Assembly: GCA_037447655.1 (NCBI GenBank) | Contig: JBBHKE010000012.1 | Location: forward strand, 168,537-232,536 | From: Zygnema cylindricum | Taxonomy: Eukaryota > Streptophyta > Zygnematophyceae > Zygnematales > Zygnemataceae | DNA length: 64,000 bases | Reading direction: 5' to 3' | In this document: positions 1-64,000 of the stretch, in pieces | How positions within the stretch are numbered: the first letter of the stretch is position 1 | How the letters are laid out: each line of letters starts with the position of its first letter | The notes under the pieces: generated by a model | What the model was told of the DNA's origin: nothing | The model's input: the letters and a program-made list of their open reading frames with translations, nothing else | The model's database searches: none | Position numbers and translations under genes: made by a program

Positions 1-205
1 TGGAGCTTGTATCTTCTAGATTCCTAGGTGGATTTCGCTGTAACTTTAAAATTTAATTGTGTCTATAATATAATACATATTGGTGAAGTTTGAGGTGTTT
101 TTGCTTATTTTGGAGTAATCTCTCTTGTCTAAACACATGTGTTTTTTAGGGTAGTCTGTGGTGCTTGTGTGAATAATCCATGGCTGAAATTGGCTTTTGA
201 CAACA
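1..205 (+). mobile_element. 3' end of an LTR (type N), cut by window edge
   Basis: The stretch ends in ccatggctgaaattgg...gacaaca. This matches the 3' ends of the LTRs at 10638, 15729/19115 and, inverted, 37249. Internal phrases shared with those copies include ctagattcctaggtggattt and gggtagtctgtggtgctt. Satellite DNA starts at once after the terminal CA, so this is a solo or partial LTR next to the array. No coding sequence is seen. Confidence 0.75.
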
Positions 206-1575
206 ATTATAACTTAATTTTGTGTTTGCGTTGACAATAAATTCTTATAAACAAAAACATTTAATTTTACACTCAGAAATACATTTAAAAAAGTTCCCTA
301 AACTATGTTTGCAACACAAATATGTGTTTGCGTTAACAACAAAAATATAAACGAACAAAGTATATTGTTAACGCACACTAAGAGAGTTATAAAAAAAACC
401 CTAAACCATGTTTCTATCACAACTTTTTGTTTGACTAACAACAATATTGGTAACAAACACTTGATATTGTTGGCGCTCACAAAAATAGTTCAAATAGACT
501 CTCAACCATGGTTATAACTAAAAATTGTGTTTGCGCTAACAATATTTTTTTGCAAAAAACAACATTTGTTATTTCGCTCACAAAAACAGAAAAAATACCT
601 TCAACTATATTTGCAACACAAATTTGTGTTTGCGTTAACAAAAAAAATATAAACGAAAAATATTTATTCTTAACGTACACAAATAGAAAAAAAAAACCCT
701 AAACCATGTTTCTATCACAAATTTGATTTTGCGCTAATTAAGATATTTGTAAGAAACAAAGTTTTTTGTTCGCGCTCACAAAAAGATGTAAAATGTACTA
801 CGCACCATATTTAAAACACAACTTTTTGTTTGCGCTAACAACAATATTGGTAACAAACACTTTATATTGTTGACCCTCACAAAAAATGTTCAAATTAAAT
901 CTCAACCATGTTTAAAACTCAAAATTGTGTTTCACTAACAAGAATGTTTATTATTACGCTCACAAAAACATTAAAAAATAACCCTCAATTACATTTGCTA
1001 CCCAAATTTGTGTTTGCGTTAACAAAAAACATATAAACGAACAAAGTTTATTGTTAGCGCACACAAATAAAGTTAAAAAAAAACCTTAACTACTTTTCTA
1101 ACACAAATTTGAGTTGTCGCTAACAAAGTTATTTGTAACAAACAACCTTTATTGTTCGCGCTTACTGAAAGAGGTAAAATAAACCCCGAACCATGTTTGT
1201 AATACAATTTTGTGTTTGCGCTAACAACAATATAGGCAACAAACACTTGATATTGTTAGCGCTCACAAAAATAGTTTAAATAAAATCTCAACCATTTTAA
1301 TAACTCAAATATTCTTTAGTGCTAACAACAACGTTTATTATTACGCTAAAAAAAAAAAAAACAAAACCCTAAATTATTTTTGCAACACAAACTTGTGTTA
1401 GTATTAACAACAATAATATTAACGAACAAAGTTTATTGTTAACGCACACAAAGATAGTTAAATAAAACCCTAAACCATGTTTTTATCACATTTTTTTGTT
1501 TGCGCTAACAACAATATTGGTAATAAACACTTGATATTGTTGGCGCCCACAAAAATATTTCAATTAAACTCTAAA
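206..1575 (+). repeat. satellite block 1, ~100-bp monomers in ~385-400-bp higher-order units
   Basis: Monomers begin with variants of ccatgtttgtaacacaa near 300, 404, 505, 601, 702, 802, 903, 985, 1089, 1190, 1290, 1370 and 1472. Four monomer types alternate. The 'gcaacacaaattTGTG' type recurs at 601, 985 and 1370, giving a unit of about 385 bp here. Each monomer holds an inverted repeat such as tgcgttaacaa...ttgttaacgca. Open frames across it are repeat artefacts, not genes. Confidence 0.93.
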
Positions 1576-2558
1576 CCATTATCGTGCATGAAAGAAATGC
1601 GGGGAAACCATGCATCATACCCAGCAAAGTCATGCTTACAGACATATATACAAATGAAAATGAATATGGAAAGACAAAAAATATATACACTATGAGAAGG
1701 AATAAATTTGAATATGACACAAGGAAAAAGTGAAAAAAACTCCCCTAAAGTGAGATTGGCCCAATAATCGCCCCCCCCGTAAGCTCCTTAGCCTGTAGCG
1801 GAGCTCGCCAACACAACTAGGAGCTTCAAACAACCATGGGGGCAACAATGGGCAGCCAGGTTGAAAGATAATCGAGGAGCTAGTCACTCTATCTAAAACC
1901 ACTGATCAACATCCGTACATGTATACACCATATGCAAACTCAAAATCTTTTTAGTATCAATGCTAGCCACAGGGAAAATGTGTGGAGAGACATTGGGGTT
2001 GAAAGTATCCAAAAGATGACGCAAGGCAAGGAGAAAATCGGGCTTAGTGAAATTTTTTGGAAATGAAAGGTTGTTCGGTAGGATTTTTTTTGTGAAAAGA
2101 GAGTTGCAAATGTCTTCCCTAAGGTTGATATTGGAAAATGCAGGAAGAGCGGAAGCTAAATGTGCCATAGTGGGTAACAGTTTGCAGGCAGAGATAAGAG
2201 GAAGGCAGATTTTGTTTTCCAAAAAATTAAAAAGACGGTAGGAGAAGGTTTGATCATGTATATCTAATCCACCACCGATTCAGAAAAAAACATCGTGTCC
2301 CACTAAGCATTCGTAATCTTTACATTTTGTGACCAATGCTCGGACACAAATTTCCACGGACTCAGGTTCATTTCCTTTTTGGAATCGAGAGACGAGCAGG
2401 TCCTTTGTGATTCCAAGCACCAACTCGATGGTACCAGCTCAAGTAAGAAGCCGAGTAGCGTGGCTTGGATCTTGTCCGCGGTCAAACAAAGCTTAGGCGC
2501 AAATCCGGATCCGAGGATCACGGGTTAGGCTCAGTGGCCATGAGAGGGAGAGAAGGAG
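1576..2558. other. gene-poor stretch ahead of an LTR; one unassigned 109-codon frame
   Basis: I recognise no gene. The longest frame (1893-2222, minus strand) is leucine-rich with no motif I can assign, and it lies beside retroelement debris. The last 18 bases (2541-2558) are purine-rich (gagagggagagaaggag) and abut an LTR start. They read as the polypurine tract of a + strand element whose body would lie here, but no gag or pol residue is recognisable upstream. Confidence 0.35.
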
Positions 2559-3836
2559 TGCTGATATTTGGTTATTTTCTAGGTCTTTTTAGGATAGAAA
2601 AGTAGCAGAGGCAGTTTGCCTCTAACCTCCTTCTCCAAGTACCCACACTTGTTGTAGTCACTGAAGGCTGGAGAGGGAGCTAGAGCCATTGGTGCCTAAG
2701 CTCTCCAGAGAGACAGGAATAGATATTCGGTAGTATGTTTACCAAAAAGGTATTTGACGGACCAAGGAATTGATCCTGGTACCTAACATCCGTCACACGC
2801 CCCGTAGCCGTTAGCTTTGTCCATTTCGTCTAGGACTAGTGCTAGGACTTATAGGGTTTGATAAATATTTAAATAGTTAGAGGTAGGCATTTCCATTTAA
2901 CTGGGTTACGGTATATAGGGCATAGAAACAGTTGTACTTCTACTACCAGACGAAATAAATAGTACGGACATTTATTTCGACTGTCCGTTTTAATTACGAT
3001 GTAAATCGGACGGCTGTGGTTAGCGTCGACATCGCGGAAAGGAAAATTTGGCAGTTTGCAGACGTCGCCACTCCGGATGACACGTGGCAACATCATACGG
3101 GATTACGGAATTTCCGGAACGGCAGAAAACAAATCCGGGAGTGACAAATGTCGCACTATGGCGACATCGTACAATGTACGTACAGAAAGTACTCCGACAC
3201 TTGTACTTTCTTGTACGGTACCATTTTTCAGACGTGGCATGACCTGGCGCCACGTGGAGAGATAAGATTTGGAGGTAGGAATTCCGGAAATTATAAGAGC
3301 GAATCCGGATATGACATTTGTTGACTTTTTAGCCACGTCGTACGATGACCGTACAAAAGGTACACCGGCATGTGTACCTTTATATAGTATACAGTAATGT
3401 GATTGGTCCGTACCTCAGTTTTTAGAGGGTTTAGAGAGGGGTTTAGGACTTAGAATATTTCGGGTAGGTAGCTAACTCTCCTAGAGAGCACCTTGTATCA
3501 ATGGCAAACTTTGGCCATCCATAACTATCAATTCAGTTGACCAAATTCAGTGATTCTTGCTACTGCGGACTCAGGGGAGTGTAGGCTTCACAAGGGTGTA
3601 GTGAGTCAGAGTTTTTGCCTGCCTGGGTAGCTGCATTTCTAAGGGAAAGTCAAAGTGGGGAATGTTATCCTAAACTCATAATCTAACTTTGCATTCTGTA
3701 GTGAAACTAAGCACACAGAAAGTCTTATTTCACAGGGGTGAAGCTGTAATGGGGTTCTGATTGTCAAGGGGTCAATCATTTGGGTTTATATTAACTGGGA
3801 GTCGGCACTATCTATATTAGCTTCCTTTGGACCTGC
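2559..3836 (+). mobile_element. Copia-type LTR (M type), probable 3' LTR
   Basis: It starts TGctgatatttgg...ttttctaggtc, like the M-type LTR start at 52001. It shares the phrase with cacacttgttg, gagccat and ggtacc, and the run of tacg-rich promoter-like sequence (3160-3400). It ends near 3836 in sequence resembling other M-type 3' ends. A purine tract precedes it. Divergence from other copies is high, so the right edge is approximate. Confidence 0.6.
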
Positions 3837-4253
3837 GAATTATGTGTGGCAATGGAGCCCCTAGAATTTCAAAGAGCAACACCATTAACAGAGAAGAACT
3901 TTTGAGAGTTGTCAAGGAAACTGATATTAGTGTCAAGGTTATGGCGCTCATCCGCGATAACCGGCTGAATAACCAAAAGACTACTGTTCAGCTGCAATGC
4001 CCACAAAGCGGCGCTTGCATCAACTTTATTAACTAGAGGAGAGGCTTTGGGAACCTCATGAACAAGAGGATAGGCTTAAACGTCATCCATCATGGCACAA
4101 AGGATGTTAAGCCGTTTTTGACTCGATGGGCATCATGTTTGGTGCTATGAAGATTGGTGAGAGCTTCAACCACAATGGGGGAAGCAATGTGTGGTAGAGG
4201 AGAGAGTGATATTTCTCGAACGAAAGTGGAATTTGGGAATTCTGTAATTTACT
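3837..4253. other. spacer between LTR and gag relic
   Basis: A short + strand frame (3827-4036) begins near attatgtgtggc, which might be a decayed primer-binding site and gag start. Its protein has no gag-like residues I can identify. Nothing else is supported. Confidence 0.3.
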
Positions 4254-5307
4254 CTATCGAAAGTAGTTGCCTGTTGTTCGATAGTAGAATTCTAGAGGAT
4301 TTGGCCGGCCAACTATGGCTTGTGGGCGACTATCCTCCCCATCCCCGTGAATTGGGGTTTCATTTCGGCCATGAAGGTAACACATTGCTCCTTCATCATG
4401 GCGGCCATCATGACTTGCAATCTCGGTCTTTTCCCTCTTTCGTCGAGAGATCTTAGGCGGAGTCGCCACTTTCTCGGTGTCCGTAGAAGCAGTGACAGGC
4501 TTTGCCGTACGGGCAAGGATTTCCCCTTTCTGAATTTGATTCTGATACGTGAAATTGGGGTCCTTAACATAACAACAGGGGACGTAATGTCCCTTCTGTT
4601 GGAAATAGGTGCAGGTGGCCGGCTTATATGCGGGTATTGTGCTCCGTGTTTCCACATCGGAAACAAAATTGGTCTTTGGTATTAATGGGTGGGTTTCCTA
4701 TGGCTGATGTCTTTCGAGGCCTACTGTTGGGCCATGGGGTGCTTGGGGGAGAAAGTGGGGAAGCGACTTCCGAACGATCAAGAGCTTCCCACCAACATGA
4801 TTGCATCTCATATTCAACGGCATATTTAGTGGCTTGATCAAAGGTAAATTTCAGTCAGTAAGTTTGAGTGAGATGACTTTGTATAAAACGTTTCGAGTGA
4901 TCTGGAAACAACCCAAAATTTTTTTCAACAACTTGTGTATCGGACATTAGGACTGGTAAAGCTTCCTATAAAATCTCCATGCGGACACGTAAAGCAAGGG
5001 CGATTTAACGAGATTTACGTGTGAAATTAGTAAATTCTTTAACTTGATCTCCGTTTTGCATCCGATACCTTGCCTCTAAGAGATTGAACATGATACAAAG
5101 TGGATCCCCCAACGAAATTCTCATCCTTCGTCGTGTTAGGACAGCAGCACGCGCGGCTACGACACATTGTCGACGAATTTTTGGAAAGGCGGGAACAAGG
5201 ACATTACCTTGGGCATCTAGGACTTCTTGAAAAGCGGCCTTGTATGGAATGTCCAGTTGTCTTATGACCTCTGGTGTACTTGCAAAAGGAGGGGAAAATT
5301 CTGTCAT
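4254..5307 (-). pseudogene. decayed retroelement gag-like relic with zinc-knuckle traces
   Basis: Reading the minus strand from 5307, a basic, helix-prone segment contains TPEVIRQLDIPYKAAF and RYRMQNGDQVKEFT. After several stops and frame changes comes FCFRCGNTEHNTRI. This fits the CX2CX4H part of a CCHC zinc knuckle, with a stop codon where the last Cys is expected. A second, imperfect knuckle-like run follows (CTYFQQKGHYVPCC, one Cys replaced). The order (helical domain, then knuckles) is typical of retroelement Gag, but the family is not clear and no protease or polymerase follows. It is strongly decayed. It could also be a caulimovirid or Gypsy relic; I cannot decide. Confidence 0.4.
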
Positions 5308-6863
5308 TGCGAGTATAGCATATTACTTGCGGGAATATATTCAATGGGCCGAACCTTTGAGGTACTGACCAAGAAGAGAGAATGCTACACGAGGATCAAA
5401 TCGACCTTGATAGCGAAATGCCAAATCACGCATTTCGATATTATAGAGCATATAGAAACGGATAAAGACTTGGTATCTTTCATCCCTCAAAGAAAATATT
5501 TATCCACCCCATGCCCTCCTCTTAAGAGGAAGCCATTTCGTCAAAGGAAGAACGCACCGGTGGTTCCAAATTTGGACTGACAGAAAACTGAAATGTGAGA
5601 GGATGGGAAAAGATTTCCTCTGAAAAGTCTCCTTTGGTTCTATCTAGGTATGACCTAGAGCAAACTGAGGATAATAATAAGACTTTGGTCAATACTGACC
5701 AAACTGACGGAGATCTAGGGGCCGTAACCGAAATTGGTGCGGCTGTAGACTCGGAAAAACTAGAAAGATTTGACTACGATGGACGGAAAATTGTCCCGCC
5801 GCGGGAAGATCCAGATTGATAACGTAAGTTATCCTAATCCGTGGGCATAAACGAAGAGAAAACCTTCGATTATCATAAGAAAGTTTGGAACGGCCTAATA
5901 GAGGTACATCAAATGACAATCCAATCCACACAAAAAAAGTCAACACACGAAGTCTCTAATAAAACCTGATGTTTAGATCTAGCAAAAAGTCAGAATTCCA
6001 AAACCTATACCCTGCAAACAACAGGCTATAGTGCCATATCTATAAAAACAAACAGAGAGCTATATAAACACCTTACGGTGCAGATCTACAACCGCACAGA
6101 CAATAAAGTGTCTGTACAACCCCAACCAAGGTAAGATCTAGGAAGATATTCCAGTCCAGATAGTCACAAGAAAACCTCAAGGCCACTCACGGCCATAAAA
6201 CATGTAGGGAAAGCACAAAATATACAAATGCTCAATCAAAAAGGTTTGTAATGGAACCAATCCACAGCGATCCCCTACACGAGTGTCCACACTAAAACGT
6301 GACGCTCTTACAACCACAAGGCATCGGAATACTTAGAAACACCTCCAATACTCTGGTGAGTACTAAAAGTGAACTAGACTTGTTTGGAGCAAGTCAGAGT
6401 TTGCAAAGTCATGAGAAATGGAATCCGCTCTGGTTCCGAATAATCGTGCCCAGAACCTCAACTCCACACCAAAGAAATTACTATCATGCTAGGATATTCG
6501 TTTAGCGCTATGCCACGCTATACCGAACTATAAAGCAGTGCTAATTTTAGGTAATAATTCGTGCAACACTAATATATTAAATATATATTTTGTTTTTCTA
6601 GGTTTTTTGAATGATTAAATTTAGCAGAGGGAAAGGAAAGAAATTATCAAATCTAACACAAAAAAAACATCAACTAGATAGCAAGTAAAGTTGCAACGAA
6701 GGAAAAAAAGATAAGAAATATTGGGGAAAAAATCTTGATAAATCACAAAGCACAGTAGAATTCGGCAACAGGTTTCCTAAACCCTAGTTCCACGCTGCGA
6801 AAACCAAGAATCTGCGACCACGATATAGTATGATTCTGACCTAGGGTTAAGAATCACAAAAAA
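5308..6863. other. no recognisable gene
   Basis: AT-rich sequence with scattered short frames on both strands. The longest + frames (5227-5580, 5595-5819) lack known motifs and overlap the upstream part of the gag-like relic in antisense. No RNA gene or repeat was recognised. Confidence 0.4.
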
Positions 6864-6990
6864 TAAACCCTAAATCTGCAGCCCAAACCGTAAATCTGCA
6901 GCCAAACCCTTATTCCGCAGATTAATCCTAATTTTGCAGAGGATTAACCCTAAAATCTGACACCAATTTAGACCTAAATCTGCAGACTAG
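6864..6990 (+). repeat. degenerate tandem of a ~20-bp AACCCTAAATCTGCAG-like unit
   Basis: Successive phrases are aaaccctaaatctgcagccc, aaaccgtaaatctgcagcc, aaacccttattccgcag, taatcctaattttgcag, taaccctaaaatctgac and gacctaaatctgcag. Each joins a telomere-like CCCTAAA to a TCTGCAG. More CCCTA motifs lie just upstream (6779, 6842). Confidence 0.6.
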
Positions 6991-8011
6991 AAATAGAGTG
7001 GCAGCAAGATAGAAGACAAGGATTGAAAGCAAGAAAGAAGTAAACAAAAACAAAATGGTTTTTTTTTTTTTTATAATATATAATTTGTATTTTTAATAAT
7101 TTATATTAAAATAAAGATTTTTGAAAATGTTATTTTGGAAAAGAATGCTAAGCCAAGAGGTAGCCACTAGGCTGTCTAGACTTTATCACATTCCCTACAA
7201 GAGTTATCTCGTCGTGACAACAAAGTAAGAAATATTCCAACCGAAACAAGGGAAAACCCAAATTAGGCCAAAATACACTCTTTCACAATCAACCGAAACA
7301 TAAACAAGACACACACACACAACCAAATCGTTAAGCTGCCAGAGGAAGGCACAACAAGGTCTAGATGTGCTCCCCCACAATCCCCAATCTTACACTTCCA
7401 CCAAATGACAAAGTTTGGAGGGAAACCTTTCAGTTGTGGCCTTAGGCCGTGTGAATTAAAAACGTGGGCAGAAAACAAGGTGAATAGTCTTACTCTATCT
7501 GTCCGCCACATCTAGCTAGCAAGGAAAAGAGAGACACGTGGGCAATCGGTGAGAGTGAGCAAGAGAGAAGCTCAGACGCCAAGAGAAATTTCTTGTCCAA
7601 AAGCTAAATTCTCTTAGTCTGATAATTAGCCTAAGTAGGGACTAAGCTACGCCTAGAGCGAAACTAGCCTAAATCTTGCCTAGTTTACATGAACGAAACT
7701 ATTAAAGATGTTGGCCAATAGGCACCCAACATCGTTTGCCATACGCCTAACAAAATATACCGTCTAAGGGTAAATACCCTCTCTAACTACATGTTTGCGC
7801 GAACCTACATGGGATCCCGACTTAAATGAATGAAGGGTATCGAATCATCGATAGTACTCCCCGAAATCGCGCTTCCTCGCCAAATAATAATTCGCGTCCA
7901 TACTCCAAAATCGTGTACCTAGGCACGAAACGAAACATATCGCACGAAATTAGTACTATTCAATTAGTCGTGTAAATAAATGAACCAAAATATAACCACA
8001 CGTGTGAAGGA
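6991..8011. other. no recognisable gene; oligo-T run
   Basis: It contains a T14 run near 7058 and AT-rich sequence. The only longer frame (7263-7511, minus) has no motif I recognise and includes an acacac tract translated as a low-complexity run. Nothing else is supported. Confidence 0.4.
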
Positions 8012-8108
8012 AAATCATGCGTGCGTGCCAAAATCGTGTGTGCGTGCATAATATCGTGCGTGCATGCATAATATCGCGCACGCATGTCAAATATCATGAG
8101 CGCGTGCA
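8012..8108 (+). repeat. ~20-bp minisatellite rich in GTGCGTGCATGC
   Basis: About five units start near 8012, 8032, 8050, 8070 and 8090, each of the form aatatcgtgcgtgcatgcat. Purine and pyrimidine alternate over long stretches, and CATGCATG (RY-type) motifs occur here and at 8116-8124. Confidence 0.7.
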
Positions 8109-8151
8109 AAGCAACCATGCATGCATTCAACCGTCACTATGCAGCATGACA

Positions 8152-9548
8152 CCATGTTTATAACTCAAATTTGTATTTTAGTTAACAATAAATTCTTGTA
8201 ACGAACAATGTTTATTATTACTCTCAAAAAAATAGTAAAAAAAACACCCTAAACTATATTTGCTACCAAATTTGTGTTTGCGTTAACAACAAAAATATTA
8301 TTGAACAAATTTAATTGTTCACGCACCAAAAAGAGAGTTTAAAAAAACCCTAAACCATGTTTCTATCACAAATTTGAGTTTGTAATAACAAAGTTTTTTG
8401 TAACAAACAACGTTTATTGATCGTGATCACAAAAAGAAGTAAAATAAACTTCGAACTATGTTTAAAACACAAGTTTTTGTTTTCGCTAACAAAAATATTG
8501 GTAACAAACACTTTATATTGTTAGTGCTCACAAAAATAGTTGAAATAGACTCTCAACCATGGTTTTAACTAAAATTTGAGTTTGCGCTAACAATTTTTTT
8601 TTTTAAAACAACATTTATTATTTCGCTCATAAAAACAATAAAAAAACCTTCAACTATATTTGCAACACAAATTTGTGTTTGCGTTAACAATAAAATTTTA
8701 AACGAACAAAGTATATTCTTAAGGCACACAAATAAAGTAAAAAAAAAAACCTAAACTATGTTTCTATCACAAATTTGAGTTTGCGCTAACTAAGATATTT
8801 GTAAGAAACATCGTTTATTGTTCATGCTCACAAAAAGATGTTAAATGATCTCGGAACCATGTTTAAAACACAATTTTTTCTTTACGCTAAGAACAATATT
8901 GGTAACAAACACGTTATATTGTTAGCCCTCACAAAAAATGTTCAAATAAACTCTCAACCTTGTTTATAACTCAAATTTATGTTTGCGCTAACAACAACGT
9001 TTATTATTACGCTCACAAAAACATTAAAAAATAACCCTCGATTATATTTGCTACCAAAATTTGTGATGGCGTTAACAACAAACATACAAACGAACAAATT
9101 TAATTGATAACACACACAAATAGAGTTAAAAAAAATCCTAAGCCATGTTTCTATCACAAATTTGAGTTTGCTCTAACAAAGGCATTTGTAACAAACAACG
9201 TTTATTGTTCACGCTTACGGAAAGAGGTAAAATAAACCCCGAACCATGTTAGTAACACAATTTTGTGTTTGCACTAACAACAATATGGGAAACAAACAAT
9301 TTATATTATTAGTGCTCCCAAAAGTAGTTGAAATGTACTCTCAACTATGGTTACAACTCAAATTTGTGTTTGCACTAAGAATAATATCTTGTAAAGAACA
9401 ACATTTATTATTAGGCTCATAAAAATTTTTAAAAATGAACCCTCAATTGTATTTGAAACACAAATGTGTGTTTCCGTTAACGACAAAAATCTTAACGAAC
9501 AAAATTTATTGTAAATGCACACAAAGAGAGTTAAAAAAAACATTAAAC
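8152..9548 (+). repeat. satellite block 2
   Basis: It has the same monomers and order as block 1 (ccatgtttataactcaaatttg, then gcaacacaaatttgtg, then tctatcacaaatttgag, then aaaacacaatttt). The telo-box aaaccctaaacc recurs at 8346. The block ends where LTR sequence starts near 9550. Confidence 0.93.
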
Positions 9549-9554
9549 AATGTT

Positions 9555-10638
9555 TCTGTATACGTGACTGATCCAGTACGGAATCCAAAACATTGACACA
9601 CGACAAATTGTACGATACAGGAATGAAACACGCATACAAATCGAGTCGACGGACACGATTTGAAGTGGGACCACATTGGGACAATGTTATTAGACGCGAG
9701 TCGTCCATCGCAAATAAATATTTTACACCATACAGTGATCCGTATATTCCGGAATACTCATACATTAACGCTAATGTAATCGTTTGATCCCACGTACATC
9801 AACGGTTGAGGAAATTTGACAAGACCATAGTTGACTAAGCAAGTTGCCTTGCTTTGCGCGACCAACTTGCTACCTGCAAATTTCAATTTTGCGCGTAGAG
9901 TTATTTAGACGGATTCGGCAATCCAAGACTAAGAAAATGGCACAAATTGTGTACAACACCTATTTGAAAATATCTGAAGCAAATTTATTTTATACGTAGT
10001 GAATTAATTTTTCGTGTTACAATATTGAAATAGGATAGATTTTATTATTAGGGTTAGGACTTTCTTCCGTTGCAGTAGACGTACCGTCAACGTACAATGT
10101 CGTTATTCCAGTACAGTATTTAGTTACACATGTAGCTATTTGATAAGTGTAGGGTTCAGTAGATCACTATGTGAGTATAAATTATAGGACTTAGTTTATT
10201 TTCAGCATCACAGTTGAGTATATCAAAGTAATGGCAGGTTGTTTTTCTGCAACTTTGACCTGTTAGTGTGATCACTCTCGTTTGTATCTTGATGTGAAAC
10301 TTTGTGAACTTATTCTATGATGTAGAAACTATATGTGTGTGTAGTTTCAGTCTGTTCAAATATCTCTGTAGAATTATGTGAGAAGTCTACTTGGTTTGTT
10401 TGATAGGTTGTCAGCTGTTTTTGGGAAACTATAAAGCTCATATCTATTCGATTCCTAGGTGGATTTGGCTGTAGTTTTGGGATGTTATATTTTCTAGGAT
10501 ATACTGCATATTTGTGCAGTTTGAACTGTTTTTATACATTGTGGAGTAATCTATGCTGTCTGAAACACGACTGTTTTTTGGGGTAGTCTGTGGGTGCTTT
10601 CGAGAGTAATCCATGGCTGAAATAGGCTATGGACAACA
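9555..10638 (+). mobile_element. 5'-truncated LTR (type N)
   Basis: This is a direct counterpart, on the opposite strand, of the solo LTR at 37249-38504: cagtacggaatcc, gacacacgac, and gtgggaccacattgggacaatg all recur there inverted. It ends ggctatggacaaca. The first ~200 bases of the intact copy are missing at the satellite boundary. Confidence 0.75.
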
Positions 10639-10659
10639 TCTATTACTATAAAACACTAA

Positions 10660-10990
10660 TCAAATGAATAAACCATATATTAAAGTGCTGGTCCCGTAGT
10701 ACCTTCTGTACGGTCTGTGTGCGGCGTGGCTATGGAGGGGACGTCTATCTTATCCAGACTCGTCCTGATGCACTTCGAGGATTTTGCTTCCCAATGATAC
10801 TACGCCATGTGTCATTTGGTGATGCTACGTCCATAAAACGCCAAGAAGCCAATTCACTAGTTTGACCATCCATTGTCTTCTTTAACTGCTTAAACAACCA
10901 TGGACCTCTCTCTCTCTCTCTTTGGTCTTCACTAACTACATGAAGTGTGGGGAATTAACAGCAAGAGGTTAGAGACTAGCTGCCTTAGTG
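10660..10990 (-). mobile_element. Copia LTR remnant (C3-like), left part
   Basis: Phrases gtaccttctgtacggtctgtg, gtcatttggtgatg and ccatgg...ctctctct...cttcactaactac match the minus-oriented LTRs at 44731 and 50091. The sequence resumes after the nested solo LTR at 12970-13032 (gacctagaaaatac...tttcaaca), where the LTR start abuts satellite DNA. Confidence 0.6.
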
Positions 10991-10995
10991 GTTAG

Positions 10996-12969
10996 TGTTG
11001 TCCATAGCCATTTCTAGCCATGGATTCACCCTCGGAAGCACCACAGCCTACCCAAAAACAGCCTACTTTGAATCAACACAGAATTTTGCAGAAATAACAA
11101 AACAAGCTGAAACTACATCAATAAATAGTATATAGGCTTTGGAATAACCTCACAAATTTTCAGACAAATATAATAAACAGAGCGATCACATCATCTAGTC
11201 AAAGTTGCAGAAAAACAGTCTGCCAGAACTTTGATAAAACAGACTAACTTCACAATGAAGTAAAACACAGACCAGGCACACAATAGGCCTGCAAATTTGT
11301 GAAAATAATAAAAATATAAAGAGGAACACACATGCAGAATTTTAGATAATTCTGCCAACAGATCTGAGAGTAATCCTCAGATAAAATTACCAAAAACACC
11401 ATAAACAGTTTTTGGTCCAAAAGTTCCTATGACTAAAAAATTACTAAGGGTATGGTTACATCAGGAGGTCTCTGTAATAGTACGGACATCAAAATTTCTG
11501 TATTACAGAGGCCTCGGTTACATCGCGTATCATCTGTAAACAAGTTTTTACATACGTGTTCTGATTTGAGTGATTCCACGTAGGTCGACGATCAAATCTA
11601 TAAAATCGTGAAAGATTTGGAAACCGACCATTTTCGTATAAAAATCCGTACTTGCGTATTACGTACGTGTACTTCACAAGTGTACCGCGTCAATGTACCT
11701 CAGAGATCTCCTTCACGCTGCTGACTTTCAGGAAAAAACCGTATTTCTTTTCGGCAAAAATTTTACGGTCACCTTGTCCGAAGGCACGTGACTTTGGGGA
11801 CGTGTGAAAATTTTCATATTTCATCGACGCACGTGTCTGACGTCCAGGTGTAGCGATTTGACTGGTTCTGTATTGCTGAACCCACCTCGGCGAGGTGGGT
11901 TCACCAATACAGAGGCGTATGGAGCGATTGCTTCGCAGATGAAGACCAAAATGTAATCGGACGGTCTATGTCTTCTCCTGGATACTTGGAGATTCGTAAT
12001 CTTATTTTCTGTAATGTTGTTTTCAAAAAACTCACGAAAATATAGTACGGCATGGTACGGGCAAGTACAAAATTCTGTATTAAACCTCACTTTTCGTCTG
12101 ATGTAACCATACCCTAAGTCCTACAAATATACACGAGCTCATTACTGAGTGTACGGAGGCATACCAGCCGTACGCAATCTACTAGCTACCTCTATTAATG
12201 TTAATTAACCCGAATACTTCGAGGTATGTCAAAAAGAGTAAATCTACACTAATAACTAATACACATAAAGACAAACCATTGTTGTAAATATTTACAAAGT
12301 ACACACAATCTTACAAAATCGTATGCTCAGTCATGCTGAGTCACTCAATGGAACTCCTCGAATTTCGTCAAACAATCCGGGACGTCCAAAATTAACATCG
12401 TGTGATTGACGCGATTTCGCGTCTCTACTACTCGAAAAATATCCACAGCCTATATCCGCCGTCCGTCGATCTAATTCGGCACCCTTGATGTCGCGCCACG
12501 TGGTCATAAAAATCCAAACGAAATCCACGCGAATATCCCACGACGTCGCGAAGATAATTTAGTCATTCATGTCCACTTGTTAAAATAATAATCGTACAAC
12601 CGAAATCATTTCCGTACCGCAACCGCGTCCTTTGCAATAAATGCGGCAAATAAAGTACACGTCATTTTTCAAACACGTCGCTTGTCGCATATAAATTACA
12701 TTTGTTCAAATTATACGTTACGTACCGGCGACGTACATTTCGTAAACTTCACATCGGATCGCGTCGCGATCCGCCGTCCATTTCTTAACGCAATCCGCGC
12801 CACTCAAATACTACCTCACGTCCCTTTAATTTTACTCGTACATTTACTCCCCCAATCCGCAAATCCATTCGAACCACCACATTACTTTCGATAATATATT
12901 ACGCACGCGAAACGTCGCGTGCGCACAAAATGTCGAGTACGCACGAAATAAACTTTTCAAAAACAACAG
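10996..12969 (-). mobile_element. solo LTR (type L) with 5-bp TSD gttag, carrying a nested MITE
   Basis: It begins TGTTGTCCATAGCC and ends caaaaACAACA. It is flanked by gttag at 10991-10995 and 12970-12974, a clean 5-bp target duplication, so it is a complete solo LTR. Sense orientation is minus, judged from + strand relatives preceded by purine tracts (20961, 27512). Without the MITE it is about 1.3 kb, equal to the copy at 17779-19089. CpG-rich hairpins lie at 12755-12773 and 12408-12423. Confidence 0.9.
11448..12114. mobile_element. Harbinger-like MITE, 667 bp, TSD TAA
   Basis: Perfect 17-bp terminal inverted repeats: GGGTATGGTTACATCAG at 11448 and its complement ending at 12114. It is flanked by TAA on both sides (11445-11447, 12115-12117). 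The homologous LTR at 17779-19089 lacks the segment and reads straight from gactaaaaac to aagtcctac, giving an empty site. No transposase frame is present. A 3-bp TWA duplication and GGG terminus fit PIF/Harbinger. A nearly perfect hairpin with 12-bp arms lies at 11878-11902. Confidence 0.88.
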
Positions 12970-13032
12970 TTAGAACCTTTTGATTTATCTAAACTGACCT
13001 AGAAAATACACCAAAGAAAAACTTATATTTCA
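12970..13032 (-). mobile_element. Copia LTR remnant, right part (LTR 5' end)
   Basis: Continues the remnant at 10660-10990 after the solo LTR. Gacctagaaaatac and the terminal tttcaaca match the ends at 45768 and 51126. Satellite starts at 13033. Confidence 0.55.
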
Positions 13033-14545
13033 ACAATTTTCAATCACAAATTAGAGTTTGCGCTCACAAAAAAATCCGTAACAAAAATAGTTTTTTGTTC
13101 GCGCTCACTAAAATATGTAAAATAAACTCCAACCAAGTTTTTAACACAACTTTGTGATTTTGCTGACATTAATTTATTTTAACAAACAACGTTTATTATA
13201 ACCCTCACAAAAGCTGTAAAAATTAACCCTAAAATACGTTTGCAACACAAATTTGTGTTTGCGTAAACAACAAAAACATTAAAGAACAAAGTTTGGTGTT
13301 AACGCATAGAAAGAGAGTTAAAAAAAACCCTAAACCATTTTTATATCACAAATGTGAGTTTGCACCAACAGAGATATTTGTAACAAACATCGTTTAAACT
13401 CCGTACCATGTTTGTAACACAACTTTCTGTTTGCGCTAATAACAATATTGGAAACAATTACTATATATTGTAAGAGCCCACAAAAATAGTTTAAAAAAAA
13501 TCTCAACCATGTTTATAGCTCAAATTTGTGTTTGCGCCAACAATAAATTCTTGTAATGAAAAAATTTTATTATCACACTCACAAAAATAGTAAAAATAAA
13601 CCCTCAACTATATTTAAAACACAAATTTGTGTTTGCGTTTACAAAAAAAATATTAACAAACAAATTTTATTGTTAACTCACAGAAAGAGATTTAAAAAAA
13701 TCCTTAAACCATATTTCTATCACAAATTTGAGTTTTGGCTAACAAAAATATTGTAACAAACAACGTTTAATAATCACGCTAACAAAAAAAGTTTTAATAA
13801 ACTTAAAACCAGGCTTACAACAATATTGGTAACAAACACTTTATCTTGTTAGCGCTCAAAAAAAAAGTTCAAATATACCCTCAACTGTATTTGCAACAAA
13901 ATTTTGTGTTTGCGTTAACAACAAAAATATGAACCGACAAAGTTTATTGTTAACGCACACAAAGAGAGTTTAAAAACACACTAACCCTTTTTGTATCACA
14001 AATTTGAGTTTTCGCTAACAAAGATATTTGTAACAAACAACGTTTATTGTTCGCGCTCACAAAAAGAGGTATAATAAACTTTGAATCATGTTTGTAACAC
14101 AACTTTGTGTTTGCGCTAACAACAATATTGGTAACAAACACTTTATGTTGTTAGCGTCCAAAAAAATAGTTCAGATAAACTCTCAACCATGTTTATAACT
14201 CAAATTTGTGTTTGTGTTAACAATAACCTAATCTAACAAACAATGTTTATTTTTACGCTCATAAAAACAATAAAAACAAACCTTGAACCATGTTTGCAAC
14301 ACAAATTCTGTTTGCGTTAACAACAAAAATATCAACAAACAAAGTATATTGTTAACGCACACAAAAATAGTAAAAAAAAACCCTAAATTATATTTGCAAC
14401 ACAAATTTGTGTTTGCGTTAACAAAAAAAATCTTAACGAACGAATTTTATTGTTAAAGCATAAAAAAAGATTAAAAAATAACCCTTAAACCATGTTTATA
14501 ACTCAAATTTGTGTTTGCGCTAAAAATTATTTAAATTGTTCACTT
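13033..14545 (+). repeat. satellite block 3
   Basis: Monomers of the same four types as blocks 1 and 2. Clear examples are at 13243 (gcaacacaaatttg), 13340 (tatatcacaaatg), 13407 (tgtaacacaac) and 13507 (tatagctcaaat). Near 14090-14160 the gcgctaacaa...ttgttagcg inverted repeat is well kept. Confidence 0.93.
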
Positions 14546-15090
14546 TTTTATTTTAGTTAGACTCTAACGCGAGAGAGAGAGGATCAAAGGCACGCCATGG
14601 TTGCCGCGGCATTTAGAAGGTGGCAGACTAAAGTAGAGAGAATTTTACCAAAATGGTGCCTTCGGTTGGATTTGAATGTGCGACCTACGAATTCTATACA
14701 GCCTGGCGCCTTAAACATTAAGGCGCTGAGGAAACGATACACATTTGAGGTTTCAAAAATACTTAAACATTTACGCGACATCTAAAACACACCAAACTCA
14801 CTACGAGGCGCGTATGAAGTAATTCATGCACGAACGCGAATCGCAACCGTGTAAATATATTTGATCGGACGACCATCGTTGCAGCCACCCCTCAGAATGA
14901 GTTTTTGGTGGCCTTTGGAGATAGTGTCACGAGATGCCACGTGGCGCCACATTATTCGATACTCAAGAAGATGGGTGAAGGAAACATGGGAGGAGGAACC
15001 ATGGCTCCCGGTTTAACAAGCGTCACCTTAAACGCTATGTGGTACAATGACCATACAATAAATACATCGCCTACTTTACCTTTTTGTACT
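14546..15090. other. unassigned spacer
   Basis: No gene recognised. Short frames (14597-14785, 14905-15120) lack motifs. The right part may be the divergent 5' part of the LTR that becomes recognisable near 15091. Confidence 0.35.
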
Positions 15091-15729
15091 ATACACCTTT
15101 TTGCGGAGGTGTCAGTGTAAATAATTTATAAAACAGAGGTTTGTCTTTTTGCTAATTAGTTTATTAGTGTAGATTCATTCATTCTGATATACTTTGAATT
15201 AATCGAGTATACTCACAATAATTTAGGTAGGTGATAGATTACGTACGATTCGTATGCCCCCATACAATCAGTAGTGAACTCTCCGATTATAGCTTGTAGG
15301 AATTAGATTATTTTTATCATCACAGTCAAGTTTATAAAAATAATGGCAAATTGTTTTTCTGCAACTTTCACCTGTTGGTGTGATCACTCTGATTGATGTT
15401 TTGATGTGAAACTTTGTGAAGATATTCATTGATCTAGAAAATATATGTGTGTTTAGTTTTAGTCTGTTTTGTCATCATCGTAAAAATTTCTGTGAGAAAT
15501 CTACCTAGTTGGTTTGCGAAGTTGTTTGCTGTTTTTGGGAAATTCAAGAGCTTATATCTTCTAGATTCATAGGTGTATTTGGCATTCACTTTAGGAGTTT
15601 ACATTGTCTATGGTATAATACATATTGGTGCAGTTTGAGGTGTTTTTGTTTATTTTGGAGTAATCTATGTTGTGTGAAGCACAACTATTTTTAAGGGTAG
15701 TCTATGGTGCTTCCAAGAGTAATCCATGG
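15091..15729 (+). mobile_element. 5' LTR (type K/L) of a gag-only element, interrupted at 15729
   Basis: The stretch gcggaggtgtcagtgtaaataatttataaaacagagg recurs at 21585 in the 3' LTR. The later part (ctgcaactttcacctg, ggtagtctatggtgcttcc) matches type N LTRs. It stops at ccatgg, where a TRIM is inserted. Its missing end, catggctgaaatagg...gacaaca, reappears at 19090-19115 and is followed by a primer-binding site. Confidence 0.65.
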
Positions 15730-15834
15730 TGTTGGATTGGCACGTGAAGCCGGTCCAATACGGGGTAGAATATGGAAATATCCATACTCGAGCCGCCCGT
15801 AATAAATGGGTACGGACCCGCTAGTCTCAACATC

Positions 15835-15905
15835 GAGCAGGTGGCACAGTGGTAGTGCGTTCGCAGCTGAAGTGAAAGGTCCCAGGTTCGAACCCTGGCC
15901 GACTC
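15835..15905 (+). tRNA. tRNA-like gene inside TRIM 5' LTR (copy 1), anticodon-position CTG
   Basis: A 71-nt cloverleaf folds by eye. The acceptor GAGCAGG/CCGACTC has 5 of 7 pairs. The D arm is GCAC-AGTGGTA-GTGC, the anticodon arm TTCGC-AGCTGAA-GTGAA, the variable loop AGGTC, and the T arm CCAGG-TTCGAAC-CCTGG. The A box TGGCACAGTGG (15842-15852) and B box GGTTCGAACCC (15885-15895) match Pol III promoters. TTTT (15908-15911) lies two bases after the acceptor. The base before the anticodon is G, not the usual U33, and the acceptor is weak. It is a tRNA-like or pseudo-tRNA domain, not a proven functional tRNA. Confidence 0.7.
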
Positions 15906-15958
15906 AATTTTCCCAAGTGTGGGACATGCCGAATCCCGGATTTCTAGGAAATCTAACA

Positions 15959-15973
15959 TGGTATCAGAGCCAG
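15959..15973 (+). promoter_or_regulatory. TRIM primer-binding site, 3' end of initiator tRNA-Met
   Basis: TGGTATCAGAGCCAG starts at the first base after the 5' LTR. It is the usual plant LTR-element PBS, complementary to the 3' terminus of initiator tRNA-Met including its CCA. Confidence 0.93.
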
Positions 15974-16119
15974 CGGGATTGCGGATGGTTTGACCGGCTT
16001 TCCCGTGAGGGGGGGTGTTGGATTGGCACGTGAAGCCGACCCAATACGGGGTAGAATATGGAATATCAATACTCGAGCCGCCCATAATAAATGGGTACAG
16101 ACCCGCCTGTCTCGAAAGC

Positions 16120-16184
16120 GAGCTTGTGGCACAGTGGAGTGCGTTCGCAGCTGAAGTGAAAGGTCCTAGTTTCGAACCCGGCTC
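16120..16184 (+). pseudogene. degenerate tRNA-like domain in TRIM copy 1 3' LTR
   Basis: Same domain as at 15835 but with one base lost in the D loop (gtgg-agtgc) and a deletion in the T arm (tttcgaacccggctc). The anticodon loop AGCTGAA and the following aatttt are kept. The cloverleaf no longer closes properly. Confidence 0.65.
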
Positions 16185-16237
16185 AATTTTCCCAAGTGTG
16201 GGACATGCCGAATCCCGGATTTCTAGGAAATCTAACA

Positions 16238-17156
16238 TTTTACAATATACTTTTTATCAAAATATAAAAGGAAAAGAGATAAGAATAACATCTAGGCGGA
16301 AAAAGTTTGTTAAATCAATACACTAGTAAATGAATATGAATGAACATTTGAGCAATGATTAAAGTTAAAGATGAAATCTTACTCGATATGACAAATTTTA
16401 GAATCAATGACACCAAAATAATCGAAGTGTCAAGCTTTAGAAGACACCTCCGTAGTAATCTTTGGCCTATTTGTAACTCTATATCAAAGTTGAGTGGACT
16501 ATACATCCTTTTTTGACACTAATTTTTTTTTTGGCTGTTTCTGTGGATGGTAACTATATTAGCAAACACATAAATCGGTGTAGATGATGCATGTGCTATA
16601 ATTGTATATATATATGCATTTATTGTACTTAGCATTCTTTACAGCAGTCAATCTATAAATGGTGGTTGCTGGTGTGTATTTCCATTTTTTAGTGTTACCG
16701 GTGTTTCACAAATGAATCGAAGCTATGACTGTTTCGCCAAATTGACATGCTAGTTTTTGAATCGGGCATACTACTTGAATGTTTACTTCATGTAATTGAA
16801 CAACAAAAACTTGGAAAAAATCTAAGCACTGTATAGAAAGCAAGTTTTTTATTAATTGACAAACAGAAAATTCCGAAAAAAGTGCCTCCCTCCCTCCCTC
16901 CCTCCCTCTTTCTCTCTCCCTCTCCCTCGCCCCCTCTTTCCCTCTCTCCCTCCCTCCGCCCCCCCCTCTTTATATGAGTTTTTTAAAATCTTTTTATGTA
17001 ATTGACCAATAAAAAACTCTGGAAAAAATGTTTAGCAATATTTAGCGGCAAGATTTTTTCCACCGGAATCCAGTCTTTTCAAATTCTTTGGGATTTCACT
17101 CTTTTCTGTTTTTGTTGTTTTTTTATCTACAAAAATCTCAAATAAAATGACATTTG
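16238..17156. other. unique spacer with no gene
   Basis: AT-rich sequence between two TRIM copies. The only longer frame (16315-16506, minus) has no known motif. A polypyrimidine tract is listed separately. Confidence 0.45.
16885..16970 (+). repeat. polypyrimidine tract (CCCT/CT repeats)
   Basis: About 85 bases of almost pure C and T on the + strand: tccctccctccctccctccc, then ctttctctctccc and ccgcccccccctc. Confidence 0.85.
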
Positions 17157-17257
17157 TGCAGTTTGAGGTGTTTTTGTTTATTTTGGAGTAATCTATGTTG
17201 TGTGAAGCACAACTATTTTTAAGGGTAGTCTATGGTGCTTCCAAGAGTAATCCATGG
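17157..17257 (+). mobile_element. duplicated LTR fragment preceding TRIM copy 2
   Basis: Identical to 15629-15729 (offset 1528): tgcagtttgaggtg through gagtaatccatgg. Because the same host LTR sequence precedes both TRIM copies at the same insertion point, this is a segmental duplication, not two independent insertions. Confidence 0.85.
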
Positions 17258-17362
17258 TGTTGGATTGGCACGTGAAGCCGGTCCAATACGGGGTAGAATA
17301 TGGAAATATCCATACTCGAGCCGCCCGTAATAAATGGGTACGGACCCGCTAGTCTCAACATC

Positions 17363-17433
17363 GAGCAGGTGGCACAGTGGTAGTGCGTTCGCAGCTGAAG
17401 TGAAAGGTCCCAGGTTCGAACCCTGGCCGACTC
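17363..17433 (+). tRNA. tRNA-like gene inside TRIM copy 2 5' LTR
   Basis: Identical to the domain at 15835-15905, including A box, B box and trailing AATTTT. It belongs to the duplicated segment, so it is not independent evidence of conservation. Confidence 0.65.
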
Positions 17434-17648
17434 AATTTTCCCAAGTGTGGGACATGCCGAATCCCGGATTTCTAGGAAATCTAACATGGTATCAGAGCCA
17501 GCGGGATTGCGGATGGTTTGACCGGCTTTCCCGTGAGGGGGGGTGTTGGATTGGCACGTGAAGTCGGTCCAATACGGGGTAGAATATGGAAATATCCATA
17601 CTCGAGCCGCCCGTAATAAATGGGTACGGACCCGCCAGTCTCAACATC

Positions 17649-17719
17649 GAGCTGGTGGCACAGTGGTAGTGCGTTCGCAGCTGAAGTGAAAGGTCCCAGG
17701 TTCGAACCCTGGCCGACTC
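17649..17719 (+). tRNA. tRNA-like gene inside TRIM copy 2 3' LTR, better acceptor stem
   Basis: Here the 5' acceptor strand is GAGCTGG, giving six of seven pairs (one G-T) with CCGACTC. D, anticodon and T stems are fully paired and the TTTT terminator is kept. This is the best-folded + strand copy. Confidence 0.72.
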
Positions 17720-17778
17720 AATTTTCCCAAGTGTGGGACATGCCGAATCCCGGATTTCTAGGAAATCTAACATCTATC

Positions 17779-19089
17779 TGTTGTCCATAGCCATTTCTAG
17801 CCCTGGATTCACCCTCGGAAGCACCACAGACTACCCAAAAACAGCCTACTTTGAATCAACACAGAATTCTACAGAAATAACAAAACAAGCTGAAAATACA
17901 TCAACAGATAGTATCTAGGCTTTGGAATAACCTCACAAAGTTTCAGACAAATATAATAAACAGAGCGATCACATCATCTAGTCAAAGCTGCAGAAAAACA
18001 GTCTGCCAGAACTTTTATAAAACAGACTAACTTCACAATGAAGTAAAACACAGACCAGGCACACAATACGCCTGCAAATCTGTGAAAATAATAAAAATAT
18101 AAAGAGGAACACACATGCAGAATTTCAGATAATTCTGCCAACAGATCTGAGAGTAATCCTCAGATAAAATTACCAAAAAACACCATAAAACAGTTTTTGG
18201 TCCAAAAGTTCCTATGACTAAAAACGACAAGTCCTACAAATATACACGAGCTCATTACTGAGTGTACGGAGGCATACCAGCCGCACGCAATCTACTAGCT
18301 ACCTCTATTAATGTTAATAAACCCGAATACTTCGAGGTATGTCAAAAAGAGTAAATCTACACTAATAACTAATACACATAAAGACAAACCATTGTTGTAA
18401 ATATTTACAAAGTACACACAATCTTACAAAATCGTATGCTCAGTCATGCTGAGTCACTCAATGGAACTCCTCGAATTTCGTCAAACAATCTGGGACGTCC
18501 AAAATTAACATCGTGTGATTGACGCGATTTCGCGTCTCTACTACTTGAAAAATATCCACGGCCTATATCCGCCGTCCGTCGATCTAATTCGGCACCCTTG
18601 ATGTCGCGCCACGTGGTCATAAAAATCCAAACAAAATCCATGCGAGTCGTCAAATATCCCACGACGTCGCGAAGATAATTTAGTCATTCATGTCCACTTG
18701 TTAAAATAATAATCGTACAACCGAAATCATTTCCGTACCGCAGCCGCGTCCTTTGCAATAAATGCGGGAAATAAAGTACACGTCATTTTTCATAAACGTC
18801 GCTTGTCGCATATAAATTACATTTGTTCAAATTATATGTTCCGTACCGGCGACGTACATTTCGTAAACTTCACATCGGATCGCGTCGCGATCCGCCGTCC
18901 ATTTCTTAACGCATTCCGCGCCACTCAATTACTACCTCACGTCCCTTTAATTTTACTCGTACATTTACTCCCCCAATCCGCAAATCCATTCGAACAACCA
19001 CATTACTTTCGATAATATATTACGCACGCGAAACGTCGCGTGCGCACAAAATGTCGAGTACGCACGAAACCAACTTTTCAAAAACAACA
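17779..19089 (-). mobile_element. solo LTR (type L), second copy without MITE
   Basis: TGTTGTCCATAGCC...caaaaACAACA, about 1.31 kb, very similar to 10996-12969 minus its MITE. The CpG-rich hairpin recurs at 18876-18894. Flanks are ctatc and catgg, so there is no matching TSD. It lies next to TRIM copy 2 inside the split host LTR. Confidence 0.85.
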
Positions 19090-19115
19090 CATGGCTGAAA
19101 TAGGTATGGACAACA
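19090..19115 (+). mobile_element. last 26 bp of the host LTR interrupted at 15729
   Basis: Catggctgaaataggtatggacaaca completes the LTR left open at 15729. The catgg overlaps the copy at 15725-15729 and 17253-17257, as expected for a target duplication. Confidence 0.8.
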
Positions 19116-19130
19116 GGTTATGGGCCCACC
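19116..19130 (+). promoter_or_regulatory. half-tRNA primer-binding site overlapping gag start
   Basis: GGTTATGGGCCCACC follows the LTR terminus directly. It is complementary to the anticodon arm of initiator tRNA-Met, as in Drosophila copia. The ATG at 19120-19122 is also the likely gag start. Confidence 0.8.
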
Positions 19131-19812
19131 CCCATGGCTACCTATATTTGATGGATCTAACTATCACTACTAGAAGTGTGTGCTCGAGAGCTACTTCAAG
19201 TTGATGGAACTAATTGATGTAATGGATGGGACTTTGGCCGAAACATCAAGTGGATGGCAAAAGAAGAACCGTGAGTGTCTAAGGGATATCAAAAACTCCT
19301 TGACTGAAAAATTGGTAATGACATACCTAAAGTTGCAAAATAAAGCTGAACTATGGAAATGTCTAGAATGTAGGTATTTAGCGACTTCCTTGTATCACTG
19401 GTTTAGTACTGCTACTAAACTTTTTGGATATAAGTATGTAGGCGGAAGCATGGTGGAATATTGTACTCGTATAGAAAGATTGTTTGCAGAAAATGCTTTG
19501 GCAGGACGATGCTTTACACATGCACAACAAGTTTTTTATTAATGAGAGGATTACGTAGTCACTATAGAAATGCATCAAATAGAAAAGCTTGAATAGATAA
19601 AAAAAAATTGAACTTAAGCCAAGCAATTCGCTTAGTTCTAGATAAAGAATATTGGAAAACGTTTTTTGAAGGAAATATGGAGGTTTCTAAGTCTCAATTT
19701 AAGAAAACTATAAGTAATAGCGAAAATGGACCTAAGAAATGTTTTTACTCTAAAGATTAAGAACATACCTTTAGAGTATGTCTATCATATAAAGTGCATG
19801 TGTTATGGGAAA
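19120..19812 (+). pseudogene. gag relic of a gag-only LTR element
   Basis: The frame runs from the PBS-embedded ATG through PIFDGSNYHY, then a stop in place of the Trp usual in Copia Gag (FDG.NY..W), then CVLESYFKLMELIDVMDG. The ~120-residue open part (19180-19542) has the helical UBN2-type Gag pattern (DIKNSLTEKLVMTYLKLQNKAELW). After a frame change, CFYSKD-stop-EHTFRVC (about 19740-19785) fits a CX2CX4HX4C zinc knuckle with the second Cys changed to Ser. The role would be particle assembly and RNA binding. It is not functional as it stands. Confidence 0.7.
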
Positions 19813-20960
19813 TTTCAGAATGGATGGGACAACAACTGAGTTCAACCCTCAACAAGGAGGGAACTAAGGGCTTTCATATGCGAGAGACAAGAATCGACCG
19901 ATGACAAAAAGCCTACACCTTTCGTCGACAAATTCATTTACTTACCGACTATCCGTGTTTTCGGAATGTGGAGAAAGAGGTGATGGAAGAGGATTCGGTT
20001 ACTGTCATTTTTTTCGGCGAAAGATTGGTGAGTTATAAAGATTTACAAGAGGAAGAGTTAATGAAGTGAGAATAGTTGGAATAAGTGAAGGTCACTTAGA
20101 AGCAAAAACTATAAATATTTTGGATGTGGAAATTGATGAACTTGGAGAAAGACGAAAAGAAAGTGTTCAGAATATTGGAGTGAGAAAAGAAGTTCGTAAG
20201 AGTGAAAAATGTAATAGAAATGCAAAAGTAAGAAATATAGGTTAAAGAAAATAGGAAGAGAACGGTATAGCTAGAAATAAAAAGAATCAAAATTAAAGTT
20301 TTTCGGATGAATAAATTTAATGGGCGTAGCAAATCTATGGAGAAAGACATAAAAGTAAAACATAAAAATATAATTTATGACATTACATGGGCAAAATATT
20401 ATGACACAATTGTAAACTTTCAAAATATACAAAAATTCAGGAAGAAAAAAAAAAGAGATGTAATATTCAAAGGATCACGGACAGAAGAAAACATGTTCAT
20501 AAAGTGATCAAAAGAAGAGAGCGTGAGAAATGATTTTCTAGAGGATATTCTTGGAGTAAATGAATTTAGAGAAATCTTCATTTTGACAAACTTATATTAC
20601 ACGCACGTTTGTTTTATGGAGATAGTGACCTTTGAAATTTGGTATTTTGGTAGAGTTTCGAATTCAGTGTTCTTCCTTATTGAATTAGTTTATTTGAAAA
20701 AAAAAAAAAAAAAAAGGAAAAGATTTTTTTATTTACATTGAAGACAAAAATGGTGGCGAAAGCAATGGCTTGTTTTGGGAAAGAAAAATTTCGGAAGACA
20801 TGGCAAAAGGCAGCTGGAGCAATAGTGACGTCAGCAGAAGTAGTGGTGACATTTGAAAAACAAAAAAAAATAAAAAAAATTGGATGAACATAAAGCAACT
20901 GTTCCACTAAACACGTGGCGCATTTTTATTCCAGTGCACGCAACTAAATATTCAGGGGAG
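19813..20960 (+). mobile_element. rest of the gag-only element, no pol seen
   Basis: Lysine- and glutamate-rich short frames (20307-20507, 20523-20741), a 19-base A run near 20698 and a purine tract ttcaggggag just before the 3' LTR at 20961. I find no protease DSG, integrase DDE or RT YVDD signature in any frame, so the element lacked pol or has lost it. Confidence 0.55.
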
Positions 20961-21129
20961 TGTTGTTATTTTAATATTTAGTCTCATGTACATCGCGTTT
21001 CGTGCGTACTTAATCAGTACAATGTTAAGTGTCGGTTTGATATTTGTGAAAGTGTACGGCGTTTAATCTAATATAATGACATGTAAAAAAGGTTGACTCG
21101 GGATGACCGAAATCAAGTCTTTGGGGGAG
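20961..21129 (+). mobile_element. 3' LTR fragment followed by a second element tail
   Basis: TGTTGTTATTTTAATATTTAG starts right after ttcaggggag. Catcgcgtttcgtgcgtac matches the L-type start at 27512. By 21100 the sequence has become another internal tail (gggatgaccgaaatcaagtc) ending in its own purine tract tttgggggag. Confidence 0.55.
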
Positions 21130-21705
21130 TGTTGTTTTAAAGACTTAATTTCTTACACACCTATTTTAGTGTAGCCCTAATAATACGGTATGAGGCGTAC
21201 GTAATTTGGGGGAGAAAACAAATCATAAGATTACGTAATTTGATATAGATGTATTATGGATACGGATGCATTATTCGAATGGATTCACGGATTAGGGGAG
21301 CAAACGTACAGAGCGTCTTATTTGACGAGTGGACGTTTAATAAGTTAGCGACATTTATGGCAAAGGAAGCAATTTTGGTACTATAAGATTTGGAGGGTAT
21401 GAATTAATTTCGGCAAATGGTTCATAGTACATTTGGAGGGCGGACGACGTACGCTGATATTTTTGTAGAATCACACTACTTCTGATGATGTATTACCAAG
21501 TGGATTAGACGATTGTGATGTCGATTTGCTTTATGGACTTGTCGTCAAATGACTAAGCAAGTTGATGTTTAGTATGCAGATTTTGCGGAGGTGTCAGTGT
21601 AAATAATTTATAAAACAGAGGTTTGTGTTTTAACTAATATAGTATAGATTCATTCAGTCAGACATACCTCAAATTATTCGAGTATACTCACAATAATTTA
21701 GGTAG
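21130..21705 (+). mobile_element. LTR (type K), truncated by Copia C1
   Basis: TGTTGTTTTAAAGACTTAATT follows tttgggggag. The part from 21585 matches 15091-15235. It is cut at ggtag, where C1 begins with TGcaattttg. Confidence 0.65.
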
Positions 21706-22658
21706 TGCAATTTTGTGTCCCCCATACGACTATAAAATTTAGGAAGCCTTTAGGTAGTTTTTGACTAACCCCCTTTTAACTAGGACCGTTGCTACCCTAG
21801 CAAGCAAACACATGATCTGAATGCAGCCTTTTGCATTGTGGACTCTCATGAGTCCACAGCAAAAAGAATCAATGAAAACGCCCAACTAGGCGATTAATTA
21901 TAAAGTGGCAAAGATGCCAATATTTATACAAGCTTATTAGGAGAGAGGCCGCTACCTCTTCAATCCTCTAATTCCTAAACCACTCTCACAACCCTTATCT
22001 ACTGATGTACAAACCAATGAGAAGATTGTACAGTATAGAAAGGTAAAATGACCGATGTTCTTTAGGTACAGCTTGTCTAGGACAAGGCCGTGAGTGGATG
22101 TCTCTCTCCTTCCAACTTGCCGTCATGCTTCCTTTTCCCACTGCTATCTTGCCACGTTGCGCAAGGTCGTGTTACGCCCTATAACCGCCAAAAGCCGCCA
22201 TTGCGGGATCTCGGCGATGATGCGTGCCGTCAGATCCAAACCGAATTTTACTATTAGCCGTTAAAACAAATGTCCCGTACATTTGTTTCGTCCGAATTTT
22301 CGTTCGCACCATATTAGAACTACTCTCTACATTTTTTATCTTTTATGCCGTTAATCGGACGAATTTTCCTAAGGAATGTTTAATTATTATCCAAACCCTA
22401 TTTAGTCTAACAAACTCCTACGACATACCGGTTAGAGCTGACTGCTACGTCTCGCTCTGCCGTTAGAGGTTCGAGTCCTGCCGGACCTTACCTTTTTGTA
22501 TAGAGCTGAGGCAACCATGGCTCCATCCCCTCACTTTGCTCCAGTGACTACAACAAGTATGGGGGGTAGAGGGAGGAGGTGGAGGCATACTGCCTACGCC
22601 TTTTACTTTTAATCTATTAAGACCTAGAAAATATCTCCTAAATCTAATGATTTCAACA

Positions 22659-24340
22659 CTCCCATTATTTTTTAGTCTAATTTTACTTTCTCTATTAAAC
22701 CACACATTTCTATACAATATTTTAAATTGGGAGAGGGCACAAGTTTGGTCATCATATCAGCCATCATTTCCCTATCACCCCTATACAAAAGATTCACATT
22801 ATTTTTTTCAACCTTTTCCCTCACAAAACTTAGTCTTATGTCTATATATTTAGCCTTGAAATGATGTTTTGGATTGGATGCAATTGCAATGGCAGCCTAA
22901 TTATCACAAAACACTTCATGCACTCCCTTCTTCCTATACCCCTTTTCTTGCAATAAGGACTTGACCCACATCAACTCTTTCACAATAGAACAAGAGGCCA
23001 TGTACTCAACCTTCATAGTGGACTCAGCAACCACCTTTTGTTGCTTGCTGCTCCAACAGCAAGAACCATCCCCCTGATACAACACATACCCATAAATGCA
23101 TCTTCTCATAGGTGCATCCCTATAACTGGCATCACTCCAAGTAGTGATGTTATTGTGCTCCCCTCCCAAATGCAACCATAAATCCCTAGTTCCCATCAGA
23201 TATCTTATGACTCTCTTGGCTGCCTCCCAATCTCTCATCCTAGGATCATAAAGACTCCTACTGAGAAATATAAGTGGTTTTGCTATGTACGTTCTAGTAC
23301 AGTTAATAAAGTAGATTATGCTTTCTACAACTTGCTTGTAAGGAATAGACTTCATAAACTGTCTTTCTTCTTGACTCATGTGATCATCTAAGATTATCAC
23401 TCCATTTTCTATACTCGCATCACTTACTTTTTTCAAGTCTATGGGAGTGGTAGAACAGCTTGCCGAATTTCTCAAGCATATTTGCTATAGCTTCTTTTTG
23501 AGTAAGTCTGATAGTCCTTTTCCCCCTATCTCTTTCTATTATAATTCCCAAAATGTATCTTGCCTCTCCAAAATCCTTCATGTCAAATCTGCTTCTAATA
23601 TCTTCCTTTAGCTTATTGGTCTTTTCCATAGACTTATATAACACCAACAAATCATCCACATAAATTGCAATAAAAATAACATCATTCTCATCCTCTAACA
23701 TAATAATAGAATGGTCTGAACTAATCCGGATATATCCCAGACCTGTGAGAAACTCATCTAGTTTCTTATTCCATTATTTGGGAGGTTGTTTCAATCCATA
23801 TAAAGAATTTATGAGTCTACAGACTTTGCTCTCATCTCCTTCCTCTACTAACCCTTGTGGTTGCTGCATTAAGATTTCTTCCTCTAGCTCACCATTGAGG
23901 AAGGCGGTCTTATTATTTATCTGGTGTATTTCCATGTCTTCCTGTGCCACTAGACTAAGGAGAATCCTTACGAATGGGAATCCAACCACAAGAGAAAAAT
24001 TCTCCTCATAATCTATCACTTCTTTCTGGGTGAACCCCTTTGCTAAAAACCCAGCCTTTTATCTCTCAATGGTATTATTTGCGTTCAGTTTTAGTTTAAA
24101 TACCCATTTGCACCCAATCTGTTTTCTGTTTGAAGGAAATTCCACCAGCTCCTAAGTATTTGCTTTTATAATGGAGGCCATCTCATCATTTAAGGCTCTA
24201 ACCTATATGCCTTTCTCTTGACATTCCATTGCCTCTGAGTATGACTGAGGCTCATCAAGGTGAGACAACTTAATTACCTTGCAAGCGGCATGTTTTTCCC
24301 GTAGCCTTTTGCTTCTTCTTGGTCCTCCCTCAAAGTCCTT
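22659..24340 (-). pseudogene. pol: Copia C1 reverse transcriptase and RNase H
   Basis: Sense reading from 24340: fragments GFPFVRILLSLVAQEDMEIHQ and NSLYGLKQPPK, then IAIYVDDLLVLYKSMEK with the catalytic YVDD. These are followed by DFGEARYILGI and, in 22897-23475, IPYKQVVESIIYFINCTRT, TWSDASYRDAP and QQKVVAESTMKVEYMA of the RNase H. The end ADMMTK lies near 22740. Stops and frame changes separate the pieces. Domain order (integrase before RT) is Ty1/copia. Confidence 0.88.
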
Positions 24341-25912
24341 AGCTGGAATGGAGGGAAGTCTTGGGTTCCTCCTCACTGTCTCATCGGATCCCGTATCTAT
24401 GGAAGCCTGTTCCGGCAGCTTCTCCTTTGCCTCCTAGGAATGTAAAGAGATATGAAGAGATTTTGGTATATCTCCCCCATCTTGGATCTCCCTTGAATCT
24501 GCAATTACGTTTTAACTCATGTCCCTTTCGAGAAGATCCGAGTCCTCCTCACTCTAGGACTAAAAACTGATTTTTATCATCTTTGTGTATTTGAAGAGAT
24601 CAAATAACTTCCCTTCATCCATGACAACTAGGTGCTTTACCATAATGATATCTTGTTTAGCTAAGTCATAGACTTTATATCCCTTAACATCCTCATCATA
24701 TCCCACAAAATATCTCGGTTTTTCCCCCTAGTATGTAGTTTCGAATTTTTCCTATCCATGTCAAGATAGTAAACTTGTCTACGGAATACTTTCAGATGAC
24801 AAATATCTGATTTCCTTCCAACCCATCTCTCATAAGGTGTCATTATTTTCACGGCTGTTGTAAGGACTTTATTCTTAATGTAGTTAGCATAGTTCATGGC
24901 TATTGCCCAAAACCTTTTTCGTATCTTCTTGTCGACCAACATACTACGTACACTATCTCCTATGTGTGGTTCAACCTCTTTGCTACCCTATTTTGTTTTG
25001 GATTTTTTGGTACAGTTTTTGATGTTGAACTCCCTCATCCCTTAAGTATTCTTCAAACTGGTTAGAGGTATATTCTTCCCCATTATCACTCTTTATTCTC
25101 TTAATGGGGGTTCCGTGCAACTTCTCACTTCAAGATTTATATTTTTTGAAGTAAAATGTTGTTTCAGACTTTGTTTTTAGAAAGTAGATAATCTAGACAA
25201 ACCATCAGTAATTGTCAATATAAACCTCTTCCCTTTGACTGAAGGTACTTTTGTCAGTCCCCAGATGTCTATGTGGACCAGAGATATTACTTTCTCTCCT
25301 CTATATGTGGCTGTTTTGGGAAAAGGGAGTCTATAAGTCTTACCTTGGGCACATCCACTACAATCATCCATCATTTCATTATCCTCAAACTGGATGACTT
25401 CTACTACACCGAGCTTCTTCATTTCCCTAAGCCTATGAAAGTGCACATGCCCTATTCGCTTATGCCAAATCATCACGTTTGGGACACCAACATAGTAAGA
25501 ATTCTTCTTTTCATTACTCAAATTAAGCCTAAACATTCCTTGGCTACCCTTATCTGCTTTGAAGTAGACTTCATCCTCACACTTAGTTGTAAAGACTCCC
25601 TTTCTAGTGAAGGTATCAAATTCGTTATCATCCAATACAAAAGTAGAGACAATATTTTTTCTCAGCTGAGGTATGTAGAGTACCTGTGAAAAGGTGAGTA
25701 TAGAAGTCTTACCCTCCACTTAGACTTTAAGATCTACGGACCCCACTAGATCTTTAGTAACTACTCTCCCATCCCCATACTTTATCTCTATAGTAGGGAT
25801 CTTTCTTAACTTTGTAAAGAGGTGCGTATCACGACACATATGCATGGATGCACCTGAATCGATGATTCATCCTTCCTATAGAGCTTCTCGAATTGCTCGA
25901 AGAGCAAACTTC
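24341..25912 (-). pseudogene. pol: Copia C1 protease and integrase
   Basis: The protease active-site DSGAS is encoded at about 25846-25861. Then come the long frame 25177-25719 with VLYIPQLRKNIVSTFVLDD, the pre-integrase WHKRIGHVHFHRL, a zinc pair CSGCAQGK and the first integrase Asp in HIDIWG. The SDNGEEY-type second Asp is near 25085. The C-terminal integrase region NYIKNKVLTTAVK is at 24661-24942. A stop lies at 25720, and the DSG is in another frame. Confidence 0.85.
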
Positions 25913-26745
25913 TGTTGTCTTGAGGAAACAAGTGCCCTGAAAGAAGAAGAAGAAGCACCCTCAGTTGCCAAAATAATCAATAGACAAAGAGGAAACTCTC
26001 ATGAAAACCCACAAAAGATCAACTTCATAATGAAGCCCTAAGCAAACGAGACTCACCCTAGGTCTGCGAATTTGCAACAATTTATATTATTTAACAAAGA
26101 AACCACATTCAGAATTTCACAAGATTTTGCTTAACGATCACAATGATCTTGTATTTCAAAAAACCCCCAAAAACTGCTTTTGCAGTTTTTCCATTCAAGG
26201 AATTCCTAACTCCAAAATATTCAAGTCCTATATATACAAGTTAACCTGCAACTGATTTACACCGTTGGTCGATTGGTACACTAAACCTAATTGAACAAAA
26301 ATCCACTGTCAACCGTACATAATATTTACAACAAACCTAAAACTAAAAACCGCTAGATTGAAATAGTAAGCGGTCAAAGTTCGCCCGCTAAAATGATGGC
26401 GCAGTAAATATTAATTTTCCAAAAAATGACGGCAGACGAATTCCGCCGTCCGCGCATTCTTTCATCACCGAAGGTGAACCTCCACGTGTAAACCCGGTCC
26501 TCAACCAAAACTGTACTTTTCATCATGTGAAACTGCAAATCTTGACTTCCCCGCGGACTGACACTATGCTTGGAGTGAACTCAGCCCGTGTATTCCCTTC
26601 GGACTTACATACCACACTAAAAATTGTTCAACGATACATTAGCTTGCACACAAAACGACTAAGTCCGAAATCTTTTTCTCACACACGAGATATAGAGAGG
26701 ACTAAAGGTTTCCAAAACAACACTCCCCTAAACCTTTAGACTCTC

Positions 26746-27426
26746 TCAGCCACTAAGTCCACATTCCTCTCTGCAAAACTTCAATTTAGGTGCTGGTAAA
26801 GCCTTAGTCATCATATCGGCTACCATCATCTCATCCAGCAAATAACTAAGTTTCAAAATTCCGTTCATCACCATCTCTCTCACAAAATGCAACTTGATAT
26901 CAATATGCTTACTTTTGAAGTGATGACTCCAATTATATACAATCGCAATAGCTGCCTGGTTATCACACCACACTATTTGAGGTCTGGATTGCATAAAATG
27001 AAGTTTTTGAATTAGAGACTTTACCCACAGTAACTCATTGACAACTGAGCTTGCCACCAAATATTCAACCTCCATTGTAGACAGAGCCGTTACCTTTTAA
27101 GCTTGTTACTCCTCCAACATGTTCCACTTCCAATCTTCAAAATAAATCTGTTGGTGTAACGATGGCTTGGCAAGTCTCCATAGCTAGCATCGCTCCAAGT
27201 CTAAATTTTTACTTCGTCTCCACCGACAGCAAGTCAAAGATTTCGTGTCCTTGCAAAGTATTGAAAAACCCTCTTTGTTGCCTCACAATGTGTTTTCCTC
27301 AGATTTTGCAAACTCCGGCTCAAAGCACCAACTGCTGGCGCAATGTCCGACCTCGTGGAGTTCATAAAGTAGATTAGGCTACGGACAATCTAGCGGTATG
27401 GAATGGTGGCCATAAAAAGTGCCTCC
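26746..27426 (-). pseudogene. pol: Copia C2 RT end and RNase H
   Basis: The frame at 26746-27075 reads VEYLVASSVVNELLWVKSL, WCDNQAAIAI, SKHIDIKLHFVREMV and ADMMTKALPAPK, the conserved Copia RNase H end. Upstream pieces give IPYR, YFMNST and TWSDASYGD in changing frames. It is cut at about 27426 by LTR sequence. Confidence 0.85.
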
Positions 27427-29358
27427 CCTTATTGATTATTAATGTAGATCTTTTGTTTATGACATATCACGAAGTATTGGGTATACTCACATTAATAGAG
27501 GTAGTTGATAGTGTTGTTTTTGAAGATTTAGTTTCGTGCGTACATGAAATTTGGTGCGCACGCGACGTTTCGTGCGCATACATTTACGTGATATACTGTG
27601 GTGGTTTGAAAGGATTTGCGGATTGGGGAGTAAGTGTACAAGCAAGATTAAAGTGACGTGTGAGTGGCGCGAACAAACATTTGAAAATGTACGGCGGATC
27701 GCGAAGCGATCCGATATGAAATGTTTGAAATATTTGAATTGTACGCCAACGGTACGGAACGTCATATTTGGATTGTTGTACTTTATTTGCGACAGGCGGC
27801 ATTTGTCCCAAATGACGCGTACTTTTCATGTGACACGTCGCATTTCGTACAAATGACACGGTTACGGTACGGCTAGATTTGGATAACATAACGTCGCTTC
27901 ATCAAGTGGATTTTGAGACCACGCGGCGCGACATCAAGGGTGTCGAGCAAGAGGTACGGACGGTGGATATAGGCCGCTGTTATTTTTTCAAATAGTGGGG
28001 ACGCGAAATCGCGTCATTCACCAAAATCATATTTTGGACGTCCCGGATTCTTTGACGAAAATCAAGGAGTTTCGCTGAGTGACTCAGCATGACTCAGCAT
28101 GACTCAGCATACGATTCTGTGAGATTGTGTGTACTTCAAAATATTTGAAACAACATTGTTTTGTCTTATTTGTATTATTAAATTAGTGTTTATTATGACG
28201 TTTATATTTAAGTGGTTAATTAGGGTTTCGACAGTATAATTTGTGTGTGAAAAATATCGTACTTGTAGACAAGTGTACGCTCACGATTGCTTGACTCTCA
28301 GGTGTACGCTTACGATTAGTTTGATTTAATGACAGTTAGATAATGTATGTTGGTTATTTTGACACTTAGTGATTCATTGACAGCTCACAAGTGTATATAT
28401 AGGAATGAGCTTTGTTAGGAATTAATAATCAATGCTGGTTAGTAAAGTGGGGACCGAAGATGTAGACTTTTAGGGTTGCCGATTAGGTCATGCACTTTGA
28501 ATGATATAATGATTATTTAATTATACTTTGATTATACTTTTGTTTATGTGAAATGCATTTGTCTTTATTATTTATTTATGTTATTTTATATATATGTTTG
28601 ATATGCATTTTTTATGCATTTGTCCTAGGGTTTGTTTATGTCGATTATTCCATCAAACCTTAGATGATGTCATAGGGTTTATTTATGTTGATTATTCCAT
28701 GAAACCCTAAATGTTGTTTGTTGCGTTTGTGTACGCATATGGAGGATGCATTTCATATGATTGTTCGTCGACCTATTTTTGCTTAGCTTTTTGCATGATA
28801 GTTTGGGTGGCTTCTGCGGTCTATTTTAGACCAAAGAACAACAGATAGGTTACGTACGGCTGGTATGCCTTCGTACAGTCAGTAGTAAGCTCTAATGTAT
28901 ATTTGTAGGACTTCCTCATTTTTGGACTTATGAACCTTTTTGGACAAAAAATGTTTTTCTCCTTTTTGGTAATTTTATCTCAGGATCGCTCTCAGTTGTA
29001 TAGGCATCTGAATTTTTTCATGTGTGTTCCTCTTTGTATTGAACATGTTGTGGAATATTTGCAGACCTATTTTGCGTCTTCTTTGCTTGGAAATTCATTG
29101 TGAAGTTGGTCAGATTATCAAAGTTTTGGCAGGCTGCTTTTTTGTAACTTTGACTGAGTGGTGTGATAAGTGTGTTTGGTAATTTCATAAGAAAATAAAT
29201 GGGAAATAAAGAGTGTCTCATGGAATATGTGTTTATTTAGTTTTCGATTGTTTTGGTAATTTTGTAGAATTCGTAGTGGATTCAAAGTAGGCTGTTTTTG
29301 GGGTAGTCTGTGGTGCTTTCGAGGGTAAATTCATGGCTAAAAATGGCTATGAACAATA
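27427..29358 (+). mobile_element. 5'-truncated L-type LTR inside C2, itself split by a solo LTR
   Basis: Before 27512: taatgtagatc...gaagtattgggtatactcac...gaggtagttgatag. After 28843: gataggttacgtacggctggtatgcc through gggtagtctgtggtgctttcg and atggctatgaacaata. Together these match the reverse complement of 17779-18390. The LTR start is absent. Confidence 0.75.
27512..28843 (+). mobile_element. solo LTR (L-related) with TSD gatag
   Basis: TGTTGTTTTTGAAG...ccaaagaACAACA, 1332 bp, flanked by gatag at 27507-27511 and 28844-28848. Its first ~600 bp match L-type LTRs (cgcacgcgacgtttcgtgcgc; CpG hairpin 27695-27713), but its later part differs from other copies. Three direct copies of gactcagcat lie at 28081-28110. 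Confidence 0.9.
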
Positions 29359-30177
29359 ATATATTCACCTCCGTTATCGGACCGAAGGGAGAGAATCAGC
29401 TTCCCATGAAGCTTTTCCGCCCAAACCGAAAGTGCTTGAAGTGAGTGAACACTTCACTCTTTCCTTCATAAAGTAAACCTTGCTATATCGGGAGAAACCA
29501 TCGGTAAATGTGACCAAAAACCGGGTGCCTTCAAGGGAAGGGACTTTTGACGGTCCATAGATATCCGAATGAATAATTTGCACAATATTCGTAGCCCAGT
29601 TATCCGCGGCCTGAGGTAGGGGTAACCTAAGATGCTTTCCAAATGCACACCCATCACATACATGAGAGTTCTTTGGCTTAAATTAACACCATCTATCATA
29701 TTATGTTTTACCAATTTATCAAGTCTTTCATGATGAACATGACCGAGACTCTTATGCCACAAAACATTTTCTGGAAGGACACTGGAGTATGTTAAGTCAA
29801 AGTCAATTTCATTAGCCAAGTCTATCTGGTACAACAAGTTTGGGCCTCTAATTTCTACTAAGGCTACTCTTTTTTCTTTGCTTACTACCTTTTTCCCATT
29901 ATTTTGCAATATTTCAAATCCTTTCATTTTAGCCACCGAAGTGGAAGACAATTTTTTCTTAAACTTTGGAATATAGAAAACATCATGGAGGGTTTTTTTT
30001 ACAACCTGACCATTGATGTAACAAGATAACTCCACGCTTCCGTTTGCCGTAGCCTCCACACTGATGTCATTCGAATTGTAAATTTGATGCATGGGAATAA
30101 AAGTGAGGGTTTTAAAGTAAGCCCGGTTGCCGCACATGTGGGAAGAGCATTCGGAGTACATAATCCACACATTTTAT
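29359..30177 (-). pseudogene. pol: Copia C2 protease and N-terminal integrase
   Basis: Frame 29466-30170 holds a protease-like start (MYSECSSHMC, where D-S-G is expected, so the catalytic Asp-Ser-Gly is gone). It then has VFYIPKFKKKLSSTSVAKMKG and the pre-integrase LWHKSLGHVHHERLDKL. An overlapping frame (29374-29583) gives HSDIYGPSKVPSLEGTRF with the first integrase Asp. It breaks off at 29359 before the second Asp. Confidence 0.82.
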
Positions 30178-31117
30178 TGAGGTCCCTTCATGAGATCCTT
30201 TGCGAGAGCAAAGCACTCATCATCATATGATTGCGGAAATCTGACCATGTCGTTCTTTTCCTCCACCGGTTCGTCTTGTGGCGTCTCATCTGTTACAAAG
30301 AACGCTGCATTTTTAACCTACAATTTTGATGCCGCCACTTTGGATGGTGAATCCTCCAACCGCACCTTCCATCTCGTACGATAAATTCTTTTTTCACACG
30401 CTTTTATAAATGCCGAACACAACCAGAAAACATGACCTTGACCAAAGCAATAGACACACCTATCATATTGCCTATAATTCGGATTAGGGGTAAAGTTTAT
30501 TTTTCCGGAAAATTTAGCCGGCTTATATGGTTGAGCATTGTAAGCTAGCGCTGCCTGTCCACCATTTAATGCTTTCAAAGTGGCCTCTTCCTCTAAGATA
30601 TAAGCTTTAGCTACAACTATATTCCATTAACTCTTCTCTAACCTCTTTAACTGTTCCGCGGCTCCTTTATATTTAGAACGAACCCCTTTCATTAGAATCA
30701 TAGCTTGATGATAGGGAGGAAAATTCCCCCTGGATCATGCATTTTCCGACAAAAGAAGTTTCAAGCCGTTACAATATGATTTCATATCCCCCCCAGTATA
30801 CTTATAATCCCAAATCTTTCCAGCAATTATAACCTCATTTTGCTAACTAGTTAGGACATAAGATTCTTTCAAAGCCTTCCATCTTTCACATGCTGTAGAG
30901 ATATTGATATATGTCATGTTCAAATCTTCTGACAAGAGTAATTTAAGAACATGCAAAGCATCCTCATTTTTCATATCAAAATCCGGATCCGTATCCGGAA
31001 GAACATCGGAAACCACAACATATAATTTCACTTGCTTAAGGTAACACTTTGTTAAATCCACCTTATACAAATACTTTTGCCCATTAAACAGCAAGATCCG
31101 TGAAGGTGGGCCCGTGA
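30178..31117 (-). pseudogene. gag: Copia C2 gag relic
   Basis: It starts beside the 5' LTR with LFNGQKYLYKVDLTKC and helical residues (LLLSEDLNMTYINISTACERWKALKE, 30843-31094). It ends in a good CCHC knuckle CVYCFGQGHVFWLC (30318-30578). Several stops lie between. The expected start codon reads ACG in the decayed primer-binding site. Confidence 0.78.
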
Positions 31118-31119
31118 CC
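31105..31119 (-). promoter_or_regulatory. decayed half-tRNA primer-binding site of C2
   Basis: The minus strand reads GGTCACGGGCCCACC, two substitutions from GGTTATGGGCCCACC. One of them destroys the ATG. Confidence 0.65.
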
Positions 31120-31929
31120 TAATTACCTGAGGCAAGTGGTGCCTCGGAAGAAGAATAAGAAGCACCGGCAGTTGCCATATTAATCAATACACAAAGAGGA
31201 AACTCTCACGAAAACCCACTAAAGACCAACTTCACAATGAAGCCCCCAGCAAACTAGACAGACCCTAGGTCTGCAAATTTGCCACAATGTAGATTATATA
31301 ACAAACAAATTACATGCAGAATTTCATAAGGTTTTGTATAAAAATCAAAATGATTTTGTAATTAAAAAAACCCCCAAAAACTATTTTTTGCAGTTTTTCC
31401 ATATAAGGAATTCCTAACTCCAAAATATTCAAGTCCTATATATACAAGTGAACCTGCAGCTGATCTACACCGTTGGTCGACTGGTACACTAAACCTAATC
31501 AAACAAAAAACCGTCGTCAACCGTACACAATATTTACAACAAACCTAAAACTAACAACCGCTAAATTGAAATAGTAAGCAGTCAAAGTTCGCTTGTTGAA
31601 ATGACGGCGCAGTCAATATTCTTCTTCCATAAAATGACGGCGGACTCCATCCGCCATTTGCGCATTCTTTCATCACCGAGATGAACCTCCACGTGTAAAC
31701 CTAATCCCAATCCGAAATTGTATTTTTCATCATTCAAAACAGACAATCTTGACTTCCCACAGACTAACACGTGTGCCTAGAGTGAACTCAGCTCAAGTAC
31801 TCCCTTCGGACTTACATACCACACTAAAAATCTTTCTACGATAAATCAGCTTGCACACAAAACTACTAAGTCCGAAATCTATTTCTTACACACGAGATAA
31901 AGAGAGGACAAAAGGTTTTCAAAACAACA

Positions 31930-34900
31930 TGTTACAAACATGGTTCAGAGTATATTCTACCTCTTATTGTGAGAGCTAACAATAAAAGTTGATTGTTGCA
32001 AATACTTATGTTAGCGCAAACTCAAATTTGTGATAGAAACATGGTTTAGGGATTTTTCTTACTATCTTTGTGTGCATAAACAATAAACTTTATTCGTTAA
32101 TATTTTTGTTGTTAACGCAAACACAAATTTGTGTTACAAACATAAGTTAGGGTTATTTTTACTGTTCTTTTGAAGGTAATGATAAACTTTGTTTGTTATA
32201 AGACATTATTGTTAGCACAAACATAAATTTGATTTATAAACATAGGTGAGAGTTTTTTTGAACAATTTTTGTGAGCGTTAACATTAAAAAGTGTTTGTTA
32301 CCAATATTTTTGTTAGCACAAACACAAAGTTGTGTTACAATTATGGTTGGGAGTTTATTTACCTCTTTTTGTGAGAGCTAACTATAAAAGTTGTTTCTTG
32401 CTAATATCTTTGTTAGCGCAAACTCAAAAAATTTGTGACAGGACCACGGTTTAGGGTTTTTGCTAACTCTCTCAGTGGGCGTTAACAATATACTTTATTC
32501 TTTAATATTTTTGTTATTAACGCAAACACAAATTTGTGTTGCAAATATAGTTGAACTCTTTATTTTACTGTTTTTGTGAGGGGAGTAATAAACGTTGTTC
32601 GTTACAAGATATTATTGTTAGCGCAAACACAAATTTGAGTTATTTACATGCTTATGTTTGTTTGTTAAAAATTTGTGAGCGTTAACAATATAAAGTGTTT
32701 GTTACGAATATTGTTGTAAGAACAAACACAAAATTGTGTTACAAACATGTTTTGGAGATTATTTTACCTCTTTTTGTGAAAGTTAACAATAAAAGTTGTT
32801 TGTTGTAAATACCTTTGTTAGCGCAAACTCAAATTTATGATAGAAACATGGCTTAGGGTTTTTTCTTACTCTCTTTGTGTGTGTTAACAATAAACTTTAT
32901 TCGTTGATATTTTGGTTGTTAACACAAACACAAATTTCTGTTGCAAACAGAGTTGAGGGTTTTTTTTTATTATTTTTGTGAGGGATATCCTAAATGTTGT
33001 TTGTTACAATATATTATTGTGAGCGCAAACAAAAAATTGATTTTTAAAAATCGTTGAGAGTTTATTTGAATAACTTTTGTGAGCGTTAATAATATAAAGT
33101 GTTTGTTACTAATATTTTTGTTAGCACAAACACAAAGTTGTGTTACAAACATGGTTTTCAGTTTATTTTACCTTGTTTTGGTAGAGCTAACAATAAAAGT
33201 TAGTTGTTGCAAGTATCTTTGTGAGCGCAAACTAAAATTTGTGATAGAACCAGGGTTTAAGGTTTTTTCTATGTCTCTTTTTGTGTGTTAACAATAAACT
33301 TTATTCATTAATATTTTTGTTGTTAACGCAAACACAAATTTGTGTTGCAAACATAGTTGAGGGTTTTTTTTTACTGTTTTTGTGAGGGGAATAATGAACG
33401 TTGTTTGTTACAAGACATTGTTGTTAGCGCAAACACAAATTTGAGTTATAAAAATGGTTGAGAGTTTATTTTAACTATTTTTGAGAGCATTAACAATATA
33501 AAGTGTTTGTTACCAATATCATTGTTAGCACAAACACAAAGTTGTGTAAAACTCATGGTTTAGAGTTTATTTTACCTCTTTTTGTGAGAGCTAACAAAAA
33601 TAGTTATTTGTTGCAAATATCTTTGTTACCGCAAACTAAAATTTGTGATTAAAGCAGGCTTTATGGTTTTTTCTAACTCTCTTTGTGTGCGTTAACAATA
33701 AACTTTTTGTATTAATGTTTTTGTTGTTAACGCAAACACAAATTTGTGTTGCAAATATAGTTGAGGGTTTTTTTTTACTATTTTTGTGAGGGGAATAATA
33801 AACGTTGTTTCTTACAATATACTATTGTTAGGGCAAACACAAATTTGAGTTATAAACATGGTTGAGAGTTTATTTGGACAATTTTTGTGAGCCTTAACAA
33901 TATATAGTGTTTGTTACCAATATTGTTGTTAGTGCAAACACAAAGGTGTGTTACAAACATGGTTCAGAGTTTATGTTTCCTCTTTTTGTGAGAACTAACA
34001 ATAAAAGTTATTTTTAACTCAAACACCAATTTGTGTTGCAAATATAGTTGAGAGTTTTTTTTAATGTTTTTGTGAGGGTAATTATAAACGTTGTTGTTTA
34101 TTATATATTATTGTTAGCGCAAACACAAATTAAAGTTATAAACATGGTTGAGAGTATATTTGGACAATTTTGGGAGCATTAACAATATAAAGTGTTTGTT
34201 ACCAATTTGTTGTTATCGCAAACACAAAGTTGTGTTACAAATACGATTTGGAGTTTATTTTACCTCTTTTTGTGAGAGCTAACAATAAAAGTTGTTTGTT
34301 GCAAATATTTTTGTTAGTGCAAATGCAAATTTATGTTACAAATACGGTTTGGAGTTTATTTTACCTCTTTTTATGAGAGCTAACAATAAAAGTTGTTTGT
34401 TGCAAATATATTTGAGGTCAAACTCAATTTTTTGACAAAAACATGGATTAGGGATTTTTCTAAATCTCTTTGTGTGCGTGAACAATAAACGTTATTCGTT
34501 AATATTTTTGTTGTTAATGCAAACACAAATTTTTCTTGCAAACATAGTTGAGGGTTTTTTTTTATTGTTTTTGTGAGGGTAATGATAAACTTTGTTTGTT
34601 ATAACACATTATTGTTAGTGCAAACACAAATTTGATTTATAAACATGGTTGAGAGTTTATTTGAACAATTTTTTTGAGGGCTAACTATAAACAGTGTTTG
34701 TTACCAATATTGTTGTTAGTGCAACCACAAAACTGGGTTACAAACATGGTTCGGAGTTATTTTTCCTCTTTTTATGAGAGCTAACAATAAAATTTGTTTT
34801 TAACGCAAACACAAATTTGTGTTGCAAATATGATTGTGAGTTTTTTTTTACTGTTTTTGTGAGGGGAATAATAAACGTTGTTCGTTACAAGATATTATTG

Positions 34901-37243
34901 TAAGCGCAAACACATATTTGAGTTATAAACATGGTTGAGAGTATATTTGAACAATTTTTGTGAGCATTAACAATATAAAGTGTTTGTTACCAATATTGTT
35001 GTAAGCGCAAACACAAAGTTTTGTTACAAACATGGTTTGGAGTTTATTTTACCTCTTTTTATGAGAGCTAACAATAAAAGTTGTTTGTTGCAAATATCTT
35101 TGTTAGCGAAAACTCAAATTTGTGATAGAAACATGGTGTAGGGTTTTTTCTAACTCTCTTTGTGTGCGTTAATAATAAAATTTATTGGTTGATATTTTGG
35201 TTGTTAACGCAAACACCAATTTGTGTTGCAAACATGTTTGAGGGTTTTTTTTTACTCTTTTTGTGAGGGTAAAAATAAACGTTGTTCGTTACAAGATATA
35301 ATTGGTAGCGCAAACACAAATTTGAGTTATAAAAATGGTTGAGAGTTTATTTGAACAATTTTTGTGAGCCTTAACAATATATAGTGTTTGTTACCAATAT
35401 CGTTGTTAGCGCAAACACAAAGTTGTGTTAATAACATGGTTCGGAGTTTTTTTTACCTCTTTTTGTGAGAGCTAACAATAAAAGTTATTAGTTGCAAATA
35501 TCTTTGTTAGCGCAAACTAAAATTTGTGATTGAAGCAAGGTTTTGGGTTTTTTCTAACTCTCTTTGTGTGCGTAAACAATAAAAATTTTTTGTTAATGTT
35601 TTTGTTGTTATTGGAAACATAAACTTGTGTTGCAAACATTATTGAGGGCTTTTTTTTACTTTTTTTGTAAGGGTAATATTTAACGTTGTTAGTTACAAGA
35701 TATTATTGTTGGCATCACACAAATTTGAGTTACAAACGTGGTTGAGAGATTATTTGAACAATTTTTGTGAGCGTAAATTATATGAATTGCTTGTTAGCAA
35801 TATTGTTGTTAGGGCAAACACAAAGCAGTGTTACAAACATGGTTCGGAGTTTATTTTACCTCTTTTTGTGAAAGCTAACAATCAATTTTGTTTGTTGCAA
35901 ATATCTTTGTTAGCGCAAACCAAAATTTTTGATAGAAGCAGAGATTAGGGTTTTTTCTAACTCTATTTGTGTGTGATAACAAAAAACTTTATTCGTTATT
36001 ATTTTTGTTGGTAACGCAAACACAAATTTGTGTTGCAAATATAGATACAGTTTATTTTACCTCTTTTTGTAAGAGCTAACAATAAATGTTGTTTGATGCA
36101 AATATATTTTTTAGCGCAAACTCAAATTGTGATAGAATTATGGTTTAGGGTTTTTTCAAACTCTCTTTGTGTGCGTTAACAATAAACTTTATTCGTTATT
36201 ATTTTTGTTGTTAACGCAAACTCAAATTTGTGTTGCAAACATAGTTGACGGTTTTATTTTATTGTGTTGTGAGGGTTATAATAAACGTTGTTCGTTATAA
36301 GATATAATTGTAAGCACAAACACAAATTTTAGTTATAAACATGGTTGAGAGTTTATTTGAACAATTTTTGTGAGCGTTAACAAAATAAAGTGTTTGTTAC
36401 AAATTTTGTTATTAGCGCAAACACAATGTTGTGTTCAAACATGGTTCCAAGTTTATTTTACCTCTTTTTGTGAGAGCTAACGATAAAAGTTGTTTGTTGC
36501 AAATATCTATGTTATGGCAAACTCAAATTTGTGACAGTAACATGGTATAGGGTGTTTTCTAACTCTCTTTGTGTGCGTTAACAATATACTTTATTTGTTA
36601 ATATTTTTGTTGTTAACGCAAACACAAATTGATATTGCAAATATAGTTGAGGGATTTTTTTACTGTTTTTGTGAGGGTAATAATAAAAATTGTTCGTTAC
36701 AAAATATTATTTTTAGCGCAAACACAAATCGAGTTATAAACATGGTTGAGAGTTTATTTGTAAATTTTTTGTTAGCGTTAATATTATAAAGTGTTTGTTA
36801 CCAATATTGTTGTTAGGGCAAACAAAAAGTTGTATTATAAACATGGTTTGAAGTTTTTTTTGCCTCTTTTTGTGAGAGCTAACAATAAAAGTTTTTTGTT
36901 GCAAATATCTTTGTTAATACAAATTCAAATTTGTAATAGAAACATGGTTTTGGGTTTTTTTCTAACTCTCTTTGCGTTTCGTTAACAATAAACTTTATTC
37001 GTTAATATTTTTTTTTTTAACGCAAACACAAATTTGTGTTGCAAACATAGTTGACGGTTTTTTTATATTGTTTTTGTGAGCGTTAACAATATAAGTGTTT
37101 GTTACAAATATCGTAGTTAGCGTAAACACAAAGTTGTGTTACAAACATGGGTCGGAGTTTATTTTACCTCTTTTTGTGAGAGCTAACAATAAAAGTTGTT
37201 CGTTGCAAATTTCTTTCTTATTTTGAAAAAAAAATTGTGAGCG
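31930..37243 (-). repeat. satellite block 4 (largest), inverse orientation
   Basis: Same monomers as blocks 1-3, reverse complemented. The gttgcaaayatagttgaggg landmark recurs near 32545, 32941, 33343, 33751, 34036, 34538, 34823, 35228, 35630, 36233, 36632 and 37040. Spacings of 396-408 bp predominate, with 285- and 502-bp steps where a monomer was lost or gained. Short frames such as 33079-33291 and 35706-35948 are repeat artefacts. Confidence 0.95.
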
Positions 37244-37248
37244 TTTAC

Positions 37249-38504
37249 TGTTGCCGATAGCCTATTTCAGCCATGGATTACTCACGGAAGACACCCACAG
37301 ACTACCCCGAAACAACTCTGTTTTAGATAGCACATATTACTCCAAAATAAACAACATCACCTTAAACTTCACAAATATGCCTTATACCATAGAAAATGTA
37401 AGCTCCCAAAGTTACATCCAAATCCACCAAGGAATCCAAAAGATATAAGCTCCAGAGTTTCCCAAAAACAGGTGACAGCTTCTCAAACTAACCAGGTAGA
37501 CTTCTCATAGAATTCTACAGAGAAAATAGAACAGAATGAAATTACACACACATATATTTTCTAGATCATAGAATATATTCACAAAGTTTCACATCAAAAC
37601 ATCAATCAGAGTGATCACACCGACAAGTCAAAGTTGCAGAAAAACGGTTTGTCATTACTTTGATAAAAATGAGTGTGATAATCAAAATATACTAAGTCCC
37701 ATTTTTTATACTCATAGTTATCTACTGAGTAATCTACACTAATCAACTAACTAAACGTTAAGTAAGTACTGTACTCGAATAACGACATTGTACGTTAACC
37801 GTACATCTATTGTAACGCAAGTACGTCGAAACCCTAAGTATAACTTCTATCCTATTTTAATAGTCTAACACTAAAAATTAATTCACTATGTACAAATTTA
37901 TGTTGCTTCAGATATTTACAAATAGGTACTGTACATACATTATGCCACTTGCTAAGTCAACATTTGGTGAATCCGTCCAAATGACCGTACTTGCAAAAAA
38001 CTGAAATCTCCTGGTTGCAAGTCGGTTGCGCAAAGCGACGCGAATTACTTAGTCAACTGTGGTCCCATCACATTTTCTCCGCCGTTGATGTTTGCGGGAT
38101 CGACCGATTACATTAGCGTCTGTGCAGGAGTCTTCCAAAATATACGGATTGTCGTAAGTTGTAATTAATATCTTCGTGATGGACGACACGTGTCGAGCAA
38201 CATTGTCTTAATGTGGTCCCACTTTGAATCGCGTCCGTTCACTCGATTCGTATCTGCCGTTCCTTCGTGTTTCTTACAATTTCGTCGTGTGTCATTGTTT
38301 CCGATTCCGTACTGATTCTTTCTCATACGGATACATTTGATCCGCGCCGCGTGTCCCATGAAATATATTACACTCTTTTGTACGTGAGTTACTATCACAC
38401 TATTAGAGGTCAATATTTAAGTGATTAAACTCAAAAATATTCTAAGTACGAATCCTTCTCTCACTAACCTATTAACTGAGTACTAAAGCTTTTAAAACAC
38501 ACCA
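37249..38504 (-). mobile_element. solo LTR (type N) inserted in satellite
   Basis: The + strand begins TGTTGCCGATAGCC and ends aaaacacaCCA, 1256 bp. Flanks tttac (37244-37248) and ttaac (38505-38509) differ at one base and fit an aged 5-bp target duplication. The satellite phrase gagcgttaacaatat is split here. No coding remains. Confidence 0.82.
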
Positions 38505-39765
38505 TTAACAATATGAAATATTTGTTACAAATATTGTTATTAGCACAAACACAAAATTGTGTTACAAACATGGTTCAGTGTTTATTTTACCTCTTTTTCT
38601 AAGAGCTAACGATAAAAGTTGTTTGTTGCAAATATCTTTGTTATCGCAAACTCAAATTTGTGACAGTAACATGGTTTAGGGTGTTTTCTAACTCTCTTTG
38701 TGTGCGTTAACAATATACTTTATTCGTTAATATTTTTGGTTGTTAACGCAAACACATATTTGTGTTGCAAACATAGTTGAAGGTTCTTTTTTACTTTTTT
38801 TGTGAAGGGAATAATTAATGTTGTTTGTTTCAAGATATTATTGTTACCAAATTTGAGTTATAAAAATGGTTGAGAGTTTATTTCAACATATTTTGTGAGT
38901 GCTAACAATAAAAAGTGTTTGTTACCAATATTGTTGTTAGCGCAAAAACAAAATTGTGTTACAAACATGGTGCGGAGGTTATTTTACCACTTTTTGGGTG
39001 AGCAAACAATAATATTTGTTTGTTGCAAATATATTTGGTAGCGTAAACTTTTATTTTTGTAAACACATGGTTGAGGGTTTTTTCTAAATCTCTTTGTGTG
39101 CGTTAACAATAGAATTTGTTAATATTTTTGTTGTTAACGCAAATAATTTTTTTTGTCGCAAATATGTTCGAGGGATTTTTTTTGCTTTTATTGTGAGGGA
39201 AATAATAAACTTTGTTCTTTACAAGATATTATAGGTAGCGCAAACACAAATTCGAGTTTTAAAAATGGTTGAGAATTTATTTGAACAATTTTTTTGAGCT
39301 TAAGAATATAAAGGTTTGTTACCAATATTGATGTTAGCGCATACACAAAGTAAGGTTCGGATTTTATTTTACCACTTTTTGGGAGAGCTAATAATAATAT
39401 TTGTTTGTTGCAAATATCTTTGTTAGCGCAAACTCAAATATGTGATAGAAACATGGTTTTAGGATTTTTTCTAACTTTTTTTGTGTGCGCTAACAATAAA
39501 CTTTATTCGTTAATATTTTTGTTGTTATCGCAAACATAAATATATGTTGCAAACATAGTTGATGGTTTTTTTTTACTGTTTTAATGAGGGTAATAATAAA
39601 CGTTTTTCGTTACAAGATATTTGTTTAGGCAAACACAAATTTGAGTTATAAACATAGTTGAGAATTTATTTGAACAATGTTTGTGAGCATTACCAATATA
39701 AAGTGTTTGTTACCAATATTGTTAATGGCGCAAACACAAATTTTTGTTACCATCATGGTTCGCGT
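38505..39765 (-). repeat. satellite block 5, continuation of block 4
   Basis: Resumes with ttaacaatatgaaatatttgttac after the solo LTR and continues with the same monomer order to 39765, where the C8 LTR begins. Confidence 0.93.
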
Positions 39766-42509
39766 TGTTATACACCCGTCGTTGCAAGAGGAGGACCAGT
39801 AGTAGTAGTGGAAGTAGTCATGGAAAACAACAAAAATGATATAGCACCCACTCAACAACCAACTTTTAGTTTTTACAAAATAAGTCTCAAATGACCAATA
39901 TGCCTCAAATTTTCCATAGTGATACAAAACAGAGTAAATTGTCAATGCCCAAATTTGTAGTTCAAATGACTTAGTAAACTATAAGATATGACGCTTGGAA
40001 GTTTCCCAAAAACTGCCTTTTAAGTATCATAATCCAAAAAATGGATAGTTCAAAATTGGCTAGGTCCTAAACTATATACTCACACTAAGTATTTACTGGT
40101 CACACTTATTCAGGTGATTGTACTACAGTACTATCTTGATTTACGACAATGTATACAATGTGAACGTTACTATACTACAAGTACTTCCAAAATCCTAATT
40201 ACTACCTGTCGCAAAATGAACACTGTAACACTAATTTCTAATGTGCTAAACGCCAATCATGTGTTTTCGAAATATTTACAAATAGTGTCCGTACAATTTA
40301 TGTTGTCGATCATTAATTACAACTGTCTAGATAAATGTTGGTTAGTGGTACTAATATCTTGAGTGCGTGCGGCGCATTTGGTCATTGTGGTCCCCACTTT
40401 AATCATGTTTATTAAATTAGTTCGTATAAACGACCTTGTGTCAATCTCCCACAATTCCCTCTCGGATGTTCGGCTTAGTCCCCTTCCGTCCGATTCACTA
40501 AACCCGCCCGTACGATTTGCGACACACGTATATGTGTGTTGGTCGCTACTTCGGAATACCTGAATCATCTTCAAATGTTGACCTATGTCCCTTAGTACGG
40601 TACACTCTACTGTGTATCTCCTACTGTCACACTATCAAAGGTAAGTATTACATCTAACCTAGACAAAAATATTCTAAGTCTTCAGTCTCCACTTATAAAT
40701 GTATTTAGTGAATTTAAAGATTTCAAATCTCAACACTCCCCAAAATCTTTAAATTAAATACTCACTTAGTCTAATAGCCTTTCTACAAAACTACAACTTA
40801 GAAGCACGAAATGCTTTAGTTAACATGTCAGCCACCATCTTCTCATCCGATGAATAACAAAATTTAATGACTTTTGGAAGCACTTTCTCTTTGACAAAAT
40901 GAAGTCCAACATCCATGTGTTTGCTTGTAAAATGATAGCTGGGGTTAGAGGCAATTGCAATGGCTCCCTGGTTGTCACACCAGATAGCCTAAGGACCTGT
41001 TTACATATACCTAAGTTCTTGTATAATAGACTTGACCCATGGGAGCTCCATGAGGGCAAAAGCTGCTGCCATGTATTCAAACTCCATTGTCGATTAAGCT
41101 GTAACCTTTTGTAATTTGCTGCTCTAGCAGCAAGTTTAGTCTCCAATCTTAAGAACAAAACCAGTTGAAGATTTATGGCTAGGCGTGTCCCCATAGTTAG
41201 CCTCGCTCCATGTCTGTAATTTTTCTTCTCTTCCTCCGAGTACAAGCTTAAGATTTCGAGTACCTGCAAGATATCTCAACACCCTTTTTGGTGCTTCCTA
41301 GTCAGCCTTTTTAGGATTTTGCAGACTTCTGCTCAAGAATCAGATTTTCAAACTTTTGCTCAAGACTCCCATTGTTGCTGCAACATCAGGTCTTGTAGAT
41401 TTCATAAAATATATAAGACTTTCAACTACTTGTCTATATGGTTTTAAGGCCATAAACTCTTCCTCCTTTGTCGATAGAATCTCACACACCATAATGCTTC
41501 AATCTGACTCGCTTCCTTCCAATTTTTGTATGACTTCTATAAGAGTTACTGAACCCTTTACATCTTTCATTTCAAATCTTTCTAGCACGTTACCAATTGC
41601 TTTTGTTTGTGTCAAAATAATCAGCTTTTTAGTACTGTCTCTTTCCAACTATATACCTAAGATAAAGTTGGCCTCACCGAGGTCCTTCATCTCAAACCTA
41701 GACCTTAAAGATTCTTTAATGCGGTTTATTTCATCCATTGACTTACTGATTAATAATAAGTCCTCCACATGAACAGCAATGAATAGTATCCCATCCTTCC
41801 CTTGTAAGACATATATACAATGATTTGAGCTAATTCTCATAAACCTAGCCCAATCAAAACTCATCTAACTTTAAATTCCATTGTCACAGGGCTTGATTTA
41901 GCCCATACAAAGATTTCAACAACTTAGACACTAGTGCTTCTTTTCCCTTTTCTACATAATTTTTAGGTTGTTTTATATAAATGATTTCTTCTAACTCTCC
42001 ATGGAATAAGGCTGTTTTAACATCTATTTAATGTATTTCTATATTCTCTATAGTGGCTTGACTTAGTAGAATTCAGACAGTGGGAAATTTGACATCTAGA
42101 GAGAAGGTTTTTTCATAGTCAATAACTTGTTTTTGATTGTTCCCTTTGGCCACTAGTCTCGCCTTTTGCCTTTCAATGGTGTTGCCTGGGTTCAACTTCA
42201 CCTTAAATACCCCTTTGTTGACGATGACTTTTCTCTTTGGAGAAAGATCCATCAGCTCCCATGTTTTTGCCTACATAATAGACTTCATTTCATCGTTTGC
42301 AGCCTCGATCCACTCATTTTTCTCGGGTGATGAGAAAGCCTCCTAAATTAGTAGAGGCTCCTCTGTAGTTGCAGTAAAAGCAAAGTGAGAGCTTTCTTGC
42401 AAACGGCTCCTAGATCTCTTTTCCCGCAAAAATTATGAGGCTAAAATCATTTGCAGCCTGTGATTTTTTTGCTTTGTTTGAACAGTAACTCGAGCTGGTA
42501 CTGAGTGTG
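39766..42509 (-). mobile_element. Copia element C8, 3' half
   Basis: The 3' LTR is at 39766-40735 (970 bp, TGttatacaccc...aaatctCAACA on the + strand). It is followed on the sense-upstream side by the purine tract (rc of ctccccaaaatc) and decayed pol to 42509. There C4's LTR interrupts it at gtgtg. The upstream half is not found on the other side of C4. Confidence 0.82.
40736..42509 (-). pseudogene. pol: Copia C8 RT and RNase H
   Basis: Readable pieces from 42320 down: [59 protein letters not shown] and LLKSLYGLNQ. Then DDL-less remains of the YVDD region near 41770 (IAVHVEDLLLISKSMDEI, where the active-site Asp pair reads VED) and FEMKDLGEANFILGI. RNase H pieces run 40820-41269. Many stops are present. 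The altered YVDD box alone would make it inactive. Confidence 0.8.
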
Positions 42510-43559
42510 TGAAACTCTAAGACCTCTATTGGCCCTCAGAGTAGGCAGCTCACTCGAAGCCCCTAGGATAACCCTGACCCTTTTGAGTTTCCACAAGAAT
42601 AACTGCCACCCAGACTGATAAAAACCTGACCAACTTCACGTTTGTAAAGACAATACTCCCCTGAGTCTATAGCAAAAAGAATCTCTGAATTTGCTCCCCT
42701 AGGCAGTAAGTTATAAAGGGTCAAAGCTGACCTTTTTGTATTGGAGCTCTCAAGGAGGGAGGGGTCTACCTACCAAATTTTTTAAGTCCTAATTCCCTCT
42801 CAAAAACCTATACTACTAGAGTTAGACCAATCAGATTACTATGTCATACAAAAAAGTACAGGTGCCAATTTACTTTCTGTACGGCCATTGTACGAAATGG
42901 CCAAAATGTCGACGCCTGCCATATCCGAATTTGTTCTCGTATTTTCCAAAGATGTCGCAGGCCAATGTGATTGTGCCACGTGTCATTTTATGTGGCGATG
43001 ACCGAAAACCACCAAAGCGTCTATTTCGCGATTTTTGCATCTTTAACTACTGTTCGATCTTGATCCACAATTATTTAAAGCCGTTGAAGTTAATTGCGTG
43101 TTATTTCTTTCGCGGTCGAACAAATGCGCGATATGCATTTCATGGAGTACCGTACACTGGACTATACAAAATAGTGTCTATGCCTAAAAACAGTTCACGC
43201 CATAAAACCAACTTGTGTAAGTAAAACTGTTTGAGTAATTATGAAACCCTTTATGTACTAGCACCGATCTTAGACTAATAGGATAAAGCTACTCGCTATG
43301 GCTGGACTTGACCAACAGCAAGTACCAGGATCAAATCTTGGTTTCGTCAAGTATATTTTGGTAAATCGACCAAAATCTACCACTTGTCTCTAAATCTGTA
43401 AGCAGCATATGCAGCCATGGCTCTAGCTTTCTCTAAAACCTTCAGTAAGTGCGACAAGTGTGGGGGTTGAAGAAAGGAGTTAGAGGCATTGTGCCTCCCC
43501 TTTTTTTAGTATTTTATTTTAAACCTTGAAAATACTTATAATAACCATTAATTTGTGCA
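42510..43559 (-). mobile_element. Copia C4 3' LTR (M type)
   Basis: TGaaactctaagacctc...atttgtgCA, 1050 bp, similar to 58042-59105. The purine tract (rc of ctccccttattttc) follows at 43560. The left flank is gtgtg. Confidence 0.8.
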
Positions 43560-44730
43560 CTCCCCTTATTTTCTATTTACTCTTTAATTTAAGACCACAC
43601 TTCTCCCTGCAGAAAATTAGCTTAGGGGAGGGCACAGGTTTTGGTCATCATATCTACTACCATCTTGCTATATGGTCTGTACTCTAAACTGATTATTTTG
43701 TTTTCTACCTCTCTCAAACAAAGCTGAGTCTAATGTCCATGTGTTTCGCTTAAAAATGATGTTTAGGATTGGTAGCAATAGCGATTGCTGCTTGATTATC
43801 AAAAAAAAAAATTTGCACACCACTGTTAAGGTGACGAAGCTCACCAAGCATAGACTTGACCCATATGAATTCTTTTACAGCACAGCAAGAGGCCATATAC
43901 TGAACTTTCATGGTAGACTGAGCAATAACCTTTTGTTTTTTCCTACTCTAGCAACAAACTCCATCACACACATACAATACATATCCAGAAGTATATCTCC
44001 TCATCAGAGCATCACCATAAATGGCATCACTCCAAGTAGTGATGTCATTATTCCCTCCACCCAAATGCAACCATAGATCCCTAGTTCCTATCAAATTTTT
44101 AAGGACTCTCTTAGCTCTCTCCCAATCTCTCTTAGTGGGAGCATTTAGACTTCTACTCAGCACTCCTACAGCTGCAACCAAATCCGGATAGGTACAATTC
44201 ATAAAATAGATTAGGCTTCCCACTACTTGCTTGTAAGGAATAGTCTGCATAAACTTTTGATCTTCCGTACCATATTCTTCGTCGAAAGTTATGACTCCTT
44301 CTTCCACACTCCCCTAACTTCCTTTCTTAAACTCCATTAGAGTTGTACAACTATTAGCCTTATCCATTTGAAACTTTTCCAACATATTCCTTATTCCTTC
44401 CTTTCGAGTTAGCCTTATAATCTTTCTTTCTTGGTCTCTTTCTACTTCAATTCCTAAAATATATCTTGCCTCTCCCATATCCTTCATCTCAAATCTCCCC
44501 TAAACATCCGTTTTCAGTTTATTAATTTTGTCCATTGATTTACTAAAAAAAAGCAAATCATTAACATAAATTGAAATAAAAATAACGCCTTCCTCATCTT
44601 CAAAAACATAGATTGAGTGATATGAGCTGATTCGGATGTATCCTAGATCACTAAGAAACTCATCAAGCTTCTTATTCCACTATCGGGGCGCTTGTTTCAA
44701 CATATAAAGAGATTTAATCAACCAGCATAC
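43560..44730 (-). pseudogene. pol: Copia C4 RT C-part and RNase H
   Basis: Frame 43948-44307 has IPYKQVVGSLIYFMNCTYPD, VGVLSRSLNAPTKRDWERA and TWSDAIYGDALMRR. RT pieces further right include the DEEGVIF and SDLGYIRISS region. The RT is split at 44730 (catac) by insertion of C3 and resumes at 51127. Stops interrupt it in several places. Confidence 0.85.
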
Positions 44731-45768
44731 TGCAATTCTGTGTCCTCTATTGGACTACAGAATACAGGAAGCCTCTAGATAGTATTTAACTAACCCACTT
44801 TAAGCCACAACCACTTCTGCCCAAGAAGGCAAACTTACAATTTAACTATACCCCTGTGCAGCATGGACTCCCCTGAGTCTGTAGCAAAAAGAATCACTGA
44901 AAATGGCCAACCAGCCGATAAGTTATGAGGCAGTAAAAATGCCAATTCGTACAAACTCTCAAAGGGAGAGGTGACTACCTACCAAAATTTTATAAGTCTT
45001 GATTCTCTCTAATAACTCCTATCTACTGAAGTACGGACCAATCAGATTACTGTATCGTACACAAAAGTACTACTGCCTATGTACCTTTTGTACGGCCTAT
45101 GTACGACAAGGCTATTAAGTGGACGCGTGTCCGCTTTTCATTCGTCCGTACATTCTTCGGAATTCCTATGACCGAATGTCATCTCTCCACGTGGCTCCAG
45201 GTCATGCCACGTCAAAAAACGCCAAAATGACCACTCCGGGATTTCGGCGATGATGTGCGCCGTTGGATTTTGTGCCAAACGCAATCTTAGCCGTAATAAA
45301 TGCTTGCGTGACATTTGGTCCGATGTCGAAATAAAATGCGTGGTATCCGTTTTGAATTAGTGTCGTACGACGTACTTTATAAACCTGAATCTATGTACGT
45401 CGTAAACAGTTCTAGTTAAATGAATTTTATCCACTCGAACTAAATATATATCTATCACATACCATAGCACTTAGCATTGGTCCTAGTCTATTAGGATAAA
45501 GCTAACCACTACCGGTCAACTTGACGCACCGCAGGTACTGGGATCAAATCTCTGGTCCATCAAGTATATTTTTAGTAACCTACTAAAAATAGCTGTTCTG
45601 TTGAACTAATGCAGCCATGGATCAACCTCTCTCTCTTACCTTCAGTGACTACAACAAGTATGGGAGCTAAAGAGCGGAGGTGGAGGCAGGCTGTCTGTCC
45701 TTTTTCTTTTTCTTTTATAAAACATATTTAAACCTAGAAAATTCTTTAGAAATCTATAAATTTCAACA

Positions 45769-45783
45769 CTCCCCTTATTTTCT
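45769..45783 (-). promoter_or_regulatory. polypurine tract of C3
   Basis: The minus strand reads aaaataaggggag immediately before the 3' LTR TGTTGAAATTT. Confidence 0.85.
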
Positions 45784-47350
45784 AGTCTAATTTTAAATTT
45801 TCTTAAAACCCGCATTTTTCCCAACAATATTTTAGTTTAGGAGAGGGCAAAAGTTTGGTCATCATGTCAGCCACTATTTCTTCATCAGGTCTATACAGAA
45901 GATTTAAAATTTTATTTTAAACTTTTTCTCTTACGAAGCTTAATCTTATGTCCATATGTTTTGCTTTGAAATGGTGTTTTGGATTGGCTGCAATTGCAAT
46001 TGCAGCTTAGTTATCGCAAAAGATTTCATGCACTCCCTCCTTCATAAATCCCAGTTCTTTTACAATGATTTCACCCACATTAGTTCTTTTAGAGCAAAAC
46101 AAGACGCCATATACTCAGCCTCCATAGTAGAGTGAGCAACCACCTTTTGTTGCTTACTGCTCCAACAGCAAGCACCTTCCCCCACATACAAAACATATCC
46201 AGAAGTGCATCTTCTCATAGGTGCATCCCAATAACTGGCGTCACTCCAAGTGGTGATGTTAGTGTGCTCCCCTCCCAAATGCAACCATAATTCTCTGGTT
46301 CCAACCAGATATCTCATGACTCTCTTGGCTACCTCCCAATCTCTCTTCCTAGGATCATTAAGACTCCTACTGAGTACTCCAACAGCTGCCGCTATGTCCG
46401 GCCTAGTACAGTTCATAAAATAGATTAAGCTTCCTACAACCTCTCTATAAGGGATAGACTTCATGAACTCTCTCTCCTCTGGACTCATCTGATTGTCTAA
46501 GATCATCACTCGTCCTTCTACACTCCCATCACTTATTTTTTTCAAGTCCATGGGAGTGGTACAACTGTTAGCATTTTCCATCTAGAATTTCTCAAGCATA
46601 TTACCTATTGCTTCTTTCTGCGTAAGTCTGATAATCTTCTTCCCCCTATCTCTCTCCATTTGGATCCCCAAAATATATTTTGCCTCCCCTAAATCCTTCA
46701 TATCAAATCTGCCCCTAAGATCTATTTTAGCATATTGATATTCTCGAAAGACTTACTTAACACAAGCAGATCATCCACATAAATTGCAATAAAAATGACA
46801 CCATTCTCATCTTCAAACATATAGAAAGAATGGTCAGAGCTGATCCGGATGTATCCCAGATCGGTGAGAAACTCATCTAGTTTCTTGTTCCACTGTCGGG
46901 GAGCCTGTTTCAGTCCATATAAGGACTTTATGAGTCTGCAGACTTTGCTCTCTTCTCCTTCTTCCACAAACCCCTCGGGTTGCCTCATAAAAATTTCTTC
47001 CTCTAACTCACCATTAAGAAAAGCAGTCTTTATGTCCATCTGGTGTATTTCCATGTCTTCCGCTGCAGCCAGACTGAGGAGAATCCTTACCGATGGGAAC
47101 CGAACAACTGGAGCAATTGTCTCCTCATAGTCAATCCCCTCTTTTTGGGTGAACCCTTTGGCTACCAATCGAGTTTATACCTCTCAATTGTATTATCTAG
47201 GTTCAATTTTAGTTTAAATACCCATTTACATCCAATAGGTTTTCTGTCTGGAGGGCAATCCGCTAGTTCCCAAGTATTTGCTTCCATGATAGAAGCCATC
47301 TCATCATTTATGGCTCTAATCCATCTTTCTTTCTCTGGACTATTCACTGC
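45784..47350 (-). pseudogene. pol: Copia C3 reverse transcriptase and RNase H
   Basis: Frame 47162-47347 starts the RT (WIRAINDEMASIMEANTWEL, GCKWVFKLKLN). Frame 46722-47168 carries MVAKGFTQKEGIDYEETIAP, MDIKTAFLNGELEEEIFM, KSLYGLKQAPRQWNKKLDEF and the catalytic IAIYVDDLLVLSKS. RNase H (46060-46581) has SIPYREVVGSLIYFMNCTRP, TWSDASYWDAP and AHSTMEAEYMA. The expected WCDNQAAIAI segment follows after a stop at about 46000. The frames differ between blocks, so at least two frameshifts are present. Confidence 0.92.
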
Positions 47351-48260
47351 CTCTTAGTAAAACTAAGGCTCATCTGGGTGGGATAGCTTAGGAACCTTAT
47401 GGGCAGCTTGTTTTTCCTGTATCCTTTTGCTACTCCTCTTTCCTCCCTCAAACTCCGAAGCTGGAATGGATGGAAGTCTTGGATTTCTTCTCGCTGTCTC
47501 ATCGGCTCCCCTGTCCATGAAAACCGGTTCTTGTCCCGCAACTTCTATCTCCTCGAAGTCCATAGGAGTATGTGAGGTTTCCAGTGAGTCTCTTGTATCT
47601 TCGATCTCCCCTGAATCTGTAATCACAGTTTCACTCATGTCCCTTTCGGGAACTACCAAATTCTCATCACTTTCGGACTCAAATCTGATCCTTATCTTCT
47701 TTGTATATTTGAAGGGGTCAAGTGACTTCCCTTCATCCATGACAACTAAGTGTTTGACCAGAATGATATCTTTCTTTGCTAAGTCATAAACTTTATATCC
47801 CTTAACATCCTCATCATATCCCACAAAGTATCCAGGTTTTCCCTTAGCATCTAGTTTCCAGTTTTTTCCTATCTGTGTCAAGATTGTACACTTGGCTACC
47901 AAATACTTTAAGGTGTGAGATATCTGGTTTCCTTCCAACCCATCACTCATAAGGTGTCACTCCCTTTACAGCTGAGGTAAGGACTCTATTCTTAATGTAG
48001 TTGGCATAGTTCATTGTTTCTGCCCAAAATCTCTTTCCTATTTTCTTGTCTGCCAACATACTGTGCACACTATCTCCAAGTGTTCGATTCAACCTCTCAG
48101 CTACCCCATTTTGTTCCGGATTATATGGTACAGTTTTTTGGTGCTGCACTCCCTCATCTCTCAGATATTCCACAAACTCGTTAGAGGTATATTCCCCCCC
48201 ATTATCACTCCTTATCCTCTTAATGGGGGTTTCATGCAACTTCTCACTCCAAGCTTTATA
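47351..48260 (-). pseudogene. pol: Copia C3 integrase core and C-terminal part
   Basis: Frame 47943-48239 has the second catalytic Asp in IRSDNGGEYTSNEF and the catalytic Glu in PEQNGVAERLNRTL. A stop interrupts TPYE-stop-WVGRK. The C-part (47363-47950) has WKLDAKGKPGYFVGYDED and KGYKVYDLAKKD, then the acidic linker to RT. A TAA at about 48258 separates it from the N-terminal part in the same frame. Confidence 0.9.
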
Positions 48261-48995
48261 TTATTTGAAGAAAGTTGATGCTTTAGAATTTGTTTTCAGA
48301 AAGAAGACTCTAGAGTATCTAGACCAGTTATCAGTTATTGTCATCATAAACCTCTTTCCTCCAACCGAAGGTACTTTTGCAGGTCCCCAAATATCTGTGT
48401 GGACCAAATCTAACACTTTCTCACCTCTATATGTGGCGGCTTTGGGAAAGGGAAGTCTGTGAGCCTTACCTTGAGCACAATCACTACAATCATCCATCAT
48501 TTCATTATCCTCAAATTGAATGCCATCTACTACTCCAAGCTTTTTCATTTCTTTCAACCTATCAAAATGCATATGCCCCAACCGCTTATGCCAAATCATC
48601 ACCTGAGGAACACCAACATAATAAGCATTCTTCTTTTCATTACTCATGTTAAGCCTAAATATTCCTTGGCTACCCTTATTTGCTGTGAAGTAAACTTCAT
48701 TCTCATACTTAGCTGTAAAGACTCCCTTTCTGGTGAAAGTATCAAACTCTTTGTCATCTAACACAGACGTAGAGACAAGATTTTTACTCCGCTGAGGAAT
48801 GTAAAGTACATCTGAGAATGTAAGTATAGAAGTCTTACCCTCCACTAAGACTTTCAGATCTACTGATCCCACTAGATCTGTAGTAACCACTCTCCCATCC
48901 CCATACTCTATCTCTACAGTAGGAATCTTTCTTAGCTTAGTGAAGAGTTCTTTATCACAACACATATGCATGGATGCACCTGAGTCGATAATCCA
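48261..48995 (-). pseudogene. pol: Copia C3 protease and integrase N-terminal part
   Basis: The active-site DSGASMHMC is just upstream of the long frame 48261-48971. It is followed by VLYIPQRSKNLVSTSVLDD, the pre-integrase MIWHKRLGHMHFDRLKEM, the zinc pair CSDCAQGKAH and the first catalytic Asp in LVHTDIWGPAKVP. This is the best-kept coding block in the window. Confidence 0.92.
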
Positions 48996-50086
48996 TCTTT
49001 CCTGTGGAGCTTCTTGAATTGCTCCAAGGGCACACTTTTGCCTCCGAGGGATCTCCTACTCCCCCAGACTCTCGTCAAGAAGAAGCTCCCCATCCTCCTC
49101 AGAGGACTCATCCTCGGTTTCTCGTGACACTTTTGTAACCACAAGTGCCTTTTTATTCCCTACGGAAGAACCTCCTCCACGGCTCTTTTGGAGCCTTAGC
49201 TCTGATAGCTTGACACAATCTGCAATAAAGTGTCCCGGCTTTTCGCAATAATGACAAAGACCCTTTGGGGGCCTCTGTCCCCTAGAATGATCTCTTTCCC
49301 CTCTATAAGGTTTCTTCGGGTCCTTCCCCCATCGGTCCCCTCCTGCTGCAGCTTGAATGCTCTTTCCTCCTCTCCTAATCTCCATTGTGTTTTCATGCAC
49401 AAGTATCATCTTGACTACTGTGTTCCATTTCCATGAACTATCAGGCATTCACTGTACTCGGTACACAATGTTTTCGAACTCATCTGGTAATTTCATGATA
49501 AGGGTGTTAACTTTCATTTTCATTGTACCTGTCTACCCGGCACTTTCCATTTCCATATACAAACAAGAAAGATCATTCCAGTAACCTAACATCTTTCCTC
49601 CTTTGTAAGTGTAACTCAATAGCTTTTGCTCAGCCAACTGGAGCTCTTGAATTGTCCCAGCTCTATAAACTCCACTAAACACTTCCACAACTCCTCGGCC
49701 TTGTAAATGTGAAGATGAGGAGTGGCCAAACCTTGTGTGAGGTGCCTCAGAATGAAGTTCTTGGCAGCCATGTTTACATCCTCCCACATTTAAGTATCGT
49801 TCTCCACGGTCTTCACAGTCGTCGCTCCCGATACTGTGGCAATAAGAGTGAGGGGTGTCTCGTTCCCTTTTTCCTTTTCAGACACATTGCTGTCCCCATC
49901 ATCTGCCTCCTTCGCTGAGGCAGCCGTTGTTGCAGAAAACCTTACTCCCCCAAATCATGGTGGACGTTTCACTTGTCCACTGACGATACCCCAGTATCGT
50001 TTTTCACACAAAGCTCCCATCATCATGGCCTCCCAATAGATGAACCCAGATCCATTGAAGGTGGGCACCCTAGAGGGTGGGCCCAT
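48996..50086 (-). pseudogene. gag: Copia C3 gag
   Basis: It starts at the ATG within the primer-binding site (50086): MGPPSRVPTFNGSGFIYWEA. The middle contains NMAAKNFILRHLTQGLATPH and MKLPDEFENIV in different frames. Frame 49056-49448 has the basic stretch GGKSIQAAAGGDRWGKD and a perfect CCHC knuckle, CHYCEKPGHFIADC, then an acidic tail (EDESSEEDGELLLDE). A stop near 49054 separates it from protease in the same frame. Confidence 0.88.
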
Positions 50087-50090
50087 AACC
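50076..50090 (-). promoter_or_regulatory. half-tRNA primer-binding site of C3, overlapping gag ATG
   Basis: The minus strand reads GGTTATGGGCCCACC directly after the 5' LTR end (rc of tgcaattctg). It matches 15 of 15 bases to the complement of the initiator tRNA-Met anticodon arm. The ATG (50086-50084) begins gag. Confidence 0.85.
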
Positions 50091-51126
50091 TGCAATTCTG
50101 TGTCCTCCATTGGACTACTGAATACAGGAAGCCTCTAGATAGTATTTAACTAACCCACTTTAAGCCACAACCACTTCTACCCAAGAAGGCAAACAGACAA
50201 TTTGACTACTTCCGTGTGCAGCCTAGACTCCCTTGAGTCCGTAGCAAAAAGAATCACTGAAAACGGCCAACCAGCCGATAAGTTATGAGGCAGTAAAGAT
50301 GCCAATTTGTACAAACTCTCAAGGGAGAGGTGACTACCTACCAAAATTTTCTAAGTCCTGATTCTCTCTAATAACTCCTATCTACTGAAGTACGGACCAA
50401 TCAGATTACTGTATCGTACACAAAAGTACTACTACCGATGTACCTTTTGTACGACCTATGTACGACAAGGCTATTAAGTGGACGCGTATCCGCTTTTCAC
50501 TCGTCCGTACGTTCCTTGGAAATCCTATGACCAAATGTCATCTCTCCACGTGGCTCCAGGTCATGCCATGTCACAAAACGCCAAAGTGACCACTCCGGAA
50601 TTTCGGCGATGATGTGCGCCGTTGGATTTTATGCGAAACGCAATCTTAGCCGTAATAAATACTTGCGCAACATTTGTTCCGATGTCGAAATAAAATGCGT
50701 GGTATCCGTTTTGAATTAGTGTCGTACAACGTACTTTATAAACCTGAATCTATGTACGCCGTATACATTTCTAGTTAAATGAATTTTATCCACTCGAACT
50801 AAATACATATCTATCACATACTATAGCACTTAGCATTTGTCATAGTCTATTAGGATAAAGCTAACCGCTATCGGTCAACTTGACGCACCGCAGGTACCGA
50901 GATCAAATCTCTGGTCCGTCAAGTATATTTTTAGTAACCTACTAAATTTAGTTGTTCTGTTGAACTATGGCAGCCATGGATCAACCTCTCTCTCTTACCT
51001 TCAGTGACTACAACAAGTATGGGAGCTAGAGAGCGGAGGTGGAGGCAGGCTGTCTGTCCTTTTTCTTTTCTTTTATAAAACATATTTAAACCTAGAAAAT
51101 TCTTTAGAAATCTATAAATTTCAACA

Positions 51127-51360
51127 CATACCTTACTCTCCTCTCCTTGCTCCACAAATCCTTCGCATCAAAATCTCCTCTTCCAGTTATCCCTGCAAAA
51201 AGGTTGTTTTGATGTCCATTTGGTGCACTTTTATGTCTTCTAGTGCTTCTAGAAGTATGCGGACGGAAGGAAATTTGACGACCAAGGCAAAGGTTTCCTC
51301 GTAGTCAATACCCATTTCTATGTAATTCCTATGGCCACTTACTAGGCTTGTAGGGTTTAA
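51127..51360 (-). pseudogene. pol: Copia C4 RT N-terminal part
   Basis: The frame contains IDYEETFALVVKFPSVRILL and VHQMDIKTTFLQG, continuing the RT broken at 44730. The first five bases duplicate catac. It stops where the TRIM LTR begins. Confidence 0.85.
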
Positions 51361-51589
51361 TAGTTTTATCTGGGTTTTTTCTGGGATTTTGCATGTCCCA
51401 CACATGGGAAAATTGAGCCGGCCAGGGTTCGAACCTAGGACCTTTCACTTCAGCTGCGAACGCACTACCACTGTGCCACCAGCTACATGTAGAGCCTGGC
51501 GGGTCCGTACCCATTTATTATAGGCGGCTTGAGTATGGATATTCTATATTCTACCCTGTATTGGACTGGCTTCACGTGCCAATCCAACA
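51361..51589 (-). mobile_element. solo TRIM LTR in C4
   Basis: The minus strand reads TGTTGGATTGGCACGTGAAGCC and contains the tRNA-like domain. Its far end (51361-51395) is diverged, and no TSD is visible (tttaa and ttgcc). About 300 bp of C4, present in C5 at roughly 55100-55395, is missing at this site. Confidence 0.82.
51415..51485 (-). tRNA. tRNA-like gene in solo TRIM LTR, acceptor covaries
   Basis: 71 nt. Acceptor TAGCTGG/CCGGCTC pairs at six positions. The C-A mismatch seen in the other copies is here a C-G pair. T stem CTAGG/CCTGG keeps pairing by a G-U. D arm, anticodon loop AGCTGAA and trailing AATTTT are unchanged. Confidence 0.7.
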
Positions 51590-51996
51590 TTGCCGTGGGT
51601 TTTTTTTTAACAATCTCGGCTTCTCCCCTGTCCCTTGTTTCCGAGTAATTCTACATCACGTCTTCTGCTTCCTGTAGAGTTGTCACTGAAGTTTCTGCGG
51701 CTGAGTCCTTCTCAGTCTGATTTGTATGTGCAAGAATGTCTTCCTCTCTGAAACGTGGATAGTTAAGATGCTCAAACTCATCAGAATTTTCAAACTCAAA
51801 TTTTTACTCACTTTGTATACTTGAAGGAATCCACAGCCTTTCGTTCATCTATAACTACTAAGTGCTTTACTAAGAATATATCTTCCCTTTAAAGATCATA
51901 ACCTTTGTCTCCTTTGACACCTTCGTCATATCTTAACAAATACCTTAGTTTTCTTTTAGGATCTAGCCTCCAATTAGACCAATCTGGTATAGAATG
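51590..51996 (-). pseudogene. pol: Copia C4 integrase C-terminal linker
   Basis: Acidic or polar linker and integrase end, decayed: pieces matching C5 at 55395-55800 (aacaatctcggcttctcccct; ctactaagtgcttt; ggatctagcctccaattagac). It is cut at 52000 by the + strand M-type LTR of C6. Confidence 0.7.
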
Positions 51997-52000
51997 AACA

Positions 52001-53092
52001 TGTAGAAATTGATGGTTCTTTTAGTATTTTCTTAATCTAAAATATAATGTAGAAAAGAAGCAAAGGCAATCTGCCTCTAACACCTCTCTTCAACTCCCAC
52101 ACTTGTTGCAGTCTTTGAAAGTTGGAGAGAAAACTAGAGCCATGGCTACCTAAGCTATCCATAGGTTTACGAGAAATAAATTAGTTGATTTACGGATTGG
52201 TAATTTCTTTACTAAAAGGGAAGATGTCACATCCAAAATTTGATCTTAGTACTTGCCGTCCGATAAAGCCATCGCTAGCTGGTGGACTTATCGATCAAGT
52301 TAAAGACTAGAGTTACATGCTATAGGGTTTGTTAGTTATCAAAATGTTACCAGGTAGGATAATTCATTTAACGACAAATGTTTTCGGGATACATAGATTC
52401 AATTATCTAAAAGTACGGATTTTGGTACGGATAAGAAACGAGTACCGCGCATTTTAATTCTTTTACAAAACAAATACCGCACAAGCAGTTATGATTTCTA
52501 CGATTGAAATCTGCATTCAATTGGACGGCCGAAAACAAAGCCAAGATTGCAGAAGAGATTCTCGGCAATTTATGGTCATCGCCACATCGCATGACACGTG
52601 GCACAATTAAGTTGGATCGCAGAATCTTTGGGGATTACGGAACCGAATCCCGATATGACATGTGTCGACATTTAGGCCATGTCGTACAATATCCGTACAT
52701 AAAGTACACCGGCAGCTGTACTTTTGTGTACGACAATATAATATAATTGGTGCCGTACAACGGTAGATATAGTTTTAGAGAGAGATAGGACTTAGAAAAA
52801 ATTGGTAGATACTTAGAAAAAATTGGTAGATAGGACTCTCTCTCCCACAGAGCTTCTGTACAAAAGGTCAACTTTGACCCTCCATAACTTACTGCTCAGA
52901 GGAGCAAATTCAGAGATTTTTTTTTTGCTATCGACTCACGAAAGTCTTGCCTGCACAAGGGTGAAGGTGGTCAAAGTTTTTGTTTGCCAGGATGGCGTTC
53001 ATTCGTGCTAAAAGACAAAGGGGTCAGCGTTATCCAACAGGCTTCGTGTGAGCTGCTTACTCTGAGGTCCTATGGAAGGTCTCTAACTTGCA
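52001..53092 (+). mobile_element. M-type LTR, + orientation, apparently chimeric C6/C5
   Basis: TGtagaaattgatgg...ctctaacttgCA, 1092 bp. The first ~605 bases are the counterpart of what is missing from C6's LTR at 59106. The last part is closer to C5's LTR (rc shares cataggacctcagagtaagc with 58059) than to C6's own end. It is followed by ccaat and an inverted partial LTR. Confidence 0.75.
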
Positions 53093-53701
53093 CCAATGTA
53101 GTTGTACCACGTGCATCCAATGTGGCAATGACCACAAACCGCCAAATTTCTCTTTTGCGATCTTGGCATTCTTTTCGGCCGTCCGATTGAATGCATATTT
53201 CAATCATAGCCGTCATAAATACTTGCGCGGTATTTGTATCGTTTAAAGAAACAAATGCACGGTACTCTTTTCTTATCCCTATCGAAATCCGTACTTTTAC
53301 ATAACTAGAGCTATGTATCCATAAACATTTGCCGTTTAATGAATTTTCCTACGTGACAACATTTAAATAAATATCAAGCCCTCTAGTATGTGTCATTTGT
53401 CTAGACTTAACGGATAAGTCTACTGGCTACAGGCGTTTTGACGCTCGGCAGGTACCAAGATCATATCGTAGTTCTGACATACTCCTTATAGCAAATAAAC
53501 CTACCTATCCGTAAATCAGCTAATCTTTTTTCCGTAAACCTCTTGATAGCCTACGAAGCCATGGCTCTAGCTTCCCTCCAACTTTCCAATGACTGCAACA
53601 AGTGTGGGAGTTGGAGAGAGAAGTTAGAGGCAGATTGCTTCGGCTTCTTCTTGTATTCAAATTTAGACCTAGAAAATAATAAAAAACCATCGATTTCTAC
53701 A
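53093..53701 (-). mobile_element. partial inverted LTR (C5 3' side)
   Basis: Minus-strand LTR start TGTAGAAATCGATGG at 53701, matching 58490-59105 but lacking the distal ~450 bases. Its first five bases ccaat are the complement of attgg, near the attag at 59106. Confidence 0.75.
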
Positions 53702-55120
53702 CTCCCCTTATTTTCTATTCAATCTTTAATTTCAAACCACTCTTCTCCCTACAAAAAATTAGCTTAGGGGTACGCACAGGTTTGGTCATCATATCTGCTA
53801 CCATCTCGCTATCTAGTCCGTACTCTAAACTGATTATTTTGTTTTCTCCTTTCTCTCTAACAAAGCTGAGTCTAATGTCCATGTGTTTAGCTTTAAAATG
53901 ATGTTTAGGATTGGCAGAAATAGCGATTGCTGCTTCATTATCACAAAAAAAATTCTTCACACCACTCTTAAGGTGCCCAAGCTCACCAAGCAATGCCTTG
54001 ACCCACATCAATTCTTTTACAGCAAAGCAAAAGGCCATATACTCAGCCACAATTGTGGACTAAGCAATAACCTTTTGTTGTTTGCTACTCCTACAGCAAG
54101 CCCCATCACCCACATATAATACATATCCATAAGTACATCTCCTTCTTGTAGCATCACCATAACTAATATCACTCCAAGTAGTGATGTCGCTATTCTCCCC
54201 ACCTAAATGCAACCAAAGATCCCTACTTCTTATCAAATATCTAAGGACTCCCTTAGCTACCTCAAAATCCTTCTGAGTGGGAGCATTTAGACTTCTACTC
54301 TGCACGTCTACAGCCGCAGCTAAATCCGTTCGTGTACAATTCATAAAATAGATTAGGCTTCCCACTACTTGTCTGTAAGGAATAGTTTGAATGAACTTTT
54401 GTTCTCCAGGACTTAATTCCTCGTCTAAAACTATGACTCCTTCTTCCTCACTCACCTCACTTCCCTTCTTTAACTCCATTGGAGTTTTACAACTATTAGC
54501 TTTATCCATCTAAAATTTTTCCAGCATGTTCCCTATTGCTTCATTTTGAGTGAATCTTATAATCTTTCTTTCTCGGTCTCTTTCTACTTGAAGACCCAAT
54601 TATAATTTGCTCCCCCTATATCCTACATTTCTATTCTCCCCTTAATATCGGTTTTTAGTTTATTAATTTTTTCCATTGATTTACTTAAAATAAACAAATC
54701 GTCAACATAAATTGCAATAAATATAACACCTTCCTCATCTTCAAAAACATAGATTGAGTGATATGAGCTGATTCGGATGTATCCTAGATCACTAAGAAAC
54801 TCATCAAGCTTCTTATTCCACTGTCGAGGCGCTTGCTTCAAACCGTAAAGATATTTAATCAGCCGGCATACCTTACTATCCTCTGCTTCCTCCACAAATC
54901 GTTCGACTTGGTGCATGAAGATTTCCTCTTCCAATTCTCCATGCAAAAAGGTTTTGTTTTGATGTCCATCTGGTGCACCTCCATGTCTTCCGCTGCTGCT
55001 AGACTGAGAAGTATGTGGACGGAGGGAAATTTGGCAAACCGGGGCAAAGGTTTCCTCGTAGTCGATTCCTTCTTTGTGTATAAATCCATTTGCCACTAAT
55101 CGCTTAATGGTGTTATACAT
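53702..55120 (-). pseudogene. pol: Copia C5 RT and RNase H
   Basis: RT frame 54623-55120 has IDYEETFAP, GELEEEIFMH, IKYLYGLKQAPRQWNKKLDEF and IAIYVDDLFILSKSMEK. RNase H is in two frames: 54060-54509 (IPYRQVVGSLIYFMNCTRTD, TWSDISYGDA) and 53715-54050 (FFCDNEAAIAISANPKHHFKAKH, ADMMTKPVRTPK). Stops and shifts lie between. Confidence 0.9.
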
Positions 55121-56578
55121 GTTCAGTTTTTATTTGAAAACCCATTTACAACTGATTGAATTTCGGTTAGGTGGTTAGTCCACCAGCTGCCAAGTATCGG
55201 TTGCCATAATTGAGGCCATCTCCTCATTGATGGCTGTCTTCCACCGGTTCCATTCTGGAAAAGTCATCGCCCCTCCATAAGTTTGAGGTTCATCTTCATG
55301 AGATAGTTTTGTTATCTTCTTATTAACGTATTTTTCATGCAATCTTTTGCTACTTCTCCTTCCCCCTTCAAAATCTGTGGCTGGAATAGATGGTTCTTGT
55401 GGGTTCTTTCGAACAATCTCGGCTTCTCCCCTATCCCTTGATTCTGAATCAATTTCACCACGTCTTCCGCTTCGGGTAGAGTTGTCATCGAAGTTTCCGC
55501 AGTCCATTCCTTTTCGATGTGATTTGTACCTGCATGAATGTCATCTTCTCTAAAACCTAGATAGTTAGGAAGCTCAAAGTCATTGGAATTTTTTGACGCA
55601 AATCTGATTTTTTTTGACTTTGTATACTTGAAAGGATCCACAGACTTTCCTTTATCCATAACTACTAGATGCTTTGGTAAGATTATTTCTTCCCTTATTT
55701 ATTGTAAACTCAATATCCTTTAACATCCTCATCATATCCTATTAAGTATCCCGGTTTTCCTTTAGGATCTAGCTTCGAATTAGACGGATTTGTATCTAGA
55801 CTGAATACTTGACTGCCCAAAACCTTTATGTGAGATATGTCTGGTTTTCAGCCCGTCCATCTCTCTTAAGGTGTTTGATCTTTTATAGCTAAGGTAAGAA
55901 CGTTATTTTTGAGTTAATTAGCATAATTCATTCCTTCTGCCCAAAACCTTTTTCCTATCTTTTATCCAACAACATACTTCTAGCACTATCACTTAGTGTC
56001 ATGTTTAATCGTTCAGCTTCCCCATTCTGTTCCAAGATTTATAGAACTTACTTTTGGTGTTGAACACTATCTTCCTTCAAAAAAACCTTAAACTTGTTAG
56101 AAAAATACTCTCCACCATTGTCACTCCTTACTCTCTTGATTAGAAATTCATGGAGTTTTTCGCTCCGTGTTTTATATTGTCTAAAACAATCCTAAGCTTC
56201 TGACTTGTTTTTCAAAAAATACACCATGGAATAACGAGACCAATCATCAGTGATACTCATCATAAATCTCTTCCCCCCCGGTGAGGGCACATTGGCTAGT
56301 CCCCAAATATTTGTGTGTACTAAATCTAGAATTTTTTCTCCCCTATAGGTGGTTGTTTTGGGAAATGGCAATTTGTGTGCTTTACCTTGAGCACATCCAC
56401 TACAATCACTAAGATTCTCACTCTCACTGAACTGAATTCCTTCCACCACGTCCATCTTTTTCATCTCTCTTAGCTTATCTAGATCCACATGCCCAAGCCT
56501 CTTATGCCACATCATTATATCATGAACACCAGCATAATAAAGTTTCTTCTTTTCATTGCTTAATATGAGCCTAAACAC
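55121..56578 (-). pseudogene. pol: Copia C5 integrase and linker
   Basis: Frame 56192-56578 has MMWHKRLGHVDLDKLREM, CSGCAQGKAHKLPFPK and HTNIWGLANVP, where the first catalytic Asp is replaced by Asn. Further down are pieces of SDNGGE and RLN.TL near 55990-56140, then the linker frames 55175-55507 and 55312-55659 (MDKGKSVDPFKYTKSKKI). Confidence 0.85.
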
Positions 56579-58037
56579 CCCTTAGTTACCTTTTTCAGCA
56601 ATGAAATAAACTTCCTCCTCAAAACTAGCAATAAATACTCCTTTTCTAATGTTAGTATCAAAACCCTTATCATCTAATACAGACGTAGAGATGAGGTTTT
56701 TGTTCAGCTCCGGAATAAACAATTTATTGAAGAATAGAACTATGGATGTCTTTCCTTCTACTATCACTTTCAGATCTACCGATCCTAAAAGAGTAGTACT
56801 AACTATCGTCCCATCCCCTTACTATATCTCTATAGTGGGAATCTTTCTTATCTTAGTGAACAGGTGTTTATCCTTACACATGTGCATGGAGGCACGTGAA
56901 TCTACAATCCAGCGTGCTTAACCTTTCAATTCACCGAAAGCACATTTATGCTTTCGTGAAATTTCGACCTCGTTTGTTGCTTACAACTCCTCATCCAATA
57001 AAAGCTCATCGTCTTCGTCTTCGGATTCCACCTCATGTACCTATGTCACAAGGGCCTTTTTCTTTCCTCTCGGGGTTCCACCAGTCTGCCCCTCTTTTAA
57101 TCAAAGCTCGGTTAGCTTAATGCACTCCAACAAATTATGCTTTGGTTTCTTACATAAATGACATAATCCCTTCGGAGCCTTTGGTCTGAACTCGTCGGAC
57201 GGATTTTTATGCTCCCCACTGAGTAATATCCGAACGGTCTTTAAGAATCCTTATTCCTCCAATTGGTCCCAGCGCTCCTAAGGATTGCCCACTCTTTCTT
57301 CCCCTTCCGATCTCAATCGTATTCTCCCGAACGAGAATCATTCCTACCACTAAGTTCCATATCCACCTTGAGTCAGGCAAGTCCTGCACACGGTTGACTA
57401 TGTTCTTGAACTTATCAAGTAACTTCATCAGTAAACAGTTAACCTTTTCTTTTTCACTAAAGTCTTTTCCAGCATTCTCTAGCTCCATAAAAAGTGTAGC
57501 AAGCTCATTGCAAAAATCCAACATCTTCCCCCCTTTGTATAGATACTCCTTAACTTTTTGATCAACCAACTATTGTTTGTTAATCATACCACTTTGGTAC
57601 ATCTCTACGAGAGCCATCCAAAGATCGGATGCCCTTTCTACCTGCAAATGAGGACATGCAAGTCTTTGAGTAAGATGGCGGAGGATGAAGTGCTTTGCCG
57701 CCATATTGTTGAAGTCCCAGGTATCAATATATCTCTCCTCGTTCCTCGGAATAGGTGTCATGAATACCGAACTAGTTGCTATTGGTGTGGTCCTCTCCTT
57801 CTCCTTTCATTTTTCTATCACTTCTCCTTCCTTTGTCTCCTCTGTTGAAGATGGATCTGCATCTCTAGTGAATCTGCCTCCTGTAAACACTGGAGGTATC
57901 CCAAGACTATAGGGATGCCTCACCCGTCCACTCACTATTCCCCAAAATTGTTTCTCACATAGAGCTCTTGTCATCATACTTTCCCAGTATATGAAGCCAA
58001 CTCCATTGAATTTGGGCACCCTAGATGGTGGGCCCAT
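56579..58037 (-). pseudogene. gag: Copia C5 gag and protease
   Basis: Gag starts at 58037 inside the primer-binding site: MGPPSRVPKFNGVGFIYWES, open to 57807. Further frames 57570-57761 (NNMAAKHFILRHLTQRLACP) and 57207-57569 (YLYKGGKMLDFCNELATLFM, RVQDLPDSRW) follow. A decayed knuckle lies near 57130-57160. Protease remains are DSRASMH near 56895 (normally DSG) and frame 56582-56767 (LFIPELNKNLISTSVLDD). Confidence 0.88.
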
Positions 58038-58041
58038 AACC
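58027..58041 (-). promoter_or_regulatory. half-tRNA primer-binding site of C5, overlapping gag ATG
   Basis: The minus strand reads GGTTATGGGCCCACC. ATG (58037-58035) opens gag. The LTR ends at 58042, where the expected terminal CA reads CT (A to T on the minus strand). Confidence 0.85.
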
Positions 58042-59105
58042 AGCAACTCTAAGACCTCCATAGGACCTCAGAGTAAGCAGCTCACACAAAGCCTCTAGGA
58101 TAACCCTGACCCCTTTGTCTTTCAGCACGAATAAATGCCACCCTGACAAACAAAAACTTTGACCACCTTCACGTTTGTGAAGGCAAGACTCCCCCGAGTC
58201 GATAGCAAAAAGAATCTCTGAATTTGCTCCTTTGAGCAGTAAGTTATAGAGGGTCAAAGTTCACTTTTTGTACATAAGCTCTTTGTGAGAGAGATTCCTA
58301 TCTACCAGTTTTCTCTAAGTCCTATCTCTCTCTAAAACTCTATCTACTAGTTTATGGCACCAATCATAATATACCGCTGTACGCAAAAGTATAGCTGCCA
58401 GTGTACTTTATGTACGGATATTGTACGACATGGCCTAAATGTCGACAATGTCATATCCGGATTTGGTTCCGTAATCCCCCGAGATACCGCAATCCAACGT
58501 AATTCTTCCACGTGTCATCCAATGTGGCGATGACCATAAACAACGGAGAATCTCTTCCGCGATCTTGGCTTTCTTTTCGGCCGTCCGATTGAATGCAGAT
58601 TTCAATCGTAGCCTGTATAAATGCTTTTGCTGTATTTGTTTGTAAAAGAGACAAAATGCATGGTACTCGTTTCTTATCCATACCGAAATCCGTACTTTCA
58701 CATAACTAGATCTATGTATCCATAAACATCCGCCGTTTAATGAATTTTCCTACGTGGCAATATTTAAATAAATATCAAGCCTTCTAGTATGTATCATTCT
58801 GTGTAGACTTAACAGATAAGTGTACGGCCTACCGGCGTTTTGACGGTCGGCAGGAACCTAGATCAAATCCTGGTTCCAACATACTCCTTTTAGCAAATAA
58901 ACCTACATATCCATAAATGAATTAATCTATTTCTCGTTAACCTTTGGATAGCCTAGGTGGCCATGACTTTAGCTTCCTCTCCAACTTCTCAGTGACAACA
59001 ACAAGTGTGGGAGTTGGAGAGAGAAGTTAGGAAGACTGCCTTGGCTTCTTTCTGTATTCCAATTTAGACCTAGAAAATAATAAAGAACCATCAATTTCCA
59101 CAATT
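58042..59105 (-). mobile_element. Copia C5 5' LTR (M type)
   Basis: 1064 bp from TGTGGAAATTGATGG (59105) to the primer-binding site. It has the same tacg-rich region and cacacttgttgttgtcac block as other M LTRs. A + strand LTR fragment starts directly at 59106. Confidence 0.88.
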
Positions 59106-59560
59106 AGATTGCGGAAGCTCTGGGGATTATAGGACCGAATGTGGATATGACATGTGTCAACATTTAGGCCTTGTTGTACAATATTCGTACAGTAAGTACA
59201 CCGACAGCTGTACTTTTGTGTACGGCAATGTAATATGATAAGTGCCGTACATCAGTAGATACAATTTTAGAGAGAGATAGGACTTAGAAAAAATTGGTAG
59301 ATAGGACCCTCTTTATTAGAGAGCTTTAGTACAAAAGGTCAACTTTGACCCTTCATAACTTGTTGCTCACGGGAGAAAATTCATAGATTTTTTTTGCTAT
59401 CGACTCAAGGGAGTCTTGCCTTTACAGAGGTGAAGTCGGTCAGAGTTTTTGTTTCCCAAGGTGGCAGTTATTCTTGCCGAAACATAAAGGGGTCAAGGTT
59501 ATCCTTGAGGCTTCGTGTGAGCTGCCTTCTTTAAGGACATATGGAGGTCTCAAAGATGCA
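59106..59560 (+). mobile_element. distal part of Copia C6 5' LTR
   Basis: Begins attagattgcgg and matches the LTR of 52001-53092 from about 52606 onward, ending ctcaaagatgCA at the primer-binding site. The proximal ~605 bases are displaced to 52001 by the insertion of C5. Confidence 0.82.
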
Positions 59561-59575
59561 GGTTATGGGCCCACC
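59561..59575 (+). promoter_or_regulatory. half-tRNA primer-binding site of C6, overlapping gag ATG
   Basis: GGTTATGGGCCCACC directly after gatgca. ATG at 59565-59567. Confidence 0.85.
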
Positions 59576-60715
59576 ATCTTCGGTGCCATATCCAATAGAG
59601 TTGGCTTCATATATTGGGAAAGTCTGATGACAGGAGCTCTATGTGATCTTTTGGGGAATAGGGGATAGACAGGTGAGGCGTCCATCAAATCTTGGGATTC
59701 CTCTAAGGTTTACGAAGGCAGATTCACTAAGGATGCAGATCCATCTTCAATGGAGGAGACAAAGGAACTGAAAGTGGTGGACAAAGGAAAGAAGAAGGAG
59801 AAAGTCACACCAGTAGCAACCGATTTGGCATTCATGTCACGTAATCCGAGGAACAAGAAAAATGATATCGATACTAGGGACTACAACAATATCGCGGCTA
59901 AGCACTTCATCCTCGCCATCTTACTCATGAGCTTGCATTTCCCCATTTGCAAGTAGAGAGGGCATCCGATCTTTGGGTGGCTCTCATAGAGATGTACCAA
60001 AGTGGTACGATTTAGCAACAATAGTTGGATGATTAGAAAATTAAAGAGTATGTATACAAAGGGGGGAAGATGTTGGATTTTGGCAATGAGCTTGCTACAC
60101 TTTTCATGGAGCTAGAGAATGCTGGAAAAGACTTTAGTGAAAAAGAAAAGGTAAACTGTTTACAAATGAAGTTACCCGATGAGTTCGAGAACATAGTCAA
60201 TAGTGTGCAGGACTTGGAGGACTCTAGGTGGAAATGGAATTTCAATGGTAGGGATGATTCTCGTTCGGGAGAATACAACTGAGATCCGAAGTGGAGGAAA
60301 GAGAGGGCAAGCTTTGGTAGTTGGGACCGATTCGAGGAACAATGATTCTTGGAAACAGGTTGGAAATTATCGAGGGGAAGGGCAAAAAAATCAAACTAAG
60401 GATTTCGGACCAAGGACTTGCAAGGGTTAGTGCCATTGTTGTAAAAAACCCAGGCACTATATGGCTTAATGCACTATGTTAACCAGGCTGTGGTTAAAGG
60501 AGGGGCAGACTAGTGGACCCGCGAGAAGAAAGAAAAAGGCCATTGTGACACAGTTACATGAGGCGGAATGTGAGGACGAGGACAATGAACTCTTATTGGA
60601 TGAGGAGTTGGAAGCGAAAAACAAGGTCGAAATTCCACGAAAGCATAAATGTGCTTTTGGTTGATTAAAAGTTGAAGCAAGTTGGATTTTAGACTCAGGT
60701 GCATCCATGCACAAG
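59565..60715 (+). pseudogene. gag: Copia C6 gag and start of protease
   Basis: MGPPSSVP from the PBS-borne ATG, then a frameshift to the frame with NRVGFIYWESLMTGAL. Later pieces include NNIAAKHFILAILL and frame 60070-60282 (MLDFGNELATLFMELENAGK, MKLPDEFENIVNSVQD). A decayed knuckle (CHCCKKPRHYMA) lies near 60430. The acidic tail (EDEDNELLLDEELE) precedes the protease DSGASMHKC near 60692. Confidence 0.85.
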
Positions 60716-61745
60716 TGTTAAGATAACACATGTTCACTGAGATAAGAAAGATTCCCACCGTAGGGATAGAGTATGGGGATGGGAGGATAGTCACTACTAC
60801 TCTATTAGGATCGGTAGATCTAAAAGTGTTAAAAGAGGGAGAGACATCCATAGTTACATTCTCCGATGTAATGTTTATTCCGGAGCTGAACAAAAATCTC
60901 ATCTCTACGTCTGTATTAGATGATAAGGATTTTGATACTAGCACTAGGAAAGGAGTCTTTTCTGCTACTTTTGAGGAGGAAGTTTATTTTACTGCTGAAA
61001 AAGATAGCCAAGGGATGTTAAATCTGATTTTAATCAATGAAAAGAAGAAACTTTATTATGTTGTTGTTCATGATATAAGTTTGTGGCATAAGAGGCTTGG
61101 GCATGTGAAAATAGATATGTTAAAAGAGATTAAAAAGATGGGAGTAGTGGAAGGAATTTAGTTCGGTGAGAGTAAGAATCTTAGTGATTGTAGTGGATGT
61201 GCTCAAGGTAAAGCACACAGGTTACCCTTTTCAAAAATTGCCACTTACAAGGGAGAAAAGATTCTTGATTTAGTACACATAGATATTTGAGGGCCAGCCA
61301 AAGTGCCATCACCCGGGGGGAAAAGATTTATGATGACTATCATCGATGATTGGTCTCGGTATTCCAAGGTGTATTTTTTGAAAAATAAGTCAGAGGCTCA
61401 AGAATGTTTTAGACAATATAAAGCATAGAGTGAAAAACTCCATGAAACCTCAATCAAGAGAGTAATGAGTGACAATGGTGGAGAGTATACTTCTAACGAG
61501 TTTGAGGATTTTTCGAGAGAAGATGGAGTGCAACACCAAAAGACAGTTATTGAAAATCATGAGCAAAATGGTGTAGTTGAAAGATTAAATAGAACACTGA
61601 GTGATAGTGATAGAAGTATGCTGTCTGATTAAAAGATAGGAGAGAAGTTTTGGGCCGAAGCAATGAACTGTGCAAATTATCTCAAAAATAGAGTTCTTAC
61701 TTCTGCTATAAAAGGTCAAACACCTTATGAGAAATGGACGGACAA
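60716..61745 (+). pseudogene. pol: Copia C6 protease and integrase, truncated
   Basis: Frame 60730-61161 has IPTVGIEYGDGRIVTTTLLG, VMFIPELNKNLISTSVLDD and LWHKRLGHVKIDMLKEI. In the same frame, past stops, come CSGCAQGKAHRLPFSK, LVHIDI-stop-GPAKVP with the first Asp, VMSDNGGEYTSNEF with the second, EQNGVVERLNRTL with the Glu, and TPYEKWTDK at 61745. It ends there, head to head with C7. No RT of this element is in the window. Confidence 0.9.
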
Positions 61746-62600
61746 ATGATGATATGATGCTTTCCACCTTTTGCTTAAATTCCATGGGAGTTGCACTTCC
61801 CTTTGCCCTTGCTATGCCAAACTTCTCAAGCATATCCCAATCGTTTCTTGTTGCGTTATATAGATTAACCTCATGACTCTATATTTTTCTACTTGAATTC
61901 CAATAATGTACTTTGCCTCCCCTAAATCCGTCATCTCAAATCTGGATTTTAATACTGCCTTTATTTTATTTATCTCATTTAAAGACTTGCTTAGCAACAA
62001 TAAATCATCTACATATATAAATAACATACCCAATTATAAATAATTCCCTCTTTGCATTCCATAACGTAGACTGAGTGAACTGAACTAATCCTTACAAAAC
62101 TAAGACTAGTTATTAACTCATCTAGTTTTAGATTCCACTAACAAGGAGCTTGTTTTAGACCGTACAAGGATTTGAACAGCTTACTGACCATATTTTCATT
62201 TTCGCTCTTTGCAAACATTTCACGCAGCTTCATATAAATCACTTCCTCTAAATCTCTATGCAAGAAATCCATCTTAACATCTATTTGATATAATTCCTAT
62301 TTCTCAATGGCCGCTAGAGAACAAAATTCTAACAGTTGGAAACCAGACAAACGAAGAGAAGGTCTCTTCATAGTCAATTGCCTCCTTATATCTATATCCT
62401 TTTGCAACAAGCCTAGCTTTATATCTTTCAATGGAATTATCTGGATTTAACTTAAATTTGAAGACCCACTTAGAGCCGATTTCCGTTTGGTCTGGCGCAA
62501 GTTCCACAAGCTCCCAAATGTGAGCCTTCATTATCTATCGCATTTCATCGTTCGCCGCGGAGATCCATTGATCTTTTTCGGAGCTGAAAAAGCCTTCAGT
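61746..62600 (-). pseudogene. pol: Copia C7 reverse transcriptase
   Basis: Frame 62304-62531 starts RT ([40 protein letters not shown]). Frame 61812-62033 has LFIYVDDLLLLSKSLNEINK with the catalytic YVDD and MTDLGEAKYIIGIQVE. It ends in GSATPMEFKQKV at the junction with C6, so RNase H is lost. Confidence 0.88.
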
Positions 62601-63508
62601 TTGGTGGCCGGTTCCATTATGCTAGCAGAAAATAGAGCATGCTCCACGAGTTCACCTCGCAGCCTGTTGCTTTGCCTTCTTCCCCGCATAAAATCTTAGG
62701 CTGGAACTGTTGGAACCGTACGTGGCTGCCGAGGAGGAGGAGGAAGACGAGGAGGGGGAGGTCATGCATCCTCGACAATAGGAGAATCTGGAGTGTCCGG
62801 AGTAGGATTAGGAGATGTACCGCCACCGGTAGATGAGGAAGAGATGGTGGTTGATGAAAACTGAAAACTTTCAAAAATTACATATTTTTGGATTTTGGCA
62901 TTTTTCTCAAAATCTGTTATGCCAAACACATCAACCGATTGACTCTCTTCCTTGACCTGAATATTCCTGGTAACTTGAAGAGTTTTTCTATCCGTATTGT
63001 ATACTCTATAGCCTATGGACTCATCATCATATCCTATAAAATTCTCGGGAACCGATTTCCGACAAAGCTTAGAAATAAAAAGATTATCCAAAGTAAAACA
63101 TTTGCTCCCAAAAACTAGGAAGTGACTTACATTAGTCTTTCTTGCGGTCCATACTTCATATGGTGTTTTCCCTTTTGCTGCTCTAGTTTCTATTCTATTC
63201 CTAATATATGAAGCATAAGAGAAAGCCTCACCCCAAAATTTATAATCTATCCCGTTATCTAACAACATAGATTTTGCACTTTCCGTTAGAGTCCGGTTAA
63301 GTCTTTGCAATACTCTGTTTTGCTCCGGAGTATATTGAAATGTAAATTGTCGAGAAATGCCGTTTTCTTTTAAGTAGTCCAAAAATGCATGAGAAATATA
63401 TTCACCTCGGTTGTCGGACGGAAGAGAGAGAATCGGCTTCGCGTAAAGCATTTTCGCCCACACCTGAAAGTGCTTGAAGTGAGTAAACACTTCAATTTTT
63501 TCCTTCAT
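62601..63508 (-). pseudogene. pol: Copia C7 integrase core and C-terminal part
   Basis: A 248-codon frame, the longest in the window: LPSDNRGEYISHAFLDYLKE (second Asp), TPEQNRVLQRLNRTLTESAK, where the catalytic Glu of GVAERLN is replaced by Gln, KFWGEAFSYASYIRNR, KTPYEVWTARK, FIGYDDESIGYRVYN, then a Ser/Thr/Pro-rich linker (SSTTISSSSTGGG). The loss of the Glu implies an inactive integrase despite the open frame. Confidence 0.9.
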
Positions 63509-64000
63509 AAAGTAAACCTTGCTGTATCAAGAGAAATCATTGGTAAAAGTGACCAAAAACCGGCTGCCACTGAATGAAGGAACTTTTGACGGTCCTCACA
63601 GATCGAAATGAATATTTTGCAGCAAATTCGTAACCCAAGTATCCGCAGCTTCTGGGAGGGGTAACTTATGAAGATTTCCCAAAGCACACCCATGACATAC
63701 ATAAGAGTCTTTTTGGTCAAATTATCACCATCTATCATATTTTGTTTTACCATTTTATCAAGTCTTTAATGATGAACATGATCGAGCCTTTTATTCAACA
63801 AAATACTTTTCGGAAGAACACTCGAATATGCAAAGTCAATTTCATTAGCCAAGTCAATCCGGTACAACATCCTCTAGTTCCTTTCATAGTTACTCTCCCA
63901 TCTTTGCTTACTACCTTTATCCCATTTTTTTTCAAGATTTCAAACCCTTTCATTTTAGCCACTAAAGTGGAAAACATTTTTTTATTAAACTGTGGGATAT
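63509..64000 (-). pseudogene. pol: Copia C7 pre-integrase and integrase N-part
   Basis: Frames 63505-63753 (MVKQNMIDGDNLTKKTLMYV) and 63795-63977 (STLVAKMKGFEILKKNGIKV) match C2 at 29640-29960. The element runs off the window at 64000. Confidence 0.82.

Follow-up and report, generated by a model that had tools for sequence, protein, structure and literature searches.

The 64-kb window (the whole 64,000-nucleotide stretch analyzed here, to which all positions refer) contains short non-autonomous retrotransposons of about 515 bp that are probably Helenus-type TRIM elements, each carrying a tRNA-derived Pol III promoter in its LTR, and that probably multiply by the mechanism proposed below. Structural evidence gives good support to the description as a TRIM LTR with a tRNA-like, Pol III-type promoter. 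An earlier note on this DNA had suggested that a tRNA-like LTR was new; however, the class had already been described as Helenus, that is, TRIMs whose LTR includes a tRNA-like sequence, designated the TRIMp3 class in the account of Kojima 2024 (PMC10886601). We set the present elements beside Helenus by description, and what they add to this known class is a hybrid between two families and a covarying stem.

The observation of the earlier note is confirmed: the window contains two TRIM elements, whose complete LTRs measure 229 bp, and a further LTR that is truncated. Element 1 (15730-16237, forward strand) has the order LTR-PBS-PPT-LTR, and sequence anatomy together with self-comparison of the window delimits a 5' LTR of 229 bp (15730-15958), an internal part of 57 bp (15959-16015) with the PBS TGGTATCAGAGC at 15959-15970 and the PPT GTGAGGGGGGG at 16005-16015, and a 3' LTR of 222 bp (16016-16237). 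Element 2 (17258-17772, forward strand) measures 515 bp in the arrangement 229-57-229; its 5' LTR (17258-17486) is identical to 15730-15958 and is followed by an internal part at 17487-17543, which has the previously noted length of only 57 bp, and a 229-bp 3' LTR (17544-17772). On the reverse strand, an LTR lacking its 3' end (51380-51589) matches LTR positions 1-211. The first 20 bases of the LTR occur five times in the window, against 0.00 expected in shuffles. With a length of 515 bp (below 1000 bp), two LTRs, a PBS, a PPT and no coding capacity, the structure is of the Helenus type; an antisense open frame across element 1 has no protein relative, and two scans of viral contigs returned 0 matches. 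Elements 1 and 2 are not independent and in part represent one duplicated locus, because the 106 bp of 5' flank preceding element 1 (15624-15729, forward strand) recur at 17152-17257 with 99% identity. TSDs are absent at both elements (CATGG versus TTTTA and TCTAT). The flanks of the copies (15580-15729 and 17773-17960) belong to another dispersed repeat, which has 70-95% matches near positions 60-205, 10295-11177, 29226-29356 and 37248-37591, some of them inverted relative to others.

In the window, ARAGORN calls four tRNAs within these LTRs, at 15835-15906 and 17363-17434 in the 5' LTRs of elements 1 and 2, at 17649-17720 in the 3' LTR of element 2 and at 51414-51485 (reverse strand) in the truncated LTR, and Rfam RF00005 matches the same four places with 46.5, 46.5, 49.2 and 42 bits (E 1.6e-7 to 1.6e-5; gathering score 29). 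The fifth segment for which a tRNA-like fold had been claimed, in the 3' LTR of element 1 (16120-16186), is degenerate through deletions and is called by neither program. No other family reaches its gathering score in the Rfam scan of the window, hence there is no 5S match. Within the segment at 15835-15906 (forward strand), which we propose as Pol III promoter and R region, the A box lies at 15842-15852 and the B box at 15885-15895, and a TTTT that is a possible Pol III terminator follows at 15908-15911 (forward strand); both boxes agree with the first reading, as does the TTTT, which is located two bases beyond the segment. The ARAGORN and Rfam calls could suggest working tRNA genes spread by the element. 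This we regard as highly improbable: the predicted isotype varies by copy between Gln(ctg), Glu(ctc), Ala(ggc) and Pro(cgg), and the acceptor stems are broken in the window copies. In addition, U33 is universal in tRNA anticodon loops, and the loops AGCTGAA, AGCTCAA and ACGGCTA lack it. A functional tRNA gene was rejected on these three grounds, and the four ARAGORN tRNA genes in the window serve as a warning for annotation, being pieces of transposon.

Hundreds of related copies are dispersed in the genome. A 41-base stretch of the segment has at least 554 copies with up to 3 mismatches in the 353-Mb assembly, whereas the reversed control gave 0; the places listed for this pattern are the first of the 554. 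Loci fetched by this search were selected for a perfect 41-base stretch, so that conservation figures that include them are biased and are not used as evidence of conservation. Among loci L001-L080 there are single elements and lone LTRs as well as fragments and arrays, the largest of which contain five LTRs and four internal parts. Of the 46 structures here with both ends complete, 29 have exact 5-bp TSDs: 17 of the 26 single elements, all five arrays or compound elements and 7 of the 15 lone LTRs. Three of these 15 belong to larger structures; one is the 3' LTR of element 2 in the window, and the other two are at C144. TSDs are likewise found at five of the six subfamily-B elements checked (subfamily B comprises loci L092-L106). 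In nine of 31 pairs of neighboring LTRs the two members are identical over the columns compared, and the family has therefore moved recently. Among the arrays, one at L061 (378-1740; G000:C144) has 17-base spacers instead of the 57-bp internal part and adjoins an inverted LTR. At L068 (526-1907), about 1.2 kb separates an LTR part from an internal part, as though something were located between them.

The cloverleaf described in the earlier note calls for reservations in the window copies. A partial cloverleaf is the best fold of the copy at 15835, but the other window copies tested have other best folds, and none of the four window segments folds better than its own shuffles (z 0.77, 0.18, 0.10 and 0.01), a result that counts against the preferred explanation. 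The commonest segment in the genome has a full cloverleaf as its best fold (-26.1 kcal/mol), with a 7-bp acceptor stem that includes one G-U pair. This sequence is shared by 69 of 141 tRNA-like copies, a share inflated by the selection of part of the loci for the perfect 41-base stretch. In the window copies, changes at LTR positions 110 and 173 make the acceptor stem imperfect, and since the commonest segment is a complete cloverleaf these imperfections are derived. tRNA calls were obtained for subfamilies A and B of this family (family 1) and for a second family described below. In most Helenus elements, box A reads TRGCY + YGG and box B GGTTC (PMC10886601); family 1, with TGGCA(CAG)TGG, deviates in the last base of TRGCY and possesses the GGTTC of box B, while the boxes of family 2 (TAGCT...TTGG and GGTTC) fit the pattern. 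The TTTT is present in 121 of 126 full subfamily-A LTRs and in all 18 distinct subfamily-B LTRs aligned. Upstream, a TATA-like TAATAAAT (15800-15807, forward strand), 35-28 bases before the segment, and a CAA (15828-15830) are possible signals of the kind known from plant tRNA genes (PMC11700998), and their distances in subfamily A fit such signals. They occur in 83 and 85, respectively, of 102 full LTRs of L001-L080, a set biased by the perfect-stretch selection, and because neither is kept in subfamily B or family 2 we give them little weight.

We infer the polymerase, the RNA ends and the enzyme partner from sequence features, as follows. Within the 5' LTR, Pol III would initiate close to where the tRNA-like segment begins. 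Termination at the adjacent TTTT would give transcripts of about 77 nt, and read-through as far as the TTTT in the 3' LTR would give others of about 363 nt; the segment would then be present at either end of the RNA as the repeated R region. Priming at the PBS would be by initiator tRNA-Met, and enzymes of a Copia element would act in trans. The segment itself is not the primer, as its longest complement with the internal part is 5 bases. During copying, synthesis may jump from the R region of one element RNA to that of another, as one hybrid element discussed below suggests, and repeated strand transfers may produce the tandem arrays. Several aspects sit less easily with this explanation: no autonomous partner came to light, the TATA-like and CAA signals are not conserved in subfamily B or family 2, family 2 is without a TTTT directly after its segment, and full-length RNA requires read-through, because the TTTT directly after the family-1 segment should stop many transcripts. 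The expected truncation of Pol III transcripts would instead suit a segment that is merely a SINE or tRNA gene that landed in a founder LTR and was copied along, with Pol II transcription as in ordinary TRIMs. We consider this origin unlikely in view of the comparisons that follow.

The pattern of substitution bears on both views. Among 80 subfamily-A LTRs from the LTR search, substitutions per site amount to 0.0097 in U3, 0.0089 in the segment and 0.0065 in the tail, with 0.0105 in the segment stems and 0.0080 in the A and B boxes; the segment of these 80 LTRs is no better conserved than the rest of the LTR. The absence of extra conservation within subfamily A counts against the promoter explanation and for a segment copied along, yet it fits either view because dead copies drift. 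The earlier note would have given up its reading had the stems shown no covariation and the boxes no conservation beyond the divergence of the LTR, and the outcome is divided: no additional conservation of stems or boxes is seen within subfamily A, whereas compensatory changes in the anticodon stem distinguish A from B. Seven of 72 bases, together with one inserted T, distinguish the subfamily-B segment from that of A. Five of the seven are stem positions, and every one of these belongs to the anticodon stem, which reads TTCGC/GTGAA in subfamily A and CTGAC/GTCAG in subfamily B. All 21 pairs are intact in both subfamilies, and two pairs are altered on both sides. When five stem changes were placed at random, in a test devised after the data were seen, all pairs were kept in 196 of 200,000 trials, or in 2,613 with transition bias. 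These five changes between two mobile subfamilies, with the pairing intact in all, speak against a segment that was only carried along, as does the lower A-to-B divergence of the segment (7/72) compared with U3 (21/104) and the tail (7/51), although the numbers are small.

In 23 rows chosen by hand (16 A-type and 7 B-type), double-change cells number 14 against 4.9 +- 1.6 in shuffles (0/500) and paired cells reach 95.9% against 92.9 (0/500), while neither the double-changed pairs (2 versus 2.4) nor the further pair types (12 versus 13.0) are raised over shuffles in these rows. An earlier set of 65 distinct segments gave 5 double-changed pairs against 1.1 +- 1.0 in shuffles (2/500), although shifting the structure by 1 or 2 columns as a control yields just as many such pairs or more (5 and 6, respectively), with only 30-38% of cells paired; the double changes in this set stem largely from rows L039 and L064. 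Maintenance of the fold by covariation between the subfamilies is thus suggestive only, because the comparison in effect comprises one evolutionary split. It is also conceivable that the cloverleaf is kept for a further RNA role besides the promoter boxes, such as processing by tRNA enzymes, stability, packaging or movement. The changes that preserve pairing affect the anticodon stem, which is part of neither promoter box, and hint at such a role because a promoter alone needs no pairing there. Nevertheless, we regard a further role as rather doubtful, given the single subfamily split and given that a new anticodon arm could arrive by recombination from another tRNA-like source, as the hybrid element L039 shows to be possible.

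The odd segment of L039, used as a query, found 66 matches in the genome (control 0), and a second family of TRIMs was described from two loci, L107 and L108. Its LTR is about 246 bp long and its internal part 61 bp, giving a unit of 307-308 bp, with the PBS TGGTATCAGAGC or TGGTATCAAAGC and the PPT GTGAGGGGGC. L108 is a three-LTR array with the TSD GAAAA, and L107 has no TSD. In BLAST, family 2 resembles family 1 in three short stretches only: within the 3' half of the segment (24 bases), at the LTR end with the PBS (23 bases), and at the PPT with the LTR start (19 bases). The family-2 segment (73 nt) is called as tRNA-Ala(ggc) in five of five copies and takes a cloverleaf fold, with one anticodon-stem mismatch, in four of the five; no TTTT occurs in family 2 until 11 bases past the segment. 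The segment ends 52 bases before the LTR end in family 1 and 61 in family 2, and it therefore occupies the corresponding place in two otherwise unlike LTRs of one genome. That an unrelated family has its segment at the corresponding place is a further argument against a chance landing in one founder LTR. As a minor point, the PBS TGGTATCAAAGC, one base off TGGTATCAGAGC, occurs in the internal parts of L007 (1730-1741) and L108, so that both forms are present in families 1 and 2. The first of the three LTRs of L108 lacks 11 bases just before the segment, at the proposed U3/R border.

L039 (G000:C66:35963-36479) is a single element with the TSD TGTTA that combines both families. In its 5' LTR the segment has a 5' half of family 2, and everything else is identical to the commonest family-1 LTR. 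The left joint coincides with the first segment base and includes one extra G, in a place where ACATCG is common to both families, the right joint adjoins AAGGTCCC, also common to both, and the joint string occurs once in the genome without mismatch. If the R region is this segment, a joint at its 5' end is what one would expect. Minus-strand synthesis could have switched from family-1 to family-2 RNA inside R and run to the 5' end of the family-2 RNA, in which case that RNA end would be the first base of the segment. In its strongest form, this proposal makes the segment itself R: the RNA would start at its first base and end just after it, the fold would be under selection, switching from R to R would swap promoter halves between unrelated families, and L039 would be a fossil marking the RNA 5' end. 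We put this forward only tentatively, as a possibility below an even chance. The plain form of template switching is disfavored because just one LTR of L039 is hybrid, which also weighs against the preferred explanation as a whole; repeated strand transfers that remake LTRs could rescue switching for L039 and also build arrays.

The hybrid could equally have arisen by DNA gene conversion between family-1 and family-2 LTRs over their sole shared stretch, a process that would be silent on R, and we judge template switching and gene conversion to be about evenly matched. Consistent with conversion, the foreign tract is confined to the 5' LTR, the 3' LTR being identical to the commonest family-1 LTR, and ACATCG spans the left joint, so that the border may merely mark the end of likeness. 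Nor are indels concentrated at the U3/segment border, where no hotspot was found among 56 indel events in 126 LTRs. Against conversion, the tract begins at the 5' end of the segment with an extra G where likeness to family 2 extends just a few bases upstream, and one family-2 LTR of L108 is without 11 bases at exactly this border. The hybrid may also be an assembly error.

tRNA-derived SINEs possess a tRNA-like head with A and B boxes, have no LTRs, PBS or PPT, and use another integration route, their tail being copied through target-primed reverse transcription. The present TRIMs share with them the tRNA-like part with A and B boxes but have LTRs, a PBS, a PPT and a 5-bp TSD, and a SINE identity was rejected accordingly. 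The likeness to Helenus is closer. Kojima 2024 (PMC10886601) gives as hosts fungi, animals and one plant, Selaginella moellendorffii, proposes multiple origins, and suggests Pol III transcription while leaving the promoter function open. The elements described there and here are alike as short non-autonomous LTR elements with an A/B-box tRNA-derived sequence in the LTR, a PBS and a PPT. Lone LTRs and the coexistence of several families in a genome are common to both, as are TSDs of 5 bp (for Helenus, in plants and fungi) and tandem arrays, the last reported for LTR-11_DR (PMC10886601). They differ in dimensions from Helenus-1_SMo, the sole plant family listed, which has an LTR of 120 bp and an internal part of 85 bp compared with 229/246 and 57/61 bp here (PMC10886601). 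In contrast to Helenus, the PBS here fits the 3' end of initiator tRNA-Met, and the inter-family hybrid and paired anticodon-stem changes seen here have no counterpart that we found in the published Helenus description (PMC10886601).

Cassandra TRIMs likewise have a small-RNA gene promoter in the LTR, a Met PBS and tandem arrays, but the sequence in their LTR is 5S rRNA rather than tRNA-like (PMC7215508, PMC10853983). A Cassandra identity was rejected, as the LTR is without 5S rRNA (tRNA alone reaches gathering score in the Rfam scan of the window). Arrays are common among plant TRIMs, and the L3I2 and L5I4 arrays between TSDs reported by Gao 2016 (PMC4717578) resemble those found here; the term 'tRNA' occurs 0 times in the main text of that paper. 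The presence of at least two unrelated Helenus-type families in one genome, one of them with near-identical copies, makes the promoter model directly testable. Moreover, if the segment is the R region, recombination at the RNA level would explain how promoters spread between TRIM families.

The window holds other repeats as well. A tandem unit of about 101 bases forms large arrays at 31850-39740 and occurs in both orientations across the window, with related, partly inverted copies near 237-1614, 8188-9542 and 13037-14527. Several broken Copia elements lie at 22615-25720, 43710-49055 and 53652-56868; some of their frames contain Pfam domains (reverse transcriptase, gag-pre-integrase and related ones), and none of the elements was linked to the TRIM. 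A Copia protein from the window has a best match of 56% identity, whereas its matches bearing plant names reach 23-39%. For a Copia piece at L028, the named matches among the best 120 of 5995 are exclusively from land plants (38-61% identity, many covering a third of the piece), and these matches indicate only that the host is probably a land plant. A TRIM copy at L059 adjoins an open frame (2153-2974) that we take to resemble a cytosine-5 DNA methyltransferase.
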